56,552 nt of DNA from Candidatus Krumholzibacteriia bacterium (GCA_035268685.1 DATFKK010000122.1:1-56552); one strand, 5' to 3'; shown: positions 1-56,552, counted from the first letter of the stretch. Made by a program: numbers and translations. Notes: a model not told the origin generated them from the letters alone.

Positions 1-89
1 CACGGGCCGCCGGAATGATTGTGGTACTTGCAGTTACGGTTGGGGCAGTGGGGAGGCGTCCAACCGTTCGTCGGTCGATTGGTACGCAT
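1..89 (-). CDS. Zinc-ribbon transposase-like protein, N-terminal fragment cut by window edge
   Basis: A minus-strand frame opens with ATG at 87-89 and runs off the left end after 29 codons. The peptide starts MRTNRPTNGWTPPHCPNRNC and continues KYHNHSGGP. A C-P-N-x-x-C pair followed by K-Y-H after a W-T-P-P-H lead is what I recall from the N-terminal zinc ribbon of an IS-type transposase family common in uncultured high-GC bacteria, but this was not searched. The start has a GGGG stretch a few bases upstream. The remainder lies outside the window, so neither a DDE domain nor the element's ends can be seen. It could instead be another zinc-ribbon DNA-binding protein. Confidence 0.5.
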   Translation of the reverse strand, partial: MRTNRPTNGWTPPHCPNRNCKYHNHSGGP

Positions 90-91
90 GA

Positions 92-115
92 CCCCGGATC
101 CTTGCGAATCCGGGG
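92..115 (-). terminator. GC-rich hairpin downstream of the protease gene
   Basis: An 8-bp perfect inverted repeat (CCCCGGAT at 92-99, ATCCGGGG at 108-115) encloses an 8-base loop. It begins 28 bases beyond the protease stop codon and abuts the next minus-strand start at 89. There is no T tract, so it would be a weak intrinsic terminator, or a structure belonging to the adjacent mobile gene. Confidence 0.4.
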
Positions 116-143
116 CCATGAACAATCATCGAGGCAGAACCTA

Positions 144-3100
144 CTACTTCAGTAGAACCGCACGCCGGATCTGTGTCCCTTCCTCCGTGACCAACCGCAG
201 GAAGTAGACCCCGCTCGACAGGCGATCGGGTTGCCAGGTCAGGCGACGCTCGCCCGCGGGCATCACCTGATCGACCAACGTCGACACCCGGCGTCCGCGC
301 GGATCGAACACATGGAGTTCGACACGCCCGGGTCGATCGAGCGAGAAGCTGATCTCGGTCGCCGGGTTGAAGGGGTTCGGCGCGGCGTGCAGCCCTCGAT
401 CGACACGCGTGGCATCGGCCGCGAACACGTTGCCGCTCTCGCAGGCCTTGGTCACTGCGTTCGAACCCGCGTCGTAACTCAGACTCGCGTGCGTGACGTC
501 GGTCACCTCGAAGCACCACTCGCCCGAAGCGTTCCTGGTCTTGCCGGTCTCGAAGAAGACCGAGCCGTCGGACTGGGTCAGACCACTGAAGGTGCCTCCG
601 ACCGGACCGGTGAACACACCGGTCACTGTCGCGTTGGCCACCGGAGCCCCGCCGGAGTCCTGGATCACGACGGTGGCCTGACCGGCGTTGTTCGGTCCGG
701 CGACCTTCCGGGTGACCGCGATCGTGGCCACCGACATGGTCCCGCCCACCGGCGCATCGGACACCGTCACGTAGTCGGTCTTCGTGATCGAATCGCTACC
801 GATGTCGTTGCTGACGGTGAGCGACACGGTGTAGGTCCCCACGGCCTGGTAGGTGTGGCTCGGGTTGGCCTCGACCGAGGTCGTGCCGTCACCGAAGTCC
901 CAGCTCCAACTGGTGGGTGTCCCCGTGCTCTCGTCGGCGAACTGCACCGTCAGCGGCACGGTTCCCGACGTCGGCGTGCCGCTGAAGGCAGCAACCGGAG
1001 CGGTCGGCGTGCTGCCGCCGATCTCGAAGACCAGGGCGTCGACGCTGATGGCGTCGAGGCTGGTCAGATCCCAGCTCCGGTCGGTGTCGACGACGCGCAC
1101 GTAGACCGTCCCGCTGGTTCCGGCCGGCAGCGTGGCGCTGTAGTCGCTCGCGGCAGCACTGGCCACGGTGAACGCGGTGTTCCACGTGGCCTGGTCGGTC
1201 GACCAGGCGAACACGAAGTCGTCGTCGCCGGTCGAGCGTGAGGCCCGGGCCGTCAGCGTCACCTGGTCCCCCACGGGTAGATCGAAGCGCCACTGGTGCT
1301 CGGCCCAGCTCGTGACCTTGCGCGGATGATTGTCGCTGAGGGTCTCGGTGACGACCTCGGAGACGCCATCGGCGCTGTGGGTATCCAGATAGCTTCCGCT
1401 GACGGTCCCCAGCACGGGCAGGTCCTCGAGCGCCGTGGCCACGGTGGCCGAACCCGGCTCGGTCACGGTCACGTATTCGGTCTGCGTGACGGTGTCCGTG
1501 CCGACGTCGTTGCTCACGGTCAGCGACACGGTGTACGTGCCGACCACGTCGTAGGTGTACGACGGGTTCTGCACCGTGGACACGCTTCCGTCGCCGAAGT
1601 CCCAGCTCCAGCTGGTCGGAGCGCCCGACGACTGATCGGTGAAGTTCACCGTCAGGGGAGCGGTGCCGCTCGTGGTGTCGGACGAGAAGGCGGCCACGGG
1701 AGCGACGGGTTCGGAACCCGCACCCACGGCGGCCGCCGCGTCGACCATGCCGTACCCCGAGTAGCGGTCCCAACCGGTCACCGACTCGACGTTCACGATG
1801 TCCTGCGCGGTGCTGGTGAGCGCATCGCGCACCTGTAGCGGGGTCTTCGCAGGGTCGGCTGAGATCACGAGCGCGGCCACTCCTGCCGCGTAGGGCGTCG
1901 CGGCCGAGGTCCCGTTGAACCACATGTCGTAGTCGCCGGCCGCGTAGCCACCGGAACCACTGATATCGGTGGTCGGCAGGATCGTCGGAGCGATGACGTC
2001 GACGGCGCCGCGATCGTCGGGAGTCGTCGAGCCGTAGTTCGAGCCCCACCAACGCTCACCGTCACAGGTGTAGCCGTTGGGATCGGTGTTCACACCCGAG
2101 TTGACCTCGGTCCGGCTGCTGCTGCTCCGCTTGCGATCGCCACAGGGCGAGGCCGCCCCCACTCCGATCACGACGTCGTGGACGGCGGGATAGCTGATGG
2201 TGCTCGCGTTCTCGTTCCCGGTGGCGGCCAGGATCACCGACCCCGCGTCGTGGGCGTACTGCAGCGCGGTGTCGGTGGCCGGATCGCTGCTGATCGCGGC
2301 GCCCAGACTCATGCTGATGACGTCGGCACCGTTGTCGGCAGCCCAGTACAGGGCGTTCTGGATGTACGAAAAGTACATGGCGCCACTGCTGTCGGCGACC
2401 TTCACCGGCATCACACTGGAGCCACCGGCGATCCCCGCGACGCCCAGGCCGTTGTTCGCGATCGCCGCGGCCACGCCTGCGCAGGCAGTGCCGTGTCCAG
2501 GGCTCGAACTGTCGTCGTCGGGATTGCTGTCGTCGTCACCGAAGTCGTAGCCCGGCACGAGACGCAGGTCGGGATGGTTCACGTCGACACCACTGTCGAG
2601 GATCGCGACGACGACATCGGTGGCGCCGTAGACCTGTGGCTGATCCCACGCGAGCTCTGCGTTCGCATCGAAACCGACCGTTCCGACGGGTTCGCCGTTC
2701 TCGTGGCTGAAGGTCGCCCAGTCGTACGACAGCATCTGCGCCGTGTTGTCGTGTCCCCACTGGTCGGGATACATCGGATCGCTCGGGACGGCCGCGGGGA
2801 AGGCGCGCCAGTCCACGGTTGCGCGTTCCACGTCGACGGTCTCGCGCAGGTCTCGCGCGATCACCGCCGGATCGACACCACCATCGGTGTCGACGATCAT
2901 CCATCGATCCACACCCAACTGCCGTGCCTTCTCCGCCCGCTGGGGCAGGGCGTAGGCCGCACGCACGCTCTGCACTCCGTGGCGACGGAACTTCTGGTCG
3001 AGCGCGAGGACACCGGTCGAACCGATCCCCGAGCCGCCGATCGAGCGACCGAGTGCCGAACGGACGGTCCGCGTGGCCTCGGGGGTGAGCCGGATCAGGA

Positions 3101-3263
3101 CCCGATCCGGTGCGTAGGTGGTGACGTCGGACGCCTGTTGCGAGAAGCCCTGCTGCACCGGGGACCACGTGCGGGTCTGGGCACTGGCGAAGGTGCCGGC
3201 GCACAGGAGGGCGAGAGTGACGATCGTGATGCCGAATGCCGGGACGGGAGGAACCCGTTTCAT
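144..3263 (-). CDS. Secreted subtilisin-like (S8) serine protease with two PKD domains and FlgD-type C-terminal domain
   Basis: This is a 1039-residue exported endopeptidase. The start at 3263 is preceded by GAGGAG and gives a clear signal peptide (MKRVPPV, hydrophobic stretch, A-S-A-Q). A propeptide-like region precedes the S8 domain, whose triad is visible as Asp223 (ILDSGVD), His257 (GHGTACAG) and Ser453 (NGTSAATP). Two PKD domains follow at about 521-600 and 755-835, each with the W-S-W-D-F-G-D-G signature. They flank a beta-rich module of about 140 residues that may bind carbohydrate or aid folding. After another Ig-like segment the protein ends in a FlgD-like domain (NPFNPATEISF ... SSGVYFLRL), typical of surface-sorted proteins in FCB-group bacteria. 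It probably acts outside the cell in protein scavenging. Confidence 0.93.
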   Translation of the reverse strand: MKRVPPVPAFGITIVTLALLCAGTFASAQTRTWSPVQQGFSQQASDVTTYAPDRVLIRLTPEATRTVRSALGRSIGGSGIGSTGVLALDQKFRRHGVQSVRAAYALPQRAEKARQLGVDRWMIVDTDGGVDPAVIARDLRETVDVERATVDWRAFPAAVPSDPMYPDQWGHDNTAQMLSYDWATFSHENGEPVGTVGFDANAELAWDQPQVYGATDVVVAILDSGVDVNHPDLRLVPGYDFGDDDSNPDDDSSSPGHGTACAGVAAAIANNGLGVAGIAGGSSVMPVKVADSSGAMYFSYIQNALYWAADNGADVISMSLGAAISSDPATDTALQYAHDAGSVILAATGNENASTISYPAVHDVVIGVGAASPCGDRKRSSSSRTEVNSGVNTDPNGYTCDGERWWGSNYGSTTPDDRGAVDVIAPTILPTTDISGSGGYAAGDYDMWFNGTSAATPYAAGVAALVISADPAKTPLQVRDALTSTAQDIVNVESVTGWDRYSGYGMVDAAAAVGAGSEPVAPVAAFSSDTTSGTAPLTVNFTDQSSGAPTSWSWDFGDGSVSTVQNPSYTYDVVGTYTVSLTVSNDVGTDTVTQTEYVTVTEPGSATVATALEDLPVLGTVSGSYLDTHSADGVSEVVTETLSDNHPRKVTSWAEHQWRFDLPVGDQVTLTARASRSTGDDDFVFAWSTDQATWNTAFTVASAAASDYSATLPAGTSGTVYVRVVDTDRSWDLTSLDAISVDALVFEIGGSTPTAPVAAFSGTPTSGTVPLTVQFADESTGTPTSWSWDFGDGTTSVEANPSHTYQAVGTYTVSLTVSNDIGSDSITKTDYVTVSDAPVGGTMSVATIAVTRKVAGPNNAGQATVVIQDSGGAPVANATVTGVFTGPVGGTFSGLTQSDGSVFFETGKTRNASGEWCFEVTDVTHASLSYDAGSNAVTKACESGNVFAADATRVDRGLHAAPNPFNPATEISFSLDRPGRVELHVFDPRGRRVSTLVDQVMPAGERRLTWQPDRLSSGVYFLRLVTEEGTQIRRAVLLK

Positions 3264-3512
3264 GAACACTCCTCGGGACTGGATTGGCGAGATTCGCGCG
3301 AGGGGGCGGCGCACACCGGGGGACACGATCCGTTGCGGATCGATCGGCGCGATCGGGAGCGACACCGGCGATCGGCCCGACCGTACCATCCCGGACCAGC
3401 CGGAGCCACGGCGATGAGCCTCTCTCGAGAGCCGAACGGGAATCGAACGGCCGCACATCACATTTTCACAACGGATCTGCACGAGGCGCGGGCGCCACGG
3501 CCCGCCGCGGGA

Positions 3513-4589
3513 TCACCCGTCGCGCCGTGACCTGGCGTCGGGGGTCGATTCCGCCTCGCCGCGTTCGGCCGGGATCTCCGGCGGAACGGTCCGGACCAGG
3601 TGCTCCTTGGTCCACACGCGGTGGCCCACGAACTCCGAGGCCCGCACCGGACAGTTCTCGACCGCGCACTCGGGGCACATGCGCGGCCGGCAGGGATCGA
3701 CGTGCACGACGACGCTGCTACGCCGGCCCTCCGCGCGACCGATCTCCTGTTCGAGGGCCGTCGCCTCGGCGTAGCTCTGCTCGATGCTCCAGTAGCGCGG
3801 CAGGGCCATGTGCAGGTCCACGTGCATGACGTCCCCCGCCCACCACGCTCGCAATTCGTGGACGTCGATCCAGTGCGGGGGGCGGCTCTCCTGCAGTCGC
3901 TCGGACACGCGGTCGAGGACGTGGACATCGGCCTCGTCCATGAGCCGCCCCACCGACTCACGGATCAACCCGAACCCGGAGAAGAGGATCTGGCCGGCGA
4001 TCAGGCACGCCACCAAAGGATCGACCCAGAGCCAACCCGTCGCGGACACGACGATCAGCGCGCCGATCGCCCCTGCACTGGTGATCACGTCGGCGAGCAC
4101 GTGCCGACCGTCGGCCTCGAGAGCACGGCTGAAGTGGCGGCGACCCTGGCGCACCAGGAACAGTCCGAGGACCAGGTTCACCACGGCAGCTGCGAACACG
4201 AGCAGGAGACCGGAGTCGATCCGCTCCAGGACCGCGGGGTCGAAGAAACGCGGAACGGCGCTGATCAGGATCCCCACCGCGGCCAGGACGATGAGCGCTC
4301 CCTCGAAACCGGCGGAGAAGTCCTCGACCTTACCGTGACCGTAGGGGTGGTTCTCGTCGGCGGGGCGCGACGCGAACCAGACGCTGAACGCCGCCACGGC
4401 CGACGCCACGATGTTCACGATCGACTCGAGAGCATCGGAGAGGATCGCGGTCGACCCCGTGAGGTGCCAGGCCCAGAACTTCACCCCGAAGAGGACGACG
4501 GCCACCACGAGGGAGATCAACGATGCGCGGATCCGGGCCCGGATCCGGTGGTCGTGGGCGACGGTCAGGTCGTCAGTGCGCGCCGACAC
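3513..4589 (-). CDS. Cation diffusion facilitator (CDF) metal transporter with Cys-rich C-terminus
   Basis: This 358-residue inner-membrane divalent-metal/proton antiporter has several hydrophobic segments and CDF metal-site motifs: LSDALESIVN in TM2, HPYGHGKVE after TM2, and H-V-L-A-D (RHVLADVITS) in TM5. A cytoplasmic ferredoxin-like domain of CDF type follows (about 205-300). The tail adds a cysteine cluster, CRPRMCPECAVENCPVR, which could bind metal. I chose the GTG start at 4589 because GGAGGAGG lies 7-8 bases upstream. It overlaps the end of the exonuclease gene by 17 bases, implying translational coupling in an operon with the MrfA/MrfB-like genes. Substrate (Zn, Fe, Mn, Cd) cannot be told from sequence. 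Confidence 0.9.
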   Translation of the reverse strand: MSARTDDLTVAHDHRIRARIRASLISLVVAVVLFGVKFWAWHLTGSTAILSDALESIVNIVASAVAAFSVWFASRPADENHPYGHGKVEDFSAGFEGALIVLAAVGILISAVPRFFDPAVLERIDSGLLLVFAAAVVNLVLGLFLVRQGRRHFSRALEADGRHVLADVITSAGAIGALIVVSATGWLWVDPLVACLIAGQILFSGFGLIRESVGRLMDEADVHVLDRVSERLQESRPPHWIDVHELRAWWAGDVMHVDLHMALPRYWSIEQSYAEATALEQEIGRAEGRRSSVVVHVDPCRPRMCPECAVENCPVRASEFVGHRVWTKEHLVRTVPPEIPAERGEAESTPDARSRRDG

Positions 4590-5799
4590 CGTCGATCCCT
4601 CCTCCGCGGCCGCGTCGCCTCTCGATCCGTTGCAGGCGGTGCAGGAGATCGGCCCGCCTCGCCGGCGCCGACGGGTCCAGCCGACGCCGATCGATCGCCG
4701 CCCGGAGTGCGCGCTGCACGACGTCTCGTGCCCGCTCGAGGTCGCCGAGTCGGTGCTCGCAGAGCTTGGCCCACTCCACGTGGGCGTCGACGTCCAGAGG
4801 TGCGGCCGCCACGATCGTCTCCCACTCCCGCGCCGCCTCGGCGAAGCGGCGCTGCCGCCGCAGGAGATGCGCCAGCATCCGGCGCGCGGCCAGGGCGACC
4901 GCCCGATCGGAGTCCTCGACCAGCCGGCACACGTGCACCCGGGCCTCGTCGGACTCCCCGCGGTGCGCGAGCAGCCGCGCGACGGCCATCCGGGCCGATC
5001 CCGGCAACCCCTCCGGCGGATCGTCGCCGACGCACCGGGCGAACCACGTGGCCAGCCGGGCGAGCCGATCGACGTCGCGTGCGTTGTGGTCGACCACCTC
5101 GCCGAGACCGGCGTCCAGACCATCGGCCAGGAGCGTCCGGTAGACCTCGGGAGCGTGCGAACCCGGAAGATCGTCGTCGCGATCGAGGCCGAGCAGATGA
5201 TACTCGAGATCCACCTGGCGCACCCCGGCGAGCCACGTACGCAGGATCCGGCGTGCGGGATGGACCAGGTCGAGATGCGGTCGCTCGAGGACGTCGGCGT
5301 CGAGACGTTGCAGACGGAGGCGGGTCCGGAGCCTCGGAACGTCGAAGCTGCGACCGTTGTAGGTGACGATCAGATCGGCGTCGGCCAACTCTTCGACCAG
5401 CGCCGACAACAGGCTCTCCTCCCCCGCGGGCTCGGGCAGGAAGAGCTGCACCCGTCGTGCCCCTTCCGGAGACCAGTGGAGCAGGCCGATCAGGAAGACG
5501 AAGGTTCCCGTCCCCGACTCCAGGCCGGTGGTCTCGGTGTCGAGCACGACCCAGTGGTCGCCGAGGGGTTCCACGGCAGCCAGACGCCGGCAGGCCCGGG
5601 CCCCTACGACCTGGTGCGGCGGAGCCAGACCGTCGACGTCGGCCTCCATCCGGAGGTATCCGTCCGGCGCGGATCCGACCCACCGTGCCCCGCGGTCGAG
5701 CAATGCACGCAGCGGCTCGTTCCCACGTACGACACCGGCCACGGCCGTCCTCCGGGGCGGCCGGTCGAACTGGGCGAGGCGCTCGCGCAGGCTCTTCAC
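4573..5799 (-). CDS. mrfB: MrfB/YprB-like DEDD exonuclease with C-terminal TPR region
   Basis: This 408-residue protein has an RNase H-like YprB fold. Acidic metal-binding motifs are Asp87/Glu89 in LDTETTGL, the Asp of TYNGRSFDVPRL and the Asp of DHNARDVDRL. The last 140 residues are helical and TPR-like. In Bacillus subtilis, MrfB (YprB) is a metal-dependent 3'-5' exonuclease acting with the MrfA helicase in repair of mitomycin C damage. Here the GTG start at 5799 lies one base beyond the stop of the MrfA-like helicase gene, so the pair is almost certainly co-translated. The start has a GGGATCC stretch upstream. The role as helicase partner is inferred from homology and gene order. Confidence 0.87.
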   Translation of the reverse strand: MKSLRERLAQFDRPPRRTAVAGVVRGNEPLRALLDRGARWVGSAPDGYLRMEADVDGLAPPHQVVGARACRRLAAVEPLGDHWVVLDTETTGLESGTGTFVFLIGLLHWSPEGARRVQLFLPEPAGEESLLSALVEELADADLIVTYNGRSFDVPRLRTRLRLQRLDADVLERPHLDLVHPARRILRTWLAGVRQVDLEYHLLGLDRDDDLPGSHAPEVYRTLLADGLDAGLGEVVDHNARDVDRLARLATWFARCVGDDPPEGLPGSARMAVARLLAHRGESDEARVHVCRLVEDSDRAVALAARRMLAHLLRRQRRFAEAAREWETIVAAAPLDVDAHVEWAKLCEHRLGDLERARDVVQRALRAAIDRRRLDPSAPARRADLLHRLQRIERRRGRGGGIDGVGAH

Positions 5800-5800
5800 G

Positions 5801-8110
5801 TCAGGATCCCGCGATCATCAACTGACGGTGGTCGTGATCCTCGTCGGCACGGGCCAGGGCGAGCAGGCGCGCGGTGCTGCTCTTCGCCCGATCGCCGGCC
5901 TCGAGCACGCTGCCCACGCAGCTCGGGCAGCCGTGCTCGCAGGCGCACGAATGCAGCCTCTCGTGCGCCGCCTCGAGCACGATCGGGTGCAGATCGAACA
6001 GCTTGCGGCTGAAGCCGACGCCGCCCGGGTAGGTGTCGTACACGAACAGCGTGGGACCACCGGTCATCGGCGACTTGATCATGGGCACGCTGCGAACGTC
6101 GGCGGGATCGGCCATGAGGAACAACGGTGCCACCTGCGCCACCAGGTTCGCCAGGCCCTTCAGGCCGTCGCCGAGGCTCAGGTCCTCGGCCCGCATCCGG
6201 TCCTCGAGTTCGGGCGGCAATTGCCACCAGTAGCTGGTCGTGTGGTGCTCGAGTTCGGGCAGGTGGATGCGCCCGGCGCCCAGGTTCTCGTGCGTGCCCA
6301 GCTTGATCTTCTTGAACATGGTGGCCTTCGTGATCAGGCCGATCTCGCCGTGGGCCCGCGCGCCGAGTCGCTCGGGCTCGCGCTCGAACTCGTCGAGGGC
6401 GTGGATCTCGCCCTTGCTCTGCGCGTCGGTGTAGTACTCGACCTTCACCTCGCGCACGTAGGCCTCCTTGCGTTCCCAGTCGAGCTGGTCGACGTGGTAC
6501 TGGCGGCCCTGGTGCAGGTAGATGGCGTCGTCGTGCAGCAGGAGCTGCGCGCTCAGCAGATCGGTCTCGCCGATCACCTGCCGCTGCCGCGTGGTGTCGA
6601 CGATCACCACGTTCTCCACCACCGCGCTGCGCAACGAGACGTCCTCGGCCGGATAGGTGTCGGCCATCCAGTGCCACTTGTCGCCGCTGCGGCTCAAGAC
6701 CCGGTTGTCGGCCAGGTACTGCAGCATCTCGCCGGTGGCGTTGTTGTCGCCGAAGCGCTCGTCGTGGGCGAAGGGGATCTCGAAGGCCGCGCACTTCAGG
6801 TGGTTGAGCAGGATCGCCAGGTTGTCGGGATCGATGATCGCCTGCTCGGGCGTGGACTCGAGGAAGAACTCCGGATGCTCGATCACGTACTGGTCGATCG
6901 GCGCGCTGCTCGCGACGAGGATCGCCATGCTCTCGCTGCGCCGTCGACCCGCACGGCCGGCCTGCTGCCAGGTGCTGGCCACCGTCCCCGCGTAGCCGGC
7001 CATGATGCACACGTCGAGTTGGCCGATGTCGATCCCGAGCTCGAGTGCATTGGTGCTGGCCACGGCCAAGACCTTGCCGTCGCGCAGGCCCTTCTCGATC
7101 GCGCGCCGTTCGTTCGGCAGGTATCCGCCGCGGTAGGCGCGCACCCGATCGGCAGGGCGTTTGAGCTTCACCATCTGCTGCCGTAGATAGGTCAGGAGCA
7201 ACTCCACCCGTACCCGACTGCGCCCGAAGAGGATCACCTGGACGCCGGTCTCCAGGAAGGGTCGCGCGATCCGCACCGCCTCTTTGATCACCGAACGCCG
7301 GATCCCGAGCTCGGCGTTCACCACTGGTGGGTTGTAGAAGACCAGGTGCCGCGTCCCCCGCGGCGCGCCGTTGTCGTCGACCAGCTTCGCCGGCCGGCCG
7401 AGCAGACGCGCCGCGTGCTCCTCGGGATTGGCGATCGTCGCGCTGCAGCAGATGAAGGTCGGATTGCTGCCGTAGAACGCACAGATCCGCTGCAGGCGAC
7501 GGATCACGTTCGCCACGTGGCTGCCGAACACACCGCGGTAGTGATGCAACTCGTCGATCACCACGTAGCGCAGGTTCTCGAAGAGCTTCACCCACGCGGT
7601 GTGATGCGGAAGGATCCCCTGATGCAGCATGTCGGGATTGGTGACCACCACGTGCCCGCTGCTGCGGATCGTGCGCCGCGCCGCCGCCGGGGTGTCGCCG
7701 TCGAAGGTGTAGGTCTTGATGTCGGCCTCCATGGCCTCGATCAGGCCGTGGAGCTCGTTCATCTGGTCCTGGCTGAGCGCCTTCGTCGGGAACAGGTAGA
7801 GAGCCCGCGCTTCGGGGTCGCCGAGACAGCGTTGCAGGACCGGGAGGTTGTAGCAGAGCGTCTTCCCACTGGCCGTCGGCGTCACGACCACCGTGTCGCG
7901 GCCCGCCTCGGCCTGTTCGATGGCCCGGGCCTGATGGGTGTAGAGCGACGGAATCCCCCGCTCGACCAGAGCGCTCCGCAGGCGCGGATCGAGGGCTTCG
8001 GGGAAGTCGACGGTGCGCGCCGCCGCCGCGGGCACGGTGTGCCACAGGCGAACGTTGCGACCGAACGACTCGTCGGACCGCAACCACGAGATCAGCTGCT
8101 GGAGATTCAC
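5801..8110 (-). CDS. mrfA: MrfA/YprA-like DEAD/DEAH-box helicase with Cys4 domain
   Basis: This 769-residue superfamily 2 helicase has Walker A TPTASGKT (Lys83), motif II DELH near 190, motif III SATIANP and motif VI QQAGRAGRR. The MrfA-specific C-terminal domain (DUF1998) carries four cysteines in CACEHGCPSC near 740. These are the hallmarks of MrfA, a 3'-5' DNA helicase that with MrfB removes mitomycin-type lesions independently of UvrABC. The GTG start at 8110 has AAGGGGGA upstream. This is the first gene of a three-gene minus-strand operon (helicase, exonuclease, CDF transporter). Length matches the family. Confidence 0.92.
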   Translation of the reverse strand: MNLQQLISWLRSDESFGRNVRLWHTVPAAAARTVDFPEALDPRLRSALVERGIPSLYTHQARAIEQAEAGRDTVVVTPTASGKTLCYNLPVLQRCLGDPEARALYLFPTKALSQDQMNELHGLIEAMEADIKTYTFDGDTPAAARRTIRSSGHVVVTNPDMLHQGILPHHTAWVKLFENLRYVVIDELHHYRGVFGSHVANVIRRLQRICAFYGSNPTFICCSATIANPEEHAARLLGRPAKLVDDNGAPRGTRHLVFYNPPVVNAELGIRRSVIKEAVRIARPFLETGVQVILFGRSRVRVELLLTYLRQQMVKLKRPADRVRAYRGGYLPNERRAIEKGLRDGKVLAVASTNALELGIDIGQLDVCIMAGYAGTVASTWQQAGRAGRRRSESMAILVASSAPIDQYVIEHPEFFLESTPEQAIIDPDNLAILLNHLKCAAFEIPFAHDERFGDNNATGEMLQYLADNRVLSRSGDKWHWMADTYPAEDVSLRSAVVENVVIVDTTRQRQVIGETDLLSAQLLLHDDAIYLHQGRQYHVDQLDWERKEAYVREVKVEYYTDAQSKGEIHALDEFEREPERLGARAHGEIGLITKATMFKKIKLGTHENLGAGRIHLPELEHHTTSYWWQLPPELEDRMRAEDLSLGDGLKGLANLVAQVAPLFLMADPADVRSVPMIKSPMTGGPTLFVYDTYPGGVGFSRKLFDLHPIVLEAAHERLHSCACEHGCPSCVGSVLEAGDRAKSSTARLLALARADEDHDHRQLMIAGS

Positions 8111-8222
8111 GGGTCCCCCTTCTCGGACCTACGTCCACGAAGCCGAAGCGCAGCTCGCGACGGCGGAAGGGGCGAATGCCGAGATGTGGATCCGGGAAGG
8201 CCGAGGGAGACGCCGGTTGCGA

Positions 8223-8489
8223 TCAGTCTCGCTGGTTCGGGCCGTCCTTGCGCGGCTCCGTCGGATCACTCTCGATGTCGCCCTTGATCTCGCGGGTGGC
8301 CGACTTGAACTTGCGGATCGATCGACCGAGGGCATCGGCGATCTCCGGCAGCTTCTGCGGGCCGAAGATCAGCAGGATCACCCCGAAGATCAGCAGGGTC
8401 TCCTGCCAACCGAAGCTCGGGATGATCGCGAAGCCGGCCGAGGCCGCGTTCGTCGACACCTGCGACACCATTGCTGCCAACATCGTCAT
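8223..8489 (-). CDS. tatA: Twin-arginine translocase subunit TatA/TatE family
   Basis: This 88-residue protein has one transmembrane helix (residues about 27-43) followed by the hallmark F-G-P-Q-K-L-P hinge and an amphipathic helix (IADALGRSIRKFKSATREI), then an acidic tail. TatA oligomers form the passage for folded proteins at the cytoplasmic membrane. The ATG at 8489 has GGAGA five bases upstream. This start gives a longer N-terminal lead (about 26 residues) than usual; the internal ATG at residue 8 is an alternative. No tatB or tatC is present nearby. Confidence 0.92.
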   Translation of the reverse strand: MTMLAAMVSQVSTNAASAGFAIIPSFGWQETLLIFGVILLIFGPQKLPEIADALGRSIRKFKSATREIKGDIESDPTEPRKDGPNQRD

Positions 8490-8613
8490 CGTCTCCTACC
8501 GCTTCGCGCGCCGGGGGGGAGGTCCGACGTCGAAGTGCCGAGGTCGTGGGCCGGGAGAACACGTCGGGGGCTCGCGACGGAGGCTTGGGTTCGACTCCTA
8601 CGCCGACACGGTC

Positions 8614-8880
8614 CTAACGGATCCAGCGCAGGATCTGAGCCACGAGGAAGATGCCGATCACGCTCATCAGATTCACGTGAACGAACAGCCCGATCGTCAC
8701 GTCGAACGCGACGAGATCGATCGGCATGGGCCCGAACCCGAAGCTCTCGTACTGGACGAAGAGCTCGTGGGCCACGCTGTCCTCGGGGACGAACAGACCG
8801 ACTGCCTGCCCCAGAACGCTCCCCACCAGTATACCCACAAAGAAGGTGAGAGCCAGGAAGCCCGCTGATCTCCGCGCCAG
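8614..8880 (-). CDS. DUF4321-like small membrane protein, probable CTG start
   Basis: This short hydrophobic protein of 88 residues has two transmembrane helices (ALTFFVGILVGSVLGQ and VHVNLMSVIGIFLVAQIL) around a G-P-M-P-I-D-L segment. It resembles the DUF4321 family, whose function is unknown. No ATG, GTG or TTG fits the family's length. A CTG at 8880 has a strong GGGAGG seven bases upstream, so I propose it as the start. A TTG at 8994 would overlap the LytR_C stop (TTGA) and add 38 low-complexity residues without a good ribosome-binding site. The gene lies downstream of the LytR_C and GlmU-like genes on the same strand. Confidence 0.65.
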   Translation of the reverse strand: MARRSAGFLALTFFVGILVGSVLGQAVGLFVPEDSVAHELFVQYESFGFGPMPIDLVAFDVTIGLFVHVNLMSVIGIFLVAQILRWIR

Positions 8881-8990
8881 GTCAGAACCTCCCGCTCGCC
8901 ACCTGCCGGCCCGTCGAGTCCGAGATGCACGAGCGCACCTCGCCGGCTCGACCCCGGACGCGCGCGAACATAGCACCGATCCGGAGGGCG

Positions 8991-9404
8991 TCAACGGGCG
9001 AAGTCAGGACCGGAAACCTTCCGGAACAGGTCCAGCGATGCCCAGTCGCGGCCGAGCACCAGGCTGACGTCGGCGCGGGCGTCTTCGGTCCGTTCGAGGA
9101 TCACCGTGCACGGCCCGAGCCGCTCGGCGAGACGCCGGCTCAGCGCCGGCTTGCCCCGGCGGTCGATCAGGAAGCTCGTTGCGAACTCGTGACCCGTCCA
9201 CGTGTCCACTCCCACGACGTCCTGCCGGAGCTCCTGCAGCTGCCGCGCGGCGCGACGGGCGAGGCCGTTCTCGCCGCACGCGTTGAGGACCTCGACGCGC
9301 AGTGTCGGCACCGTCGTCGCCCCCCCCGACCGCAGGACGGCGAGTCCCATGGACAGCGCGCTGCCGGCGAGGGCCACGAGAAGGACGACCCGCAGGGCGT
9401 TCAC
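8991..9404 (-). CDS. LytR C-terminal-domain (LytR_C) membrane-anchored protein
   Basis: This 137-residue protein has one N-terminal transmembrane or signal-anchor helix (LRVVLLVALAGSALSMGLAV). It is followed by a LytR_C-like domain beginning LRVEVLNACGENGLARRAAR, the usual V-x-V-L-N-x-x-x-x-x-G-L-A pattern. Such domains occur alone or at the end of LytR-CpsA-Psr cell-envelope proteins; their ligand is not established. The GTG start at 9404 overlaps the GlmU-like stop by four bases (GTGA) and has GGGGGA upstream, so the two are translationally coupled. An envelope role is inferred. Confidence 0.8.
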   Translation of the reverse strand: MNALRVVLLVALAGSALSMGLAVLRSGGATTVPTLRVEVLNACGENGLARRAARQLQELRQDVVGVDTWTGHEFATSFLIDRRGKPALSRRLAERLGPCTVILERTEDARADVSLVLGRDWASLDLFRKVSGPDFAR

Positions 9405-10150
9405 GCGCGCTCGTCCCCCATCGCCTCGCGATCGCGACGGGCGCGTTCGAGGTCGTCGACGGTGTTCACGCCCTGCACCTCGCGCTCGTCTTCGCAAACG
9501 CTGGCGGCGACCACCTCGCCGTCGCCGACGAGCAGTTCGACGACGTCGGTCAGATAGTACTCGCCCTGCGCGTTGTCCCGGTCGAGCCGCGACAGGACCG
9601 ACCAGAGGTGGCCGTTGTCGAAGCACCAGGTCCCGGTGTTGTACTCGCGGATCGTCCGTTGCTCGTCGGTTGCATCCTTGTGCTCGACGATGGCACGAAC
9701 GCGTCCGTCGCCGTCGCGCACGATCCGGCCGTAGCCGGTCGGGTCCTCGGCGATCGCCGTGAGGACGGTCGCGGCCGCGTTCTTCTCACGCGTGGTCGCA
9801 ACCAGATCACGGATCGTCGACGTGCGCAACAGCGGCACGTCGCCGCACAGCACGAGCGTCACGCCGTCATGTCCCTCGAGCTCGGGCCGGGCCATGTCCA
9901 CGGCGTGCCCCGTGCCCAGTTGCTCGGCCTGCAGAGCGGTGGTCACGCCGGCGCCGACACTGATCGCCGCCACGTCGCCGGCCTGATGGCCCACGACGAC
10001 GACCGTCTTCGCCGGCTCGAGCGGGGCAAGGGCCTCGAGAACGTGACGCAGCAGAGGCTTGCCGCCCAGTGGATGGAGAACCTTGGCGAGGTCGCTCTTC
10101 ATGCGCGTGCCCTTGCCCGCGGCGAGAACGACGGCGTAGAGGTCTTGCAT
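9401..10150 (-). CDS. GlmU-type UDP-GlcNAc pyrophosphorylase domain protein without acetyltransferase domain
   Basis: This 249-residue nucleotidyltransferase is homologous to the N-terminal half of GlmU. The signature LAAGKGTRMKS lies near the start (residues 9-19), followed by QAEQLGTGHAV, CGDVPLL, the GYGRIVRD loop and EYNTGTWCF. GlmU makes UDP-GlcNAc from GlcNAc-1-phosphate and UTP. The left-handed beta-helix acetyltransferase half (about 200 residues) is absent, with no frameshifted remnant before the next gene. Acetylation must come from another protein, or this enzyme handles another sugar phosphate. The ATG at 10150 has AGGAGA upstream. The gene follows panC by 23 bases. Confidence 0.87.
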   Translation of the reverse strand: MQDLYAVVLAAGKGTRMKSDLAKVLHPLGGKPLLRHVLEALAPLEPAKTVVVVGHQAGDVAAISVGAGVTTALQAEQLGTGHAVDMARPELEGHDGVTLVLCGDVPLLRTSTIRDLVATTREKNAAATVLTAIAEDPTGYGRIVRDGDGRVRAIVEHKDATDEQRTIREYNTGTWCFDNGHLWSVLSRLDRDNAQGEYYLTDVVELLVGDGEVVAASVCEDEREVQGVNTVDDLERARRDREAMGDERA

Positions 10151-10173
10151 GGGTCTCCTGACCGGTTTCGGGT

Positions 10174-11121
10174 TCAGTCGGTCTCGGTCGCCCACCGGCG
10201 ACGGACCGCCTCGGGCGTGTGCTCGTCGAGCAACGGAGCGCGACGCACGTCGTGCCCGTCGATCACGAAGCAATGGTTGTCGATCAATCGTGCCGCGCCG
10301 ACGCGACCGGCCACCGCCAGCAACATGCGTCCGGTGGCCCGCTCCGGATGTATCAGGTCCGGAACGCGGCGCAACTCCGCGTAGTCGACGTCGACTCCGC
10401 GATCGCGCAGGTGCTCCGTCACGGCGCTCTCGACCGTGACGACCTCGCGTTCGCCCGTGCCGAGCACCTCCTCCCCGATCGCCAGGGCCTCGGACAGCGC
10501 ACGGGCCGTGTGGCGCTCCTCGTCCTGCAGGTAGCGATTGCGGCTACTCATGGCCAGGCCATCGGTCTCGCGCCGTGTCGGCACGAAGGCCAGGTCGACG
10601 TCGAAGCGCAGGTCGGCGACCAACCGGTGCAGTACCATGCACTGCTGCGCGTCCTTCTCGCCGAACACCGCCACCTGCGGCCGGAGCACCACGAAGAGCT
10701 TCGTGCAGACCGTCGCAACGCCGACGAAGTGGCCCTCGCGGTGACGTCCGCACAGAGGCTCGGCCACGGGCCCGGCGACGACACGCGTGGAATCGCCGGG
10801 CGGATACATCTCGTCGACCACGGGAGCGAAGACACCGTGCACGCCGAGTTCGCCGAGACGCTCGACGTCACTCTCCAGGCGTCGCGGGTAGCGCTCGTAG
10901 TCCTCGCCGGGTGAGAACTGGGTCGGATTGACGAAGACACTCACGACGACCGGACCGATCGGCAGGCCGGCGCGGACCAGGTCCAGATGACCCTCGTGGA
11001 GATCGCCCATGGTGGGGACGAGGACGACGGGCGCGACGCCCTCGAGTCCGCGTCGGGCCTCGGCCACGGTCTGCCAGACCGCCGGGCGGTGCTCCCGGGG
11101 TGGCACCGTCTCACCCGTCAC
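10174..11121 (-). CDS. panC: Pantothenate synthetase
   Basis: This 315-residue cytoplasmic ligase joins pantoate and beta-alanine with ATP to make pantothenate, the precursor of coenzyme A. Class I synthetase-like motifs are visible: VPTMGDLHEGH (HxGH), FVNPTQF, FGEKDAQQ and the KMSKS-like region AMSSRNRYL. Length is slightly above the usual 280 residues because of an N-terminal lead. The GTG start at 11121 overlaps the end of panB by 11 bases and has GAGGCGG upstream. It forms a panB-panC unit within the cofactor cluster. No panD is seen. Confidence 0.96.
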   Translation of the reverse strand: MTGETVPPREHRPAVWQTVAEARRGLEGVAPVVLVPTMGDLHEGHLDLVRAGLPIGPVVVSVFVNPTQFSPGEDYERYPRRLESDVERLGELGVHGVFAPVVDEMYPPGDSTRVVAGPVAEPLCGRHREGHFVGVATVCTKLFVVLRPQVAVFGEKDAQQCMVLHRLVADLRFDVDLAFVPTRRETDGLAMSSRNRYLQDEERHTARALSEALAIGEEVLGTGEREVVTVESAVTEHLRDRGVDVDYAELRRVPDLIHPERATGRMLLAVAGRVGAARLIDNHCFVIDGHDVRRAPLLDEHTPEAVRRRWATETD

Positions 11122-11953
11122 GTTCCGCCTCGTCGGCCTCGACCTCGGCCGCGCCCTCGTAGCTGTGGTCGAGCGTCGGGAAGGCCCCCGAACGGACCTC
11201 GTCGGCGAAAGCGCGCACCGCGCCCGTCAGGTCACCGAGGGCATCGGCATAACGCTTCACGAAACGCGGATGGAATGCATCGTCGAACCCGAGGAGGTCG
11301 TGGAAGACCAGCACCTGTCCGTCGCACTCGGGTCCTGCCCCGATCCCGATCGTGGGAATCGAGACCGCGGCCGTGATGTCGGCCGCCAGTGCGTGGGGGA
11401 TGCACTCGAGGACCAGAACCGCTGCGCCCGCCTGCTCCACGGCCCGCGCGGCCTCGAACACCCGCAGCCCGGCGTCCTCGGCCCGGCCCTGGACCCGATA
11501 GCCGCCGAAGGCGTGGATGGACTGCGGGGTGAGCCCGACATGCCCCCACACCGGGACATCGGCCCCGACGATCGACTCGATGCTCGCCAGGCGCGCACCC
11601 GCACCCTCGACCTTGACCGCTTCGGCTCCGGCCTCCTGCACCAGACGGATCGCCGCGTCGAGTGCGGCGGCGGGTCCACGCTGGAAGGTTCCGAAGGGTA
11701 GGTCGGCCACGACGTGGGCACGCGGCTTCGCCCGAGTCACGCAGCGCGTGTGATAGACCACGTCGTCGAGCGTGACCGGTAGCGTGCTGTCGTGCCCCTG
11801 GACCACCATGCCCAGGCTGTCCCCCACGAGGATCGCGTCGACTCCCGCTCGGTCGACGATCCGCGCGCTCGCGTGGTCGTAGGCGGTGACCACCACGATG
11901 TGCTCACCGCGACTCCGCGCCTGCTTCAGATGATGGAGGGTGCGCTTGCTCAT
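11111..11953 (-). CDS. panB: Ketopantoate hydroxymethyltransferase
   Basis: This 280-residue TIM-barrel enzyme transfers a hydroxymethyl group from methylene-tetrahydrofolate to alpha-ketoisovalerate, the first committed step of pantothenate synthesis. Family motifs are VVTAYDHASARI, the metal site VGDSLGMVVQGHDSTLPV, VKVEGAG, WGHVGLTPQS and the catalytic-glutamate region VLVLECIP. The ATG start is at 11953. The product feeds panC, which overlaps its 3' end. The folate supplied by folB and folK upstream would be its cofactor, so the neighbourhood is functionally coherent. Confidence 0.96.
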   Translation of the reverse strand: MSKRTLHHLKQARSRGEHIVVVTAYDHASARIVDRAGVDAILVGDSLGMVVQGHDSTLPVTLDDVVYHTRCVTRAKPRAHVVADLPFGTFQRGPAAALDAAIRLVQEAGAEAVKVEGAGARLASIESIVGADVPVWGHVGLTPQSIHAFGGYRVQGRAEDAGLRVFEAARAVEQAGAAVLVLECIPHALAADITAAVSIPTIGIGAGPECDGQVLVFHDLLGFDDAFHPRFVKRYADALGDLTGAVRAFADEVRSGAFPTLDHSYEGAAEVEADEAERDG

Positions 11954-11959
11954 GTCCGC

Positions 11960-12601
11960 TCACGACCACGAGGGGGCGTAGTAACGCGTGCCCGTGAAGG
12001 GCTCGACGATGTTGTTCCGCAGGTCTTCGTAGTGGCGACGATTGCGGACGAAATCCAGATCGTTCGTATTGACGACGAGAAGGGGCGTCTCCGTGTAGTG
12101 GAAGAAGAAGTAGTTGTAGGCCTCGTTCAGGGTCTGGATGTACTCCGGATCCATGTTGCGCTCGAAGGCCCGACCGCGCCACGCGATGCGCCGCAGCAGG
12201 ACCTCGGTGCTCGCCTGGAGGTAGACCACGACTTCCGGACGCGGGATCTTCTCGTCGAGGACATCGGCGATACGCTCGTACAACCGCAGCTCGTCCTCGT
12301 CGAGGGTGATGTTAGCGAAGATGCGATCCTTGGCAAAGAGGTAGTCCGCCACCACGCGCGGTCCGAACAGGTCCATCTGCGTGCGCGCCATCTGCTGCCG
12401 GTAGCGGCTCAGCAGGAAGAACATCTGGGTGACGAAGGCATGGCTGCGCCGGTCCTCGTAGAAGCGGCTCAGGAAAGGATTCTCCTCCACCACCTCGAGG
12501 TCGAGGTCGGCGCCGATCTCCTCGGCCAGCATGCGGGCGAGGCTCGTCTTGCCGGCCCCGATGACGCCCTCGATCGCGATGCTCCGCCACGGACAGTCCA
12601 C
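11960..12601 (-). CDS. Deoxynucleoside kinase
   Basis: This 213-residue P-loop kinase of the dNK/dGK/dCK family phosphorylates deoxynucleosides for salvage. The P-loop is GVIGAGKTSLARML near residue 12. It is followed by the substrate-site VEENPFLSRFY, the D-Y-L-F-A-K-D-R-I-F-A element near the DRS motif, and the R-R-I-A-W-R-G-R LID region. Start is GTG at 12601 with GGAGGCGA upstream. It lies between folK (26-base gap) and panB (6-base gap) and is probably co-transcribed with them. Nucleoside preference cannot be read from sequence. Confidence 0.92.
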   Translation of the reverse strand: MDCPWRSIAIEGVIGAGKTSLARMLAEEIGADLDLEVVEENPFLSRFYEDRRSHAFVTQMFFLLSRYRQQMARTQMDLFGPRVVADYLFAKDRIFANITLDEDELRLYERIADVLDEKIPRPEVVVYLQASTEVLLRRIAWRGRAFERNMDPEYIQTLNEAYNYFFFHYTETPLLVVNTNDLDFVRNRRHYEDLRNNIVEPFTGTRYYAPSWS

Positions 12602-12627
12602 GTCGCCTCCACTCCGGCGGTCAGACC

Positions 12628-13152
12628 TCAGGCACCGTCGCCGGGATCCGGCCCGAGTTCGACCTCGACCCGCTCGATCGACTGGCGGGCCACGTCCTCG
12701 CGTTCGAGCAGCGCGGCCAGGGGTTCGGACTCGCCCGGTATGGTGAGCGAAGGATCCAGATCGTACAACGGTTGCAGCACGAATCGCCGCTCGTGCATCC
12801 GCGGATGCGGCAGGGTCAGCCGCGGATCGGAGCTCCGCACCGCACCGTCGAGCAGCAGGTCGACGTCCAGGGGACGGGGTCGCATGTGACCGTTGACCGC
12901 GCGCCCCGCTCCCCGCTCGAGCCCCTGTCCGCGCCGGAGGATCTCGTCGGCGGCCGGCGCCCCGTGCAGTGCCACGCAGAGGTTGAGATGGAGTGGACCG
13001 GGCTCCGAGCCGACGTGCGTGGTCTCGTACACCGGACTCAGGTCCAGGCCCTCGACCTCCGGCCAGTTGGCGATCGCACGCACCGCGGCCCGCAGGTGGG
13101 CCGCACGGTCACCCTGGTTGCTGCCCAGACCCAGATGCACGATCCGATGCAT
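12628..13152 (-). CDS. folK: 6-hydroxymethyl-7,8-dihydropterin pyrophosphokinase
   Basis: This 174-residue enzyme transfers pyrophosphate from ATP to 6-hydroxymethyl-dihydropterin in folate synthesis. Motifs are HLGLGSNQGDRAAHLRAAV at the N-terminus, SPVYETTHVG, FxN-like LHLNLCVAL, and the metal/pterin site RPRPLDVDLLL followed by LPHPRMHERRFVL. The ATG at 13150-13152 shares its A with the folB stop codon (TGATG), giving tight translational coupling to the enzyme that precedes it in the pathway. Confidence 0.96.
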   Translation of the reverse strand: MHRIVHLGLGSNQGDRAAHLRAAVRAIANWPEVEGLDLSPVYETTHVGSEPGPLHLNLCVALHGAPAADEILRRGQGLERGAGRAVNGHMRPRPLDVDLLLDGAVRSSDPRLTLPHPRMHERRFVLQPLYDLDPSLTIPGESEPLAALLEREDVARQSIERVEVELGPDPGDGA

Positions 13153-13532
13153 CACCCGGCACCCCCTCGGGATCGCGTCATGTGGATCCTCACCGGCCCG
13201 GCGCCGATTCCCAGGGGAGGCGCGCACTTCTCCACCATGACGTGCGCCCGGCGGACCCGTTCGTCGGCCAGGGCGTCCTCCAGCAGGGCTCCGGCGAGGG
13301 CCTCGACGAGGTCCCACCGTTGCGACAGGACGCGCTCCCGTACGACGCGGTGCAGCCCGGCGTAGTCGAGAGTGGAATCCAGACCCCGGCCCGGTGCCAT
13401 CGACAGATCCAGGTCGACGGTCAGCTCCACCCGGACGGGCTGGGTCCACTCGTTCTCCCCCGGCAGCACGCCGATCCGACAGGGCAGCGAAGGGAGACGG
13501 AGTTCGATCCGATCGTGGTTCTCGGTGCGCAT
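13152..13532 (-). CDS. folB: Dihydroneopterin aldolase
   Basis: This protein of about 126 residues, at the chosen ATG (13532), cleaves dihydroneopterin to 6-hydroxymethyl-dihydropterin and glycolaldehyde, supplying FolK. Family features are RIELRLPSLPCRIGVLPGENEW near the start, LDYAGLHRVVRE and LVEALAGALLEDAL, with a C-terminal lysine (VMVEKCAPP) and GIGAGPVRIHMTR. The ribosome-binding site before 13532 is poor. An alternative GTG at 13583 adds 17 residues and would sit directly against the hairpin at 13587-13614. The gene is first in the folB-folK-dNK-panB-panC run. Confidence 0.9.
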   Translation of the reverse strand: MRTENHDRIELRLPSLPCRIGVLPGENEWTQPVRVELTVDLDLSMAPGRGLDSTLDYAGLHRVVRERVLSQRWDLVEALAGALLEDALADERVRRAHVMVEKCAPPLGIGAGPVRIHMTRSRGGAG

Positions 13533-13586
13533 CCGCGGGAAGCTACCAGCGAAGGGGCGACTTTCCAAGACCGGAGCCGACACGAA

Positions 13587-13614
13587 GGCGGCGGGCCCCT
13601 CCGGACCCGCCGCC
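13587..13614 (-). terminator. Strong GC hairpin between the TPR gene and folB
   Basis: A perfect 9-bp inverted repeat (GGCGGCGGG at 13587-13595, CCCGCCGCC at 13606-13614) has a 10-base loop. It lies 27 bases past the stop of the minus-strand TPR gene and just upstream of folB. A TTC follows instead of a T-run. It is most simply the terminator of the TPR transcript, but could act as an attenuator in front of folB. Confidence 0.55.
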
Positions 13615-13641
13615 CTCTCGAAGGATGTGCGCCGCCGGATC

Positions 13642-14772
13642 TCAGCGACCCTGACCGCTCTGCATGCGCTCGATCTCGATCAGCTGCTGCTGACGGTTGA
13701 TCTCCTTGACGGCCAGCTCTCCCCAGTAGGGATCGTCCTTGGCCTCCTCGAACATCCGGATCGCCTCCCGGTAGTTCGCGTCGCGCTTCTCGAGGATCTT
13801 GCCCATGAGGAAGTACATGCTGTCCTTCTCGGGCACCTCGTCGGCCCAGTTGGCCAGAGCGTCCTGGGCCAGGGCCGCCGCCTTGTTCCACTGGTTCAGG
13901 TCCGAGTACAGGAATCCGAGACTGCTCGCCACGTCGTAGCGATCCGGCTGCAGATCCAGGGCCTCCTGGTAGGCATCGACCGCCTCTTCGAGCTTGCCGA
14001 GCTGCTGCAGGCTCTGACCCAGGTTCTTCCAGGCGGCCGCGCTCTCGGGTCGCTTGTCGAGGAAACCGCGGAAGGCGTCGGCGGCCTCCTGCCACTCCTG
14101 CCGATTGAAATGGTCGAGGGCGATCTTGAACATGCCCGTCGAGCCGCCACCGCCGAGCTCGTACCACTGCTTGGCCGAGATCGGCTCGCCGAGCGTCTCG
14201 AAGGCCTTGCCGATACGGTTGGCGATCTCCTGCTGCTTCGCCCCGGTCTCCATGGCGTAGAGCGCCTCGAGATGCTCGATCGCGTTGCGCAGATCATCGC
14301 TGTTGGTGTACGCGTACACGAGCCTCTCGTGCGCGTCCTTGTCGGCGGGATCGTGCGTGAGCACGGCCTCGTAGACCTTCTCGGCCTCCCGCCAGTTCCG
14401 GTTCTTGAGCAGGACGAAGCCGTAGGGCGCCAGGATCCGGTTCTCGACGCGCGCCAGGACGCCGTCGTACTTGCCCTCGATCAGCTTGGCGTACCAGTCG
14501 CCGGCTTCGGTGAAGGACTGCGTGCGCATCTTGGCCTGGGCCATGAGTTCGACGCTCTCCCAGTGTTCCGGGCAGGACTCGACGGCCTTCTCCAGCGAGG
14601 GGATCGCTTCGGCCCACTGGTTGGCCTGCACGAACTGGTAGGCGGTGCTGTAGCTCTGCTGAGCCGTGCTCAGCTCGCTCGGACTGCACTGGGCCTGCGC
14701 GGGGGCCGCGGCGAGCGTCGCGGCGACGACGACGGCGACGGCCGCCGTCACCCGGCGGAATTCGATGGTCAT
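13642..14772 (-). CDS. Exported tetratricopeptide-repeat protein
   Basis: This 376-residue protein has a signal peptide (MTIEFRRVTAAVAVVVAATL, then A-P-A-Q-A-Q) followed by TPR units from about residue 35 to the end. One repeat reads AAAWKNLGQSLQQLGKLEEA and the next DAYQEALDLQPDRYDVASSL. A Gly-rich loop, YELGGGGSTGMFKIA, interrupts the array near 215. TPR proteins are scaffolds, so it is probably periplasmic or outer-membrane-associated; partner unknown. The start at 14772 follows GGAGG by 12 bases. A longer reading from 14832 would bury the signal peptide and is less likely. It is monocistronic, with hairpins on both sides. Confidence 0.85.
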   Translation of the reverse strand: MTIEFRRVTAAVAVVVAATLAAAPAQAQCSPSELSTAQQSYSTAYQFVQANQWAEAIPSLEKAVESCPEHWESVELMAQAKMRTQSFTEAGDWYAKLIEGKYDGVLARVENRILAPYGFVLLKNRNWREAEKVYEAVLTHDPADKDAHERLVYAYTNSDDLRNAIEHLEALYAMETGAKQQEIANRIGKAFETLGEPISAKQWYELGGGGSTGMFKIALDHFNRQEWQEAADAFRGFLDKRPESAAAWKNLGQSLQQLGKLEEAVDAYQEALDLQPDRYDVASSLGFLYSDLNQWNKAAALAQDALANWADEVPEKDSMYFLMGKILEKRDANYREAIRMFEEAKDDPYWGELAVKEINRQQQLIEIERMQSGQGR

Positions 14773-14922
14773 GGCGAGTCGGAACCTCCGGATTCGGATC
14801 GTGCGCGGAATCGGAACGATCCTCGGGAACACGGTGTCGGCATATCCTTCGGGGAACGCGGAACGCGGGAAGGTAGTGTCACGCCTCGCGATTCGTCAAA
14901 CTCCGGCGTCGCCCGCGCACCG

Positions 14923-14953
14923 GATCGACGGTGCCCGCAACACCGGGTCGATC
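14923..14953 (-). terminator. Hairpin downstream of glutamate dehydrogenase
   Basis: GATCGACGGTG (14923-14933) pairs with CACC (14941-14944) and GTCGATC (14947-14953), leaving a 7-base loop and a two-base bulge. It sits 46 bases beyond the stop of the 1593-residue dehydrogenase gene. No T tract follows. It is the only clear structure in the 227-base gap 14773-14999. Confidence 0.38.
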
Positions 14954-14999
14954 AGGACAACACCGTGGCAGCACGGAAGTTCCCGCGACCGGACCGTGG

Positions 15000-17900
15000 T
15001 CAGGTCTGGCCCAGCGCCTGCCGCATGTCCTGCACCACCACCATGAGCGCCGCCGGACCCAGCTGCTCGGGCGGGATCCGCTCGAGCTGGGCGAAGGCCT
15101 CGCGACCGGGACCGAGGCTCTCGAGCTTCTTCTGGGCCGATCCCGAGACGGGGAGCAGACGGAGGACCAGCCGGCTGAGCAGCTCGTGCAGCTCTCGGCG
15201 CAGCGCCCGGTAGGCCAGCGCGTCGTAGTAGGCGTCGGGCCGGAGTTCGTCGATCCAACGGATCACGTCGAAAAGACGCGAGGCACGACCCAGCGCGAAG
15301 TAGTCCGCCGCGACCGCCTTCGCCGAGCGCTTGCACTGGCCGGCGAGGTCGAGCACGACGAGCGCCCGCGGCAGGTAACGCACGTGCGCCAGCCGGGTGG
15401 CCATCTCGCCGGGGATCCCGGCCTCCGTGAACCGGAGCACGCGCTCCCGCACCCGCTCCAGCGAGACCTGGTCGAGCACCGACTCGACGTCGGACTCCAG
15501 TCCCAGGATCTTGCGGGAGTGCGGCCCGGTCTGACGCAGACCGGCCGTGATCTCGGCCTCGGACCAGTGCTCGAGCAGATGCCGGGTCCCGAGCCGCAGG
15601 GCGTGCTCGACGATCAACAGCGCCTCGTACAGGACCTCGACCTCGACCTTCCAGCCCAGGCTCCAGAGCTCGTCCTTGAAACGCCACAGATCGGCGGCTC
15701 GGCTCAGGAAGGAGTAGGCCTCGAAGGTCTGACGCGAGTTCGCACCGCAATCGGCGTGCATCTCGTGGAAGAACGTGCAGCCGGTGTGGTCGACGATCCG
15801 GTTCGTCAGTCGGGTGAGCGCGATCTCGCGGCGCAACGAGTGTTCGTCGACGGCCTTCGCGAAGCGCTTGCGGACCTTCGCGGGGAAGTAGTTCCGGAGC
15901 GCGGGGAGCAACCCCTCCATGTCGAGCTTCGGATCCTCGAGCAGCTCCTCGTAGAGCCGCATCTTCACGAAGCTGCTGAGCGTGGCCAGCTCGGGACGCG
16001 TGAGGGCTTCGCCCTCTGCCATGCGCCGGTCCATCTCGCGCACCGGCGGTAGGTCCACCTGCCGCCGCGACAACGAGAAGTAGCGGGCGATCTCGTCCAT
16101 CACGCGGTCGAAGGGGGCCAGGTCGAAGCGGCTCCGCCGCTCGTCGAGCGACAGCATGCGTGCCTGGTCACCCTGGGCGACGAGAACGTCCTGGGTGACG
16201 GTGGGCTCGATGTCGGGCAGGAGCTGGTTTCGACTACGCATCGACAGACGGCCGGCCTGCACCTGTGTGGCGAACAGGATCTTCAGGTTGACCTCGTGGT
16301 CGCTGATGTTCACGCCGCCGGCATTGTCGATGAAGTCGGTGTTGATGCGCCCGCCGTTGCGCGCGAACTCGATCCGAGCTGCCTGGGTGAGGCCCAGATT
16401 GCCTCCTTCACCCACCGTCTTGCACTGCAGCTCCGACGCGTCGATCCGAACGGAGTCGTTCGCCGGGTCCGCCGCCTGGGCGTGGGACTCCTGGCTGGCC
16501 TTGACGTAGGTCCCGATCCCTCCGTTGTAGAGCAGGTCGACCGGCATGCGGAGGATCGTCCGCACCAGCTCCGACCCGCTCATCTCCGTCTCCTCGACGC
16601 CCAACATCCGCCGCACCGGGGCCGACAGGGGAATCCGCTTGGCGTGGCGGTCGAAGATGCCGCCGCCCTTGCTGATGACCGAGGTGTCGTAGGCGTCCCA
16701 CCCCGAGCTCCTGGCCCGGAACAGCCGCTTGCGCTCCTTGAAGGACTTCTTCGGGTCCGGGTCGGGATCCAGGAAGATGTGCAGGTGATTGAAGGCCGCC
16801 TGGAGCTTGATCGTCGGGTGCTCGATGAGACCGTTGCCGAAGACGTCTCCACCCATGTCGCCGATCCCGGCCACGGTGAACTCGTCGGTCTCGGCATTGA
16901 TCCCGGCCTCGCGCAGGATGTGGCGGACGGCCACCCAGGTTCCGCGCGCCGTGATCCCGATCGCCTTGTGGTCGTAGCCGTTGCTGCCACCGCTGGCGAA
17001 GGCATCGCCCAGCCAGAACGCCCGCTTCTCGCTGATCGCGTTCGCCCGGTCGCTGAGGTGCGCGGTCCCCTTGTCGGCGGCCACCACCAGGTAGGGATCG
17101 GGCTCGTCCCAGCAGACCACATCGCACGGGGGGACGATCTCCTCTTCGATCCGGTTGTCCGAGAGGTCGAGCAGCGACTGGATGAAGATCTCGTAGTGAT
17201 CGTCGGCAGCGGCCCGGCGCGCGGCGGGATCGCTCGGCAGACGCTTCACCACGAAGCCCCCCTTCGCACCCAGGGGCACGATCACCACGTTCTTGACCAT
17301 CTGCGTGGTCATCAGACCGAGGATCTCGGTGCGGAAGTCGTCGAGACGATCGCTCCAGCGCAATCCCCCGCGCGCGATCCGCCCGCCGCGGAGATGCACC
17401 CCCTCGAGGTTCGAATGGTGCACGTAGATCTCGCGCCAGGGACGACGGTCGGGCATCGAAGCCACCTGTGCGCAGTCGAACTTGTGCGCCACGCTCGGAT
17501 ACTCACGATCCCGGGCGTAGAAGCTGGTGCGCAGGGTCGCGTCGACGAGATTCACGAAGATCCGAAGCACGCGGTCCTCGTTGGAACTCTCCACGCGATC
17601 GACGGCTTCGATGATCTCGCCCAGCAGCGCGTCGGCGGTCTTCCGGCGGCGTGCCGAGGGCCTGGCCGGGACCCGGCCGTTGCGGGCCGGGCCGAACTTG
17701 GCTTCGAACAGCTCCACGATCCTGCGCACGATCGGTGCGTGCTTGACCAGGACCCGGTACACCGATCCCGGTGTGGTCATGTTGCCGAGCTGCTTGGCGT
17801 AGCCCTGGTAGCTGCGCAGGATCACCACCTGCCGCCAGTCGAGGCCGGCCGGGATCAGCACCCGGTTCAGGGCATCGTTGGCCATGTCCCCGCGGAAGAC

Positions 17901-19781
17901 TGCACGCAGTGCGTCGAGAAAGGCCCCCTGTCGCTGCGGATCGTCCGCGAGCGCCGGGTCCGGGAGCTCGAACCGGAAGGTCTCGAGCGTCAGCGTCACG
18001 CCCTCGTCCAGACGTGCGTGGTTGGAGAAGCTGTTGACGACCCGCAGACCGAAGTTGTCGAGGATCGGCATGATGTCCGACAGCATCAGGTCGTGGTCGG
18101 AGTACAGCCGCAGCTTCATGGTGCCCTGCTCGACGTCTTCCTCGTCGCGGTACAGGGCCAGATCGAGTCCCGAGCCCCGCCGGATGGCCTCGAGGTTCAA
18201 GAGGTCGATGATCACCTGCGACGCCGCCGTCGAGAGCTGGTACCGGCCACTGAAGGCTCCGTGATACGTACCGTACAGGCGCATGGCCTCGTCGCGGGAG
18301 AGCGTGTCGAGCAATGCGTCGCGCAGCCGGTCCTCCCAGGTGGCCGACAGCGAGACGATCTCGGCCTCGACGTCCTTCATGGACGGCGCCTTCATGCGTC
18401 GTGGGCTGGTCAGATAGAAGTGGACGACGGCCACGCCGTAGCTGTGCAGGAGCACGCGGTGGTCGGCGTAGTTCGCCTCCAGGGTCCGCATGAGGTATTC
18501 CTGGATCCGCTCCCGGCGCTGGTCGTTGAACTGTGCCCGGGGCATCACCACGAACACGAAGGCCGTACGTTTCGAGGATCCGAGGGACAGGTACACCTCG
18601 AGCTTACGGGCACGATCGGCAGCCAACGTGCGCCGGATCAGCTCACGGATGTCGTTCGGGTCCGCTCCGAAGAGGTACTCCACCGGCAGCGAGTTGAAGG
18701 CGTTGACGATCGCCTTGTAATTGAAACTACCCGGTGTCACGTCCTCCTGCCGCACCACTTCGTTCAGCTTCTCGCGCAGGATGGGGACGATGCTCCCGCG
18801 CGATTGGATCGCCCGGTAGGTGAACAGGCCGTGGATCGCGACGGCTCCGGTCACCTCGCCGCGATCGCTGTGGGTCCGCACGAGGATCTCGTCGATCTTG
18901 CCGCTGCGGTGGAGCTCGCTCTCCTCCGAGGTCTTGCTGATGTGCACCAGGGGCCCACGCTTCGAGGTGCTCTTCAACCAACGCCTGGCATCGGGATAGG
19001 AATGCGAGAACGGATCCTCGCGGAGGCGCGACAGACCCAGTGCCTCGCCCGTGGGCTCGCCCCGGACATCGACGGGCGTCATGCCGAAGAAGACGAAGTG
19101 ATCCTCGCTCAACCATTCGAGGAAGTGACGGACTTCGTCGAGCTCCTCGCGCCGGTCCGGCTGGACACTGCTCAGGAATTCCACCTGGTTCACCAGATCC
19201 TTGAGCTGGCGCAGCTGGCGGCGGAAATCTCGCGCCACGGCCTGCGCGCGCCGGAGGCGGTCCGTCACGTCCTGCTTCAGCGCGCGCCGACGCTTGGGAT
19301 CTGCGATCGAGTCGACCTCGAACAAGGCCCAGCTCTCGAGCGTTCCGTCGTCGCCGACGCTGTCGCCCATGCGCGCGACCTTGCCCGCCGTGTCGCGCTC
19401 CACGGGAAGGACGACATTGACCTGCGAGTACAGCTCCAGGCCCAACTGGCGGAAGGCCAGGCGCACCGAATCGATGATGAAGGCCTGATCCGGCATGCAG
19501 GTGCACACCACGGTGTGCCCGCGGGAGCCTCCCTTCTTCCCCCCCATGACCTCGACGACGATCGTGTCGTCGCGCCGCGTACTGCCGCAGGCGAGCAAAC
19601 GCTCGGTCAACTGCAACCAGAGGGTCCCGTCCTCCTGCAACAGGAAGTTCTCGTCCGCACGTTTGGCCACGGCCTGGGCCAGGTCGCGATAGGCCTGGGC
19701 GTCGACGTTCTTCGACGGCTCGTAGCTCTCGAGCGACGACTCGACCTCACGCACGAGGTCGTTGGCGGTTGGGGTGGTCAT
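15000..19781 (-). CDS. Large NAD-specific glutamate dehydrogenase (GdhB/L-GDH class)
   Basis: This 1593-residue enzyme oxidatively deaminates glutamate to 2-oxoglutarate and ammonia with NAD. Length and architecture match the L-GDH class of about 160-180 kDa: a long N-terminal regulatory region with ACT-like parts (residues 1-700), then the catalytic core. Core motifs include GGLRWSDRLDDFRTEILGLM near 807-826, QMVKNVVIVPLGAKGGFVVK (catalytic lysines near 827-840), GIGDMGGDVFGNG near 972 and NDSVRIDASELQCKTVGEGG. The ATG at 19781 has AGGACGGA upstream. The gene follows the DnaQ/WYL gene by 18 bases and is read first in that pair. It probably channels amino-acid carbon into the TCA cycle, fitting a protein-degrading lifestyle. 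Confidence 0.95.
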   Translation of the reverse strand: MTTPTANDLVREVESSLESYEPSKNVDAQAYRDLAQAVAKRADENFLLQEDGTLWLQLTERLLACGSTRRDDTIVVEVMGGKKGGSRGHTVVCTCMPDQAFIIDSVRLAFRQLGLELYSQVNVVLPVERDTAGKVARMGDSVGDDGTLESWALFEVDSIADPKRRRALKQDVTDRLRRAQAVARDFRRQLRQLKDLVNQVEFLSSVQPDRREELDEVRHFLEWLSEDHFVFFGMTPVDVRGEPTGEALGLSRLREDPFSHSYPDARRWLKSTSKRGPLVHISKTSEESELHRSGKIDEILVRTHSDRGEVTGAVAIHGLFTYRAIQSRGSIVPILREKLNEVVRQEDVTPGSFNYKAIVNAFNSLPVEYLFGADPNDIRELIRRTLAADRARKLEVYLSLGSSKRTAFVFVVMPRAQFNDQRRERIQEYLMRTLEANYADHRVLLHSYGVAVVHFYLTSPRRMKAPSMKDVEAEIVSLSATWEDRLRDALLDTLSRDEAMRLYGTYHGAFSGRYQLSTAASQVIIDLLNLEAIRRGSGLDLALYRDEEDVEQGTMKLRLYSDHDLMLSDIMPILDNFGLRVVNSFSNHARLDEGVTLTLETFRFELPDPALADDPQRQGAFLDALRAVFRGDMANDALNRVLIPAGLDWRQVVILRSYQGYAKQLGNMTTPGSVYRVLVKHAPIVRRIVELFEAKFGPARNGRVPARPSARRRKTADALLGEIIEAVDRVESSNEDRVLRIFVNLVDATLRTSFYARDREYPSVAHKFDCAQVASMPDRRPWREIYVHHSNLEGVHLRGGRIARGGLRWSDRLDDFRTEILGLMTTQMVKNVVIVPLGAKGGFVVKRLPSDPAARRAAADDHYEIFIQSLLDLSDNRIEEEIVPPCDVVCWDEPDPYLVVAADKGTAHLSDRANAISEKRAFWLGDAFASGGSNGYDHKAIGITARGTWVAVRHILREAGINAETDEFTVAGIGDMGGDVFGNGLIEHPTIKLQAAFNHLHIFLDPDPDPKKSFKERKRLFRARSSGWDAYDTSVISKGGGIFDRHAKRIPLSAPVRRMLGVEETEMSGSELVRTILRMPVDLLYNGGIGTYVKASQESHAQAADPANDSVRIDASELQCKTVGEGGNLGLTQAARIEFARNGGRINTDFIDNAGGVNISDHEVNLKILFATQVQAGRLSMRSRNQLLPDIEPTVTQDVLVAQGDQARMLSLDERRSRFDLAPFDRVMDEIARYFSLSRRQVDLPPVREMDRRMAEGEALTRPELATLSSFVKMRLYEELLEDPKLDMEGLLPALRNYFPAKVRKRFAKAVDEHSLRREIALTRLTNRIVDHTGCTFFHEMHADCGANSRQTFEAYSFLSRAADLWRFKDELWSLGWKVEVEVLYEALLIVEHALRLGTRHLLEHWSEAEITAGLRQTGPHSRKILGLESDVESVLDQVSLERVRERVLRFTEAGIPGEMATRLAHVRYLPRALVVLDLAGQCKRSAKAVAADYFALGRASRLFDVIRWIDELRPDAYYDALAYRALRRELHELLSRLVLRLLPVSGSAQKKLESLGPGREAFAQLERIPPEQLGPAALMVVVQDMRQALGQT

Positions 19782-19799
19782 GGAATCCGTCCTGCGGTC

Positions 19800-20654
19800 C
19801 TAGAAGAGGGTTGCCTGCGCGTACTGGGCCCGGGTGATCCAGTCCAGGCGGAAGTTGCGATCGGTGTGGTCGCGCTCGCAGCGCGCCACGAGGAACGTCG
19901 CGCCGGTGCGGCGGATCCAGCCGCGGGGCGTGACCTCGTGCGTCTCGCTGCGACGCCCCTCGGGCTCGTACAGCAGGTTGACCCGCCCTCCGGAGACGAG
20001 GGCCTCCTCCAGGGGTCCCAGCTCGGGCGGCAACCACATCCACAGCCGCTCGTCGGGGCCGAAGGTGAGCACGCCGGAGGTCAGCGCGAAGAGCTCGTGC
20101 AACGGTCGGTCGGCCATCCCGCCCACCAGGCCGAGGAAGACGTTCATCAGGGTGACCGAGTCGGCCAGGGCACGATGGTAGGTCGGCGCGGGACAGTTCA
20201 GCGCCTTCGAGATCGTCTCGAGCTTGTGGTTCGGCAGGTCGTCGCGCAGAGCGCGCGAGATCTCGACGGTGTCGACCACCGGAACGCGCGGCATCTTCCG
20301 CGCCGACCGGTGTGCCTCGTGAGCCAGGAAGCCCACGTCGAACGCGGCATTGTGGGCCAGCACGACACTGTCCTCGATCAGATCGAGGAATCCGCCCACC
20401 GCGTCGGCGAAGAGCGGCTGGCCCTTCACGTCCGCGTCCTGGATCCCGTGCATGCGGATGGAGTCGGGCGGAATCGTCTGCTGGGGATCGATCAGGCTCT
20501 CGAAGCGATCGATCTCGCCGTCGAAGGAGAAGCGCACGCCCGAGAGTTCGATCACGCGCTCGGTCGAGGCCACGAGCCCGGTGGTCTCGGTGTCGAAGGC
20601 GACGAAGTGCAGGTCGGAGAGCGGGCGTGCGTGGTCGATCGTCGACGTGGCCAA
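19800..20654 (-). CDS. DnaQ-type 3'-5' exonuclease fused to a WYL-like domain
   Basis: This 284-residue protein has a DEDDh exonuclease domain: FVAFDTETTGL (D and E), LAHNAAFDVGFLAHEAH (D), then HRALADS (H and D). After a linker, residues about 225-280 match a WYL domain: GRVNLLYEPEGRRSETHEV, then TPRGWIRRTGATFLVARCE and NFRLDWITRAQ. WYL domains usually bind nucleic acid or nucleotide ligands and regulate DNA-damage or defence proteins. I chose TTG at 20654 because AAGGAG lies six bases upstream; no ATG fits. It precedes the glutamate dehydrogenase gene. The cellular substrate is unknown; it is not an obvious DNA polymerase III subunit. Confidence 0.82.
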   Translation of the reverse strand: MATSTIDHARPLSDLHFVAFDTETTGLVASTERVIELSGVRFSFDGEIDRFESLIDPQQTIPPDSIRMHGIQDADVKGQPLFADAVGGFLDLIEDSVVLAHNAAFDVGFLAHEAHRSARKMPRVPVVDTVEISRALRDDLPNHKLETISKALNCPAPTYHRALADSVTLMNVFLGLVGGMADRPLHELFALTSGVLTFGPDERLWMWLPPELGPLEEALVSGGRVNLLYEPEGRRSETHEVTPRGWIRRTGATFLVARCERDHTDRNFRLDWITRAQYAQATLF

Positions 20655-20871
20655 GAGGGCTCCTTCTCCGAGGCGACGGCCGTCGCGCCGCACCTCGGGG
20701 CGACGGGAGGAACGGATGGAACCGCGACGGCCCACGCTCGCTCGCGGGAGGGGCGTGCGTCGTGGTCACGGCGGCATGATCGTGGGGCGTCGCCGACCCG
20801 GGGGTCCGCGGTGGCGGGCGGCAGTATAGGCGGGCGTCGCCGCGGAAACAACCGCCGACGCGGCCGATCCT

Positions 20872-21711
20872 TCAGACGTTTTCGTCCAGCCACGCCGGGT
20901 AGATCGCGTAGACCCGCTCGTCGTCGTGCCACGGCGACTCCGACTCGCCGGCGCGGTCGCGAGCGTCGGCCGTGTCGCGGCGTTCGTCGCCGAGGAGCTC
21001 GGCGAGACACACCACCGGGCGGCGCGGCGGGTCCACCAGTTCCTGCACCAGGTCGAACATCCCGTCGATGTCCCGGAAGGCGCCGAAGCCGGTGAGGAAG
21101 GGCAGCGGCCGCGCCGTCTCCGGGACCGTGGCGAGCACCGAACGCACGGCGCGGGTGACCTCCTCGGTGCGCACCCGTCGCGGGTCTCCGTCGTCGGTGA
21201 ACTGCGGTTCGTCCACATCCACCACCGTCCGGGGACCGTAGGGACGCCCGACCGCGGCAAGGTTCCCCACCGCCAGCGCCAGCTGCAGACGTCGCGGCCA
21301 CACCGGCGCGGGCTCGGGCTCCGAACGCAGCACGACCCCGGCCGATGCCTGGGCCTCGACGAGCAGGACCTCGGCCCCGCTCTCTCGCGCGAGCGCGTCG
21401 AGCCGTTCGGGGGCGAGACCTCCAGGACGATCGCCGTCACCCTCCCCCGTCCAGGCCACCCCGTGGGCATCGAGGGAACCGCGCACCGCCTCCTGGTCGG
21501 GCGCACACCGCTGCTCGCGCAACGCGAAGGGCACCGGATGCGCCGTGGTCTGGCTCACCAGCACCCTCGCTCCGCGCTCGCGGTAGACACGGAGCAGTCG
21601 CAGCAAGGTGGTGGTGCAGCCCCCACTCCCGGCCACGGCCACCACCGCATCACCGGCCGGGGGCAGCAACTGGTGCCAGGGACGGAGGAAGCGGAAGGAA
21701 TCGTCGGCCAT
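20872..21711 (-). CDS. YqeC-like protein with altered P-loop
   Basis: This 279-residue protein resembles YqeC, the putative accessory protein of selenium-dependent molybdenum hydroxylases. A P-loop-like AVAGSGGCTTTLLRLL near residue 27 is followed by ARVLVSQTTAHPVP, AEVLLVEAQASAG (family: L-V-E-A-D-G) and AVGNLAAVGRPYG. The Walker lysine is Cys here, and the Asp of the E-A-D-G motif is Gln, so nucleotide binding may be lost or different. No molybdenum hydroxylase gene is near. The ATG at 21711 has GGAGG seven bases upstream. The gene is divergent from the secreted protein gene at 21840. Confidence 0.62.
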   Translation of the reverse strand: MADDSFRFLRPWHQLLPPAGDAVVAVAGSGGCTTTLLRLLRVYRERGARVLVSQTTAHPVPFALREQRCAPDQEAVRGSLDAHGVAWTGEGDGDRPGGLAPERLDALARESGAEVLLVEAQASAGVVLRSEPEPAPVWPRRLQLALAVGNLAAVGRPYGPRTVVDVDEPQFTDDGDPRRVRTEEVTRAVRSVLATVPETARPLPFLTGFGAFRDIDGMFDLVQELVDPPRRPVVCLAELLGDERRDTADARDRAGESESPWHDDERVYAIYPAWLDENV

Positions 21712-21771
21712 CGCGGGCCTCCGCGAGAAAGAGAGTGCGCGTGCCGTCGTCGGTGCCGCGTGTCCGGGTGC

Positions 21772-21777
21772 TACACT
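21772..21777 (+). promoter_or_regulatory. Possible -10 element TACACT for the plus-strand secreted protein gene
   Basis: TACACT within GCTACACTC lies 62 bases before the proposed GTG start at 21840. The same GCTACACTC string occurs at the much better promoter at 54282-54311. No convincing -35 is spaced correctly here, so this is tentative. If real, transcription would begin close to a GTG at 21783. Confidence 0.28.
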
Positions 21778-21839
21778 CACGGGTGCATCCGCGTCAAGAC
21801 ACCGTGCCCGCCGGGGCCGCTGCCACGAGGTCCACCGCC

Positions 21840-23231
21840 GTGTTCCGACCGGCCACCCTGTTGCTCTCGCTCGTCCTCGCCGCCGTCGGGGCCGACGCCG
21901 CGCCCCGTCCCGAGCCGCTCGGCAAGGGACCCTTCCTGGACGCCCTCGTGGCGCCGCCGGTCACCGCGTCCCGCACCTCGGTGCGGACCGAGACCTGGAT
22001 GGACGTCCCCGCGACCGTCTTCCTGCCCGGCAAGGCCGATCCCTCCGAGTGGATGGCCACCGGCACCTGGGCCCGGATCACCCTCGACGGTTTCAGCTGG
22101 CAGTACGGCTACGACCCGCTGACGCAGACCTACGACATGATGGTCAGCGGCTACGTCGACGCCCAGACGGGGATCCTCGCCCAGGAGACGGTCGGGATCA
22201 TGGCCATGCCCCTGCCCGAGGGTTTCCAGTCGGGGCAGGTCGAACGCGTCGAGGTCTGGTTCCGCGTGAAGGAGCACAACCTGTTTCCCTTCGAGATGGT
22301 CGGGATCACGGCCATGACCGACACCCAGACCCCGCGGTCGAACCTGAATTCGCTGCAGAGCCAGTTGTTGTACGAGGACGCACGGGGCTTCAGCGGAACC
22401 GCCTATGCGCTCGACCACTTCGACGCCGGCCCCCATGCGATCGACCTGGGACCGATCGCCGTCGAGGACCTCGAGGACCGCCTCGATTCCGACCGCTGGT
22501 TCGGTGTGGGTTTCGCGGCCGACGGATGGGACCTGTCCGGCAGCCTGGGCCAGCAGGTGTTCTGGCGTGTCGACGGCGGAGGAGCGCTGCCCGAGTCGAA
22601 TCGTCCGTTCTTCCGCGTGGTCTACAACGCCCCGCCCGACGCGGCCGAGCCCGTCGCCCCGGTGACGGATGCCCTGCTGTCGACCACGCGTCCGCGCTTC
22701 GAGTGGACCGCGTCCACCGACCCCAACGACGACACCCCCATCACCTACCGGGTGCTGGTGGGAACCGATCCCCTGCTGACCGACCCCATCGTCTTCGACG
22801 CGGGCACCGAGACCACGGCCGAACCCCCGGTCGCGCTGGCTCCCGGCACCCTCTACTGGGCGGTCGAGGCCTCCGACCCCGCAGGCGCTCTGCGGCGCTC
22901 CACGGTGACGCGTTTCGCGATCACCACCGGTACCGATGCCCCTGCGACGACTCGTAACACGCCGTTGACGGCGGCTCCGAACCCCTTCAATCCGCGGACG
23001 TCGATCACGGCCACGTTGCCGGTCGCCGGCCAGTGGTCCTTGACGGTCTTCGATCCGCGCGGACGAAGGATCCGGTCGCTGGCCTCGGCCGAATTCCCGG
23101 CGGGCCGGCACGACTGGACGTGGAACGGTCTCGACGAGAGCGGCACGGCGGTGGGCAGTGGAGTGTACACGGCGGTTCTCCGCGGCCCGCGGAACCACCG
23201 GACGTCCACGAGGCTCACCCTCGTCCGCTGA
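21840..23231 (+). CDS. Secreted FlgD-domain protein of unknown function
   Basis: This 463-residue exported protein has a signal peptide (MFRPATLLLSLVLAAVGADA), then a beta-rich region (about 25-265) with no family I recognise. A fibronectin/Ig-like domain follows at about 280-370 (RPRFEWTASTDPNDDTPITY ... GTLYWAVEASDP). The C-terminal FlgD-like domain begins LTAAPNPFNPRTSITATLP and ends GSGVYTAVLRG, as in surface-sorted proteins of this organism. GTG at 21840 (GAGG 10 bases upstream) gives the most compact signal peptide; GTG at 21783 is an alternative with 19 more residues. It converges with the sulfatase-fold gene with only 21 bases between stops. Confidence 0.85.
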   Translation: MFRPATLLLSLVLAAVGADAAPRPEPLGKGPFLDALVAPPVTASRTSVRTETWMDVPATVFLPGKADPSEWMATGTWARITLDGFSWQYGYDPLTQTYDMMVSGYVDAQTGILAQETVGIMAMPLPEGFQSGQVERVEVWFRVKEHNLFPFEMVGITAMTDTQTPRSNLNSLQSQLLYEDARGFSGTAYALDHFDAGPHAIDLGPIAVEDLEDRLDSDRWFGVGFAADGWDLSGSLGQQVFWRVDGGGALPESNRPFFRVVYNAPPDAAEPVAPVTDALLSTTRPRFEWTASTDPNDDTPITYRVLVGTDPLLTDPIVFDAGTETTAEPPVALAPGTLYWAVEASDPAGALRRSTVTRFAITTGTDAPATTRNTPLTAAPNPFNPRTSITATLPVAGQWSLTVFDPRGRRIRSLASAEFPAGRHDWTWNGLDESGTAVGSGVYTAVLRGPRNHRTSTRLTLVR

Positions 23232-23252
23232 TCGACGGACGCGGGACGACCC

Positions 23253-25133
23253 TCACTCGATGTAGCCGAGGGATCGGAGCAGCTCCTCGTCGGCCTCCGT
23301 CATGGTCAGGTCGTCGCCGCGGAAGCGCGCGGCCAGGACCGCATTGGCCCGGTGGAGTTCGGCGAGCGGTTCGACGAAGCGGTCGAGGACCTCGGGGTGT
23401 CGGGTCAGCCCGAGGCCGCGATCGGCATAGGACCCGCCCACGCGCAGGATCCCCGACGGCTCGATTCCGAGCTCGGTCGACCAGCGATGGTGCAGACGCC
23501 ACCCCTCGCGATCGGTCGCGGCGTGATCGGGCCCACTGCGGTGCAGCGACAACGAGCGTGGCGTCGGCCCCGCGGCCAGATCGTGACCCTGCGAGACCTC
23601 TTCCTCGGGGAGCCCGATCGCCCGCAGCAGGGTCGGCGCCAGGTCGACGGTCTCGGCCAGATCGGTGCGCACGGTGCCGGCCTCGCGCCGCCCGGGCCAC
23701 TTGATCACGAGCGGGATCCGCAGGGTCTCCTCGATCAACAGCTCGTGCATGTAGTGATCGGCCTCGCCGAGGGCCTCGCCGTGATCGGCCACGACGACGA
23801 TCGTCGCGTCCTCGTAGCGTCCCTCGGCTTTCAGGCGGTCGACGAAGAGACCCAAGGCGGCGTCGGTGTCGGCCACTCCGGCGTCGTACAGGCGACCGAG
23901 AGCCTCGCGTTGCGCCGGCGTGAACGGCCGCTCGCCGAGGTTCACCTGGTGGAGGGCTTCACTGGCCCCCACGAGGCGCGCCCACCCCCGGAACTGTTCG
24001 GCCGCACCGGGCGCGAAGCGTTCCAGCATCTCCGGCGATGCCTCGTAGGGGAGGTCTCCGGTGTCACTGTGGGGATCGTAGAAATGGAGGAACAGGAAAC
24101 CCGGCCGGTCGGAGTCGGTCACCCACTTCGCGGCCCGGCGCGCGCGATCGGCCGCTTCGAGGTTGTTCTCTTCGTAGCGATCGAAACCGGCGCCGTACCC
24201 GAAGTCCGGGCTGAGCAGGAAACAGTCGTAGACCGAGGCCGCGGTCCGGTAGCCCTGATCGCGCATGCGCTCCGGAAGCGTCCACACCTCTCCGGCCAGG
24301 GCCCGGCCGAAGTCCAGGCCGTGCGCGTCGGGATAGAGTCCCGTGAGCATGCTCATGTGACTGGTGAGCGTCCACGGTTCCTGGCAGTACGCCCGCTCGA
24401 AGCGGACCGCGTCGGCGGCGAGGCGATCCAGGTTCGGCGTCAGGCCGCGCTCGTCACCGTAGGCACCGATGCGGTCGGGACGCATGGCGTCCAGCGAGAT
24501 CAGGATGACGTCGCCCGTCGCCGGCGCCGGAGCGAACCAGTGCGCCGGAACGATCGAGACCGGCGCGAGCAGCAACAGCACGACACCGGCGGTCACGACC
24601 ATCCCCCGCGGCGCACGGCGCGCCCTCGAGCGCGGCAGCAATCGCTCGAGGACGGCCATCAGGACGATGGCCAGCACGGCGCACCCGAGGGTCAAACCGA
24701 TGTTGTTGTACCAGATCCGCGGCTCGACGAGCGCGGCGGGTACGAGGAGGTCGCCCACCTCCTCCCGACTCCGCCAGAGTCCGCCGTAGGTGAAGCGATT
24801 GAGGCGGTAACCGATCATCGCCCATGCGCCGACGGCGATCAGCACGCCCCACAGGCGGGCCAGCCGGACCGCGCCGTCCGGGCGCCGTCCCAGTCGCTGG
24901 AGTGGCAACAGGACCACCAGGATCACCGCAAGGGATCCCATGAGCGTGGTCGACGCGGCGTCGCGCCACGCGGCGACCGCGTTCGGCGTGATGGGCGCGA
25001 GCGGATAGCCGTGGAGACCGGAGGTCTCGACGGCCCGGATCACGAAGACGGCGATCGACGACATCGCGAGCAGGACGAGGGCCCAACCGGCGAGGTGGTG
25101 CAGACGATCGATGCGCGGACGGGTGGGGGCCAC
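23253..25133 (-). CDS. Membrane-anchored sulfatase-fold hydrolase/transferase
   Basis: This 626-residue protein has an N-terminal block of about five transmembrane helices (residues 10-210) followed by an alkaline-phosphatase/sulfatase-fold domain. Metal-site motifs are ISLDAMRPDRIGAYG and VVVADHGEALGE. At the catalytic position, where sulfatases carry Cys or Ser in C-x-P-S-R, this protein has TLTSHMSMLTGLYP, a Thr with S-H. Formylglycine formation is therefore unlikely and the chemistry may resemble phospho-transferases of the superfamily. It ends with LLRSLGYIE, common in this subfamily. The GTG at 25133 has GGGAG upstream. The catalytic domain probably faces the periplasm; the substrate is unknown. 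Confidence 0.85.
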   Translation of the reverse strand: MAPTRPRIDRLHHLAGWALVLLAMSSIAVFVIRAVETSGLHGYPLAPITPNAVAAWRDAASTTLMGSLAVILVVLLPLQRLGRRPDGAVRLARLWGVLIAVGAWAMIGYRLNRFTYGGLWRSREEVGDLLVPAALVEPRIWYNNIGLTLGCAVLAIVLMAVLERLLPRSRARRAPRGMVVTAGVVLLLLAPVSIVPAHWFAPAPATGDVILISLDAMRPDRIGAYGDERGLTPNLDRLAADAVRFERAYCQEPWTLTSHMSMLTGLYPDAHGLDFGRALAGEVWTLPERMRDQGYRTAASVYDCFLLSPDFGYGAGFDRYEENNLEAADRARRAAKWVTDSDRPGFLFLHFYDPHSDTGDLPYEASPEMLERFAPGAAEQFRGWARLVGASEALHQVNLGERPFTPAQREALGRLYDAGVADTDAALGLFVDRLKAEGRYEDATIVVVADHGEALGEADHYMHELLIEETLRIPLVIKWPGRREAGTVRTDLAETVDLAPTLLRAIGLPEEEVSQGHDLAAGPTPRSLSLHRSGPDHAATDREGWRLHHRWSTELGIEPSGILRVGGSYADRGLGLTRHPEVLDRFVEPLAELHRANAVLAARFRGDDLTMTEADEELLRSLGYIE

Positions 25134-25301
25134 CGTGGACTCCCGGCGTTGTCGGGTCCCGTGGCGGCACGAGGACCTCGCGTGCTAACCTTGCGATCCA
25201 CAGCGGAGCCGCGGTGATCGGCGGACCGCCCCAAAGTAGATGCGGGTCGCACGGTGCGCACCCGCGGAGACCGGTCCGTTCCCCCGCGCAGGCACACGAC
25301 C

Positions 25302-26198
25302 ATGTCCGTCGCCACCCATCTGCTCCGCTTCGCCAACCGTGTCCTACCGGCCCCGGATCTGCCCGGCGACGTCGACCCCGTGGCCTATGCGCGCTGGGAG
25401 TACGAGACCAGCCGGGCCACGCTGCGCCTGTGGGACGCGGCGGGCCCCCTCACGCACGGTGCCGCACTGGATGTCGGCTGCGGTCTCGGTGGCAAGACGC
25501 ATCGGCTTCGCGAACACACGGGGAGCGCGGTCCGATGGACGGCCCTGGACATCGACATCGAGCACCTGAGGCAGGCCGGATCCTACTTCGAACACGCCGG
25601 TGTCGACGACGTCGAACGGATCGCAGGCGATGCCGCGCGTCTACCCTTCGACGATGCGACCTTCGATCGCATCGTCACCGCCGACGCGCTCGAACATCTG
25701 CCCGACCCCCGACGAGCGCTGTCGGAGTTCCGGCGTTGTCTGCGCCCCGACGGGCGCCTCGTCCTGCTGTTCAACCCCTGGGGCTCGCCGCGCGGGTCCC
25801 ACCTCGGGGACCTGCTGCACCTGCCCTGGTGTCAGCTTCTCTTCTCCCGTGAGACCCTGGGACGGGCGACCCTGGCCGTCGCCGAGGAGCGCGCCCGGGA
25901 ACTCCCTCCGGGCGACGCGGAGCGGCTGCGGTCTCACGGCCGTGAGCTCGTGGAACACTTCCACCATCACGTGCACCCCACGCGCATCGCGGACCTCCGG
26001 GCATGGGTCCGCGCCGACCGCACCTTCTCGATCGAGTCGGAGCTGCGCATCGGTCCCGGGCCGATCGGCACACCGGGCTGGCTGCAGGCGGGCTGGTGCG
26101 AGGAGTGGCTGAGCGCCACCTACGGGGCCGTCCTCGAACCCATGGCCGCGTCCGCGAGCAGCGCCTCCAACCGATCGAGCGTGTGCTCGAGTTCGTAG
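25302..26198 (+). CDS. SAM-dependent methyltransferase (class I)
   Basis: This 298-residue class I methyltransferase has motif I ALDVGCGLGGKTHRL near residue 52, an acidic residue after strand 2 (ALDIDIEH), motif II/III AARLPFDDATFDRIVTADAL and post-motif EHLPDPRRAL. The family methylates small molecules, lipids or glycans; the neighbouring glycosyltransferase suggests a glycan or lipid target, but this is only context. The ATG at 25302 has a modest AGG upstream. Its last 26 codons and stop overlap the 3' end of the convergent glycosyltransferase gene by 79 bases. Confidence 0.86.
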   Translation: MSVATHLLRFANRVLPAPDLPGDVDPVAYARWEYETSRATLRLWDAAGPLTHGAALDVGCGLGGKTHRLREHTGSAVRWTALDIDIEHLRQAGSYFEHAGVDDVERIAGDAARLPFDDATFDRIVTADALEHLPDPRRALSEFRRCLRPDGRLVLLFNPWGSPRGSHLGDLLHLPWCQLLFSRETLGRATLAVAEERARELPPGDAERLRSHGRELVEHFHHHVHPTRIADLRAWVRADRTFSIESELRIGPGPIGTPGWLQAGWCEEWLSATYGAVLEPMAASASSASNRSSVCSSS

Positions 26199-27253
26199 AA
26201 GGCGCGGACCCGGCGACGCCCCGCCTCGGCCAGGCGCCGGGCGAGATCGTCGTCGTCGTGGACCCGCTGGAGGGCATCGCGCAGGCCCTCCACGTCCCCA
26301 CGGTCGACGAGCAGGGCGGTCGAGCCGTCCTCGTGCACCGAGACCACGCCTTCGGAGGCCCGCGCCACCACCAGGGGCAGTCCGGCCGCCATCGCCTCGA
26401 GCTGCACGAGGCCGAAGGCTTCGCTCGGCGCCTGGCTCGGCAGCACGAAGGCGCGGGCCGCCGCGTACAGGGCAGGGAGCGTCTCCGAGCTCACTTCTCC
26501 CAGGAAGCGGACCCGCTCGGCCAGACCCAGGACCTTGCTCAGGGTCTCCCACTCGGTGCGCATGGGACCTTCGCCGGCGATCACCAGGCGTACGTCGTTG
26601 CCCCTCAGGGCCTCCAGCAGGACGTCGATGCCCTTGTAGTAGACCAGGCGCCCCACGAAGAGCACGAAGCGGGGCCCGAGGTCGTCGATCCACTCCTGCA
26701 CGCGGCCGGGCGCGGGCCTCGACCAGTGTTCCGTGTCCACACCCAGCGGCACCGCGTGGCACTTGTCGCGCCAGCGTGCCAACGTGCGGCTCTGCGCCGC
26801 CAGCGCTTCGCTGGTCACGTGGATCGATGCCGCCCGCCGCAGCACCCGGTCTCCGATCGGCGCGTACAACGCACCCAGCGCCCGCTGCCGAACGATGTCG
26901 CTGTGGTAGGTGACGACCAACGGCCGTGCGTCGCGTGCGAGGAGCCAGGCCACCGCACCGAGCGGGTGCGGAAGATGGAGATGCACCACGTCGGGGTCGA
27001 AGTCGCGCAGGGAGGTCCGGACCTCCGAGGGCAGGGACGGACACACGGGGACCGAGCGGATCGTGCCCCAGTTGCCCAGACGCCGGACCTCCACCCCATC
27101 GAGCGTCTCGAGGACCGCGTCCTCGCCGGTCGCCGCCACGATCGCCCGCACGCGGTGATTCCGGCGCACCAGTCCGACCGACAGGTCGTGCAGGACCGTC
27201 TCCATGCCCCCGCGCTGGGGCGGATAGAACTTCCCGATCTCGAGGACCTTCAT
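26120..27253 (-). CDS. Glycosyltransferase family 4 protein
   Basis: This 377-residue GT-B enzyme transfers a sugar from a nucleotide sugar at the inner face of the membrane. N-terminal KFYPPQRGGMETVLHDL is the acceptor-side glycine loop of GT4. C-terminal donor-site motifs are FVGRLVYYKGIDVLLEAL and SEAFGLVQLEAMAAGLPLV (the E-x7-E motif). HLHLPHPLG is a further family feature. The start is ATG at 27253. It stands alone on the minus strand between two plus-strand genes, and its 3' end overlaps the convergent methyltransferase gene. Product is probably an envelope polysaccharide or glycolipid. Confidence 0.93.
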   Translation of the reverse strand: MKVLEIGKFYPPQRGGMETVLHDLSVGLVRRNHRVRAIVAATGEDAVLETLDGVEVRRLGNWGTIRSVPVCPSLPSEVRTSLRDFDPDVVHLHLPHPLGAVAWLLARDARPLVVTYHSDIVRQRALGALYAPIGDRVLRRAASIHVTSEALAAQSRTLARWRDKCHAVPLGVDTEHWSRPAPGRVQEWIDDLGPRFVLFVGRLVYYKGIDVLLEALRGNDVRLVIAGEGPMRTEWETLSKVLGLAERVRFLGEVSSETLPALYAAARAFVLPSQAPSEAFGLVQLEAMAAGLPLVVARASEGVVSVHEDGSTALLVDRGDVEGLRDALQRVHDDDDLARRLAEAGRRRVRAFYELEHTLDRLEALLADAAMGSRTAP

Positions 27254-27408
27254 GGCGCGGGCAGTCTAGGCGACCGACCGCATCTCGTCTGCTGCGGATG
27301 TGTCCTTGCTCGCGACCGTCCCGTGTCGCATTCTGCGCTCGGAGTCACCGGCCGGCGGCACCGCGGGTCGTCCGCGACCACCGACCGGAGTGCACGGGGA
27401 GCGCGGTG

Positions 27409-28134
27409 ATGCAGGAACCCGGTCCGAAGGACCCGACGACGCGTGCGGACTACGAGAGCTCCTCGCTCGACCGGCAGGAGTACATCTCGGCGATCGTCCA
27501 TCTCTACCGCGGGGAACTGGATCGCGCGACGGCCTGGCGCGTCCGCCTCGACAACACCACCAATTGGTCGATCATCACCACCGCCGCCCTGCTCACCTTC
27601 AGCTTCGACGGCCGCAATCACAGCCACTGGGTCCTGCTGGTCGGCATCTTGTTGTTGACCTCGTTCCTGAGCATCGAGGCCCGCCGCTTCCGCTTCTTCG
27701 ACGTGTGGCGCTACCGAGTCCGGAAGATCGAGGAGAATTTCTACGGACCGATCCTCCGGCGCGAGGTGATCAGTCCCGACCGGGCCTGGGGTGACCGGGT
27801 GGCCGAGGATCTCCTGCATCCGGTCTTCAAGCTCTCCTATCGAGCGGCGCTACGTGCGCGCTTCACGCGCAACTACTGGGTCCTCTACGTGGTCCTGTTG
27901 GGCGGCTGGTGCCTGAAGGTCCTGCTCGAACCGACCGTCGTGACCTCGATCGAAGACCTCGAGGCGAACCTCTCCGGCGGGATCATTCCGTGGCAACTGC
28001 CGGTCGTCGTGGCCGGATCGGTCGCGGTCATGATGCTCGTGACCGTGCTGTTCTTCCCGAGAGCCCCACTGACCGAGGAGTCCTACTGGACGCAGGACCA
28101 CGACGCCAAGGAAGTGGGCAACCTCGACGTGTGA
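27409..28134 (+). CDS. DUF2270-like integral membrane protein
   Basis: This 241-residue protein begins with a charged helical stretch (DRQEYISAIVHLYRGELDRA). Two hydrophobic segments (NWSIITTAALLTFSF and WVLLVGILLLTSFLSIEA) follow, then the R-R-F-R-F-F-D-V-W-R-Y-R-V motif characteristic of DUF2270. Two further transmembrane helices lie near 160-180 and 205-225. The family has no established function. The ATG at 27409 has GGGGAG eight to nine bases upstream. The stop is two bases from that of the convergent MFS gene. Confidence 0.8.
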   Translation: MQEPGPKDPTTRADYESSSLDRQEYISAIVHLYRGELDRATAWRVRLDNTTNWSIITTAALLTFSFDGRNHSHWVLLVGILLLTSFLSIEARRFRFFDVWRYRVRKIEENFYGPILRREVISPDRAWGDRVAEDLLHPVFKLSYRAALRARFTRNYWVLYVVLLGGWCLKVLLEPTVVTSIEDLEANLSGGIIPWQLPVVVAGSVAVMMLVTVLFFPRAPLTEESYWTQDHDAKEVGNLDV

Positions 28135-28136
28135 GT

Positions 28137-29327
28137 TCAGCGGTGCGCCGGCAGCCGTGGTAGACCGATCGCCACGATCAGCCACAGGGTCGACGTCACC
28201 GCGAGGAACACGCCCAGCACGATCGGCTGGTGCAGCATGAAGCTCCCGATCAGCCCGCCGGCGAAAGATCCCGTGAACTGCGCCATGGCGTAGGTCCCAG
28301 CGGCCGTGCCTCGAGCCTCGTCCTTGGCCAGGCGGGTGAGCATGGCCGGCGCCGCGGGTTCGGCGACGGCCACGGCCACGATGGTCAGACCGATCGCCCC
28401 GGCCGTGGCCCAGAAGGTCGAGCCTCCGGCCAGGAGGAAAGCAGCCGCGCCCAACAGCGAGAGACTGCCGCCCATCACGGCGTGCTTCAACCGCCCCCAC
28501 CGATCGGCGAAGAAGGCGCTGACCATCATCACGCTCAGGCCCACCGGGACCAACACCAGGTAGACCTTTCCGTGCTCCGCCCGGGGCACGAACTCGGCCA
28601 GCAGGCCGGGACCGACCACGAACATGGTCGTCACCTGCGAGTGCTGGAGGAAGGCACCGATGTCGAGTCGGAGCATCGGAGGGTGGTGAAGCACCTCGTC
28701 CAGATGACCGGGTGTCCACTCCAGGCTGGCGTCGTGGACGTGCCGCGGAGGCTTGGGGATCATGGTGACCACGTAGATCGCGGCGATCACGCTGAGCGCG
28801 GCGGTCAGCCAGAACAGGAAGGGTACGCCGAAGCGGGCGGCCAGGCCGGGTCCGGCGATCATCCCGATGGTGAAGGCCACGCCGACGGACATACCGAGGG
28901 CCGCCATGGCCCGGGTACGGATCGAGGGCCGGCTGACATCGGCGATCAGCGCGACCACGGCCGCCGACACCCCACCTGCGCCCTGGAGCGTGCGGCCGAT
29001 CACCAGTTGCAGGGCGTTGTCGGAGAGGGCGGCCACGATGCTGCCCACGGCGAAGACCAGAAGGCCGCCGGCGATCACCCGCCGACGACCGTAACGGTCG
29101 CTCCAGATGCCGAAGGGAATCTGCAGTCCGGCCTGGGCGAGGCCGTAGGCACCCACCGAGAGTCCCACCAGCAACGGCGTGTGTCCCTCCAACTCGGCCG
29201 CGTGGAGGCTCAGCACGGGCAGCACCATGTACATGCCGAGCAAGCGCAGCAGGTAGATCCCGGAAAGACCGAGGATCGTGCGGCGCTCGTGGGGCTGGGC
29301 CTCGCCGTTGGTGGCCGGATTGGTCAC
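28137..29327 (-). CDS. Major facilitator superfamily transporter
   Basis: This 396-residue permease has about 12 hydrophobic segments. Motif A between TM2 and TM3 reads FGIWSDRYGRRRVI, and motif C-like glycine-rich helices appear in ALGMSVGVAFTIGMIAGPGL. The arrangement resembles YajR-type drug or metabolite exporters but lacks the YAM cytoplasmic domain. Substrate is unknown. The GTG start at 29327 has a weak GGGACGGA upstream. It lies 41 bases downstream of etfA and could be the last gene of an etfB-etfA-MFS transcript. Confidence 0.9.
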   Translation of the reverse strand: MTNPATNGEAQPHERRTILGLSGIYLLRLLGMYMVLPVLSLHAAELEGHTPLLVGLSVGAYGLAQAGLQIPFGIWSDRYGRRRVIAGGLLVFAVGSIVAALSDNALQLVIGRTLQGAGGVSAAVVALIADVSRPSIRTRAMAALGMSVGVAFTIGMIAGPGLAARFGVPFLFWLTAALSVIAAIYVVTMIPKPPRHVHDASLEWTPGHLDEVLHHPPMLRLDIGAFLQHSQVTTMFVVGPGLLAEFVPRAEHGKVYLVLVPVGLSVMMVSAFFADRWGRLKHAVMGGSLSLLGAAAFLLAGGSTFWATAGAIGLTIVAVAVAEPAAPAMLTRLAKDEARGTAAGTYAMAQFTGSFAGGLIGSFMLHQPIVLGVFLAVTSTLWLIVAIGLPRLPAHR

Positions 29328-29368
29328 GCTCGTCCGTCCCGCATCATCCCCACCGGCGCGCGGGCGGT

Positions 29369-30346
29369 TCAGTTCTTCGCCTCGTTCACGGCTTCGATCA
29401 ACGCCGGCACGACCTCGTGCAGATCACCCACGATGCCGTACGCGGCCTCCTGGAAGATCGCGGCGTTCGGATCCTTATTGATCGCGACCACGCATCCGGC
29501 CCCGCGCATTCCCACGAGGTGCTGGATCGCCCCGCTGATCCCCAGCGCGATGTACAACTTCGGCGCCACGACCTGCCCCGAACTGCCGATCTGCCGCTCG
29601 TGTTCGACCCATTCGCTGTCACAGGGCGGACGCGACGCGCCCACCGCACCCCCGAGAGCCTCGGCGAGATCGAACACGACCTCGAACTTGTCGGGATCGC
29701 CCACGCCACGACCGCCGGCCACGATGATGTCGGCCGCGGTGAGGTCGACCTCGCCCGCCTCGGCGGCCTTGACCTCCACCACGTTGCGCGTCGTGACGTC
29801 GGTCAGGTCCACCGAGAAGTCCTCGATGGAGGCCGGACCGTCCGCAGGTTGCACCGGAAAGGCCCCCTGCTGGACGCTGCAGAAGATCATGTCGTCACCC
29901 GCGGGCACGGTCCGGGCGTCGAGCTTTCCGTTGATGACCTTGCGGATGAAGACGGGCTTGCCGCTCTCGACGGCGATGCCGGTCACGTCGGGCACGAGCG
30001 CTCCGTCGTGGGCCGCGGCCAGACGTGGGAAGAAGTCGATGGCCTGGTAGGAGTGCCCCACCAACACCACCTTCGGCTGCACGTCGGCGATCACCTGCTT
30101 CAGCGATCCGACGTAGGCCTCGGGCGTGTACTGGGCGAGCTTCGCGTCGTGCACGCGCAGCATCTTCGCGCCACCACATCCGGCGAGGTCGTCGGCCATG
30201 CCGGCGGTGTCGTCGCCGAGCAGCACGCTCACGACCTGACCGCCGAGATCGTTCGCCACCGAGCGCGCGGCGGTCATGGCTTCCTTGCTGATTCCCTTCA
30301 GAGCACCGTCCCGGTGCTCACCGATCACGAGAACGTCGTTGCTCAC
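29369..30346 (-). CDS. etfA: Electron transfer flavoprotein alpha subunit
   Basis: This 325-residue FAD-binding subunit passes electrons from acyl-CoA and other dehydrogenases towards the quinone pool. The C-terminal FAD domain is clear: VAGGRGVGDPDKFEVVFDLA, ASRPPCDSEWVEHERQIG, VAPKLYIALGISGAIQHLVG and VVAINKDPNAAIFQEA. The N-terminal domain pairs with the beta subunit. I preferred the GTG at 30346, which has GGAGG about ten bases upstream, over a longer start at 30370. It lies 31 bases after etfB in the same operon. Confidence 0.95.
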   Translation of the reverse strand: MSNDVLVIGEHRDGALKGISKEAMTAARSVANDLGGQVVSVLLGDDTAGMADDLAGCGGAKMLRVHDAKLAQYTPEAYVGSLKQVIADVQPKVVLVGHSYQAIDFFPRLAAAHDGALVPDVTGIAVESGKPVFIRKVINGKLDARTVPAGDDMIFCSVQQGAFPVQPADGPASIEDFSVDLTDVTTRNVVEVKAAEAGEVDLTAADIIVAGGRGVGDPDKFEVVFDLAEALGGAVGASRPPCDSEWVEHERQIGSSGQVVAPKLYIALGISGAIQHLVGMRGAGCVVAINKDPNAAIFQEAAYGIVGDLHEVVPALIEAVNEAKN

Positions 30347-30377
30347 GTTCGTCAGACCTCCTGTTGGCACCGTGGGC

Positions 30378-31157
30378 TCAAAGGACCTTGGCTTCCTGGA
30401 TCAACTTCTCGACGAGCATCTTGGCAGCTTCCTTCGGCTCGCCCTCGATCATCGTGGCCTGGCTCGACTTCACGGGGAAGCCGACGCTCTCGATCGAGAC
30501 CTTCGGTGTGAGGTCGGACTCGTCCAGACCGAGGTCGGCCAGCGACATCTTCTTCTGGGGCTTCGCGCCGGCCTGCATGATGCCCTTGAGCGAGGCATAG
30601 CGGACGTCGTTGATGCCGCTCTGCACTCCGAGCACGACCGGTGTCGGAACTTCGACCGTCTCGACCAGGTTGTTGTCGAGCTCGTGGGTGACCTTCAGGC
30701 CTCCGGCGGTGGCCTCGATCTCGAGGACGATCTGCACGTGGTGCATCCCGAGGCGCTCGGCCAACATGGGACCGACCGCGTTGTAGCTCAGGTCGTCGGA
30801 TTGCTGGCCGGTGAAGATCACGTCGAAGGACTCGTCCTTCGCGGCCGCGGCCAGGGCCTTGGAGATGGTCAGGGCGTCGGCGCGGGCCAGGTCGTCGCTC
30901 TGGACGTGGATCGCGCGGTCGCAGCCCATGGCCAGCGCCTCCTTCACGCCCTTGCTCGCCCGCTCGCCGCCGAGCGAGAGGACGACCACTTCGCCCTCGC
31001 CGCTCTCCTTCAGGCGAAGCGCGGCCTCGATCGCGTAGCGGTCGCACTCGCTGATCGCGTACGCCAGGCCGTCCTCGACGATCCACTCGTCGCCGCTCGC
31101 CAGGCGCAGGCGCGCGTCCTTCTCGGGGACCTGTTTCACACAGACCAGGATCTTCAT
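30378..31157 (-). CDS. etfB: Electron transfer flavoprotein beta subunit
   Basis: This 259-residue AMP-binding partner of EtfA begins MKILVCVKQVPEKDA and contains the family signature region VLGVQSGINDVRYASLKGIM. Other features are DRYAIEAALRL, FTGQQSDDLSYNAVGPMLAE and the C-terminal recognition helix near residue 190-200. With EtfA it forms the soluble heterodimer used in beta-oxidation and amino-acid catabolism. The ATG at 31157 has GAGGTG upstream. It is the first gene of the etfB-etfA pair and diverges from aceE across 308 bases. Confidence 0.96.
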   Translation of the reverse strand: MKILVCVKQVPEKDARLRLASGDEWIVEDGLAYAISECDRYAIEAALRLKESGEGEVVVLSLGGERASKGVKEALAMGCDRAIHVQSDDLARADALTISKALAAAAKDESFDVIFTGQQSDDLSYNAVGPMLAERLGMHHVQIVLEIEATAGGLKVTHELDNNLVETVEVPTPVVLGVQSGINDVRYASLKGIMQAGAKPQKKMSLADLGLDESDLTPKVSIESVGFPVKSSQATMIEGEPKEAAKMLVEKLIQEAKVL

Positions 31158-31465
31158 GAACACCTCGGCTCGTGTTGGTCTCGGTTCGGGTGGGCCGCCG
31201 GGTTCGGCTGCGGTCCGGGGCAGCGGGCCGGCGAGCGGCGGCGTGAGAGTATCCGGTGAGAGATCGGGCGGCCAGCGATGATCCGGCCCGGACGATCCGC
31301 CCGCCCGCATCCGACGATGGTAAACGGGGCGAACGATTCCGCCAACGCGCGAGACGCTGGAAAAAGGCCCGTCATGGGTCTAGGTTGTGCCCTCCGCCTC
31401 GGCGTGGCCAGGAGCCCCGCCGCGTCGAACCCGGCGGCTGCGCCGACCCCCGACGTGGAGCGACC
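31158..31465. other. Divergent intergenic region between etfB and aceE
   Basis: The 308 bases must hold promoters for both directions. On the plus strand, TGGAAA (31358-31363), 17 bases, then TAGGTT (31381-31386) is a mediocre sigma70-like match about 80 bases before aceE. No hairpin or repeat stands out and no convincing small gene is visible. Confidence 0.4.
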
Positions 31466-34258
31466 ATGGTCTTCGATCAGTTCAAGCAGCACCTTCCCGA
31501 CATCGATCCCGGCGAGACCCAGGAATGGCTCGAGGCGCTCGAATCGGTCGTGCGCGCCTCGGGCTCGCAGCGGGCGCAGTTCCTGCTGTACAAGGTCCTG
31601 AAGCAGGCCCGCCTGCTGAACGTCGGTCTGCCGCAGACCGTCACCACCCGGCCGATCAACACGATCAGCCCGGAGCAGGAGCCGTGGTTCCCCGGAGACG
31701 AGGACATGGAGCGCCGGATCCGCCGGCTGATCCGGTGGAACGCGGCGGTCATGGTGACCCGGGCCAACGAGCGCAATCCCGGCCTGGGCGGGCACATCTC
31801 CACCTACGCGTCGTCGGCCAGTCTCTACGAGGTCGGCTTCAACCACTTCTTCCGTGGTAAGGACTGGCCCGGCGGGATCGGCGACGCGGTGTACGTGCAG
31901 GGACACGGCGCGCCCGGCGTCTACGCCCGGGCCTTCCTCGAGGGCCGGCTGTCCGAGTCGCAGCTCGAGAACTTCCGGATGGAGTCGAAGGGCGGCGGGC
32001 TCTCGAGCTATCCCCATCCGCGGCTGATGCCGGACTTCTGGGAGTATCCCACCGTCTCCATGGGACTGGGCCCCATCAACGCCGTCTACCACGCTCGCTT
32101 CCTGCGGTACCTCCACAACCGCGGCCTGGCCGACACTTCCGACGCCCGCGTCTGGTGCTACCTGGGTGACGGCGAGACCGACGAGCCCGAGTCCCTGGCC
32201 GCCCTCACCCTCGCCAGCCGCGAGGGCCTCGACAATCTGGTCTTCGTGATCAACTGCAACCTGCAGCGCCTCGACGGACCCGTGCGGGGAAACGGCCAGA
32301 TCGTGCAGGAGCTCGAGGCCCGTTTCCGCGGTGCGGGATGGAACGTGGTGAAGGTGCTGCTCGGCCGCGAGTGGGACGACCTGCTGGCCCGCGACCCCGA
32401 GGGGCTGCTGGTCGAGCGAATGCGCAACGTGCTCGACGGCGACTGGCAGCGGATGGCGGTCGAGGGCGGCGCGACCATCCGCGAGGAGTTCTTCGGAGCC
32501 GATCCGCGTTTGAAGAAGGTCGTCGAGCACCTGAGCGACGATCAGCTCGAGCGCCTGCGCATGGGCGGGCACGACTACCGCAAGCTGTACTCGGCGTACT
32601 GGTACGCCTGTGAGCACCGGAACGAGCCCACGGTGATCCTCGCGCGCACGGTGAAGGGCTGGACCCTGGGCGAGGGCTTCGAAGCGCGCAACGTGACCCA
32701 TCAGATGAAGAAGCTGGGCGAGGACGAACTGAAGGTCTTCCGCGATCGGCTGGAGCTGCCGATCACCGACGAGCAGATCGAGAACGCGCCCTACTACCAC
32801 CCGGGCGACGACAGCCCCGAGGTGCAGTACCTGCACGACCACCGGCGCAACCTGGGCGGCGCCCTGCCAGAGCGCCGCAAGCGCAACTGGCGGGTGGAAC
32901 TGCCGTCCGACGATCTGTACGCGGAGTTCCGCAAGGGGACGGGACCGAAGGTCCCGGTGTCCACGACCATGGCCTTCGTCCGCCTGCTCCGTGCCATGAT
33001 GAAGGACGACGCCCTCGGCGACCGGATCGTGCCGATCATCCCCGACGAGGCGCGGACCTTCGGCATGGAGTCGCTGTTCCGCGAGTTCAAGATCTACGCG
33101 GCCAACGGTCAACAGTACAAGCCGGTCGACTGGAACGTCCTGCTCAGCTACACCGAGGGCCAGGACGGCCAGATCCTCGAGGAGGGGATCACCGAAGCGG
33201 GATCCATGGCCAGCTTCACGGCGGCCGCCACGAGCTACGCCACCACCGGCGAGCCCATGGTTCCCTTCTACATCTTCTACTCGATGTTCGGGTTCCAGCG
33301 GGTGGGCGACAGCATCTGGAGTCTGGCCGACAGCCGTGGCCGCGGCTTCCTGCTGGGTGCGACCTACGGACGGACGACCCTGAACGGCGAGGGCCTGCAA
33401 CACCAGGACGGGCACTCGTTGCTCACGGCGACGACCGTGCCGAACTGCCTGGCCTACGATCCGGCCTTCCACTTCGAGACGGCCACCATCGTGCGCGAGG
33501 GTCTTCGGCGCATGTACCAGAACGACGAGGACGTCTTCTACTACCTGACCCTGTACAACGAGAACTACGAGATGCCCGACATGCCCGAGGGCGTCGAAGA
33601 CGGCATCCTGAAGGGTCTCTACCGGTTCCGTCCCAGCCCGCTCGACGACGACGATGCTCCCCGGGCGCACCTGCTGGGCAGCGGCGTGATCCTGCAGCAG
33701 GTCCTGGAGGCCCAGAGGATCCTGGCCGAGGACTACGGAGTGGCCGCCACGGTCTGGAGTGCTCCGAGCTTCTCGGAGCTGCGCCGCGATGCACTGACGG
33801 TGGAACGGGCGAACCGCCTGTCCCCGGATCGCGAGCCACAGGTGCCCTACGTGACGAGCTGCTTCGCCGACGAAGCGACGGGCACGCCGGTGGTCGCCGC
33901 GACCGATTCGATGAAGTCGGTGGCCGATCAGGTGGCTCGGTGGATCCCGCTCCCGTTCACAGCGCTCGGCACCGACGGCTTCGGCCGCAGCGACACCCGC
34001 GAGAACCTACGTCGCTTCTTCGAGAACGACACCGCCAACGTGGTCTACGCGACCCTGATCGAGCTCGCCCGGGTCGATCGCGTTCCGCTCGAGATCGCGC
34101 TGAAGGCGCGGGATCGATTCGAGATCGATCCGGACCGACCGGATCCGGCGCACACCGACGAGGTGCGACCGCGAGAACCCGCCTCGTCGAACGCCGGCGC
34201 GCGGAAGAAGAAGTCCGGCTCGTCGCGCGGGAAGCGGAAGACCACGTCGAAGGGTTGA
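31466..34258 (+). CDS. aceE: Pyruvate dehydrogenase E1 component, homodimeric type
   Basis: This 930-residue thiamine-diphosphate enzyme decarboxylates pyruvate and acetylates the E2 lipoyl group. It follows the proteobacterial-type homodimeric AceE: GGHISTYASSASLYEVGFNH, the ThDP motif CYLGDGETDEPESL ... NLVFVINCNLQRLDGPV, and C-terminal transketolase parts such as GRTTLNGEGLQHQDGHS. The ATG at 31466 has GGAG seven bases upstream. E. coli AceE is 887 residues; here the extra length is a C-terminal tail of about 45 residues rich in Lys, Arg and Ser (from PREPASSNAGARKKKSG). No E2 or E3 gene lies in the window. Confidence 0.96.
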   Translation: MVFDQFKQHLPDIDPGETQEWLEALESVVRASGSQRAQFLLYKVLKQARLLNVGLPQTVTTRPINTISPEQEPWFPGDEDMERRIRRLIRWNAAVMVTRANERNPGLGGHISTYASSASLYEVGFNHFFRGKDWPGGIGDAVYVQGHGAPGVYARAFLEGRLSESQLENFRMESKGGGLSSYPHPRLMPDFWEYPTVSMGLGPINAVYHARFLRYLHNRGLADTSDARVWCYLGDGETDEPESLAALTLASREGLDNLVFVINCNLQRLDGPVRGNGQIVQELEARFRGAGWNVVKVLLGREWDDLLARDPEGLLVERMRNVLDGDWQRMAVEGGATIREEFFGADPRLKKVVEHLSDDQLERLRMGGHDYRKLYSAYWYACEHRNEPTVILARTVKGWTLGEGFEARNVTHQMKKLGEDELKVFRDRLELPITDEQIENAPYYHPGDDSPEVQYLHDHRRNLGGALPERRKRNWRVELPSDDLYAEFRKGTGPKVPVSTTMAFVRLLRAMMKDDALGDRIVPIIPDEARTFGMESLFREFKIYAANGQQYKPVDWNVLLSYTEGQDGQILEEGITEAGSMASFTAAATSYATTGEPMVPFYIFYSMFGFQRVGDSIWSLADSRGRGFLLGATYGRTTLNGEGLQHQDGHSLLTATTVPNCLAYDPAFHFETATIVREGLRRMYQNDEDVFYYLTLYNENYEMPDMPEGVEDGILKGLYRFRPSPLDDDDAPRAHLLGSGVILQQVLEAQRILAEDYGVAATVWSAPSFSELRRDALTVERANRLSPDREPQVPYVTSCFADEATGTPVVAATDSMKSVADQVARWIPLPFTALGTDGFGRSDTRENLRRFFENDTANVVYATLIELARVDRVPLEIALKARDRFEIDPDRPDPAHTDEVRPREPASSNAGARKKKSGSSRGKRKTTSKG

Positions 34259-34282
34259 TCGGGGGCGGTCCCTGCCGGGGAA

Positions 34283-35125
34283 TCAGCGCTGGGCGTCACC
34301 GGTCACAGCGCTGGTCCCGGCCTCGTCGCGCACCGAGCGGCCGGCGAGCCAGGTCTCCAGTCGCCGTTCGGCCACGTTCCGCATCGTGCGTCCCACCGAC
34401 AGGTAGGCCCGCGAGGCGGGGAAGATCGACTCGTTGCGCACGAAGTCGAAGGCTCCGGTGCGCCCGCCTCCCGACCGGTTGTAGCCGAAGCCGAGCCCGA
34501 CGTGGTCACGTCCGTCGCGGAACACGAAGAAGCCGGTGAGTTCCACGTCGTCGAGCTTGCCGCCCATGATGCGGTCGAGCCAGCCGTCGATGTCCATCTC
34601 GACCGAGCCCCGGCTCAGGACGAAGAGGTGGGCGTCCCGCACGTCGACGGTCAGCGTTCCCTCGTCACCGCGATCGAACTCGAAGTGCCGATCGCCGATC
34701 TCCCAGTGGAGCATCTCGATCACCGGTGCGAAGCGCATCTCGCCCGGATGGTAGCCCAGGATCGAGTAGGGAATGTCGAAGCGGGTGGTCTCGCCCATGG
34801 TGATCCGGACGAGGGCGTCGGCCCCGTCCTCGACCGGCCACCGTTCCATCGTGGCCACGGCGTCGTAGGGCATCTTCGACCCGCCCTCGGCGGTCACCAG
34901 CGAGTCGAACCACGCCGTGTCGACCGACCCGTACAGGTCGCGCTCGAGCACCGACAGCATGAAGGCGAAGACCGGGTCGAAGACGTCCTCGGAGAGCGTC
35001 GCGACCGTGGGCTCGTAGGATCCGTCGTCCTCGAGTTCGAAGACCGCGGCATCGGTGGACAGCGCCGCCAGGCCCAGGGCCAGGGCGACGACGATCGCGA
35101 TCCGGTCAGGTGCGCGGAAGCGCAT
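34283..35125 (-). CDS. Exported protein of unknown function, coupled to rho
   Basis: This 280-residue protein starts with a signal peptide (MRFRAPDRIAIVVALALGLA, then A-L-S-T-D-A). The mature part is rich in beta strands and acidic residues, with LERDLYGSVDTAWFDSLVTA near 60, FDIPYSILGYHPGEMRF near 120 and a C-terminal helix. I do not recognise a family. The ATG at 35125 lies inside the end of rho, a 20-base overlap, with AGGAAC upstream, so translation depends on rho expression. A periplasmic or outer-membrane location is inferred. The 3' end converges with aceE, 24 bases between stops. Confidence 0.75.
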   Translation of the reverse strand: MRFRAPDRIAIVVALALGLAALSTDAAVFELEDDGSYEPTVATLSEDVFDPVFAFMLSVLERDLYGSVDTAWFDSLVTAEGGSKMPYDAVATMERWPVEDGADALVRITMGETTRFDIPYSILGYHPGEMRFAPVIEMLHWEIGDRHFEFDRGDEGTLTVDVRDAHLFVLSRGSVEMDIDGWLDRIMGGKLDDVELTGFFVFRDGRDHVGLGFGYNRSGGGRTGAFDFVRNESIFPASRAYLSVGRTMRNVAERRLETWLAGRSVRDEAGTSAVTGDAQR

Positions 35126-36347
35126 GCAGCAGTTCCTGGTTCGTCGCGTGTTTGGCGAGGAGTTTCAGCAGACCCTCCATGGCGCGGTCGGGCGGCATGG
35201 ACGAGAGCACCCGGCGGACCTTGTGGATCAGCTCGAGCGTCTCGAGGTCGTACAGCTTCTCCTCCTTGCGGGTTCCCGACTTCGCGATGTCCAGGGCGGG
35301 GAAGATGCGCTTCTCGAACAACTGCCGCGACAGGACGATCTCGGTGTTCCCGGTTCCCTTGAACTCCTGGAAGATCACCTCGTCCATGCGCGAACCGGTG
35401 TCGACGAGCGCGGTACCGAGAATGGTGAGGCTCCCGCCGTTCTCGATGTTGCGCGCCGCCCCGAAGAGGCGCCGCGGGGTCTGCATGGCGTTCGCATCGA
35501 GACCGCCGGACAGGGTCCGGCCACTGTCGCCGCGCACCGTGTTGTAGGCCCGGGCCAGACGAGTGATCGAGTCGAGCAGCAGGACGACGTCCTTGCCCTC
35601 GAGAACCGGCTGTAGGATCTGCTCGACCGCGGCCTCGGTGGTGCGGACGTGGTCCTTGGCGACCTGATCACTGCTGGCCGCGATGACCTCGGCGTGACAG
35701 CTGCGCCGGAAGTGGGTGACCTCCTCGGGCCGCTCGTCCACGAGCAGGGCGAAGACCATGGCCTCGGGATGGTTCACCTCGAGCGAGCGCGCGATCTCGA
35801 GCAACAGAGTCGTCTTGCCGGCCTTCGGGGGCGCCACGATCAGACAGCGCTGCCCCTTGCCCAGCGGCGCGAGCATGTCGATCACGCGCGGCGTCAGCGC
35901 GCCGTCCTCGCGCGAGAGATGCCACCGCTCCTCGGGGTCGATGCTCGTCGTCTTGTGGAGCTGGTCGAACAGCCGTTGCAACCGCTGCTGACCACTCCCC
36001 GACCCTCCCCGGCGCGAACGTTTGCTCCGCGCGGGCCCGGGCCGTCGGCGCCCTCCACCGGAACGGCGCTGACCGTTGGAGTTCTGCGGACGCTTCTTCG
36101 AAGAGGACTGGGTCGGTGGCACCATGTCGTCGTCGAGCGCCGCCGACGTGTGGTCGACCGGTCCCCGGCGGATTCCCGACTTCTTGCGACGGGACCGCTT
36201 CTTCTTGTTGCTGCCACCCGAGCGGGAATCGCCGCCCCCGTTGGGACCGGGAGACATGGCGCTCTCCGGATCCGCCGCATTGGACGACCGGCGTCCGCGA
36301 CGCGCGGCACCACGCCGCGGGCGCGACTTGGAACTGGAATTGGACAT
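35106..36347 (-). CDS. rho: Rho-type termination factor lacking the OB-fold RNA-binding domain
   Basis: This 413-residue protein has an excellent Rho ATPase core from about 120 to the end: APLGKGQRCLIVAPPKAGKT (P-loop Lys178), LLVDERPEEVTHFRRS, VVLLLDSITRLARAYN, SGRTLSGGLDANAM, RLFGAARNIENGGSLTIL and the R-loop region VIFQEFKGTGNTEI. Residues 1-118 are a disordered-looking, Arg/Lys/Gly/Ser-rich segment in place of the usual N-terminal helical domain and cold-shock OB fold; no F-G-F-L-R or Y-V-S-P-S motif is seen. The ATG at 36347 has TAGGTC upstream. It may terminate transcription using the basic tail for RNA contact, or be a specialised paralogue. Confidence 0.9.
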   Translation of the reverse strand: MSNSSSKSRPRRGAARRGRRSSNAADPESAMSPGPNGGGDSRSGGSNKKKRSRRKKSGIRRGPVDHTSAALDDDMVPPTQSSSKKRPQNSNGQRRSGGGRRRPGPARSKRSRRGGSGSGQQRLQRLFDQLHKTTSIDPEERWHLSREDGALTPRVIDMLAPLGKGQRCLIVAPPKAGKTTLLLEIARSLEVNHPEAMVFALLVDERPEEVTHFRRSCHAEVIAASSDQVAKDHVRTTEAAVEQILQPVLEGKDVVLLLDSITRLARAYNTVRGDSGRTLSGGLDANAMQTPRRLFGAARNIENGGSLTILGTALVDTGSRMDEVIFQEFKGTGNTEIVLSRQLFEKRIFPALDIAKSGTRKEEKLYDLETLELIHKVRRVLSSMPPDRAMEGLLKLLAKHATNQELLHALPRT

Positions 36348-36770
36348 AGACCTACTCGATCGTGAATACCTGCTCCGCCGTGCGGGGCATCGAGAGCGAT
36401 CACGAGTGCTTCTTCGTTCCGGATCGACGGACCGGTTCCCCGGTGTCGGGAGACGAACGAGCGAAGGAGAAGCCGACGTGATCGATGCGCCGTCGTGGCG
36501 CGTCCTCGACCGCTTCCGGTTGGGATCCGTTCGGACGAACCGAATGAGATACTGTGGCCGGAACGATCGGACCCGCTGGTGGCCGGGGGTCGACTCGGGC
36601 GCGAACCCGGAGATGGTCGGGTTCGTCCCGCATGGGGCAGTCCCCGGTGCTGTGCCGCGGGATTCGAGAGCGTGGCGACCGAGTCGCCTCGCGCTAACTC
36701 AAAGACCTACAGCAACCGGCCGAATTTGGCAACGTCGCAAATCGCCGGCCCCACGAACCGGGAGGAACCC
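36348..36770. other. Divergent intergenic region between rho and the glycosylase gene
   Basis: This 423-base gap holds the leader of rho on one side and of the glycosylase on the other. A GATACT near 36548-36553 resembles a -10 but has no well-spaced -35. Long untranslated leaders upstream of rho are common where Rho autoregulates, which would fit, but I see no specific element. No tRNA or convincing small gene is visible. Confidence 0.4.
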
Positions 36771-37448
36771 GTGCCCCAGCGATCCACACCGAACACCTTG
36801 CACGATCCGGACCAGCGCCGTCGGGGACGCGCCGTCCTACGCGATGCCGATCCCGCCCTGGGCGATCTCGTGGAGCGTTTCGGCGACGTGTGGCCGCGGC
36901 GCCGGGTGCCCGTCTTCGAGCGCCTGTGCCGCATCGTGATCGATCAGCAGCTCTCGGTGAAGGCGGCGGCCACCATCGCGGAGCGGCTCCGCCGCACGGC
37001 CGGTGGCCGGTTGCGGGCCGATCGGCTGCACGGCCTGGACGACGCCGCTCTGCGCGGGGCCGGCCTCAGCCGTCAGAAGACGGCGGCCCTGCGCGACCTC
37101 GTCGAGCACGTGCGGTCGGGTCGACTGCGAACCGATCAGCTCTGGCGTCTGCCCGACGACGAGATCACCGAACGCCTGGGAGCCGTCCGGGGGTTCGGGC
37201 CCTGGTCGGTCGAGATGTTCCTCCTGTTCGGGCTCGGACGGGCCGACGTCTGGGCCACCGGAGACCTCGGGCTGCGGCGCGCCGTCCAGGAACTCGACGG
37301 CCACGCGGCGGCGCCCCACGCGCCGGCCATGATCGCCCGGGCCGAGCGTTGGCGTCCCTGGCGAGGGCTGGCCAGTCTCTACCTGTGGGCGTCCCTGGAA
37401 CCGGTCCTCTGGTCGGAGCCGGCCGCAGACAGGAATCGTTCGCTCTGA
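36771..37448 (+). CDS. DNA-3-methyladenine glycosylase, AlkA/HhH-GPD type
   Basis: This 225-residue base-excision glycosylase removes alkylated purines. The helix-hairpin-helix GPD fold is visible as FERLCRIVIDQQLSVKAA, LRGAGLSRQKTAALRDL, the hairpin LGAVRGFGPWSVEMFLLF and the catalytic aspartate Asp165 in VWATGDLGLRRAV. Length fits the short AlkA class without the N-terminal TBP-like domain. GTG at 36771 has a near-perfect GGGAGGAA four to five bases upstream and sets the start. The M28 peptidase gene follows after 77 bases on the same strand. Confidence 0.92.
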   Translation: MPQRSTPNTLHDPDQRRRGRAVLRDADPALGDLVERFGDVWPRRRVPVFERLCRIVIDQQLSVKAAATIAERLRRTAGGRLRADRLHGLDDAALRGAGLSRQKTAALRDLVEHVRSGRLRTDQLWRLPDDEITERLGAVRGFGPWSVEMFLLFGLGRADVWATGDLGLRRAVQELDGHAAAPHAPAMIARAERWRPWRGLASLYLWASLEPVLWSEPAADRNRSL

Positions 37449-37525
37449 TATCCTCCGCGGCTCCGGTCGCCACTCGCGCGACCACCTCCCTCGCGCCCAT
37501 CGACGTCGACCGAGGAGCCGTGTCC

Positions 37526-39013
37526 GTGTCCCAGTGTGCGCACCGCCGCGTGGCGGTCCCCTCCCTCCGTGCTGCCCACCTGGCGGCGATCGTTCCCCTG
37601 CTGCTGTGGCTCACGGCCTGCGGGGGCGCCCCGGAGTCTGCGACGGACGAGTCCGGGCTGCCCGCACGGATCCGAGCCGACGCCGCGACGCTCCGCGAGG
37701 CGGCCCTGCGATCCGATGTGGGCTACGAGACCCTGGCGCGCCTGTGCGACGAGCACGGTCACCGGCTGAGCGGGAGCGAACGGCTGGAGCGGGCCATCGA
37801 CTGGATGGCCGGCGAGCTCCGCTCGATGGGGTTCCAGAACGTACGCAAGGAACCCGTCCAGGTCCCCGTCTGGATCCGTGGTGACGAGAGCCTGACGCTG
37901 CTCGAGCCCATGGAACTCGAAGTGCCGATGCTCGGTCTGGGCATGAGCGTGGGAACGCCGTCCGGCGGCCTGACCGGCGAGGTCGTCGTGGTCGAGGACT
38001 TCGACGAACTCGAAGCGCTGAGCGTGTCCGACGTCAGCGGCCGGATCGTGCTCTTCGACGCACCCTACCGCGGCTACGGGCGGACCGTCCCGTACCGCAC
38101 CCAGGGCGCGATCGCCGCCGCGCAGCGCGGGGCCGTCGCCGCGCTGGTCCGTTCGATCGGCCCACCGGGACTCCGCACTCCGCACACCGGAACCATGCGC
38201 TACCGCGACGACACGCCGCGCATTCCGGCCGCGGCGATCGCGACCGAGGACTCGGACATGATCGCCCGCCTGGCCGACTCCGGGAACCGGGTCGTCGTCC
38301 GCCTGCAGATGTCCGCGCGCAACGAACCCGACGGCTTGTCGCACAATCTGGTCGCCGAGGTGGTCGGGCGCGAGACACCCGAAGAGGTGGTCGTCATCGG
38401 CGGCCACCTCGACAGCTGGGACGTGGGCACCGGGGCCCAGGACGACGGGGTGGGGTGTCTGATCGCCGTCGACGCCGCGCGGCTCATGCTCGAGACCGGT
38501 CTGATCCCCCGTCGCACGGTGCGGATCGTCCTGTGGACCAATGAGGAGAACGGCCTCCGGGGCGCGCGCGCCTATCGCGACGCCCACACCGACGAACTCG
38601 ACCGGCACGTCGCCGCCATCGAGTCCGACAGCGGGAACGGCCTGGTGCAGGGTTTCCGTTTCGACTTCCGTCCTGCGGTCATGGGCTTCGATTCGGCCGA
38701 GGACGGCGGTGAGGCCTTCGAAGCCGGCCGGGATCGCATGATGGCCGTGACCCGGGACATCGCCGATCTGCTCGCCACGACCGGTGCCGACTCGGTCTTC
38801 GCCGCCGGTTCCGGTGCCGACGTTGGCCCACTGGCGGCACGCGGCGTTCCCGCCCTCGGTCTGCACCACGACACCAGCGAGTACTTCGTGATCCACCACA
38901 CCGAGGCCGACACCTTCGACAAGATCGACCTCACGGACATGCAGAAGAACACCGCGGCGATGGCGGTCATGGCCTATGTCCTGGCCGAAATGGAGGGGAC
39001 GCTGCGTCCCTGA
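37526..39013 (+). CDS. M28 family metallopeptidase, predicted lipoprotein
   Basis: This 495-residue zinc aminopeptidase/carboxypeptidase resembles carboxypeptidase Q. A lipoprotein signal ends in L-T-A-C-G with the lipidated Cys at residue 32. Residues about 150-280 form a PA-domain-like insertion (GRIVLFDAPYRGYGRTVPYR). The catalytic domain has zinc ligands in VVIGGHLDSWDVGTGAQDD (H, D), LWTNEENGLRGARAY (catalytic Glu pair), IESDSGNG (D) and VIHHTEADTFDKID (H). The GTG at 37526 lies eight bases from GGAG; GTG at 37520 is too close. It probably trims peptides in the periplasm, complementing the secreted protease. Confidence 0.92.
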   Translation: MSQCAHRRVAVPSLRAAHLAAIVPLLLWLTACGGAPESATDESGLPARIRADAATLREAALRSDVGYETLARLCDEHGHRLSGSERLERAIDWMAGELRSMGFQNVRKEPVQVPVWIRGDESLTLLEPMELEVPMLGLGMSVGTPSGGLTGEVVVVEDFDELEALSVSDVSGRIVLFDAPYRGYGRTVPYRTQGAIAAAQRGAVAALVRSIGPPGLRTPHTGTMRYRDDTPRIPAAAIATEDSDMIARLADSGNRVVVRLQMSARNEPDGLSHNLVAEVVGRETPEEVVVIGGHLDSWDVGTGAQDDGVGCLIAVDAARLMLETGLIPRRTVRIVLWTNEENGLRGARAYRDAHTDELDRHVAAIESDSGNGLVQGFRFDFRPAVMGFDSAEDGGEAFEAGRDRMMAVTRDIADLLATTGADSVFAAGSGADVGPLAARGVPALGLHHDTSEYFVIHHTEADTFDKIDLTDMQKNTAAMAVMAYVLAEMEGTLRP

Positions 39014-39023
39014 TCCGACGCGC

Positions 39024-39059
39024 CGCAGCGAAGGGCAACCGTGCGAACCCTTCGCTGCG
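39024..39059. terminator. Bidirectional terminator hairpin between convergent genes
   Basis: A perfect 12-bp inverted repeat (CGCAGCGAAGGG at 39024-39035 and CCCTTCGCTGCG at 39048-39059) has a 12-base loop. It lies 10 bases past the M28 stop and 35 bases past the end of the eight-gene minus-strand operon. It can fold in both transcripts and is the clearest terminator in the window, though neither side has a strong T-run. Confidence 0.75.
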
Positions 39060-39094
39060 ATCGCGCCCGCCCGCGACGGAGTCGCGGGAACGGC

Positions 39095-40033
39095 TCAGTC
39101 CGCGTGGAGGATCACCACACGCACGTGACCGTCGAGCTCGGCGCGCAGGTCCGACCTCTGGACGAAGTCGATCTCGACCTGCTCACGGGGCAACTGCATG
39201 GCGTCGGCGAGGAAGTGCGCCACGGCGGTGGACCTCTTCTCGGCCAGAGCGAGCTCCTCGGCCTCGACCTCGACCCTCACCGGCGAGTACGGATGGGCAC
39301 GGACCACGTCCGCGGCATGCGTGAGCCAATCCTCGCCACCGATCCGCAGGCGCGATTCGTGCCGCTGGAACAGTTCGCCCCCGCTGAACTCGAGCACCAG
39401 ATCGTCCCCACGCGGATAGCGCAGGGCCGGTACGCGGAAACTCACACCTGCATGGTTGTAGGTGTTGGTGCCCTCGTCCTTCTGGGTGAAGACGTAGCTG
39501 TAGGGGTAACCGGGGCGAAGCATGCTGCCGTCGTCGCCGAAACCGTCCCACACGAGTTCGTCGGGAACGTCGTCGCCGCCCTCGAAGGTCCGGAAGGGTG
39601 CCCCGCGGAAGTCGGTGATCACCAGCTTCCATTCCTCGAGGTCGTGACCCGGTTCGGGCTCGGGGTAGAAACGGGCCACGGGCGTGCTCACGACCTCGGG
39701 CAGCCAGTAGTGCGGCGTCTGGTCGCTGGCGAGGTCCTCGATGTTGTTCAGATGCGGCTTGAGGCCGCTCACCGGGCTCATCTCCAGCGCCGCCTCGTCG
39801 GCCTCGCTCAGGAACGAGTCGATCATCGCGGCACTGAGTTCGAACTCGTAGCCCTGCTTCTCGACGTCCTGCCGGACCTCGTTCTGGGCCTCGACCACGA
39901 CGTCGTCGAGCACCGCACCCGACTCGCCCTCCGCCGTGAAGGTCTCACCGGATTCCCCGGCCTCGACGGTCTCCTGCGCGTAGGCGAACGGACCGGACAA
40001 CAGCAGGATCACCACAAGCAGACGGCCGAACAT
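39095..40033 (-). CDS. Exported protein with FlgD-like and OmpA-like regions, last gene of the surface-motor operon
   Basis: This 312-residue protein has a signal peptide (MFGRLLVVILLLSGPFAYAQ). A Glu-rich helical part follows (about 20-105), then a FlgD-like Ig segment (KLVITDFRGAPFRTFEGGDD ... DELVWDGFGDDGSMLRPGYP). The C-terminal part reads LALAEKRSTAVAHFLADAMQ and RAELDGHVRVVI, like the helix and last strand of an OmpA-type peptidoglycan-binding domain, though the usual N-x-x-L-S-x-x-R-A motif is degenerate. The ATG at 40033 has TGAGGA upstream and follows the TonB-like stop by eight bases. It may anchor the complex to the cell wall; this is inferred. Confidence 0.78.
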   Translation of the reverse strand: MFGRLLVVILLLSGPFAYAQETVEAGESGETFTAEGESGAVLDDVVVEAQNEVRQDVEKQGYEFELSAAMIDSFLSEADEAALEMSPVSGLKPHLNNIEDLASDQTPHYWLPEVVSTPVARFYPEPEPGHDLEEWKLVITDFRGAPFRTFEGGDDVPDELVWDGFGDDGSMLRPGYPYSYVFTQKDEGTNTYNHAGVSFRVPALRYPRGDDLVLEFSGGELFQRHESRLRIGGEDWLTHAADVVRAHPYSPVRVEVEAEELALAEKRSTAVAHFLADAMQLPREQVEIDFVQRSDLRAELDGHVRVVILHAD

Positions 40034-40041
40034 GATCGTCC

Positions 40042-41322
40042 TCACTTCAGACGGAACACGAAGGTGATCACGCCCCACTGCTCGACCTGGGCCGCGCCCG
40101 CGTCGAGGGGAGCGAATCGGAATTCCTCGATGGCCGACAGTGCGGCCTGGTTCAGGTCGGAGTGCGCCGACATCTGCTGGATGCGCGTGGAATCCTTCAC
40201 GCGCCCGTCGGGCAGTACCGTGAAGTGCACGGCGACCACGCCCTCCCAGCCCATGCGCCGGGCCTTCGCCGTGTACTCCGGCGAAACGACCTTCACGATG
40301 TCACGGCCGGCGATCTGACCGGTGATGGTCATGCCCATGCCGTTCTTGTCGATCTTCTTCGGTGTGGCTTCGGCGATGCCGGTCTCGGCCGGCGCCGCAC
40401 GGTCCGTCTCCACGGAGCGGTCGGGTGCGGGCGCGATACCACCACGGGAGCGCAATCCCCCGCCCCCACCGCCGGTCCCGTAGTCCAGGATCGTGCGACG
40501 ACCACCGTTCTCCGAGGATCCGCGCGACGGCGGAGCGATGTCGTCCCCTCCACCCTCGGCGATTCCGCGCGACCCGCGCGAGGGCGTCAACGACCGACCC
40601 GGAGCGCGATAATCCGCGCTGTCTCGGGATCGGCTGCGCAAGTCGCCGCCGCCGGGGACTGCCGAGGACCCCGCGTCGGCGATGGCGCCGCCGCCCCGCC
40701 GCGACGACTCCGTCGACGGATCGATGTCTCCTCCGACGACGTCGAGGGTCGCCCGCCGGCTCTGGAGCTCTCCACCGGTGCGATCGAGATCCGGCGCCGG
40801 ACCCGAGCGCGACGTCAGTTCGGGAGCGCTCGTGTCGGCCGCCTCCTGCGTGGCCCGGCCGCGGGTCTGCGGCACGTCGAGTGCGCGGGCGAGATCGTCG
40901 TCGCGGCTCTCGAGCTTCGGCTCGACCTCGACCTCCCGAGTCTGAATCGCGCTCGGCTGCGGCAGGTCGGGCTCGACCTCGGCGACCTCGGCCCGCGAGC
41001 GGACCGGGTCGGTCTTCGGCGCCGCGGGCGTCGGCTCCGGTGGATCCGGTTTCTCGGCCGATCGCGTCGAGATACCCTGCCCGGGATCGATCGAGGGCGG
41101 CGTCCGCTTGGCCAGGGTCTTCAACGCGACCTTCTCCTCGATGTCGTCCCCGAGGTGCGCCTCGATGTAGCTGATCTTGGTCAGCTCCGCAGCCACCTCC
41201 GGCATCTTCCCCGCGTTGTGCAGCCCCAGGGCGACGAGCAGCAGCAGTGCCGCGTGCACGACCATGCTCGTGGCCAGGCCGCCACGCGTGGAGCGGCTGC
41301 GATCGACGGCGGCCCGCATCAT
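40042..41322 (-). CDS. TonB/AgmX-like energy transducer with long Ser/Gly/Arg-rich linker
   Basis: This 426-residue protein has an N-terminal transmembrane anchor (ATSMVVHAALLLLVALGLHN, with the S-H pair typical of TonB). A linker of about 260 residues, unusually rich in Arg, Ser, Gly and Asp, replaces the normal Pro-Glu/Pro-Lys rod. A TonB C-terminal-like domain ends it (VSPEYTAKARRMGWEGVVAV, LPDGRVKDSTRIQ, ALSAIEEFRFAPL). It would pass energy from the ExbB/ExbD motor across the periplasm. The ATG at 41322 overlaps the preceding exbD-like stop by four bases (ATGA), with GGGAGG upstream. Confidence 0.87.
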   Translation of the reverse strand: MMRAAVDRSRSTRGGLATSMVVHAALLLLVALGLHNAGKMPEVAAELTKISYIEAHLGDDIEEKVALKTLAKRTPPSIDPGQGISTRSAEKPDPPEPTPAAPKTDPVRSRAEVAEVEPDLPQPSAIQTREVEVEPKLESRDDDLARALDVPQTRGRATQEAADTSAPELTSRSGPAPDLDRTGGELQSRRATLDVVGGDIDPSTESSRRGGGAIADAGSSAVPGGGDLRSRSRDSADYRAPGRSLTPSRGSRGIAEGGGDDIAPPSRGSSENGGRRTILDYGTGGGGGGLRSRGGIAPAPDRSVETDRAAPAETGIAEATPKKIDKNGMGMTITGQIAGRDIVKVVSPEYTAKARRMGWEGVVAVHFTVLPDGRVKDSTRIQQMSAHSDLNQAALSAIEEFRFAPLDAGAAQVEQWGVITFVFRLK

Positions 41323-41765
41323 GGCGAGCCTCCCTCGTTCTCGTCTTCGGGCGAGGTGGCCAGCGAGATCTCACGCGGCTTCGCCTTTTCGATCTCGGCG
41401 ATGACCTTCTCGACCTCGCCGTAGGGCAGGTCCTGGTCGGCGCGCACCACGGCGATCGCGGTCGGAGTCTCGAGGAGCAGGTCCTCCATCAGCGGCTGCA
41501 CCTCGGCGAGCGCGATCGGCACGTCCGAGAAATAGATCTCGTCGATGCGATCCGTCTCGGGATCGAGCGTGCAGGAGATCTCGATCTTGTTCTCGTCCTC
41601 GTTCTCGACCGCCCGCGCCGTGGGGAGGTTCACGTCGACGGCTCCCTGGTCGAGCTTCGGGGAGATGATCATGAGCGTGAGGACGACGACCAGCGAGACG
41701 TTGATCACCGGGATCACGTCGGTCTTCGACTCTTCACGGGGGCCGCGGCGCTTTCGCATACCCAT
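41319..41765 (-). CDS. ExbD/TolR-like protein with Asn in place of the channel Asp
   Basis: This 148-residue biopolymer-transport protein has one transmembrane helix (PVINVSLVVVLTLMIISP) and a periplasmic domain of about 100 residues. In ExbD/TolR the motif is P-L-x-D-V with an essential proton-carrying Asp; here it reads P-V-I-N-V, with Asn22 at that place. Its C-terminal domain (VVRADQDLPYGEVEKVIAEI) fits the family's usual pattern. The ATG at 41765 shares its A with the stop of the upstream exbD-like gene (TGATG), with AGGAGG upstream. It may act as a structural partner beside the Asp-containing copy. Confidence 0.88.
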   Translation of the reverse strand: MGMRKRRGPREESKTDVIPVINVSLVVVLTLMIISPKLDQGAVDVNLPTARAVENEDENKIEISCTLDPETDRIDEIYFSDVPIALAEVQPLMEDLLLETPTAIAVVRADQDLPYGEVEKVIAEIEKAKPREISLATSPEDENEGGSP

Positions 41766-42193
41766 CAGCGACCCTCCTGCAGGTTGAGCAGGGCGAGGTC
41801 GCTCGCGCCACTCGCCTTGGCGATGTCCAGCACCGTCACGACCTGGCCAAGGCGGACCCGGTCGTCGGGTACCACGACCACCGTACGCTTCTCGCGCGCG
41901 GCCAGCTTCTGCGTGAGCGTGGCCTCGAGCTGATCGAGGGCGACGGGCTCGTCGTTGACCTTGATGCCGTCGGGGTGCACGGCCACCGTCAGCAATCCGA
42001 CGCGCTCGCTGGCGGGCTGGTGCACGACGGTGGGGTTGCCCTTCTCCACCGGCTTGCTCTGCACCTCGATCCCGCTCCACAGCAGCGTGGGCAGCGTGAC
42101 GAGGAAGACCACGATCAGAGTGGTCGTCACGTCGGCCAACGGCGTGATGTTCGCGTCCGTGATGCCGTCGGTACCGATGGCGTGCCTACTCAT
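41765..42193 (-). CDS. ExbD/TolR-like proton-channel protein
   Basis: This 142-residue protein has a single N-terminal transmembrane helix preceded by NITPLADVTTTLIVVFLVTL. Asp21 is the conserved proton-carrying aspartate of ExbD, TolR and MotB. The periplasmic domain (residues 45-140) includes VVVVPDDRVRLGQVVTVLDI. With the ExbB/TolQ protein it would form a proton-driven stator. The ATG is at 42193, 34 bases after the ExbB-like stop. The next gene, a second ExbD-like copy, overlaps it by one base. Confidence 0.92.
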   Translation of the reverse strand: MSRHAIGTDGITDANITPLADVTTTLIVVFLVTLPTLLWSGIEVQSKPVEKGNPTVVHQPASERVGLLTVAVHPDGIKVNDEPVALDQLEATLTQKLAAREKRTVVVVPDDRVRLGQVVTVLDIAKASGASDLALLNLQEGR

Positions 42194-42227
42194 GGGCGAT
42201 TCCTCACGATCCTTGGATCCGGGGCCT

Positions 42228-42935
42228 TCAGCTCAGGAACCCGGCCGGAACCGGCTCCTGCTGCGACGGCGTCGTGGAGTTCGAGGTCGATCGGGGTGCG
42301 GACCGGCGCGTGTTGCCGGCGGCGGCGGCCAGATGCACCAGCAGCTCCTCGCGCGCGTCCTCGAGATCGACCACACGCGTGCGGATCTTGCGGACGAAGA
42401 CGTTGAAGCAGACGGTGGCGATGACCGCGACGATGATCCCGGCCGCGGTGGTCATGAGCGCCTCGGACACGCCCATGGCGACGACCTGGCTCCCCCCGCT
42501 GCCCGTGCGCGCGATCGCGGCGAAGGCGCGGATGATCCCGACCACGGTCCCGAACAGACCCAGCAGCGGAGCGATGTTCGACATCGTCCCGAGCACGCCT
42601 AGGTTGCGTTCCATCTCGACCTGCTCGACCTCGATCGCGGTGTTCATCCGCTCGGTGAGCTGGGTACGCCCGAGGCCGGCGTGGGCCAGGCCCTGGGCGA
42701 GGACGCGGCCGGCGGCGCTCTTGTCCTTCTTCGCCACGTCCACGGCACCGGCCAGGTTGGCCGCCTGGATCTTGTTCGCGATCTTCTTCAGGAGATCACG
42801 ACTGTTCGCGCGGCTCTGCGCGAAGTAGAGGGCCCGCTCGAGGGCGAAGCCCAGGGTCACGATCGAGCAGACCAGCAACACCAGCATCGTGGGCGACGCG
42901 ATGAAGAGGTCGACGATGGACATGTCACCGAACAT
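42228..42935 (-). CDS. MotA/TolQ/ExbB-family proton channel protein
   Basis: This 235-residue inner-membrane protein has three transmembrane segments: MLVLLVCSIVTLGFALERAL near 17-36, and a pair in the C-terminal half, SNIAPLLGLFGTVVGIIRAF and ALMTTAAGIIVAVIATVCFN. These carry the L-G-L-x-G-T-V-x-G-x-I and T-T-x-A-G signatures of the family. It would surround the ExbD-type helices and conduct protons to drive movement or energy transfer. The ATG at 42935 follows GGGAGG by about 11 bases. It sits 26 bases after the large TPR gene. Confidence 0.93.
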   Translation of the reverse strand: MFGDMSIVDLFIASPTMLVLLVCSIVTLGFALERALYFAQSRANSRDLLKKIANKIQAANLAGAVDVAKKDKSAAGRVLAQGLAHAGLGRTQLTERMNTAIEVEQVEMERNLGVLGTMSNIAPLLGLFGTVVGIIRAFAAIARTGSGGSQVVAMGVSEALMTTAAGIIVAVIATVCFNVFVRKIRTRVVDLEDAREELLVHLAAAAGNTRRSAPRSTSNSTTPSQQEPVPAGFLS

Positions 42936-42961
42936 GGTGGTTGCATCCTCCCTGTGGCCGA

Positions 42962-45900
42962 TCAGCGACCGGCCGCCTGCATCTGCTGGAGGGCCTCGAC
43001 GCGGGTCTGCGCCATGGCCGTCCACTCCGGATTCGTGGCCTTCGTGAGGATCCGCTCGTAGGCGGACAGAGCGGCCTGCCACTCGCCGCGGTCCTCGTGC
43101 AGCTCGCCCATCTCGGCCAGGCCGGCGATCGCGAAGGGATCGTCACCTCCACCCGAGGCGGCTTGCGCGAAGCTGTCGATGGCCCGGTCGATCCGGTCCG
43201 CTTTCAGGTGACATTCGCCCTGGCGGTAGCGGATCTCGCTCTCGCTGCCGTGACCGGCGGCGAGGGCCGTCTCGTAGGTCTCGATCGCCTCGTCCCACGC
43301 CCCGAGTTCGTCCTGATGCAGCGCGGCGACCTCGAGCCACAGGCCCTGGGCCTTGTCGTGGTCGGGGTAGTTGCCGAGGAACTCACGGTAGGTGGCGATC
43401 GCGGAGGTCCAGTCCTCGATCTGCTGGTAGCAGACCGCGCCGTTGAACAGAGCCAACGGAGCGTACTCGCCACCCGGGAAGGCATCGCGGAGAGCCTCGT
43501 ACTCGTGCGCCGCCTCACCGAAACGCTCGAGGCGGTACAGCACGGTCCCGGCGCGGAACCGGGCCAACTCGGCGAGGTCGTGGTCGGGGTGCGTGAGCAC
43601 GAAGTTCCGGAACCCGGCCAGCGCCGGTTCGTTCTGATCGAGACGGTAGTAGCTCTCGGCCAGATAGAACAACGCCTGCACCGCACTCTCGCTGTCGGGG
43701 TGGTCGAGCGTGACGCGCTCGAAGGACGCTGCCGCGCTCGCGTAGTCGCCGGCCGCGAAAGCGTCCTGGCCTTCGTTCCACAGGAGATCGGCGGCCATTG
43801 CGCTGTCGGGATTGCGCGCGAGATACTCGTTCATGTCGCGGCCACTGCGGTAGTAGGCCGACTGTACGCCCAGCTCGGCGTCGGCCACGCGCGGATCCCG
43901 AGGGAAGTCGGCCACGAAGCGCTCGAAGGCCTCGATCGCCGCGTCGTCCTCGCCCAGGTTGTAGGCGCAGTTGGCCAGGCCGAAGGCCGCGTCGGCGGCG
44001 TGCGCTCCGTCGGCGTCGTGCTGCTGCAGACGACGATAGCTCTGACGGGCGGCGGCGAAGTCCCCCAGACCGAACTGCGTATCGGCGATCCGGTACAGAG
44101 CCCGGGCCATACGATCCCCGTCGGGGAATCGGCGGACCTGCTCCTTCCAGGTGTCGACAGCCTGCTCGTAGTACTGCAGCCGGTAGTAGCAGTCCGCCGC
44201 GTTGGCGAGGGCGACCTCGGCCTCGGGTGCGTCTGGATTTCGCTCGAGGAACTCCTGGTACTCCCGCAGTGCGTCCTCGTATTCCCGCCGATTGAAGTGG
44301 ATCGAGCCCACGGCCAGCGCGTTCGTTCCCTGTTCGGTGTCCGCATTGGCCAGGGCCCGCAGGAATCGCTCCTGCTCCTCCAGGGCCAGGTCGTACTCAC
44401 CGATCTGGCTGTAGCTCGCCACCAGACCCTGCAACGACGACGCGGCCACGTTGCTCTTCGGGTAACCGCTCAGGACGAGACGGTACATCTGTGCGGAATC
44501 GCGATAGAGCCCCTGCTCGTAGTAGGCCTCGCCGAGCAGGTAGTAGGTCCGGGCCCGCCAGTGGCTCGGCGTGGGCAGAAGCTTCTGCGCGATGAACTTG
44601 TAGTTGGTGATCAGACGATCCGGCTGGCTCCCCTGCTGGTAGGCCAGTGCCGAGAGGAAGAGCGCCCGCTCTGCCACGTCGGTGTTCACGTGCTTGTCGA
44701 GAACGTTCTGGAACGAACGGATTGCGGATTTGCGGTCACCGAGCTCGAGATGTGCAAAGCCCTGCAGAACCCGGACCCGTGCGGCCAGCGGGTCGCCGGG
44801 AAAGCGCCGCAGGAACTCGTCGGCCAGGATCGTGGCCTGGCCGAAGTTCTCGTCCTCGGCGTAGGCGTAGACGATCTTGTGCATGGCCGCCGAGGCGACC
44901 TTGGTCTGTCCGAAGCGCTTGACCACGTCGGTCCACGAGAAGATCGCCTCGGCGCTGCGACCGAGCTGCATGTGACAATCGCCGATCAGGTAGCGCGAGT
45001 AGGCACTCACGAGATCGTCGGGGAAGGCCCGCGCCACTTCCTCGAGCTGTCGGATGCTCTCGTCGTACTCTCCCGACCGGTAGGTCACGCACGCGAGCTT
45101 GTAGCGGGCGTTCGGAACGAAGGGACTGTCGGGGTGGTCCTCGATGAAGCCCCGGTAGCTGCGCACGGCCACCGAGTTCTGACCCGACCGATAGAAGGCT
45201 TCGGCGATGCTGAACGCCGCGTCGTCCACCAGCGGACTCTCGGGGTGCTCGCGCAGGACCTGCCGGTAGCGCTGGATGGCCAGGATGTACTGACCCATCT
45301 CCTCGAGCGTCCGCCCCCAGTACAGCCGGCCCCGGTCGCTCGGCACGCCGGAGAAGTACTCGAGCGCGCGGTCGAAGTCCCCGTCGTGGTAGGCGAACAG
45401 ACCCAGGGCGAACTTCACCTGGGGTCGCTGCTCGTACCCGGGCCGGGTCTCGAGGAGTTCTCGATAGGCCGCTTCGAGCTTCAGCCAGTTTCCGTCGGCG
45501 ATGTACGCCAGACCGCTCTCGTAGAGGGCCTCGCCCACGAGGAAGCTGTCCTCGTAGTCGTCGAGAAGCATCTGGTAGCTGGTGATCGCGTCGTCGAAGC
45601 GTCCCAGGTTGAAGTGGCACTCGGCGGTGCGGAGCAACACGGCGGCCTTCATAACGTCGTCCCGACCACGCCGGTCCTCGACCTTGCGGTACTCGCGAAG
45701 AGCCCCTTCGAAGTCACCGGCCGCGAAGTAGCACTCGCCGAGCATGTACTGCGCGCGGGCCGCTCGATCGCTCTTGCCGTAGGTGTCGACGAAGAGCCGG
45801 TACTGGGCCATTGCGGCCGACTTGTCCTTGCCAGTGGCGAAGGCTTCGCCGGCGGACTCCCACAGGCCGTCCTCCGAGGGAACCCGCTGCTCGGTGTCGG

Positions 45901-45964
45901 CCACGGCGACCACCGGGAGCAGCACCGTGAGAAGGAACGTGAACACGAGGGCGGCGCGGTTCAT
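42962..45964 (-). CDS. Giant exported tetratricopeptide-repeat protein (1000 residues)
   Basis: A signal peptide (MNRAALVFTFLLTVLLPVVA, then V-A-D) is followed by an almost uninterrupted TPR array to the C-terminus, on the order of 25 helix pairs by eye. Typical units read RAQYMLGECYFAAGDFEGAL and AALFLSALAYQQ-like stretches, many with the Y-Y-R-L or Y-R-x-G variants and the linker P-D-S seen in periplasmic YbgF/BamD-type TPRs. It probably forms a long solenoid scaffold in the periplasm. The ATG at 45964 has AAAGGAAG upstream and overlaps the barrel gene's stop by four bases (ATGA). A bridge between the motor proteins downstream and the barrel upstream is inferred. Confidence 0.88.
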   Translation of the reverse strand: MNRAALVFTFLLTVLLPVVAVADTEQRVPSEDGLWESAGEAFATGKDKSAAMAQYRLFVDTYGKSDRAARAQYMLGECYFAAGDFEGALREYRKVEDRRGRDDVMKAAVLLRTAECHFNLGRFDDAITSYQMLLDDYEDSFLVGEALYESGLAYIADGNWLKLEAAYRELLETRPGYEQRPQVKFALGLFAYHDGDFDRALEYFSGVPSDRGRLYWGRTLEEMGQYILAIQRYRQVLREHPESPLVDDAAFSIAEAFYRSGQNSVAVRSYRGFIEDHPDSPFVPNARYKLACVTYRSGEYDESIRQLEEVARAFPDDLVSAYSRYLIGDCHMQLGRSAEAIFSWTDVVKRFGQTKVASAAMHKIVYAYAEDENFGQATILADEFLRRFPGDPLAARVRVLQGFAHLELGDRKSAIRSFQNVLDKHVNTDVAERALFLSALAYQQGSQPDRLITNYKFIAQKLLPTPSHWRARTYYLLGEAYYEQGLYRDSAQMYRLVLSGYPKSNVAASSLQGLVASYSQIGEYDLALEEQERFLRALANADTEQGTNALAVGSIHFNRREYEDALREYQEFLERNPDAPEAEVALANAADCYYRLQYYEQAVDTWKEQVRRFPDGDRMARALYRIADTQFGLGDFAAARQSYRRLQQHDADGAHAADAAFGLANCAYNLGEDDAAIEAFERFVADFPRDPRVADAELGVQSAYYRSGRDMNEYLARNPDSAMAADLLWNEGQDAFAAGDYASAAASFERVTLDHPDSESAVQALFYLAESYYRLDQNEPALAGFRNFVLTHPDHDLAELARFRAGTVLYRLERFGEAAHEYEALRDAFPGGEYAPLALFNGAVCYQQIEDWTSAIATYREFLGNYPDHDKAQGLWLEVAALHQDELGAWDEAIETYETALAAGHGSESEIRYRQGECHLKADRIDRAIDSFAQAASGGGDDPFAIAGLAEMGELHEDRGEWQAALSAYERILTKATNPEWTAMAQTRVEALQQMQAAGR

Positions 45965-47268
45965 CGATCTTCCTTTCGCCGCTGGGGCGAGCGTTCGGCG
46001 GCCTCGCTGCCGCTGATCTCCACGCGGATCGGCGAGCGGGTGCGGTCGCGGAAGCCGAGGACGTCGACGCCCACGTCGAAGTCCCACTCCTGGGTCATGT
46101 CGTCGAGAACGGTGATCCGGGCGGTGTAGCGGCCGTCGGGCACGAGTCGGCCGTCCTCGTCGGCACCCTCCCAGGTGATGCCCTCGGGCGGGCTCCCGTT
46201 GCCCCGCAGGCGACGGACGACCTCGTCGCGCTCGTTGCGGATCTCGAGCGTCCAGGCCTCGACCTCGCCCCGCACCGCGGTGTCGATGTCGAAGGTCACG
46301 TCGCGCTTGTCGCCACTGGGGCTGAAACGTGCCCGATCGCGCTTCATCTTGACGCCGTAGGGAACGCCGAAGCGGAAGGTGGCGCTGAGCACGTGCGTCG
46401 CGCCGAGGTCGTGGGTCAGGTAGCCGTAGTCGAACTGCCAGCTCTGCCAACGGAAAGCGGCACCGAAGGATCCCTGTTCCCGCGCCGCGTCGAAGCCTCC
46501 GCGGAGCGCGAAGTTGCGCACGGCCCAGGCCTCGATCCCGGCCTTCAGATCGGCTTCCATGTCGTCGGTCTTGACGACCTCGGTGCTCACGACGAAGCGG
46601 TTGCGCAGCAGATGGAGTGCCGTCCCCGCCCGGAAGGTGCGCGCCCAGGACTCGGGCTGCTCGTCGAGGGTGACCTCGGGCCGCACGGCGTTCTGGACCG
46701 CGAAGCCCAGACTGATGGTGCGATGAGGGCGCAGGTACACGCCGACGTCGGCGCCGAAGCCTCCGCCCGATGCGCCGGCGAGTGAGTGCGTGACCGACTT
46801 CAGGTGCACGCCGTAGGACAGACGACCGCTGCCCCGGGCGTAGGACAGGCCGAAGGCGCCCGCCGTCTCGTCGAAGGTCTCGCCCAGGTCCTCGTACAGC
46901 GTCGACCTCTCGAAGCCGCCGCTGCGGAGGAAGGCGCCCGTCAGCGCGAAGCTGCCGTATCCCTCGGTGGGGAGGCCGAGCGTCAGGAAACTGTACTGCG
47001 TGTCCTCGAACAACGTGGCGCCCATGGCCGTGAACTCCATGGTGCGCAGGCTCGCGTAGCCGGCCGGGTTCCAGTAGCTGGACGCCGCATCGTCGGCCAG
47101 CGCGGTGACCGCGTTGCCCAGTCCGAGCGCGCGAGCACTGCTGCCGTAGCGCAGGAAGCCGCCGGGCGCGCCGGCGTCGTCGGCCGCGCGGACCGGCGGC
47201 GTCGCCGCGAACACGAGGGCCGCCAGCGTCAGGATGGTGAGGATCGGGTGCGTATGGCTGCGGTGCAT
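45961..47268 (-). CDS. PorV/PorQ-family outer-membrane barrel with FlgD-like C-terminal domain
   Basis: This 435-residue protein has a signal peptide (MHRSHTHPILTILTLAALVF, then A-A-T-P-P-V-R-A). Residues 30-320 match the PorV/PorQ/FadL-like barrel of FCB bacteria: GGFLRYGSSARALGLGNAVT, DDAASSYWNPAGYASL, then alternating strands. A FlgD-like Ig domain follows (DVTFDIDTAVRGEVEAWTLE ... EGITWEGADEDGRLVPDGRY). In type IX secretion PorV receives cargo carrying a C-terminal sorting domain. I chose ATG at 47268 (GAGG nine bases upstream); GTG at 47286 overlaps the upstream stop (GTGA) and adds six residues. Confidence 0.87.
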   Translation of the reverse strand: MHRSHTHPILTILTLAALVFAATPPVRAADDAGAPGGFLRYGSSARALGLGNAVTALADDAASSYWNPAGYASLRTMEFTAMGATLFEDTQYSFLTLGLPTEGYGSFALTGAFLRSGGFERSTLYEDLGETFDETAGAFGLSYARGSGRLSYGVHLKSVTHSLAGASGGGFGADVGVYLRPHRTISLGFAVQNAVRPEVTLDEQPESWARTFRAGTALHLLRNRFVVSTEVVKTDDMEADLKAGIEAWAVRNFALRGGFDAAREQGSFGAAFRWQSWQFDYGYLTHDLGATHVLSATFRFGVPYGVKMKRDRARFSPSGDKRDVTFDIDTAVRGEVEAWTLEIRNERDEVVRRLRGNGSPPEGITWEGADEDGRLVPDGRYTARITVLDDMTQEWDFDVGVDVLGFRDRTRSPIRVEISGSEAAERSPQRRKEDR

Positions 47269-47282
47269 GGCGTCGAACCTCG

Positions 47283-50200
47283 TCACTTCACCACGGCGAT
47301 CTTGCGCCGCAGGTCGTAGCCGTCGCCCTGGATGCGACAGATGTAGCCGCCGTTGGCCACCACCCGACCCTCACCATTGCGCCCGTCCCACGAGAACTGG
47401 GCGGTCGACTCGGCCTGTACGGCCATCTGCGCGGTGCGAACCACGCCGCCGTACAGGTCGTAGATGGTGATCGTCGCGGTGCCGTCACTGGTCGGCCGGA
47501 ACAGGAGGATCGTCGGCTCTTCGCCGGCGCGGAAGGGATTCGGACGGTTGGTGATGCGCTTCTCGGTGGTCATGGCGGTGGTCGTGTACAACTCGACCGT
47601 CCGCACTTCCTCCACCGCTCCGGAGACCTCTTCGGCGAAGAATCGGAGCGTGTGCTGCCCGGGATCCCCTGCGCCGAGCTCTCCCAGCGTGAAGGGACCC
47701 GTGTAGATCTGCTGGGGCACCGGCGGGTCGCCCACGTCGACGTTGGCGAACACGGCCTGGATCCCCTGTGGGTCCTCGGTCCGCGGAACCAGCGTGATGC
47801 GGGTGTCCGACGAGACCAGCCAGCCGTCTCCGTAGGCCGTGGCCGGGGGATCGAAGACGAGATCCGTGCGTGGAGGGCCGATCACCTCGACGAGCAGTTC
47901 GTTGCTCGACAGTGCCGACAGCTCCGCCACGAGCCGCACGTCGTCGGTCGCGAAGGGTCGCGTCGTGAGGTCCACCCGCGCCAGGCCGGCGGCGTCGGTC
48001 GTCGCGTCCCAGGCCTCGGCCTGTGCCGTGCCCAACCACGCATCGCCCTCGAGGACGCGGAAGCGCACCGGTGCATCGGCGATGGCGTTGCCCGCACGAT
48101 CGGTCACACGCGTGACCAGACCCACCGTCTCGTCGGGTCGGAGCGCACGGACGAGACGCCGACCCGGAACCTCCTCGGCACGCAACGACATCAGCTGCGG
48201 GGCCGAGGGAATCACGGTGATGACGGAGCTGAAGGCGCGATCGCCCTGCAGGTCCTCGAGCTCCAGATAGATCGGCTCGGCGCGGTCGTAGCACTGACCC
48301 GCGATCTCGTCGATCCCCTCGACCGTCGTCCCGAGGGTGTCGCAGAGCACGCCGGCCGGACTGAGCATCGTGTCCGGGCGGGCCTGATTGCCGCTGAACG
48401 CGCGCAACGTGTAGCTGCGGTCGTCCATGGTCACCCGCTGTCCGGTCACGATGTCGATCCGGCTCACCGACATGGTCCAGGGCTCGCCCGCGACCACGGT
48501 GTCGGGCACGTCGAAGGACCAGGTCACGCCGACCGGCTGTACCGTGATCGGATCGCTGAAGCTCTCACGACCACGAACGTCGCTCACGCGGATCACGATC
48601 TGCTCGCTCGTCGCGTAGCTCTGGCCCGCGATTACCGATTCGCCCGCCGTGAGCGTTCCGGTCTCGATTCCGAGACGGTCGCTCGCCGCACTGCGATCGG
48701 GCCGCAGGGCCTGGAGGCTGAACTCGTTGCCCGCGTTGATGCGCTCGCCGGTCTCGGGGTTCACCAGGCGAACCGTGACCGGGAAGGTCGCCGGTGGGCC
48801 CGCGGTGACGATCGCCGGATCGGGAACCACGATCTCGTACTCGGCTTCGTTCACAGGCACGTCCACGCGGCCCGTCCCGACCGCCGAGTTCGTGGCATCG
48901 GTCACGAAGACCGGGATCACGCCGGGATCTCCGAGCACGACCTCGAAGTCGCGGCTCCCGTTGACGAAGGCCGCGCCGTCGAGACCGGGATCCACGAGAT
49001 CCAGCCCGCTCCCCGACGAAGTCAGGTGCAGTTCGCCGCTCTCCAGCTCGTCGACCAGGTTGTAGTACTGGTCGACCGCGCGCACGCGAACCGTGAAGGG
49101 CGCTTCCGCCTGTTGCGTGGCGACGGTGCCGATCTTGCCCGTCGGAGTGTTCGACCCGGGCACGGCCGTCTCACCCGGCGCCACGATCTGCAGACGCTTG
49201 TACCCGTCGGCCTGCAGCACGCAGACGTTCGACAGACCGGTGACGCCGGTCGTGTCGCTCACCGAGAGGAAGACGTCCTCGGACCGGGTGTAGGACTGGG
49301 CCACCGTCACGCGCCCCGCTTCGAGCTGCGCCTGACGTACTCCGAGCTCGCCCGTGCCCTCGACACCCGTGCTGGCGCTGAGGATCGACATCTGGACCAT
49401 ACGGTCCTGCGTCACCACCACCTGCCCGGTGTTGCCGTCGATCAGTTCGACGTCGGCCTGGAAGCTCGTGGGCGGACCCACGGTGGCGGTGTCCGGCAGC
49501 GTCACCCGGAAGTACAGCCCGCCGGTGTTCATCCGGATCACGTCGCTCACGGCTTCGCGCCCGAAGTCGTCACTCACGCGGATCCGGAAGTCCTCGACGG
49601 TGTCGTAGGTCTGGTCGGCGATCACCTGCACGCCGTTCACGAGCTGGCCCGCCTGTACCCCGAGCCCACCGTTCGCCACCGCCCCCGAAGGCAGGAGAGC
49701 CGTCAGGTAGAACCGTGTCTGGGCGGTCGGTACGACGTTGCCGGTGACCGGATCGATCAGACGTACGGTCACGCGGAACGGCGCCCCCGTCGACGCCGTG
49801 GGGTCGGCCTCGATCGCGTAGACGTAGGGCGGCTCCACCGGCACCGGCACCATCTGCGCGGGGCGCGTGACGTCGGCCTCGTCGTAGATCGTGACCTCGA
49901 CCGTCCCCGGATCCGTCAGGAATCCGGTGAACGTGCGCTTGCCGCTGACGAAGGGCACGTTGTTGACGTCGGGATTGTTCGGCAGGGCGAAGCTGTTGTC
50001 GCTGGCGACGAGCCGCAGATCGCCGACGTTCGTCGTGTCGGCCAGGTTCCAGTACTGGTCAACCGCGCGTACGGTGATCGGGAAGGGCTGACCGCTGCGG
50101 TGAGCGTCGGGGGCTCCACTCTTGCCCGTGTCCTCGTACAGCGACACGCCCGGTTCCACCACTTCACCCGGGGCGACGACCTGCAGACGCTTGTAACCGT

Positions 50201-53200
50201 CCGACCGCAGAGCGAAGATCGGACTCGATCCGCCGAGCCCCGTGGAATCGGTCACGGTCAGGTAGACGTTCTCCGCGCGGGTATAGCTCTGCTCGAAGTT
50301 GATCGTGCCGCGATCGAGGCGTTGGGTCGTCGTGCCCAACACACCGGCTCCCGGTTGCCCCAGGGCGTCGTAGACGTCGACGGAGATCGGTCGGTCCTGT
50401 TCCACCCGGGTCTTGGTCTCGACGTCCTGGAGACGCACGCTGACCGGGAAGGTGGCGGGCGGACCGACGCGTGGTGTCTGCTCGGCATCCATCGTGACCA
50501 CGTACTCCAGCCCGTTGGGCTGCATGCGGATCACGTTCGAGTAGGCGAGACGCCCCGATGCGTCGCTGATCTCGATGATGATGTCCTCGACCGTGTCGTA
50601 GGCCTGGTTCGGCACCGACACCGATCCGTTCTCGAGCTGGGCCTGGGTCACGAACAACTGCGCCGTCGCGGGCTCCAGGTTGCTCTTCAGGGCGCGCATC
50701 GTGACCAGGTTGTTGGCCGCGGCCAGCGGCACACCGTTCGTGTCGACGAGGGCGATCTCGAAGGTGGGGAAGACCTGTGGCGGACCGACCTGCGCCGTGG
50801 GCGGGGTGGTGATCCGGTAGGTCGCGCCCTGCTCCACCGGGACGGTCACCGACTGCCCCTGGACATCGACGTTGTCCAGCGTGACCGCGTTGAGGTTCAC
50901 GTAGCCCGGGTTGATCAGGAAGACCGGGAAGGTGATCTCGCCGTTGACGAGCGATTGGCCGTTGTTCACGGGGTTGGTCTCGGACAGTGAGTTGTCGTCA
51001 CTGGCGATCGAGATCCGGTCGGTGGAATTGTCCACCAGGTTCCAGAAGCGATCGACGGAGCGCACGCGGAAGTCGAACTCCACACTGGCCGTCTGCGGAG
51101 CCGGGCTCCCCGTTTTTCCGTCGGACTCCGGACCACCGGGATTCGGGACCTCGCCCGGCGCAATGACCATGAGCCGCTCGAAGGGCCCCGGCTGCACGCT
51201 CACCGTCGACGCGTCGTTGCGGGTCGGCGTGATGAGGTCGCTGACGGCCAGGGTCTGATCGGAGGCCGTCCGGAACAGGAGATCGAAGTCCTTGTCGCCG
51301 GCCGGATCCAGTGCCTGATCGTTGGCCGAGATCATCTGGAAGAAGTCGGAGCTCTCGAAGTGCACGGTGGGCGACGCAGCCACCGGATTCCACCACTCGT
51401 CGGTGGCGATCACGCGCGCCACGACCGGGTCTCCGGCCATCACCGGCAGCGGAGTCCCGACCTTCCCCGGAGTGATGCCCGGCGTGTGCGTCTCGCCGGG
51501 CAGGAGCACGACGAGGTCCTCGTAGGTCCCCGGGAACACGTCGAAGGTGTTGCTGCTGTCGGTGCTGGCGAAGACGTCCTCGCGGGCGAACAGCCGGACG
51601 TCCTGTCCCGCGCGCGTGATCCGGATCGGACCGCGCCACACGCCCTGGTAGTCGCCGGCGCCGAAGCCGTCGGCCATGCTCACCCGGACCGGCTGCAGGA
51701 GTCCGTCGCCGAGACTGACCGAGATCGTCACCGAATCGGTGTACGCGTCGATGTGATTGTTGAACTGGTCCCGCGCGACCACGGTCACGTTGGGCAGGTA
51801 CGAACCCGCCTGGTGGTCGGGAATGGGATCGAGCCCGTCGTTCGGCGTGGGATTCGTGCGACTGTTGATTCCGATGTCGAAGTGGTCGATGGTCCCCGCC
51901 TTGACGGGGATCGTGGTCAGACCGAACACCCCGCTGTCGTCGTCGTCGATACGCACGGTCTGCTGGTTCGGGTCGGCCAGCGTCACCAGCGTGACTGCGA
52001 ACTCGGCCTGATTGCTGTTCAGCGACTGCGGTGACACCGGCAACGCCGCCGCGGCGTCACTGCTGCTGAACGAGGCGCTGATCGGCAGCGCGGCGTCGAG
52101 ATCGGTGATCGGGTTCCAGAACGAGTCGGTCGGGTAGACCGTCACGTCGAAGGGTACGCCCGCATCCTGCACCTGCGGCGTGCCCGTCTTCCCGTCGTTC
52201 TCGATCGTGTCGAAGATCCCCGGGTCGAGGTTCTCGCCCGGTGCCTCCACCACCATCCGCGCGTAGGGAGCCGGCGACACGTTCACCGTCGACGACAGAT
52301 GGGCGTCGACGCCGCTCGCCGTTCCCGCCAGGTTCTGCGGCCCCGCCGTCCGTAGCACCGCGCGGACCGAGGTGGGGTTGTTCAGGGTGACCGTGTTGTT
52401 CGGATGGTCGGGCAGTTCGAAGTATCCGGTGGGCGACCCGACGGTCACGTTGCGCTGCCCGGGCACCAGATTGGCGTACTTGTCCACGGGAATGACGAGG
52501 ACGTCGATCTCCTGACCGGCGACCACCGGCAGCGGCTCGCCGTTCAGGCCGCTGAAGTTCTCGTCGTTGCGGCCCCGCTCCCATTCTTCACCCGGCATCT
52601 CGAAGAGCACGCGGTCGAGGGGGCCGGCATTGACCTGGAAGGTCGCGCTGCGTTCGACCACACCGCCGTTGCTGTCGATCACGATCTGTGCGCTGAAGGC
52701 GCGCCTCGTGACCTGGACACTGGTGTTCAAGTAGCCGTTCTCGAAGGTCGCGTCGTCGATCAGGATCCAGTCGGGGTTCTCCTCGCCGATCTTCGCGCGA
52801 ACGGTCACCTGACCGTTGAAGGGGAACAGGTTGTCGCTGCTGTCCTCGGCGCGGACACGGATCTGGAAGGGAATGGTCGTCACCTGGACGCGTGTGGTGT
52901 CCCAGATCGCGTAGTCGAAGACGAAGTGGTCGAGGCCCTCGGGATTGACCAGTACGTTGCTCTCGCTGCTCGCGCTGATCGGCCCGCTGGCGGTGACCGT
53001 GACCCGTCGCGTGCCGGCGGTGAACAATCGCACGCTCTCGTCGAGGTCCACGTTGCTGACCATGGGCCCACCCGGAGGCAGGACCACGCCGGCGGCCGGA
53101 TCGTCGGAGCTCCACGAAAGGGTGGGATAGCTCCCCGGTTCCACCGGGTTCCAGTACTGGTCGGTGGCCCACACCGTCACCCCGTCGAAGGCATTGCCCG

Positions 53201-54029
53201 AGACCTGCGCCAGGGGCATGCCCGACTTCCCCGGACTCACGCCTGGCGTGAGCACCTCCCCGGGGAGCAACAGGACGACGGTGGCCAGGTCCTGGGGCCG
53301 CAGCGGGGTGACGACCGCACTGCCCGTGGCCACGGACATCTGACCCGGATACGTGCGCGTGTTGGCGACGGTCAGCGTGTTCTCGCGCGTGTTGGGGTCG
53401 GTCCCCAGGAAGACCACCTGGGTCGAGGCCTCGCCCAGCGCGAAGGCGCTTCCCTGCAGCGTGATCTGCGGGCCCGAGTCGAAGTTCCCGACCGCCGCGT
53501 CGAGCAGGACGTCGTCGCGGAAGTTCATGACCGGATCGCCCTCGGAGTCGCGCGCCTGCACGGTGACGTCGATGGCCTCGCCCACGCGCTTCTCGCCCGT
53601 GGGAACGGTCACGGTGAACGAGGTCACCGCGTCGTAGGCGTTGAGCTCGATCTCGGCCTGCGGGACCGAGACGTCGTTCAGGTCGCGCACACGCAGACGG
53701 ACCGGCGTGCCCTCGGCCTGGATGATCACGTCGTCGAACTGTCGCTCGCCGTTGAGCAGGTACTGCGCGGCGGGAAGACTCGCCGGCACGTCGGCGGAGA
53801 GCTGCGCGTTGATGAAGTCGGCGTTCGTGTCGGTCGTGCCGTCGGCATTCACCGCCCGCACCCGCACACTGAACGGCACCCCCACGGTCGCGGCAGGGCG
53901 CCCTTCGACGATCTGGGGATTGAGAACCGTGATCTCGAGCCGCTCGAAGGCCAGGGCGTCGGTCGCCGAGATCAGGAGGCACGTTGCAGAAAGAAGGCCG
54001 GTGGCCAGAGCACGAAGTGCATTCTTCAT
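47283..54029 (-). CDS. Giant secreted repeat protein (2248 residues) with FlgD-type C-terminal domain
   Basis: A signal peptide (MKNALRALATGLLSATCLLI, then S-A-T-D-A-L-A) precedes about 2100 residues of Ig-like beta modules. Two module types can be read. The PGE type has a P-G-E core, a K-x-G-x-P element and V-D-Q-Y-W-N-L or close variants. It occurs seven times, starting near residues 250, 471, 588, 836, 950, 1279 and 1610. The VGPP type has V-G-P-P near its start and Y-D-T-V-E-D or Y-T-R-S-E-D; six copies lie after residue 1000. The last 80 residues form a FlgD-like domain (RPNPFRAGEEPTILLF ... VVANGGYICRI). The ATG at 54029 has a weak GGGA. It is the first gene of the eight-gene operon and is probably displayed on or released from the cell surface. 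Confidence 0.87.
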   Translation of the reverse strand: MKNALRALATGLLSATCLLISATDALAFERLEITVLNPQIVEGRPAATVGVPFSVRVRAVNADGTTDTNADFINAQLSADVPASLPAAQYLLNGERQFDDVIIQAEGTPVRLRVRDLNDVSVPQAEIELNAYDAVTSFTVTVPTGEKRVGEAIDVTVQARDSEGDPVMNFRDDVLLDAAVGNFDSGPQITLQGSAFALGEASTQVVFLGTDPNTRENTLTVANTRTYPGQMSVATGSAVVTPLRPQDLATVVLLLPGEVLTPGVSPGKSGMPLAQVSGNAFDGVTVWATDQYWNPVEPGSYPTLSWSSDDPAAGVVLPPGGPMVSNVDLDESVRLFTAGTRRVTVTASGPISASSESNVLVNPEGLDHFVFDYAIWDTTRVQVTTIPFQIRVRAEDSSDNLFPFNGQVTVRAKIGEENPDWILIDDATFENGYLNTSVQVTRRAFSAQIVIDSNGGVVERSATFQVNAGPLDRVLFEMPGEEWERGRNDENFSGLNGEPLPVVAGQEIDVLVIPVDKYANLVPGQRNVTVGSPTGYFELPDHPNNTVTLNNPTSVRAVLRTAGPQNLAGTASGVDAHLSSTVNVSPAPYARMVVEAPGENLDPGIFDTIENDGKTGTPQVQDAGVPFDVTVYPTDSFWNPITDLDAALPISASFSSSDAAAALPVSPQSLNSNQAEFAVTLVTLADPNQQTVRIDDDDSGVFGLTTIPVKAGTIDHFDIGINSRTNPTPNDGLDPIPDHQAGSYLPNVTVVARDQFNNHIDAYTDSVTISVSLGDGLLQPVRVSMADGFGAGDYQGVWRGPIRITRAGQDVRLFAREDVFASTDSSNTFDVFPGTYEDLVVLLPGETHTPGITPGKVGTPLPVMAGDPVVARVIATDEWWNPVAASPTVHFESSDFFQMISANDQALDPAGDKDFDLLFRTASDQTLAVSDLITPTRNDASTVSVQPGPFERLMVIAPGEVPNPGGPESDGKTGSPAPQTASVEFDFRVRSVDRFWNLVDNSTDRISIASDDNSLSETNPVNNGQSLVNGEITFPVFLINPGYVNLNAVTLDNVDVQGQSVTVPVEQGATYRITTPPTAQVGPPQVFPTFEIALVDTNGVPLAAANNLVTMRALKSNLEPATAQLFVTQAQLENGSVSVPNQAYDTVEDIIIEISDASGRLAYSNVIRMQPNGLEYVVTMDAEQTPRVGPPATFPVSVRLQDVETKTRVEQDRPISVDVYDALGQPGAGVLGTTTQRLDRGTINFEQSYTRAENVYLTVTDSTGLGGSSPIFALRSDGYKRLQVVAPGEVVEPGVSLYEDTGKSGAPDAHRSGQPFPITVRAVDQYWNLADTTNVGDLRLVASDNSFALPNNPDVNNVPFVSGKRTFTGFLTDPGTVEVTIYDEADVTRPAQMVPVPVEPPYVYAIEADPTASTGAPFRVTVRLIDPVTGNVVPTAQTRFYLTALLPSGAVANGGLGVQAGQLVNGVQVIADQTYDTVEDFRIRVSDDFGREAVSDVIRMNTGGLYFRVTLPDTATVGPPTSFQADVELIDGNTGQVVVTQDRMVQMSILSASTGVEGTGELGVRQAQLEAGRVTVAQSYTRSEDVFLSVSDTTGVTGLSNVCVLQADGYKRLQIVAPGETAVPGSNTPTGKIGTVATQQAEAPFTVRVRAVDQYYNLVDELESGELHLTSSGSGLDLVDPGLDGAAFVNGSRDFEVVLGDPGVIPVFVTDATNSAVGTGRVDVPVNEAEYEIVVPDPAIVTAGPPATFPVTVRLVNPETGERINAGNEFSLQALRPDRSAASDRLGIETGTLTAGESVIAGQSYATSEQIVIRVSDVRGRESFSDPITVQPVGVTWSFDVPDTVVAGEPWTMSVSRIDIVTGQRVTMDDRSYTLRAFSGNQARPDTMLSPAGVLCDTLGTTVEGIDEIAGQCYDRAEPIYLELEDLQGDRAFSSVITVIPSAPQLMSLRAEEVPGRRLVRALRPDETVGLVTRVTDRAGNAIADAPVRFRVLEGDAWLGTAQAEAWDATTDAAGLARVDLTTRPFATDDVRLVAELSALSSNELLVEVIGPPRTDLVFDPPATAYGDGWLVSSDTRITLVPRTEDPQGIQAVFANVDVGDPPVPQQIYTGPFTLGELGAGDPGQHTLRFFAEEVSGAVEEVRTVELYTTTAMTTEKRITNRPNPFRAGEEPTILLFRPTSDGTATITIYDLYGGVVRTAQMAVQAESTAQFSWDGRNGEGRVVANGGYICRIQGDGYDLRRKIAVVK
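48209..51182 (-). repeat. Three tandem super-repeats of about 330 codons inside the giant protein gene
   Basis: Each unit is one PGE module followed by two VGPP modules. Units begin at 51182 (residue 950, FERLMVIAPGE), 50195 (residue 1279, YKRLQVVAPGE) and 49202 (residue 1610, YKRLQIVAPGE). The spacings are 987 and 993 bases, exactly 329 and 331 codons. The third unit ends near 48209. Copies share motifs at matching places but have diverged, so the array is old or under selection for variation. The end boundary is approximate. Confidence 0.8.
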
Positions 54030-54450
54030 CGCCGAGTCCCGGGAGACGGGTGTCCTGCACGAAGTCGGGCAGCTCCCGAGCGCGATCCGAGACGTTGTGT
54101 CGGGTTCCCCCGGCCCTGTCGCCTCGTGGCCCAGGATCCACCGCGCGACAACGCAAAGCACATGCCACGGTCTCTTCGCGGTTCGTTCGTCCTCGTCGTT
54201 CCCGGGAGTGCCCCGGGCCTCCACCGGCCCGCGAGCGGGGGGCCGCAAACCGGAGCCTCTGCCCCCCTGGAACCGGGTGCCTTTACACCGGGCCTCGCGA
54301 CTGGCTACACTCGACGGACTCCGGAGACGGCATATCCAAAGGCACTCGTGCCCTCGGCCCGGCCGTCGCCCCGCCCGTACGACCAGAGCTCGACCCTCGA
54401 TCGGCGGGGGCTCGCATCCCCCAGTTCGACATCCAGGAGGACCCGAGAGG
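54030..54450. other. Divergent intergenic region between the giant repeat protein and the plus-strand surface protein
   Basis: This 421-base gap separates two divergent genes for large secreted proteins. The plus-strand side has a good sigma70-like promoter at 54282-54311. On the minus strand I found no convincing -35/-10 pair before 54029, although one must exist for the eight-gene operon. No hairpin or small gene is evident. Confidence 0.45.
54282..54311 (+). promoter_or_regulatory. Sigma70-like promoter for the partial surface-protein gene
   Basis: TTTACA (54282-54287), an 18-base spacer and TACACT (54306-54311) match the consensus -35 and -10 at five and four positions. It lies 139 bases before the ATG at 54451, leaving an untranslated leader of about 130 bases. 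The -10 context GCTACACTC also appears at 21770-21778 before another secreted-protein gene. Confidence 0.55.
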
Positions 54451-56552
54451 ATGACCAATCGCCAGGGGCTCTTGCCCCTTCTCACCGCGCTGGCCGTGAT
54501 CGTGACCGCCACGGCTGCCCCCACGTCCTCTTCCGCTCGGCCCGCCGTCCCCGGCGAGCAGGCGCGCCCCGAGTCCCGGATCGTCGTCCCCGGCGCGGAC
54601 GCCGTGCACCACGGCGGACCCCGACTCGGCCTGAGCAAGGCCGTGACCGACTCCTTCAACATCTATGGTGGAGTGCGGAGTGACGGCTCGAACGATCGCC
54701 TACCCGAAGGACAATTCCAGGACTTCATCCTGTTCCCGAAGGAGCAGGGCTGGACGGGTGTCGACCTGACCGAGCAACCTTCTTTCTGGAACATCTCCAC
54801 GTTCAACGCCGAGAACCTCGACGCCACGACGGGCAATCGTGCGATGTGGTCGGGCATCCCCGCGGGCACGCCGGGCTTCCAGACCGCACCGGGCTACGGC
54901 AACAACTGGAACGACGGGCTTCTGTGGAGTGCACAGGCGAATCCCACGATCAACACGGACGTCCGCCTGACCTTCACGTTCAACTACGACCTCGAACCCG
55001 GGTACGACTTCTTCCTCGTCGAATACGACTCGGCCGGCGTCTGGGTCCCCATGGACACCTTCACCGGCTCGAACAAGAACGAACAGAACGAGTTCGTGTC
55101 GGCGGTCTCCTTCGACCGGACGGTGACCTTCACACCGTTGATGTACACGGGCCCGAGCGGCACCGACGTCCGGCTGCGCCTGCGCGTGTTCAGCGACGTC
55201 GCCTTCAGTGACGAGGACGGTCTGTACGTCTCCCGGGGCGCGGCACAGGTGGACAACATCGAGGTGAGCTTCAACGGGGCCGTGGTCTCGAACGAGGGCG
55301 ACGACGGCCTCGCGACCTTCGAGTCCCTGAGCCCGGGCGTGGACGACACCGAGGGGTGGAATCCGGTCGCCGGTGCCTTCGCGGGCGACTTCGCCAAGGT
55401 CCTGATCCAACTCCGCGACATCGATCCCTGCCGGCAGAACCTCAGCCCCATGCTCTCGTTCATCGACGACGGCACGCCGCCGGCCAACTCTCCGACCGAG
55501 AGCACCGGGGGCAGCACGTCGCCGAACTGGACCTACGGCGTGATCGGTGGATTCACCGTGAACTACACCGGTGGCGTCAGCAACGGGCTGGTCCCGGTCT
55601 CGAACGAGTGGTGGTCGCCCGAGATCGCGTGGGACGACACCACGACGACGGAGGACGACGCCCTGCGCGGCGGCGCGCTGATCCGCTTCACGGTGTGGCA
55701 GCACCTGCCCCTCCCCAACGGGATCTTCTGGACCTGGCGGGTGCGCAGTCTGGCCGAGGGGGACTGGAGCCCCTGGCAGGACCGTGGCTTCGTGTACTTC
55801 GGCGACGGCGGCGGGACCTACCTGAACACCCAGTTCGACGTGACCGACCTCCTGCAGACCGACCCGGAGAAGGTGCAACTCGCACTCGGAATGGCCGATC
55901 TCGCCGACGCCTTCGGCTTCCCGGGCAGCGACGCCACCCCGTCGCCCGCCTTCGACAACGTGAGCGTGTGGCGCTACGACTCCCCCGGTCCGGCGTTCGC
56001 GGCCCGTGAGATCGAACTCTTCAACGACGGTTTCCCCAACGAGGGCAGCATCGACCTCACCGATCCGTCCGCGCTGTCGGTGCGCATGGACATGGCACTC
56101 GACGTCAACCCGGTGGGCAGTTCCATCGTGCCGGGGGACTCGATCGTGGTCGACGCGACGGCTTCGATCCCGGGTACCGCTCTGCAGACGACCCCGGTGC
56201 TCCGCTGGGTGCTCGAGGCGAATCCCTTCTTCGACACCGCTCGGCAGATCCCACCCGACGCCACGAACATGGGGCCGGGAGCACGTGGCTGGACCCGGTA
56301 CATGGGTACCGTCCAGGGGGACAGCGCCCGGACCGCGGGCGGCGTCGCCGTTCCGGACAAGTTCTTCTTCGATCTCCCACACGACGGGCCGGCCAACGCG
56401 AATGCACCGCACCAGACCGACGAGCCGGCCATGTTCTACCCCGGGGACGTGATCCGCTACTTCGTCGAAGCGACCGACACCGCGGGCAACGTGGCGTCGA
56501 TCCCGGCCGACACCACGGGCTTCCTCGGGAACCTGCGTGAGTACAATCGAGT
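54451..56552 (+). CDS. Large exported protein, 3' end beyond window
   Basis: The first 700 codons of an open frame continue past the right edge. The ATG at 54451 follows GGAGG and GAGAGG. A signal peptide (MTNRQGLLPLLTALAVIVTA, then T-A-A-P) is followed by beta-rich modules with many Trp and Asp residues. Two regions look like lectin or CUB-type sandwich domains: near 130-270 (RLTFTFNYDLEPGYDFFLVE ... DEDGLYVSRGAAQVDNIEV) and near 390-510 (TYLNTQFDVTDLLQTDPEKV). I cannot name the family. Similar proteins of uncultured FCB-type bacteria end in a FlgD-like domain, which would lie outside this window. It diverges from the giant repeat protein. Confidence 0.82.
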   Translation, partial: MTNRQGLLPLLTALAVIVTATAAPTSSSARPAVPGEQARPESRIVVPGADAVHHGGPRLGLSKAVTDSFNIYGGVRSDGSNDRLPEGQFQDFILFPKEQGWTGVDLTEQPSFWNISTFNAENLDATTGNRAMWSGIPAGTPGFQTAPGYGNNWNDGLLWSAQANPTINTDVRLTFTFNYDLEPGYDFFLVEYDSAGVWVPMDTFTGSNKNEQNEFVSAVSFDRTVTFTPLMYTGPSGTDVRLRLRVFSDVAFSDEDGLYVSRGAAQVDNIEVSFNGAVVSNEGDDGLATFESLSPGVDDTEGWNPVAGAFAGDFAKVLIQLRDIDPCRQNLSPMLSFIDDGTPPANSPTESTGGSTSPNWTYGVIGGFTVNYTGGVSNGLVPVSNEWWSPEIAWDDTTTTEDDALRGGALIRFTVWQHLPLPNGIFWTWRVRSLAEGDWSPWQDRGFVYFGDGGGTYLNTQFDVTDLLQTDPEKVQLALGMADLADAFGFPGSDATPSPAFDNVSVWRYDSPGPAFAAREIELFNDGFPNEGSIDLTDPSALSVRMDMALDVNPVGSSIVPGDSIVVDATASIPGTALQTTPVLRWVLEANPFFDTARQIPPDATNMGPGARGWTRYMGTVQGDSARTAGGVAVPDKFFFDLPHDGPANANAPHQTDEPAMFYPGDVIRYFVEATDTAGNVASIPADTTGFLGNLREYNR

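Follow-up and report, generated by a model that had tools for sequence, protein, structure and literature searches.

The window, by which we mean the whole stretch of 56,552 nucleotides analysed from a Candidatus Krumholzibacteriia bacterium (GCA_035268685.1, DATFKK010000122.1), is a complete contig and carries a block of eight genes, all on the minus strand, that spans positions 54029 to 39095. Sequence or fold comparisons identified in this one gene block a 5:2-family ExbB-ExbD1-ExbD2 motor, a TonB arm, an exported TPR solenoid, a PorV-family barrel, an exported protein of Ig plus OmpA fold, and an exported giant protein with a C-terminal sorting-type domain. This eight-gene architecture is well supported by comparison with related sequences. 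Concerning the way in which the parts act together, we propose that the ExbB/ExbD-TonB motor uses the TPR protein as a periplasmic arm to pull on the PorV-type carrier together with the surface giant, a reading to which we give an even chance of being correct.

The eight genes and their products

As shown in Table 1, the genes are closely packed; neighbours either lie 14, 26, 34, and 8 bases apart or overlap by 4, 1, and 4 bases, and these coordinates are exactly those given in the earlier note for eight same-strand genes. Promoter and terminator scans yielded chance-level output only. The signal peptides of genes 1, 2, 3, and 8 were assigned by eye.

Table 1. Genes of the block, with positions counted from the first nucleotide of the window
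Gene	Product	Position	Strand	Main match
1	Secreted giant, 2248 aa; signal peptide, string of Ig-like/MG-like domains, C-terminal FlgD_ig/type IX type-A-like sorting domain	47283..54029	-	
2	PorV/PorQ-family outer-membrane barrel, 435 aa, with extra C-terminal FlgD-type Ig domain	45961..47268	-	
3	Exported TPR solenoid, 1000 aa	42962..45964	-	TPR_6, 247 bits, and many other TPRs
4	ExbB/TolQ-type motor channel	42228..42935	-	PF01618 (MotA_ExbB), 103 bits
5	ExbD1, transmembrane Asp kept (PLADV)	41765..42193	-	PF02472, 62.9 bits
6	ExbD2, Asn in place of the transmembrane Asp (PVINV)	41319..41765	-	PF02472, 54.4 bits
7	TonB-family energy transducer with long low-complexity linker	40042..41322	-	TonB_C, 57.8 bits
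8	Exported FlgD-type Ig-like domain and OmpA-like C-terminal domain	39095..40033	-	predicted fold

The giant contains a FlgD_ig domain (33.5 bits, cut-off 27), has a PorU C-terminal match with an E value of 7.7e-8, and falls just under the cut-off of the type A sorting domain TIGR04183 (21.2 bits, cut-off 23). Its last 450 residues are predicted to form Ig domains (mean pLDDT, 88.6), and PorU of P. gingivalis (6za2) was among the best fold matches of this C-terminal part; the remaining matches were mostly generic Ig/MG folds, and only the PorU match was used, because it is backed by sequence. A simple self-comparison of the giant by BLAST revealed no clear internal repeat, as its repeats are too diverged for this kind of comparison.

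The product of gene 2 passed the PorV_fam model NF033709 (119.6 bits, cut-off 90) and reached 39 of the 250 bits of the PorV equivalog NF033710; on these scores it is classed as a member of the PorV family and not as PorV proper. Its profile retrieved the solved PorV structure 6h3i (E 8.9e-13). In profile searches FlgD_ig was found on the PorV protein as well as on the giant, and the Ig domains of genes 2 and 8 are related (blastp 4e-8 in a search of this one pair). Gene 8 had no Pfam or NCBIfam match above cut-off, PF00691 being below it. In its AlphaFold2 model the folded part, residues ~111 to 312, comprises an Ig-like and an OmpA-like domain with a pLDDT mostly around 90, and Foldseek returned many OmpA-like domains, the best matches being OmpA-like peptidoglycan-binding domains (E 3.8e-7).

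The TPR protein scored 108 bits with the PorW/SprE model NF052312, under the cut-off of 250, which is taken as generic TPR similarity. ExbD1 and ExbD2 scored 63 and 54 bits in the ExbD family. Gene 7 is well above the cut-off of TIGR01352 (57.6 bits, cut-off 27.1), and its AgmX domain gave 20.5 bits, below the cut-off of 40. Of the domain labels in the earlier note, those for ExbB, the two ExbDs, TonB, the TPR protein, the PorV-like barrel, and the FlgD/OmpA-like protein stood, whereas the AgmX-like label was lost and the repeats ascribed to the giant were not visible by self-comparison. Three features go beyond that note: the giant's cargo-like sorting domain, the type IX setting of the host, and the loss of Asp from ExbD2.

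Conservation of the gene block

We looked for ExbB orthologues in 58 related genomes and examined the surrounding stretches of up to 20 kb. By profile search, the full set of eight genes was present in the same order and on the same strand in 25 loci besides the window, which come from many families of the class; in one of these (L081) the giant is cut by a contig edge. Other loci run into contig ends or the edge of the stretch examined, and no wide locus was without a member. Of 80 genomes examined from the phylum, which all belong to one class, 56 gave a strong match to the gene 8 profile, after removal of one Ig-domain-only match from a tally of 57.

The loci fall into two paralogous subtypes, LONG, the kind found in the window with a giant of ~2250 aa, and SHORT, with a giant of ~1000 aa that also carries FlgD_ig, and some genomes have both. 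ExbB orthologues show 45 to 67% identity within LONG and 33 to 40% for SHORT. Alignment of gene 8 showed that the Arg-containing motif LAxxRA is kept in LONG, with a shortened Asp loop, and is missing in SHORT; since the peptidoglycan-binding motif is partly lost, binding of peptidoglycan by gene 8 is uncertain. A further operon of the phylum, operon II (PorV, GWxTD protein, ExbB, ExbD, ExbD, TonB; C40 in the host), likewise has a PorV-family barrel beside ExbB-ExbD-ExbD-TonB, but it is without the long TPR gene and gene 8, its ExbB forms a separate clade, and in C40 both ExbDs have Asp. In an ExbB tree built by a quick method, LONG (28 rows), SHORT (23), and operon II (9) each lie on one side of a branch, with supports of 93, 99, and 77.

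Spacing between the two halves of the block varies. In one genus (L049, L050, L194), ~4.2 to 4.5 kb of extra genes lie between the TPR gene and exbB, and in L047 and L052 this distance is ~300 bp. Since the extra genes split the operon in one genus, a single transcript is not universal.

Alignment of PorV gave no stretch conserved enough for a collection-wide scan. Most matches listed in an ExbB collection scan were unrelated ExbB loci; one, L092, was of use and led to a group of six small genomes, which has no member among the genomes above and is therefore taken to be another phylum. The full gene order recurs at two loci of this group, where the giants measure 1824 aa (L229) and 3120 aa (L227) and both pass the TIGR04183 cut-off of 23 (25.5 and 34.9 bits, respectively). 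In L227, the only such case, the PorV barrel (residues 21 to 333) and the TPR solenoid (residues 402 to 1354) are fused in one uninterrupted frame of 1356 aa. L228, L230, and L231 represent a third layout, in which a protein with an OmpA-like end directly precedes exbB; their contigs begin at this protein, so that the region upstream is not covered. In L230, its OmpA-like end is preceded by six Ig domains.

Retention of the gene order in 25 further loci and in the second phylum is more than expected by chance, and comparative genomics supports the view that the eight genes are a single conserved unit. The earlier note had proposed conserved co-occurrence and order as a check. In no locus of sufficient width did this operon show the arrangement named there as refuting, with the motor next to ordinary TonB receptors and the giant and barrel in other places. 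The note's claim of one operon holds for the conserved unit but not for the genus with the inserted genes.

The two ExbD proteins and signs of type IX secretion in the host

In the LONG subtype the transmembrane Asp is present in ExbD1 in 29 of 29 loci, whereas ExbD2 has Asn in 27 of 28, the exception being Asp in G054; the SHORT subtype has Asp in the two ExbDs at all 24 loci. These counts refer to related loci and not to independent events. In the second phylum ExbD1 has Asp, and the residue of ExbD2 is Ser in L227, Asn in L229, and Ala in L228, L230, and L231. Because the residues differ there, the comparison suggests that Asp was lost from ExbD2 more than once. Its full length and its conservation speak against decay of ExbD2, and the axle of the LONG subtype probably pairs one proton-binding ExbD with one unable to bind a proton. 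For the Agl-Glt machinery of Myxococcus, AglQ and AglS were both described with Asp, and whether they form a heterodimer was stated to be unknown (PMC9389320). The loss of Asp from ExbD2, in exchange for Asn, Ser, or Ala, makes it testable both whether an axle can be a heterodimer of two TolR-type subunits and whether one proton carrier per axle suffices.

SprA, the type IX translocon (TIGR04189), gave a match in all 58 relatives, over the cut-off in 55 including the host, and Peptidase_C25 was found in seven of seven genomes. The host has six C25 peptidases, six PorV-family proteins over the cut-off, and 112 FlgD_ig matches, ~105 of them above the cut-off. The motor proteins of type IX secretion were searched for without a positive-control genome, so that diverged proteins could escape: GldL gave one sub-cut-off match in 19 genomes, GldM none in 19, and GldN none in 9. 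A search for linkage between SprA and the operon gave no such case, SprA being located elsewhere in the genome. By eye, the conserved neighbours of SprA itself are LptF/G-like and RimP/NusA/IF2-like genes. Since SprA is present in genomes without the operon, the operon is not the general motor of type IX secretion there.

Compared with the type IX system of Bacteroidota (SprA, PorV, SprE/PorW, GldKLMN/PorKLMN), the operon shares a PorV-family carrier, an exported TPR protein, a proton motor, and a putative cargo with a FlgD/type-A-like C-terminal domain, in a host with SprA and C25 peptidases. It differs in that the motor is of the ExbB/ExbD/TonB and not the GldL/GldM type, with no GldN found, that its PorV has the extra Ig domain, and that motor, carrier, and one putative cargo are encoded together with SprA elsewhere. 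In Flavobacterium, PorV and the substrate bound to it are pulled off SprA at the expense of energy, and SprE, a TPR protein, lies on the periplasmic side below the translocon (PMC10994853).

A candidate pulling machine and its alternatives

As the operon has counterparts of the parts that pull PorV in Flavobacterium, we favor a pulling machine. The giant would be exported through the type IX-like SprA translocon of the host, and its sorting domain would hold it on the PorV-type carrier. The ExbB/ExbD motor would run on proton flow, and TonB would pass the force to the TPR solenoid, attached to the periplasmic face of the barrel; the carrier has a probable periplasmic handle. When the barrel is pulled or moved, the giant would be freed from the translocon, or moved or tensioned on the surface, and gene 8 might dock the assembly near the peptidoglycan via its Ig domain, a relative of the one on the barrel. 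The earlier note had put forward that the giant is moved, exported, or tensioned; this, like the function, contacts, export route, and force direction of the machine, is what we infer.

In favor of the pulling machine we count the conserved set and order of the genes, the PorV-TPR fusion in L227, the FlgD_ig domain and PorU fold match of the giant, and the TIGR04183 passes in L227 and L229. To these are added the SprA, Peptidase_C25, and FlgD_ig matches, the PorV-family identity of the barrel, the failure to find GldL, GldM, or GldN that would supply a motor, and the joining of barrel and ExbB-ExbD-ExbD-TonB in the paralogous operon II. Against it we count the occurrence of SprA in genomes without the operon, the scores under the cut-offs for the window's giant (TIGR04183) and TPR protein (PorW/SprE), the high frequency of FlgD_ig in the host, and the distance between motor half and TPR gene in one genus.

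The strongest rival, which we still consider unlikely, is envelope tethering of the Tol-Pal kind, in which the motor, a TonB/TolA-like arm, the YbgF-like TPR protein, and the OmpA-like protein join outer membrane, wall, and surface coat, and the giant, as a structural protein of that coat, is neither moved nor exported by the motor. Gene 3 matches tol_pal_ybgF with 318 bits over many stretches and BamD-type TPRs as well, gene 4 leans to TolQ (106.5 bits, against 85.1 for the ExbB model), and gene 8 has a fold like Pal/OmpA. The equivalog cut-offs are nevertheless missed (TolQ, 106.5 of 221; TolR, 41 and 54 of 127), TolB and a true Pal are absent from the operon, and the peptidoglycan-binding motif of gene 8 is partly eroded. 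Other ExbB-ExbD clusters of the genome (C202, C157) could serve as Tol, and the constant presence of PorV and of a giant with a sorting domain would be left unexplained. In general, the operon resembles the Ton and Tol-Pal systems in its motor, TonB_C arm, YbgF-type TPR protein, and OmpA/Pal fold, and differs from them by two unlike ExbDs and a dedicated surface protein and by the lack of a plugged receptor, of TolB, and of Pal. That the operon is a Ton system taking up a large substrate, with the barrel as receptor or porin and the giant capturing the ligand, appears highly improbable. The ExbB, ExbD, and TonB_C proteins have Pfam scores well above cut-off, that of gene 7 included, but the barrel belongs to the PorV family, none of the eight genes showed a plug or a domain of TonB-dependent receptors in domain searches, and to our knowledge a TPR solenoid is not part of TonB uptake systems.

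An Agl-Glt-like gliding motor whose moving adhesin is the giant is distinctly unlikely. One TolQ-type and two TolR-type subunits with TPR and TonB-like partners do occur in the Agl-Glt core (AglRQS, GltC/D/E/G; PMC3169522), and a giant Ig protein of the cell surface would suit this role. The operon, in contrast, has TonB_C in place of AgmX/GltG, Asp in only one ExbD and not in both as in AglQ and AglS, and, in addition, the PorV barrel and the giant with its sorting domain; GltC gave just a 37-bit TPR match (cut-off 450), and flagellar-looking genes are also present in the host. Another cluster of the same genome, C118, encodes TolQ, two TolR-type proteins, a 1531-aa TPR protein, and an AgmX domain of 74.1 bits (cut-off 40), with GltG/GltJ-tail matches, and on these features appears to be the better candidate for a Glt core. 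Membership of the operon in Agl-Glt was therefore rejected, given the low AgmX score, the Asn of ExbD2, and the better fit of C118, and the kinship suggested in the earlier note is not supported. It is very unlikely, too, that two adjacent modules, giant-PorV-TPR and motor-TonB-gene 8, are co-located and work separately. The extra genes in one genus and the ~300 bp in L047 and L052 would agree with such a division, but the halves are neighbours in every locus with enough contig, in two phyla and in two paralogous subtypes.

No published description of the operon was found in the open-access literature, subscription papers being mostly outside the search, in line with the earlier note's statement that no described system with this exact set is known. 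The operon joins known kinds of machinery, 5:2 motors and type IX-like export, and there is a chance that it is a distinct machine. With the pulling machine it would be an undescribed apparatus for secretion or surface movement, in which ExbB/ExbD-TonB and not GldLM powers the PorV-type carrier of a type IX-like pathway through a heterodimeric axle with one proton-carrying ExbD; we offer this as a tentative suggestion that is somewhat unlikely to hold in full.

Parts of Ton/Tol motors and of type IX secretion, which are normally separate, are paired here in one operon. Type IX secretion is understood as being powered by GldLM. If the suggestion is true, the motor of the type IX secretion route would be exchangeable, as seen in a phylum with SprA, PorV-family carriers, and many FlgD-type C-terminal domains in which GldLM was not detected and PorV barrels lie repeatedly next to ExbB-ExbD-ExbD-TonB motors, and Ton/Tol motors would be tied to the handling of surface proteins.

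Components of a type IX-like system and further reading frames

SprA was found in all 58 relatives searched, and the host has its own copy. Despite the presence of SprA across the phylum, GldL and GldM (searched in 19 genomes) and GldN (searched in 9) were not detected among the relatives tested, in searches run without a positive control. The start of the divergent frame at the contig end looks secreted, and a Pfam search with this frame gave no match.

Features in the window, the host genome (G000) and relatives (approximate positions marked ~)
Feature	Location	Positions	Strand
Divergent reading frame, truncated by contig end	window	54454-56550	+
Further reading frame, C-terminal FlgD_ig domain	window	21345-23231	+
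Extra genes, TPR-exbB interval	L049	~5997-10488	
Extra genes, TPR-exbB interval	L050	~9683-14163	
Extra genes, TPR-exbB interval	L194	~4500-9188	
TolQ-type, two TolR-type, AgmX-domain and 1531-aa TPR genes	L072 (G000, C118)	1597-10159	
Operon II: PorV-family barrel, ExbB, ExbD, ExbD, TonB	L071 (G000, C40), L088, L089		
Host SprA	G000, C142		

Insertions and neighboring genes

In one genus, about 4.2-4.5 kb of extra genes separate the TPR gene from exbB, and some of those inserted at L049, L050 and L194 begin with membrane-protein-like N-termini. At three second-phylum loci (L228, L230, L231), the gene directly before a paralogous motor cluster encodes a protein whose C-terminal domain is OmpA-like; at L230 this domain follows six Ig domains.

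Related motor operons

The ExbB proteins of operon II form a clade of their own, and genomes without the window's operon also carry ExbB of this type. A GWxTD-domain protein is part of operon II on C40, and at L088 a TonB-receptor-like gene also lies upstream. The cluster on C118 is likely a relative of the Glt core within the host genome. One of its two TolR-type proteins has Asn and the other Asp at the transmembrane proton-carrying Asp site, a pairing in which it resembles the window's operon.
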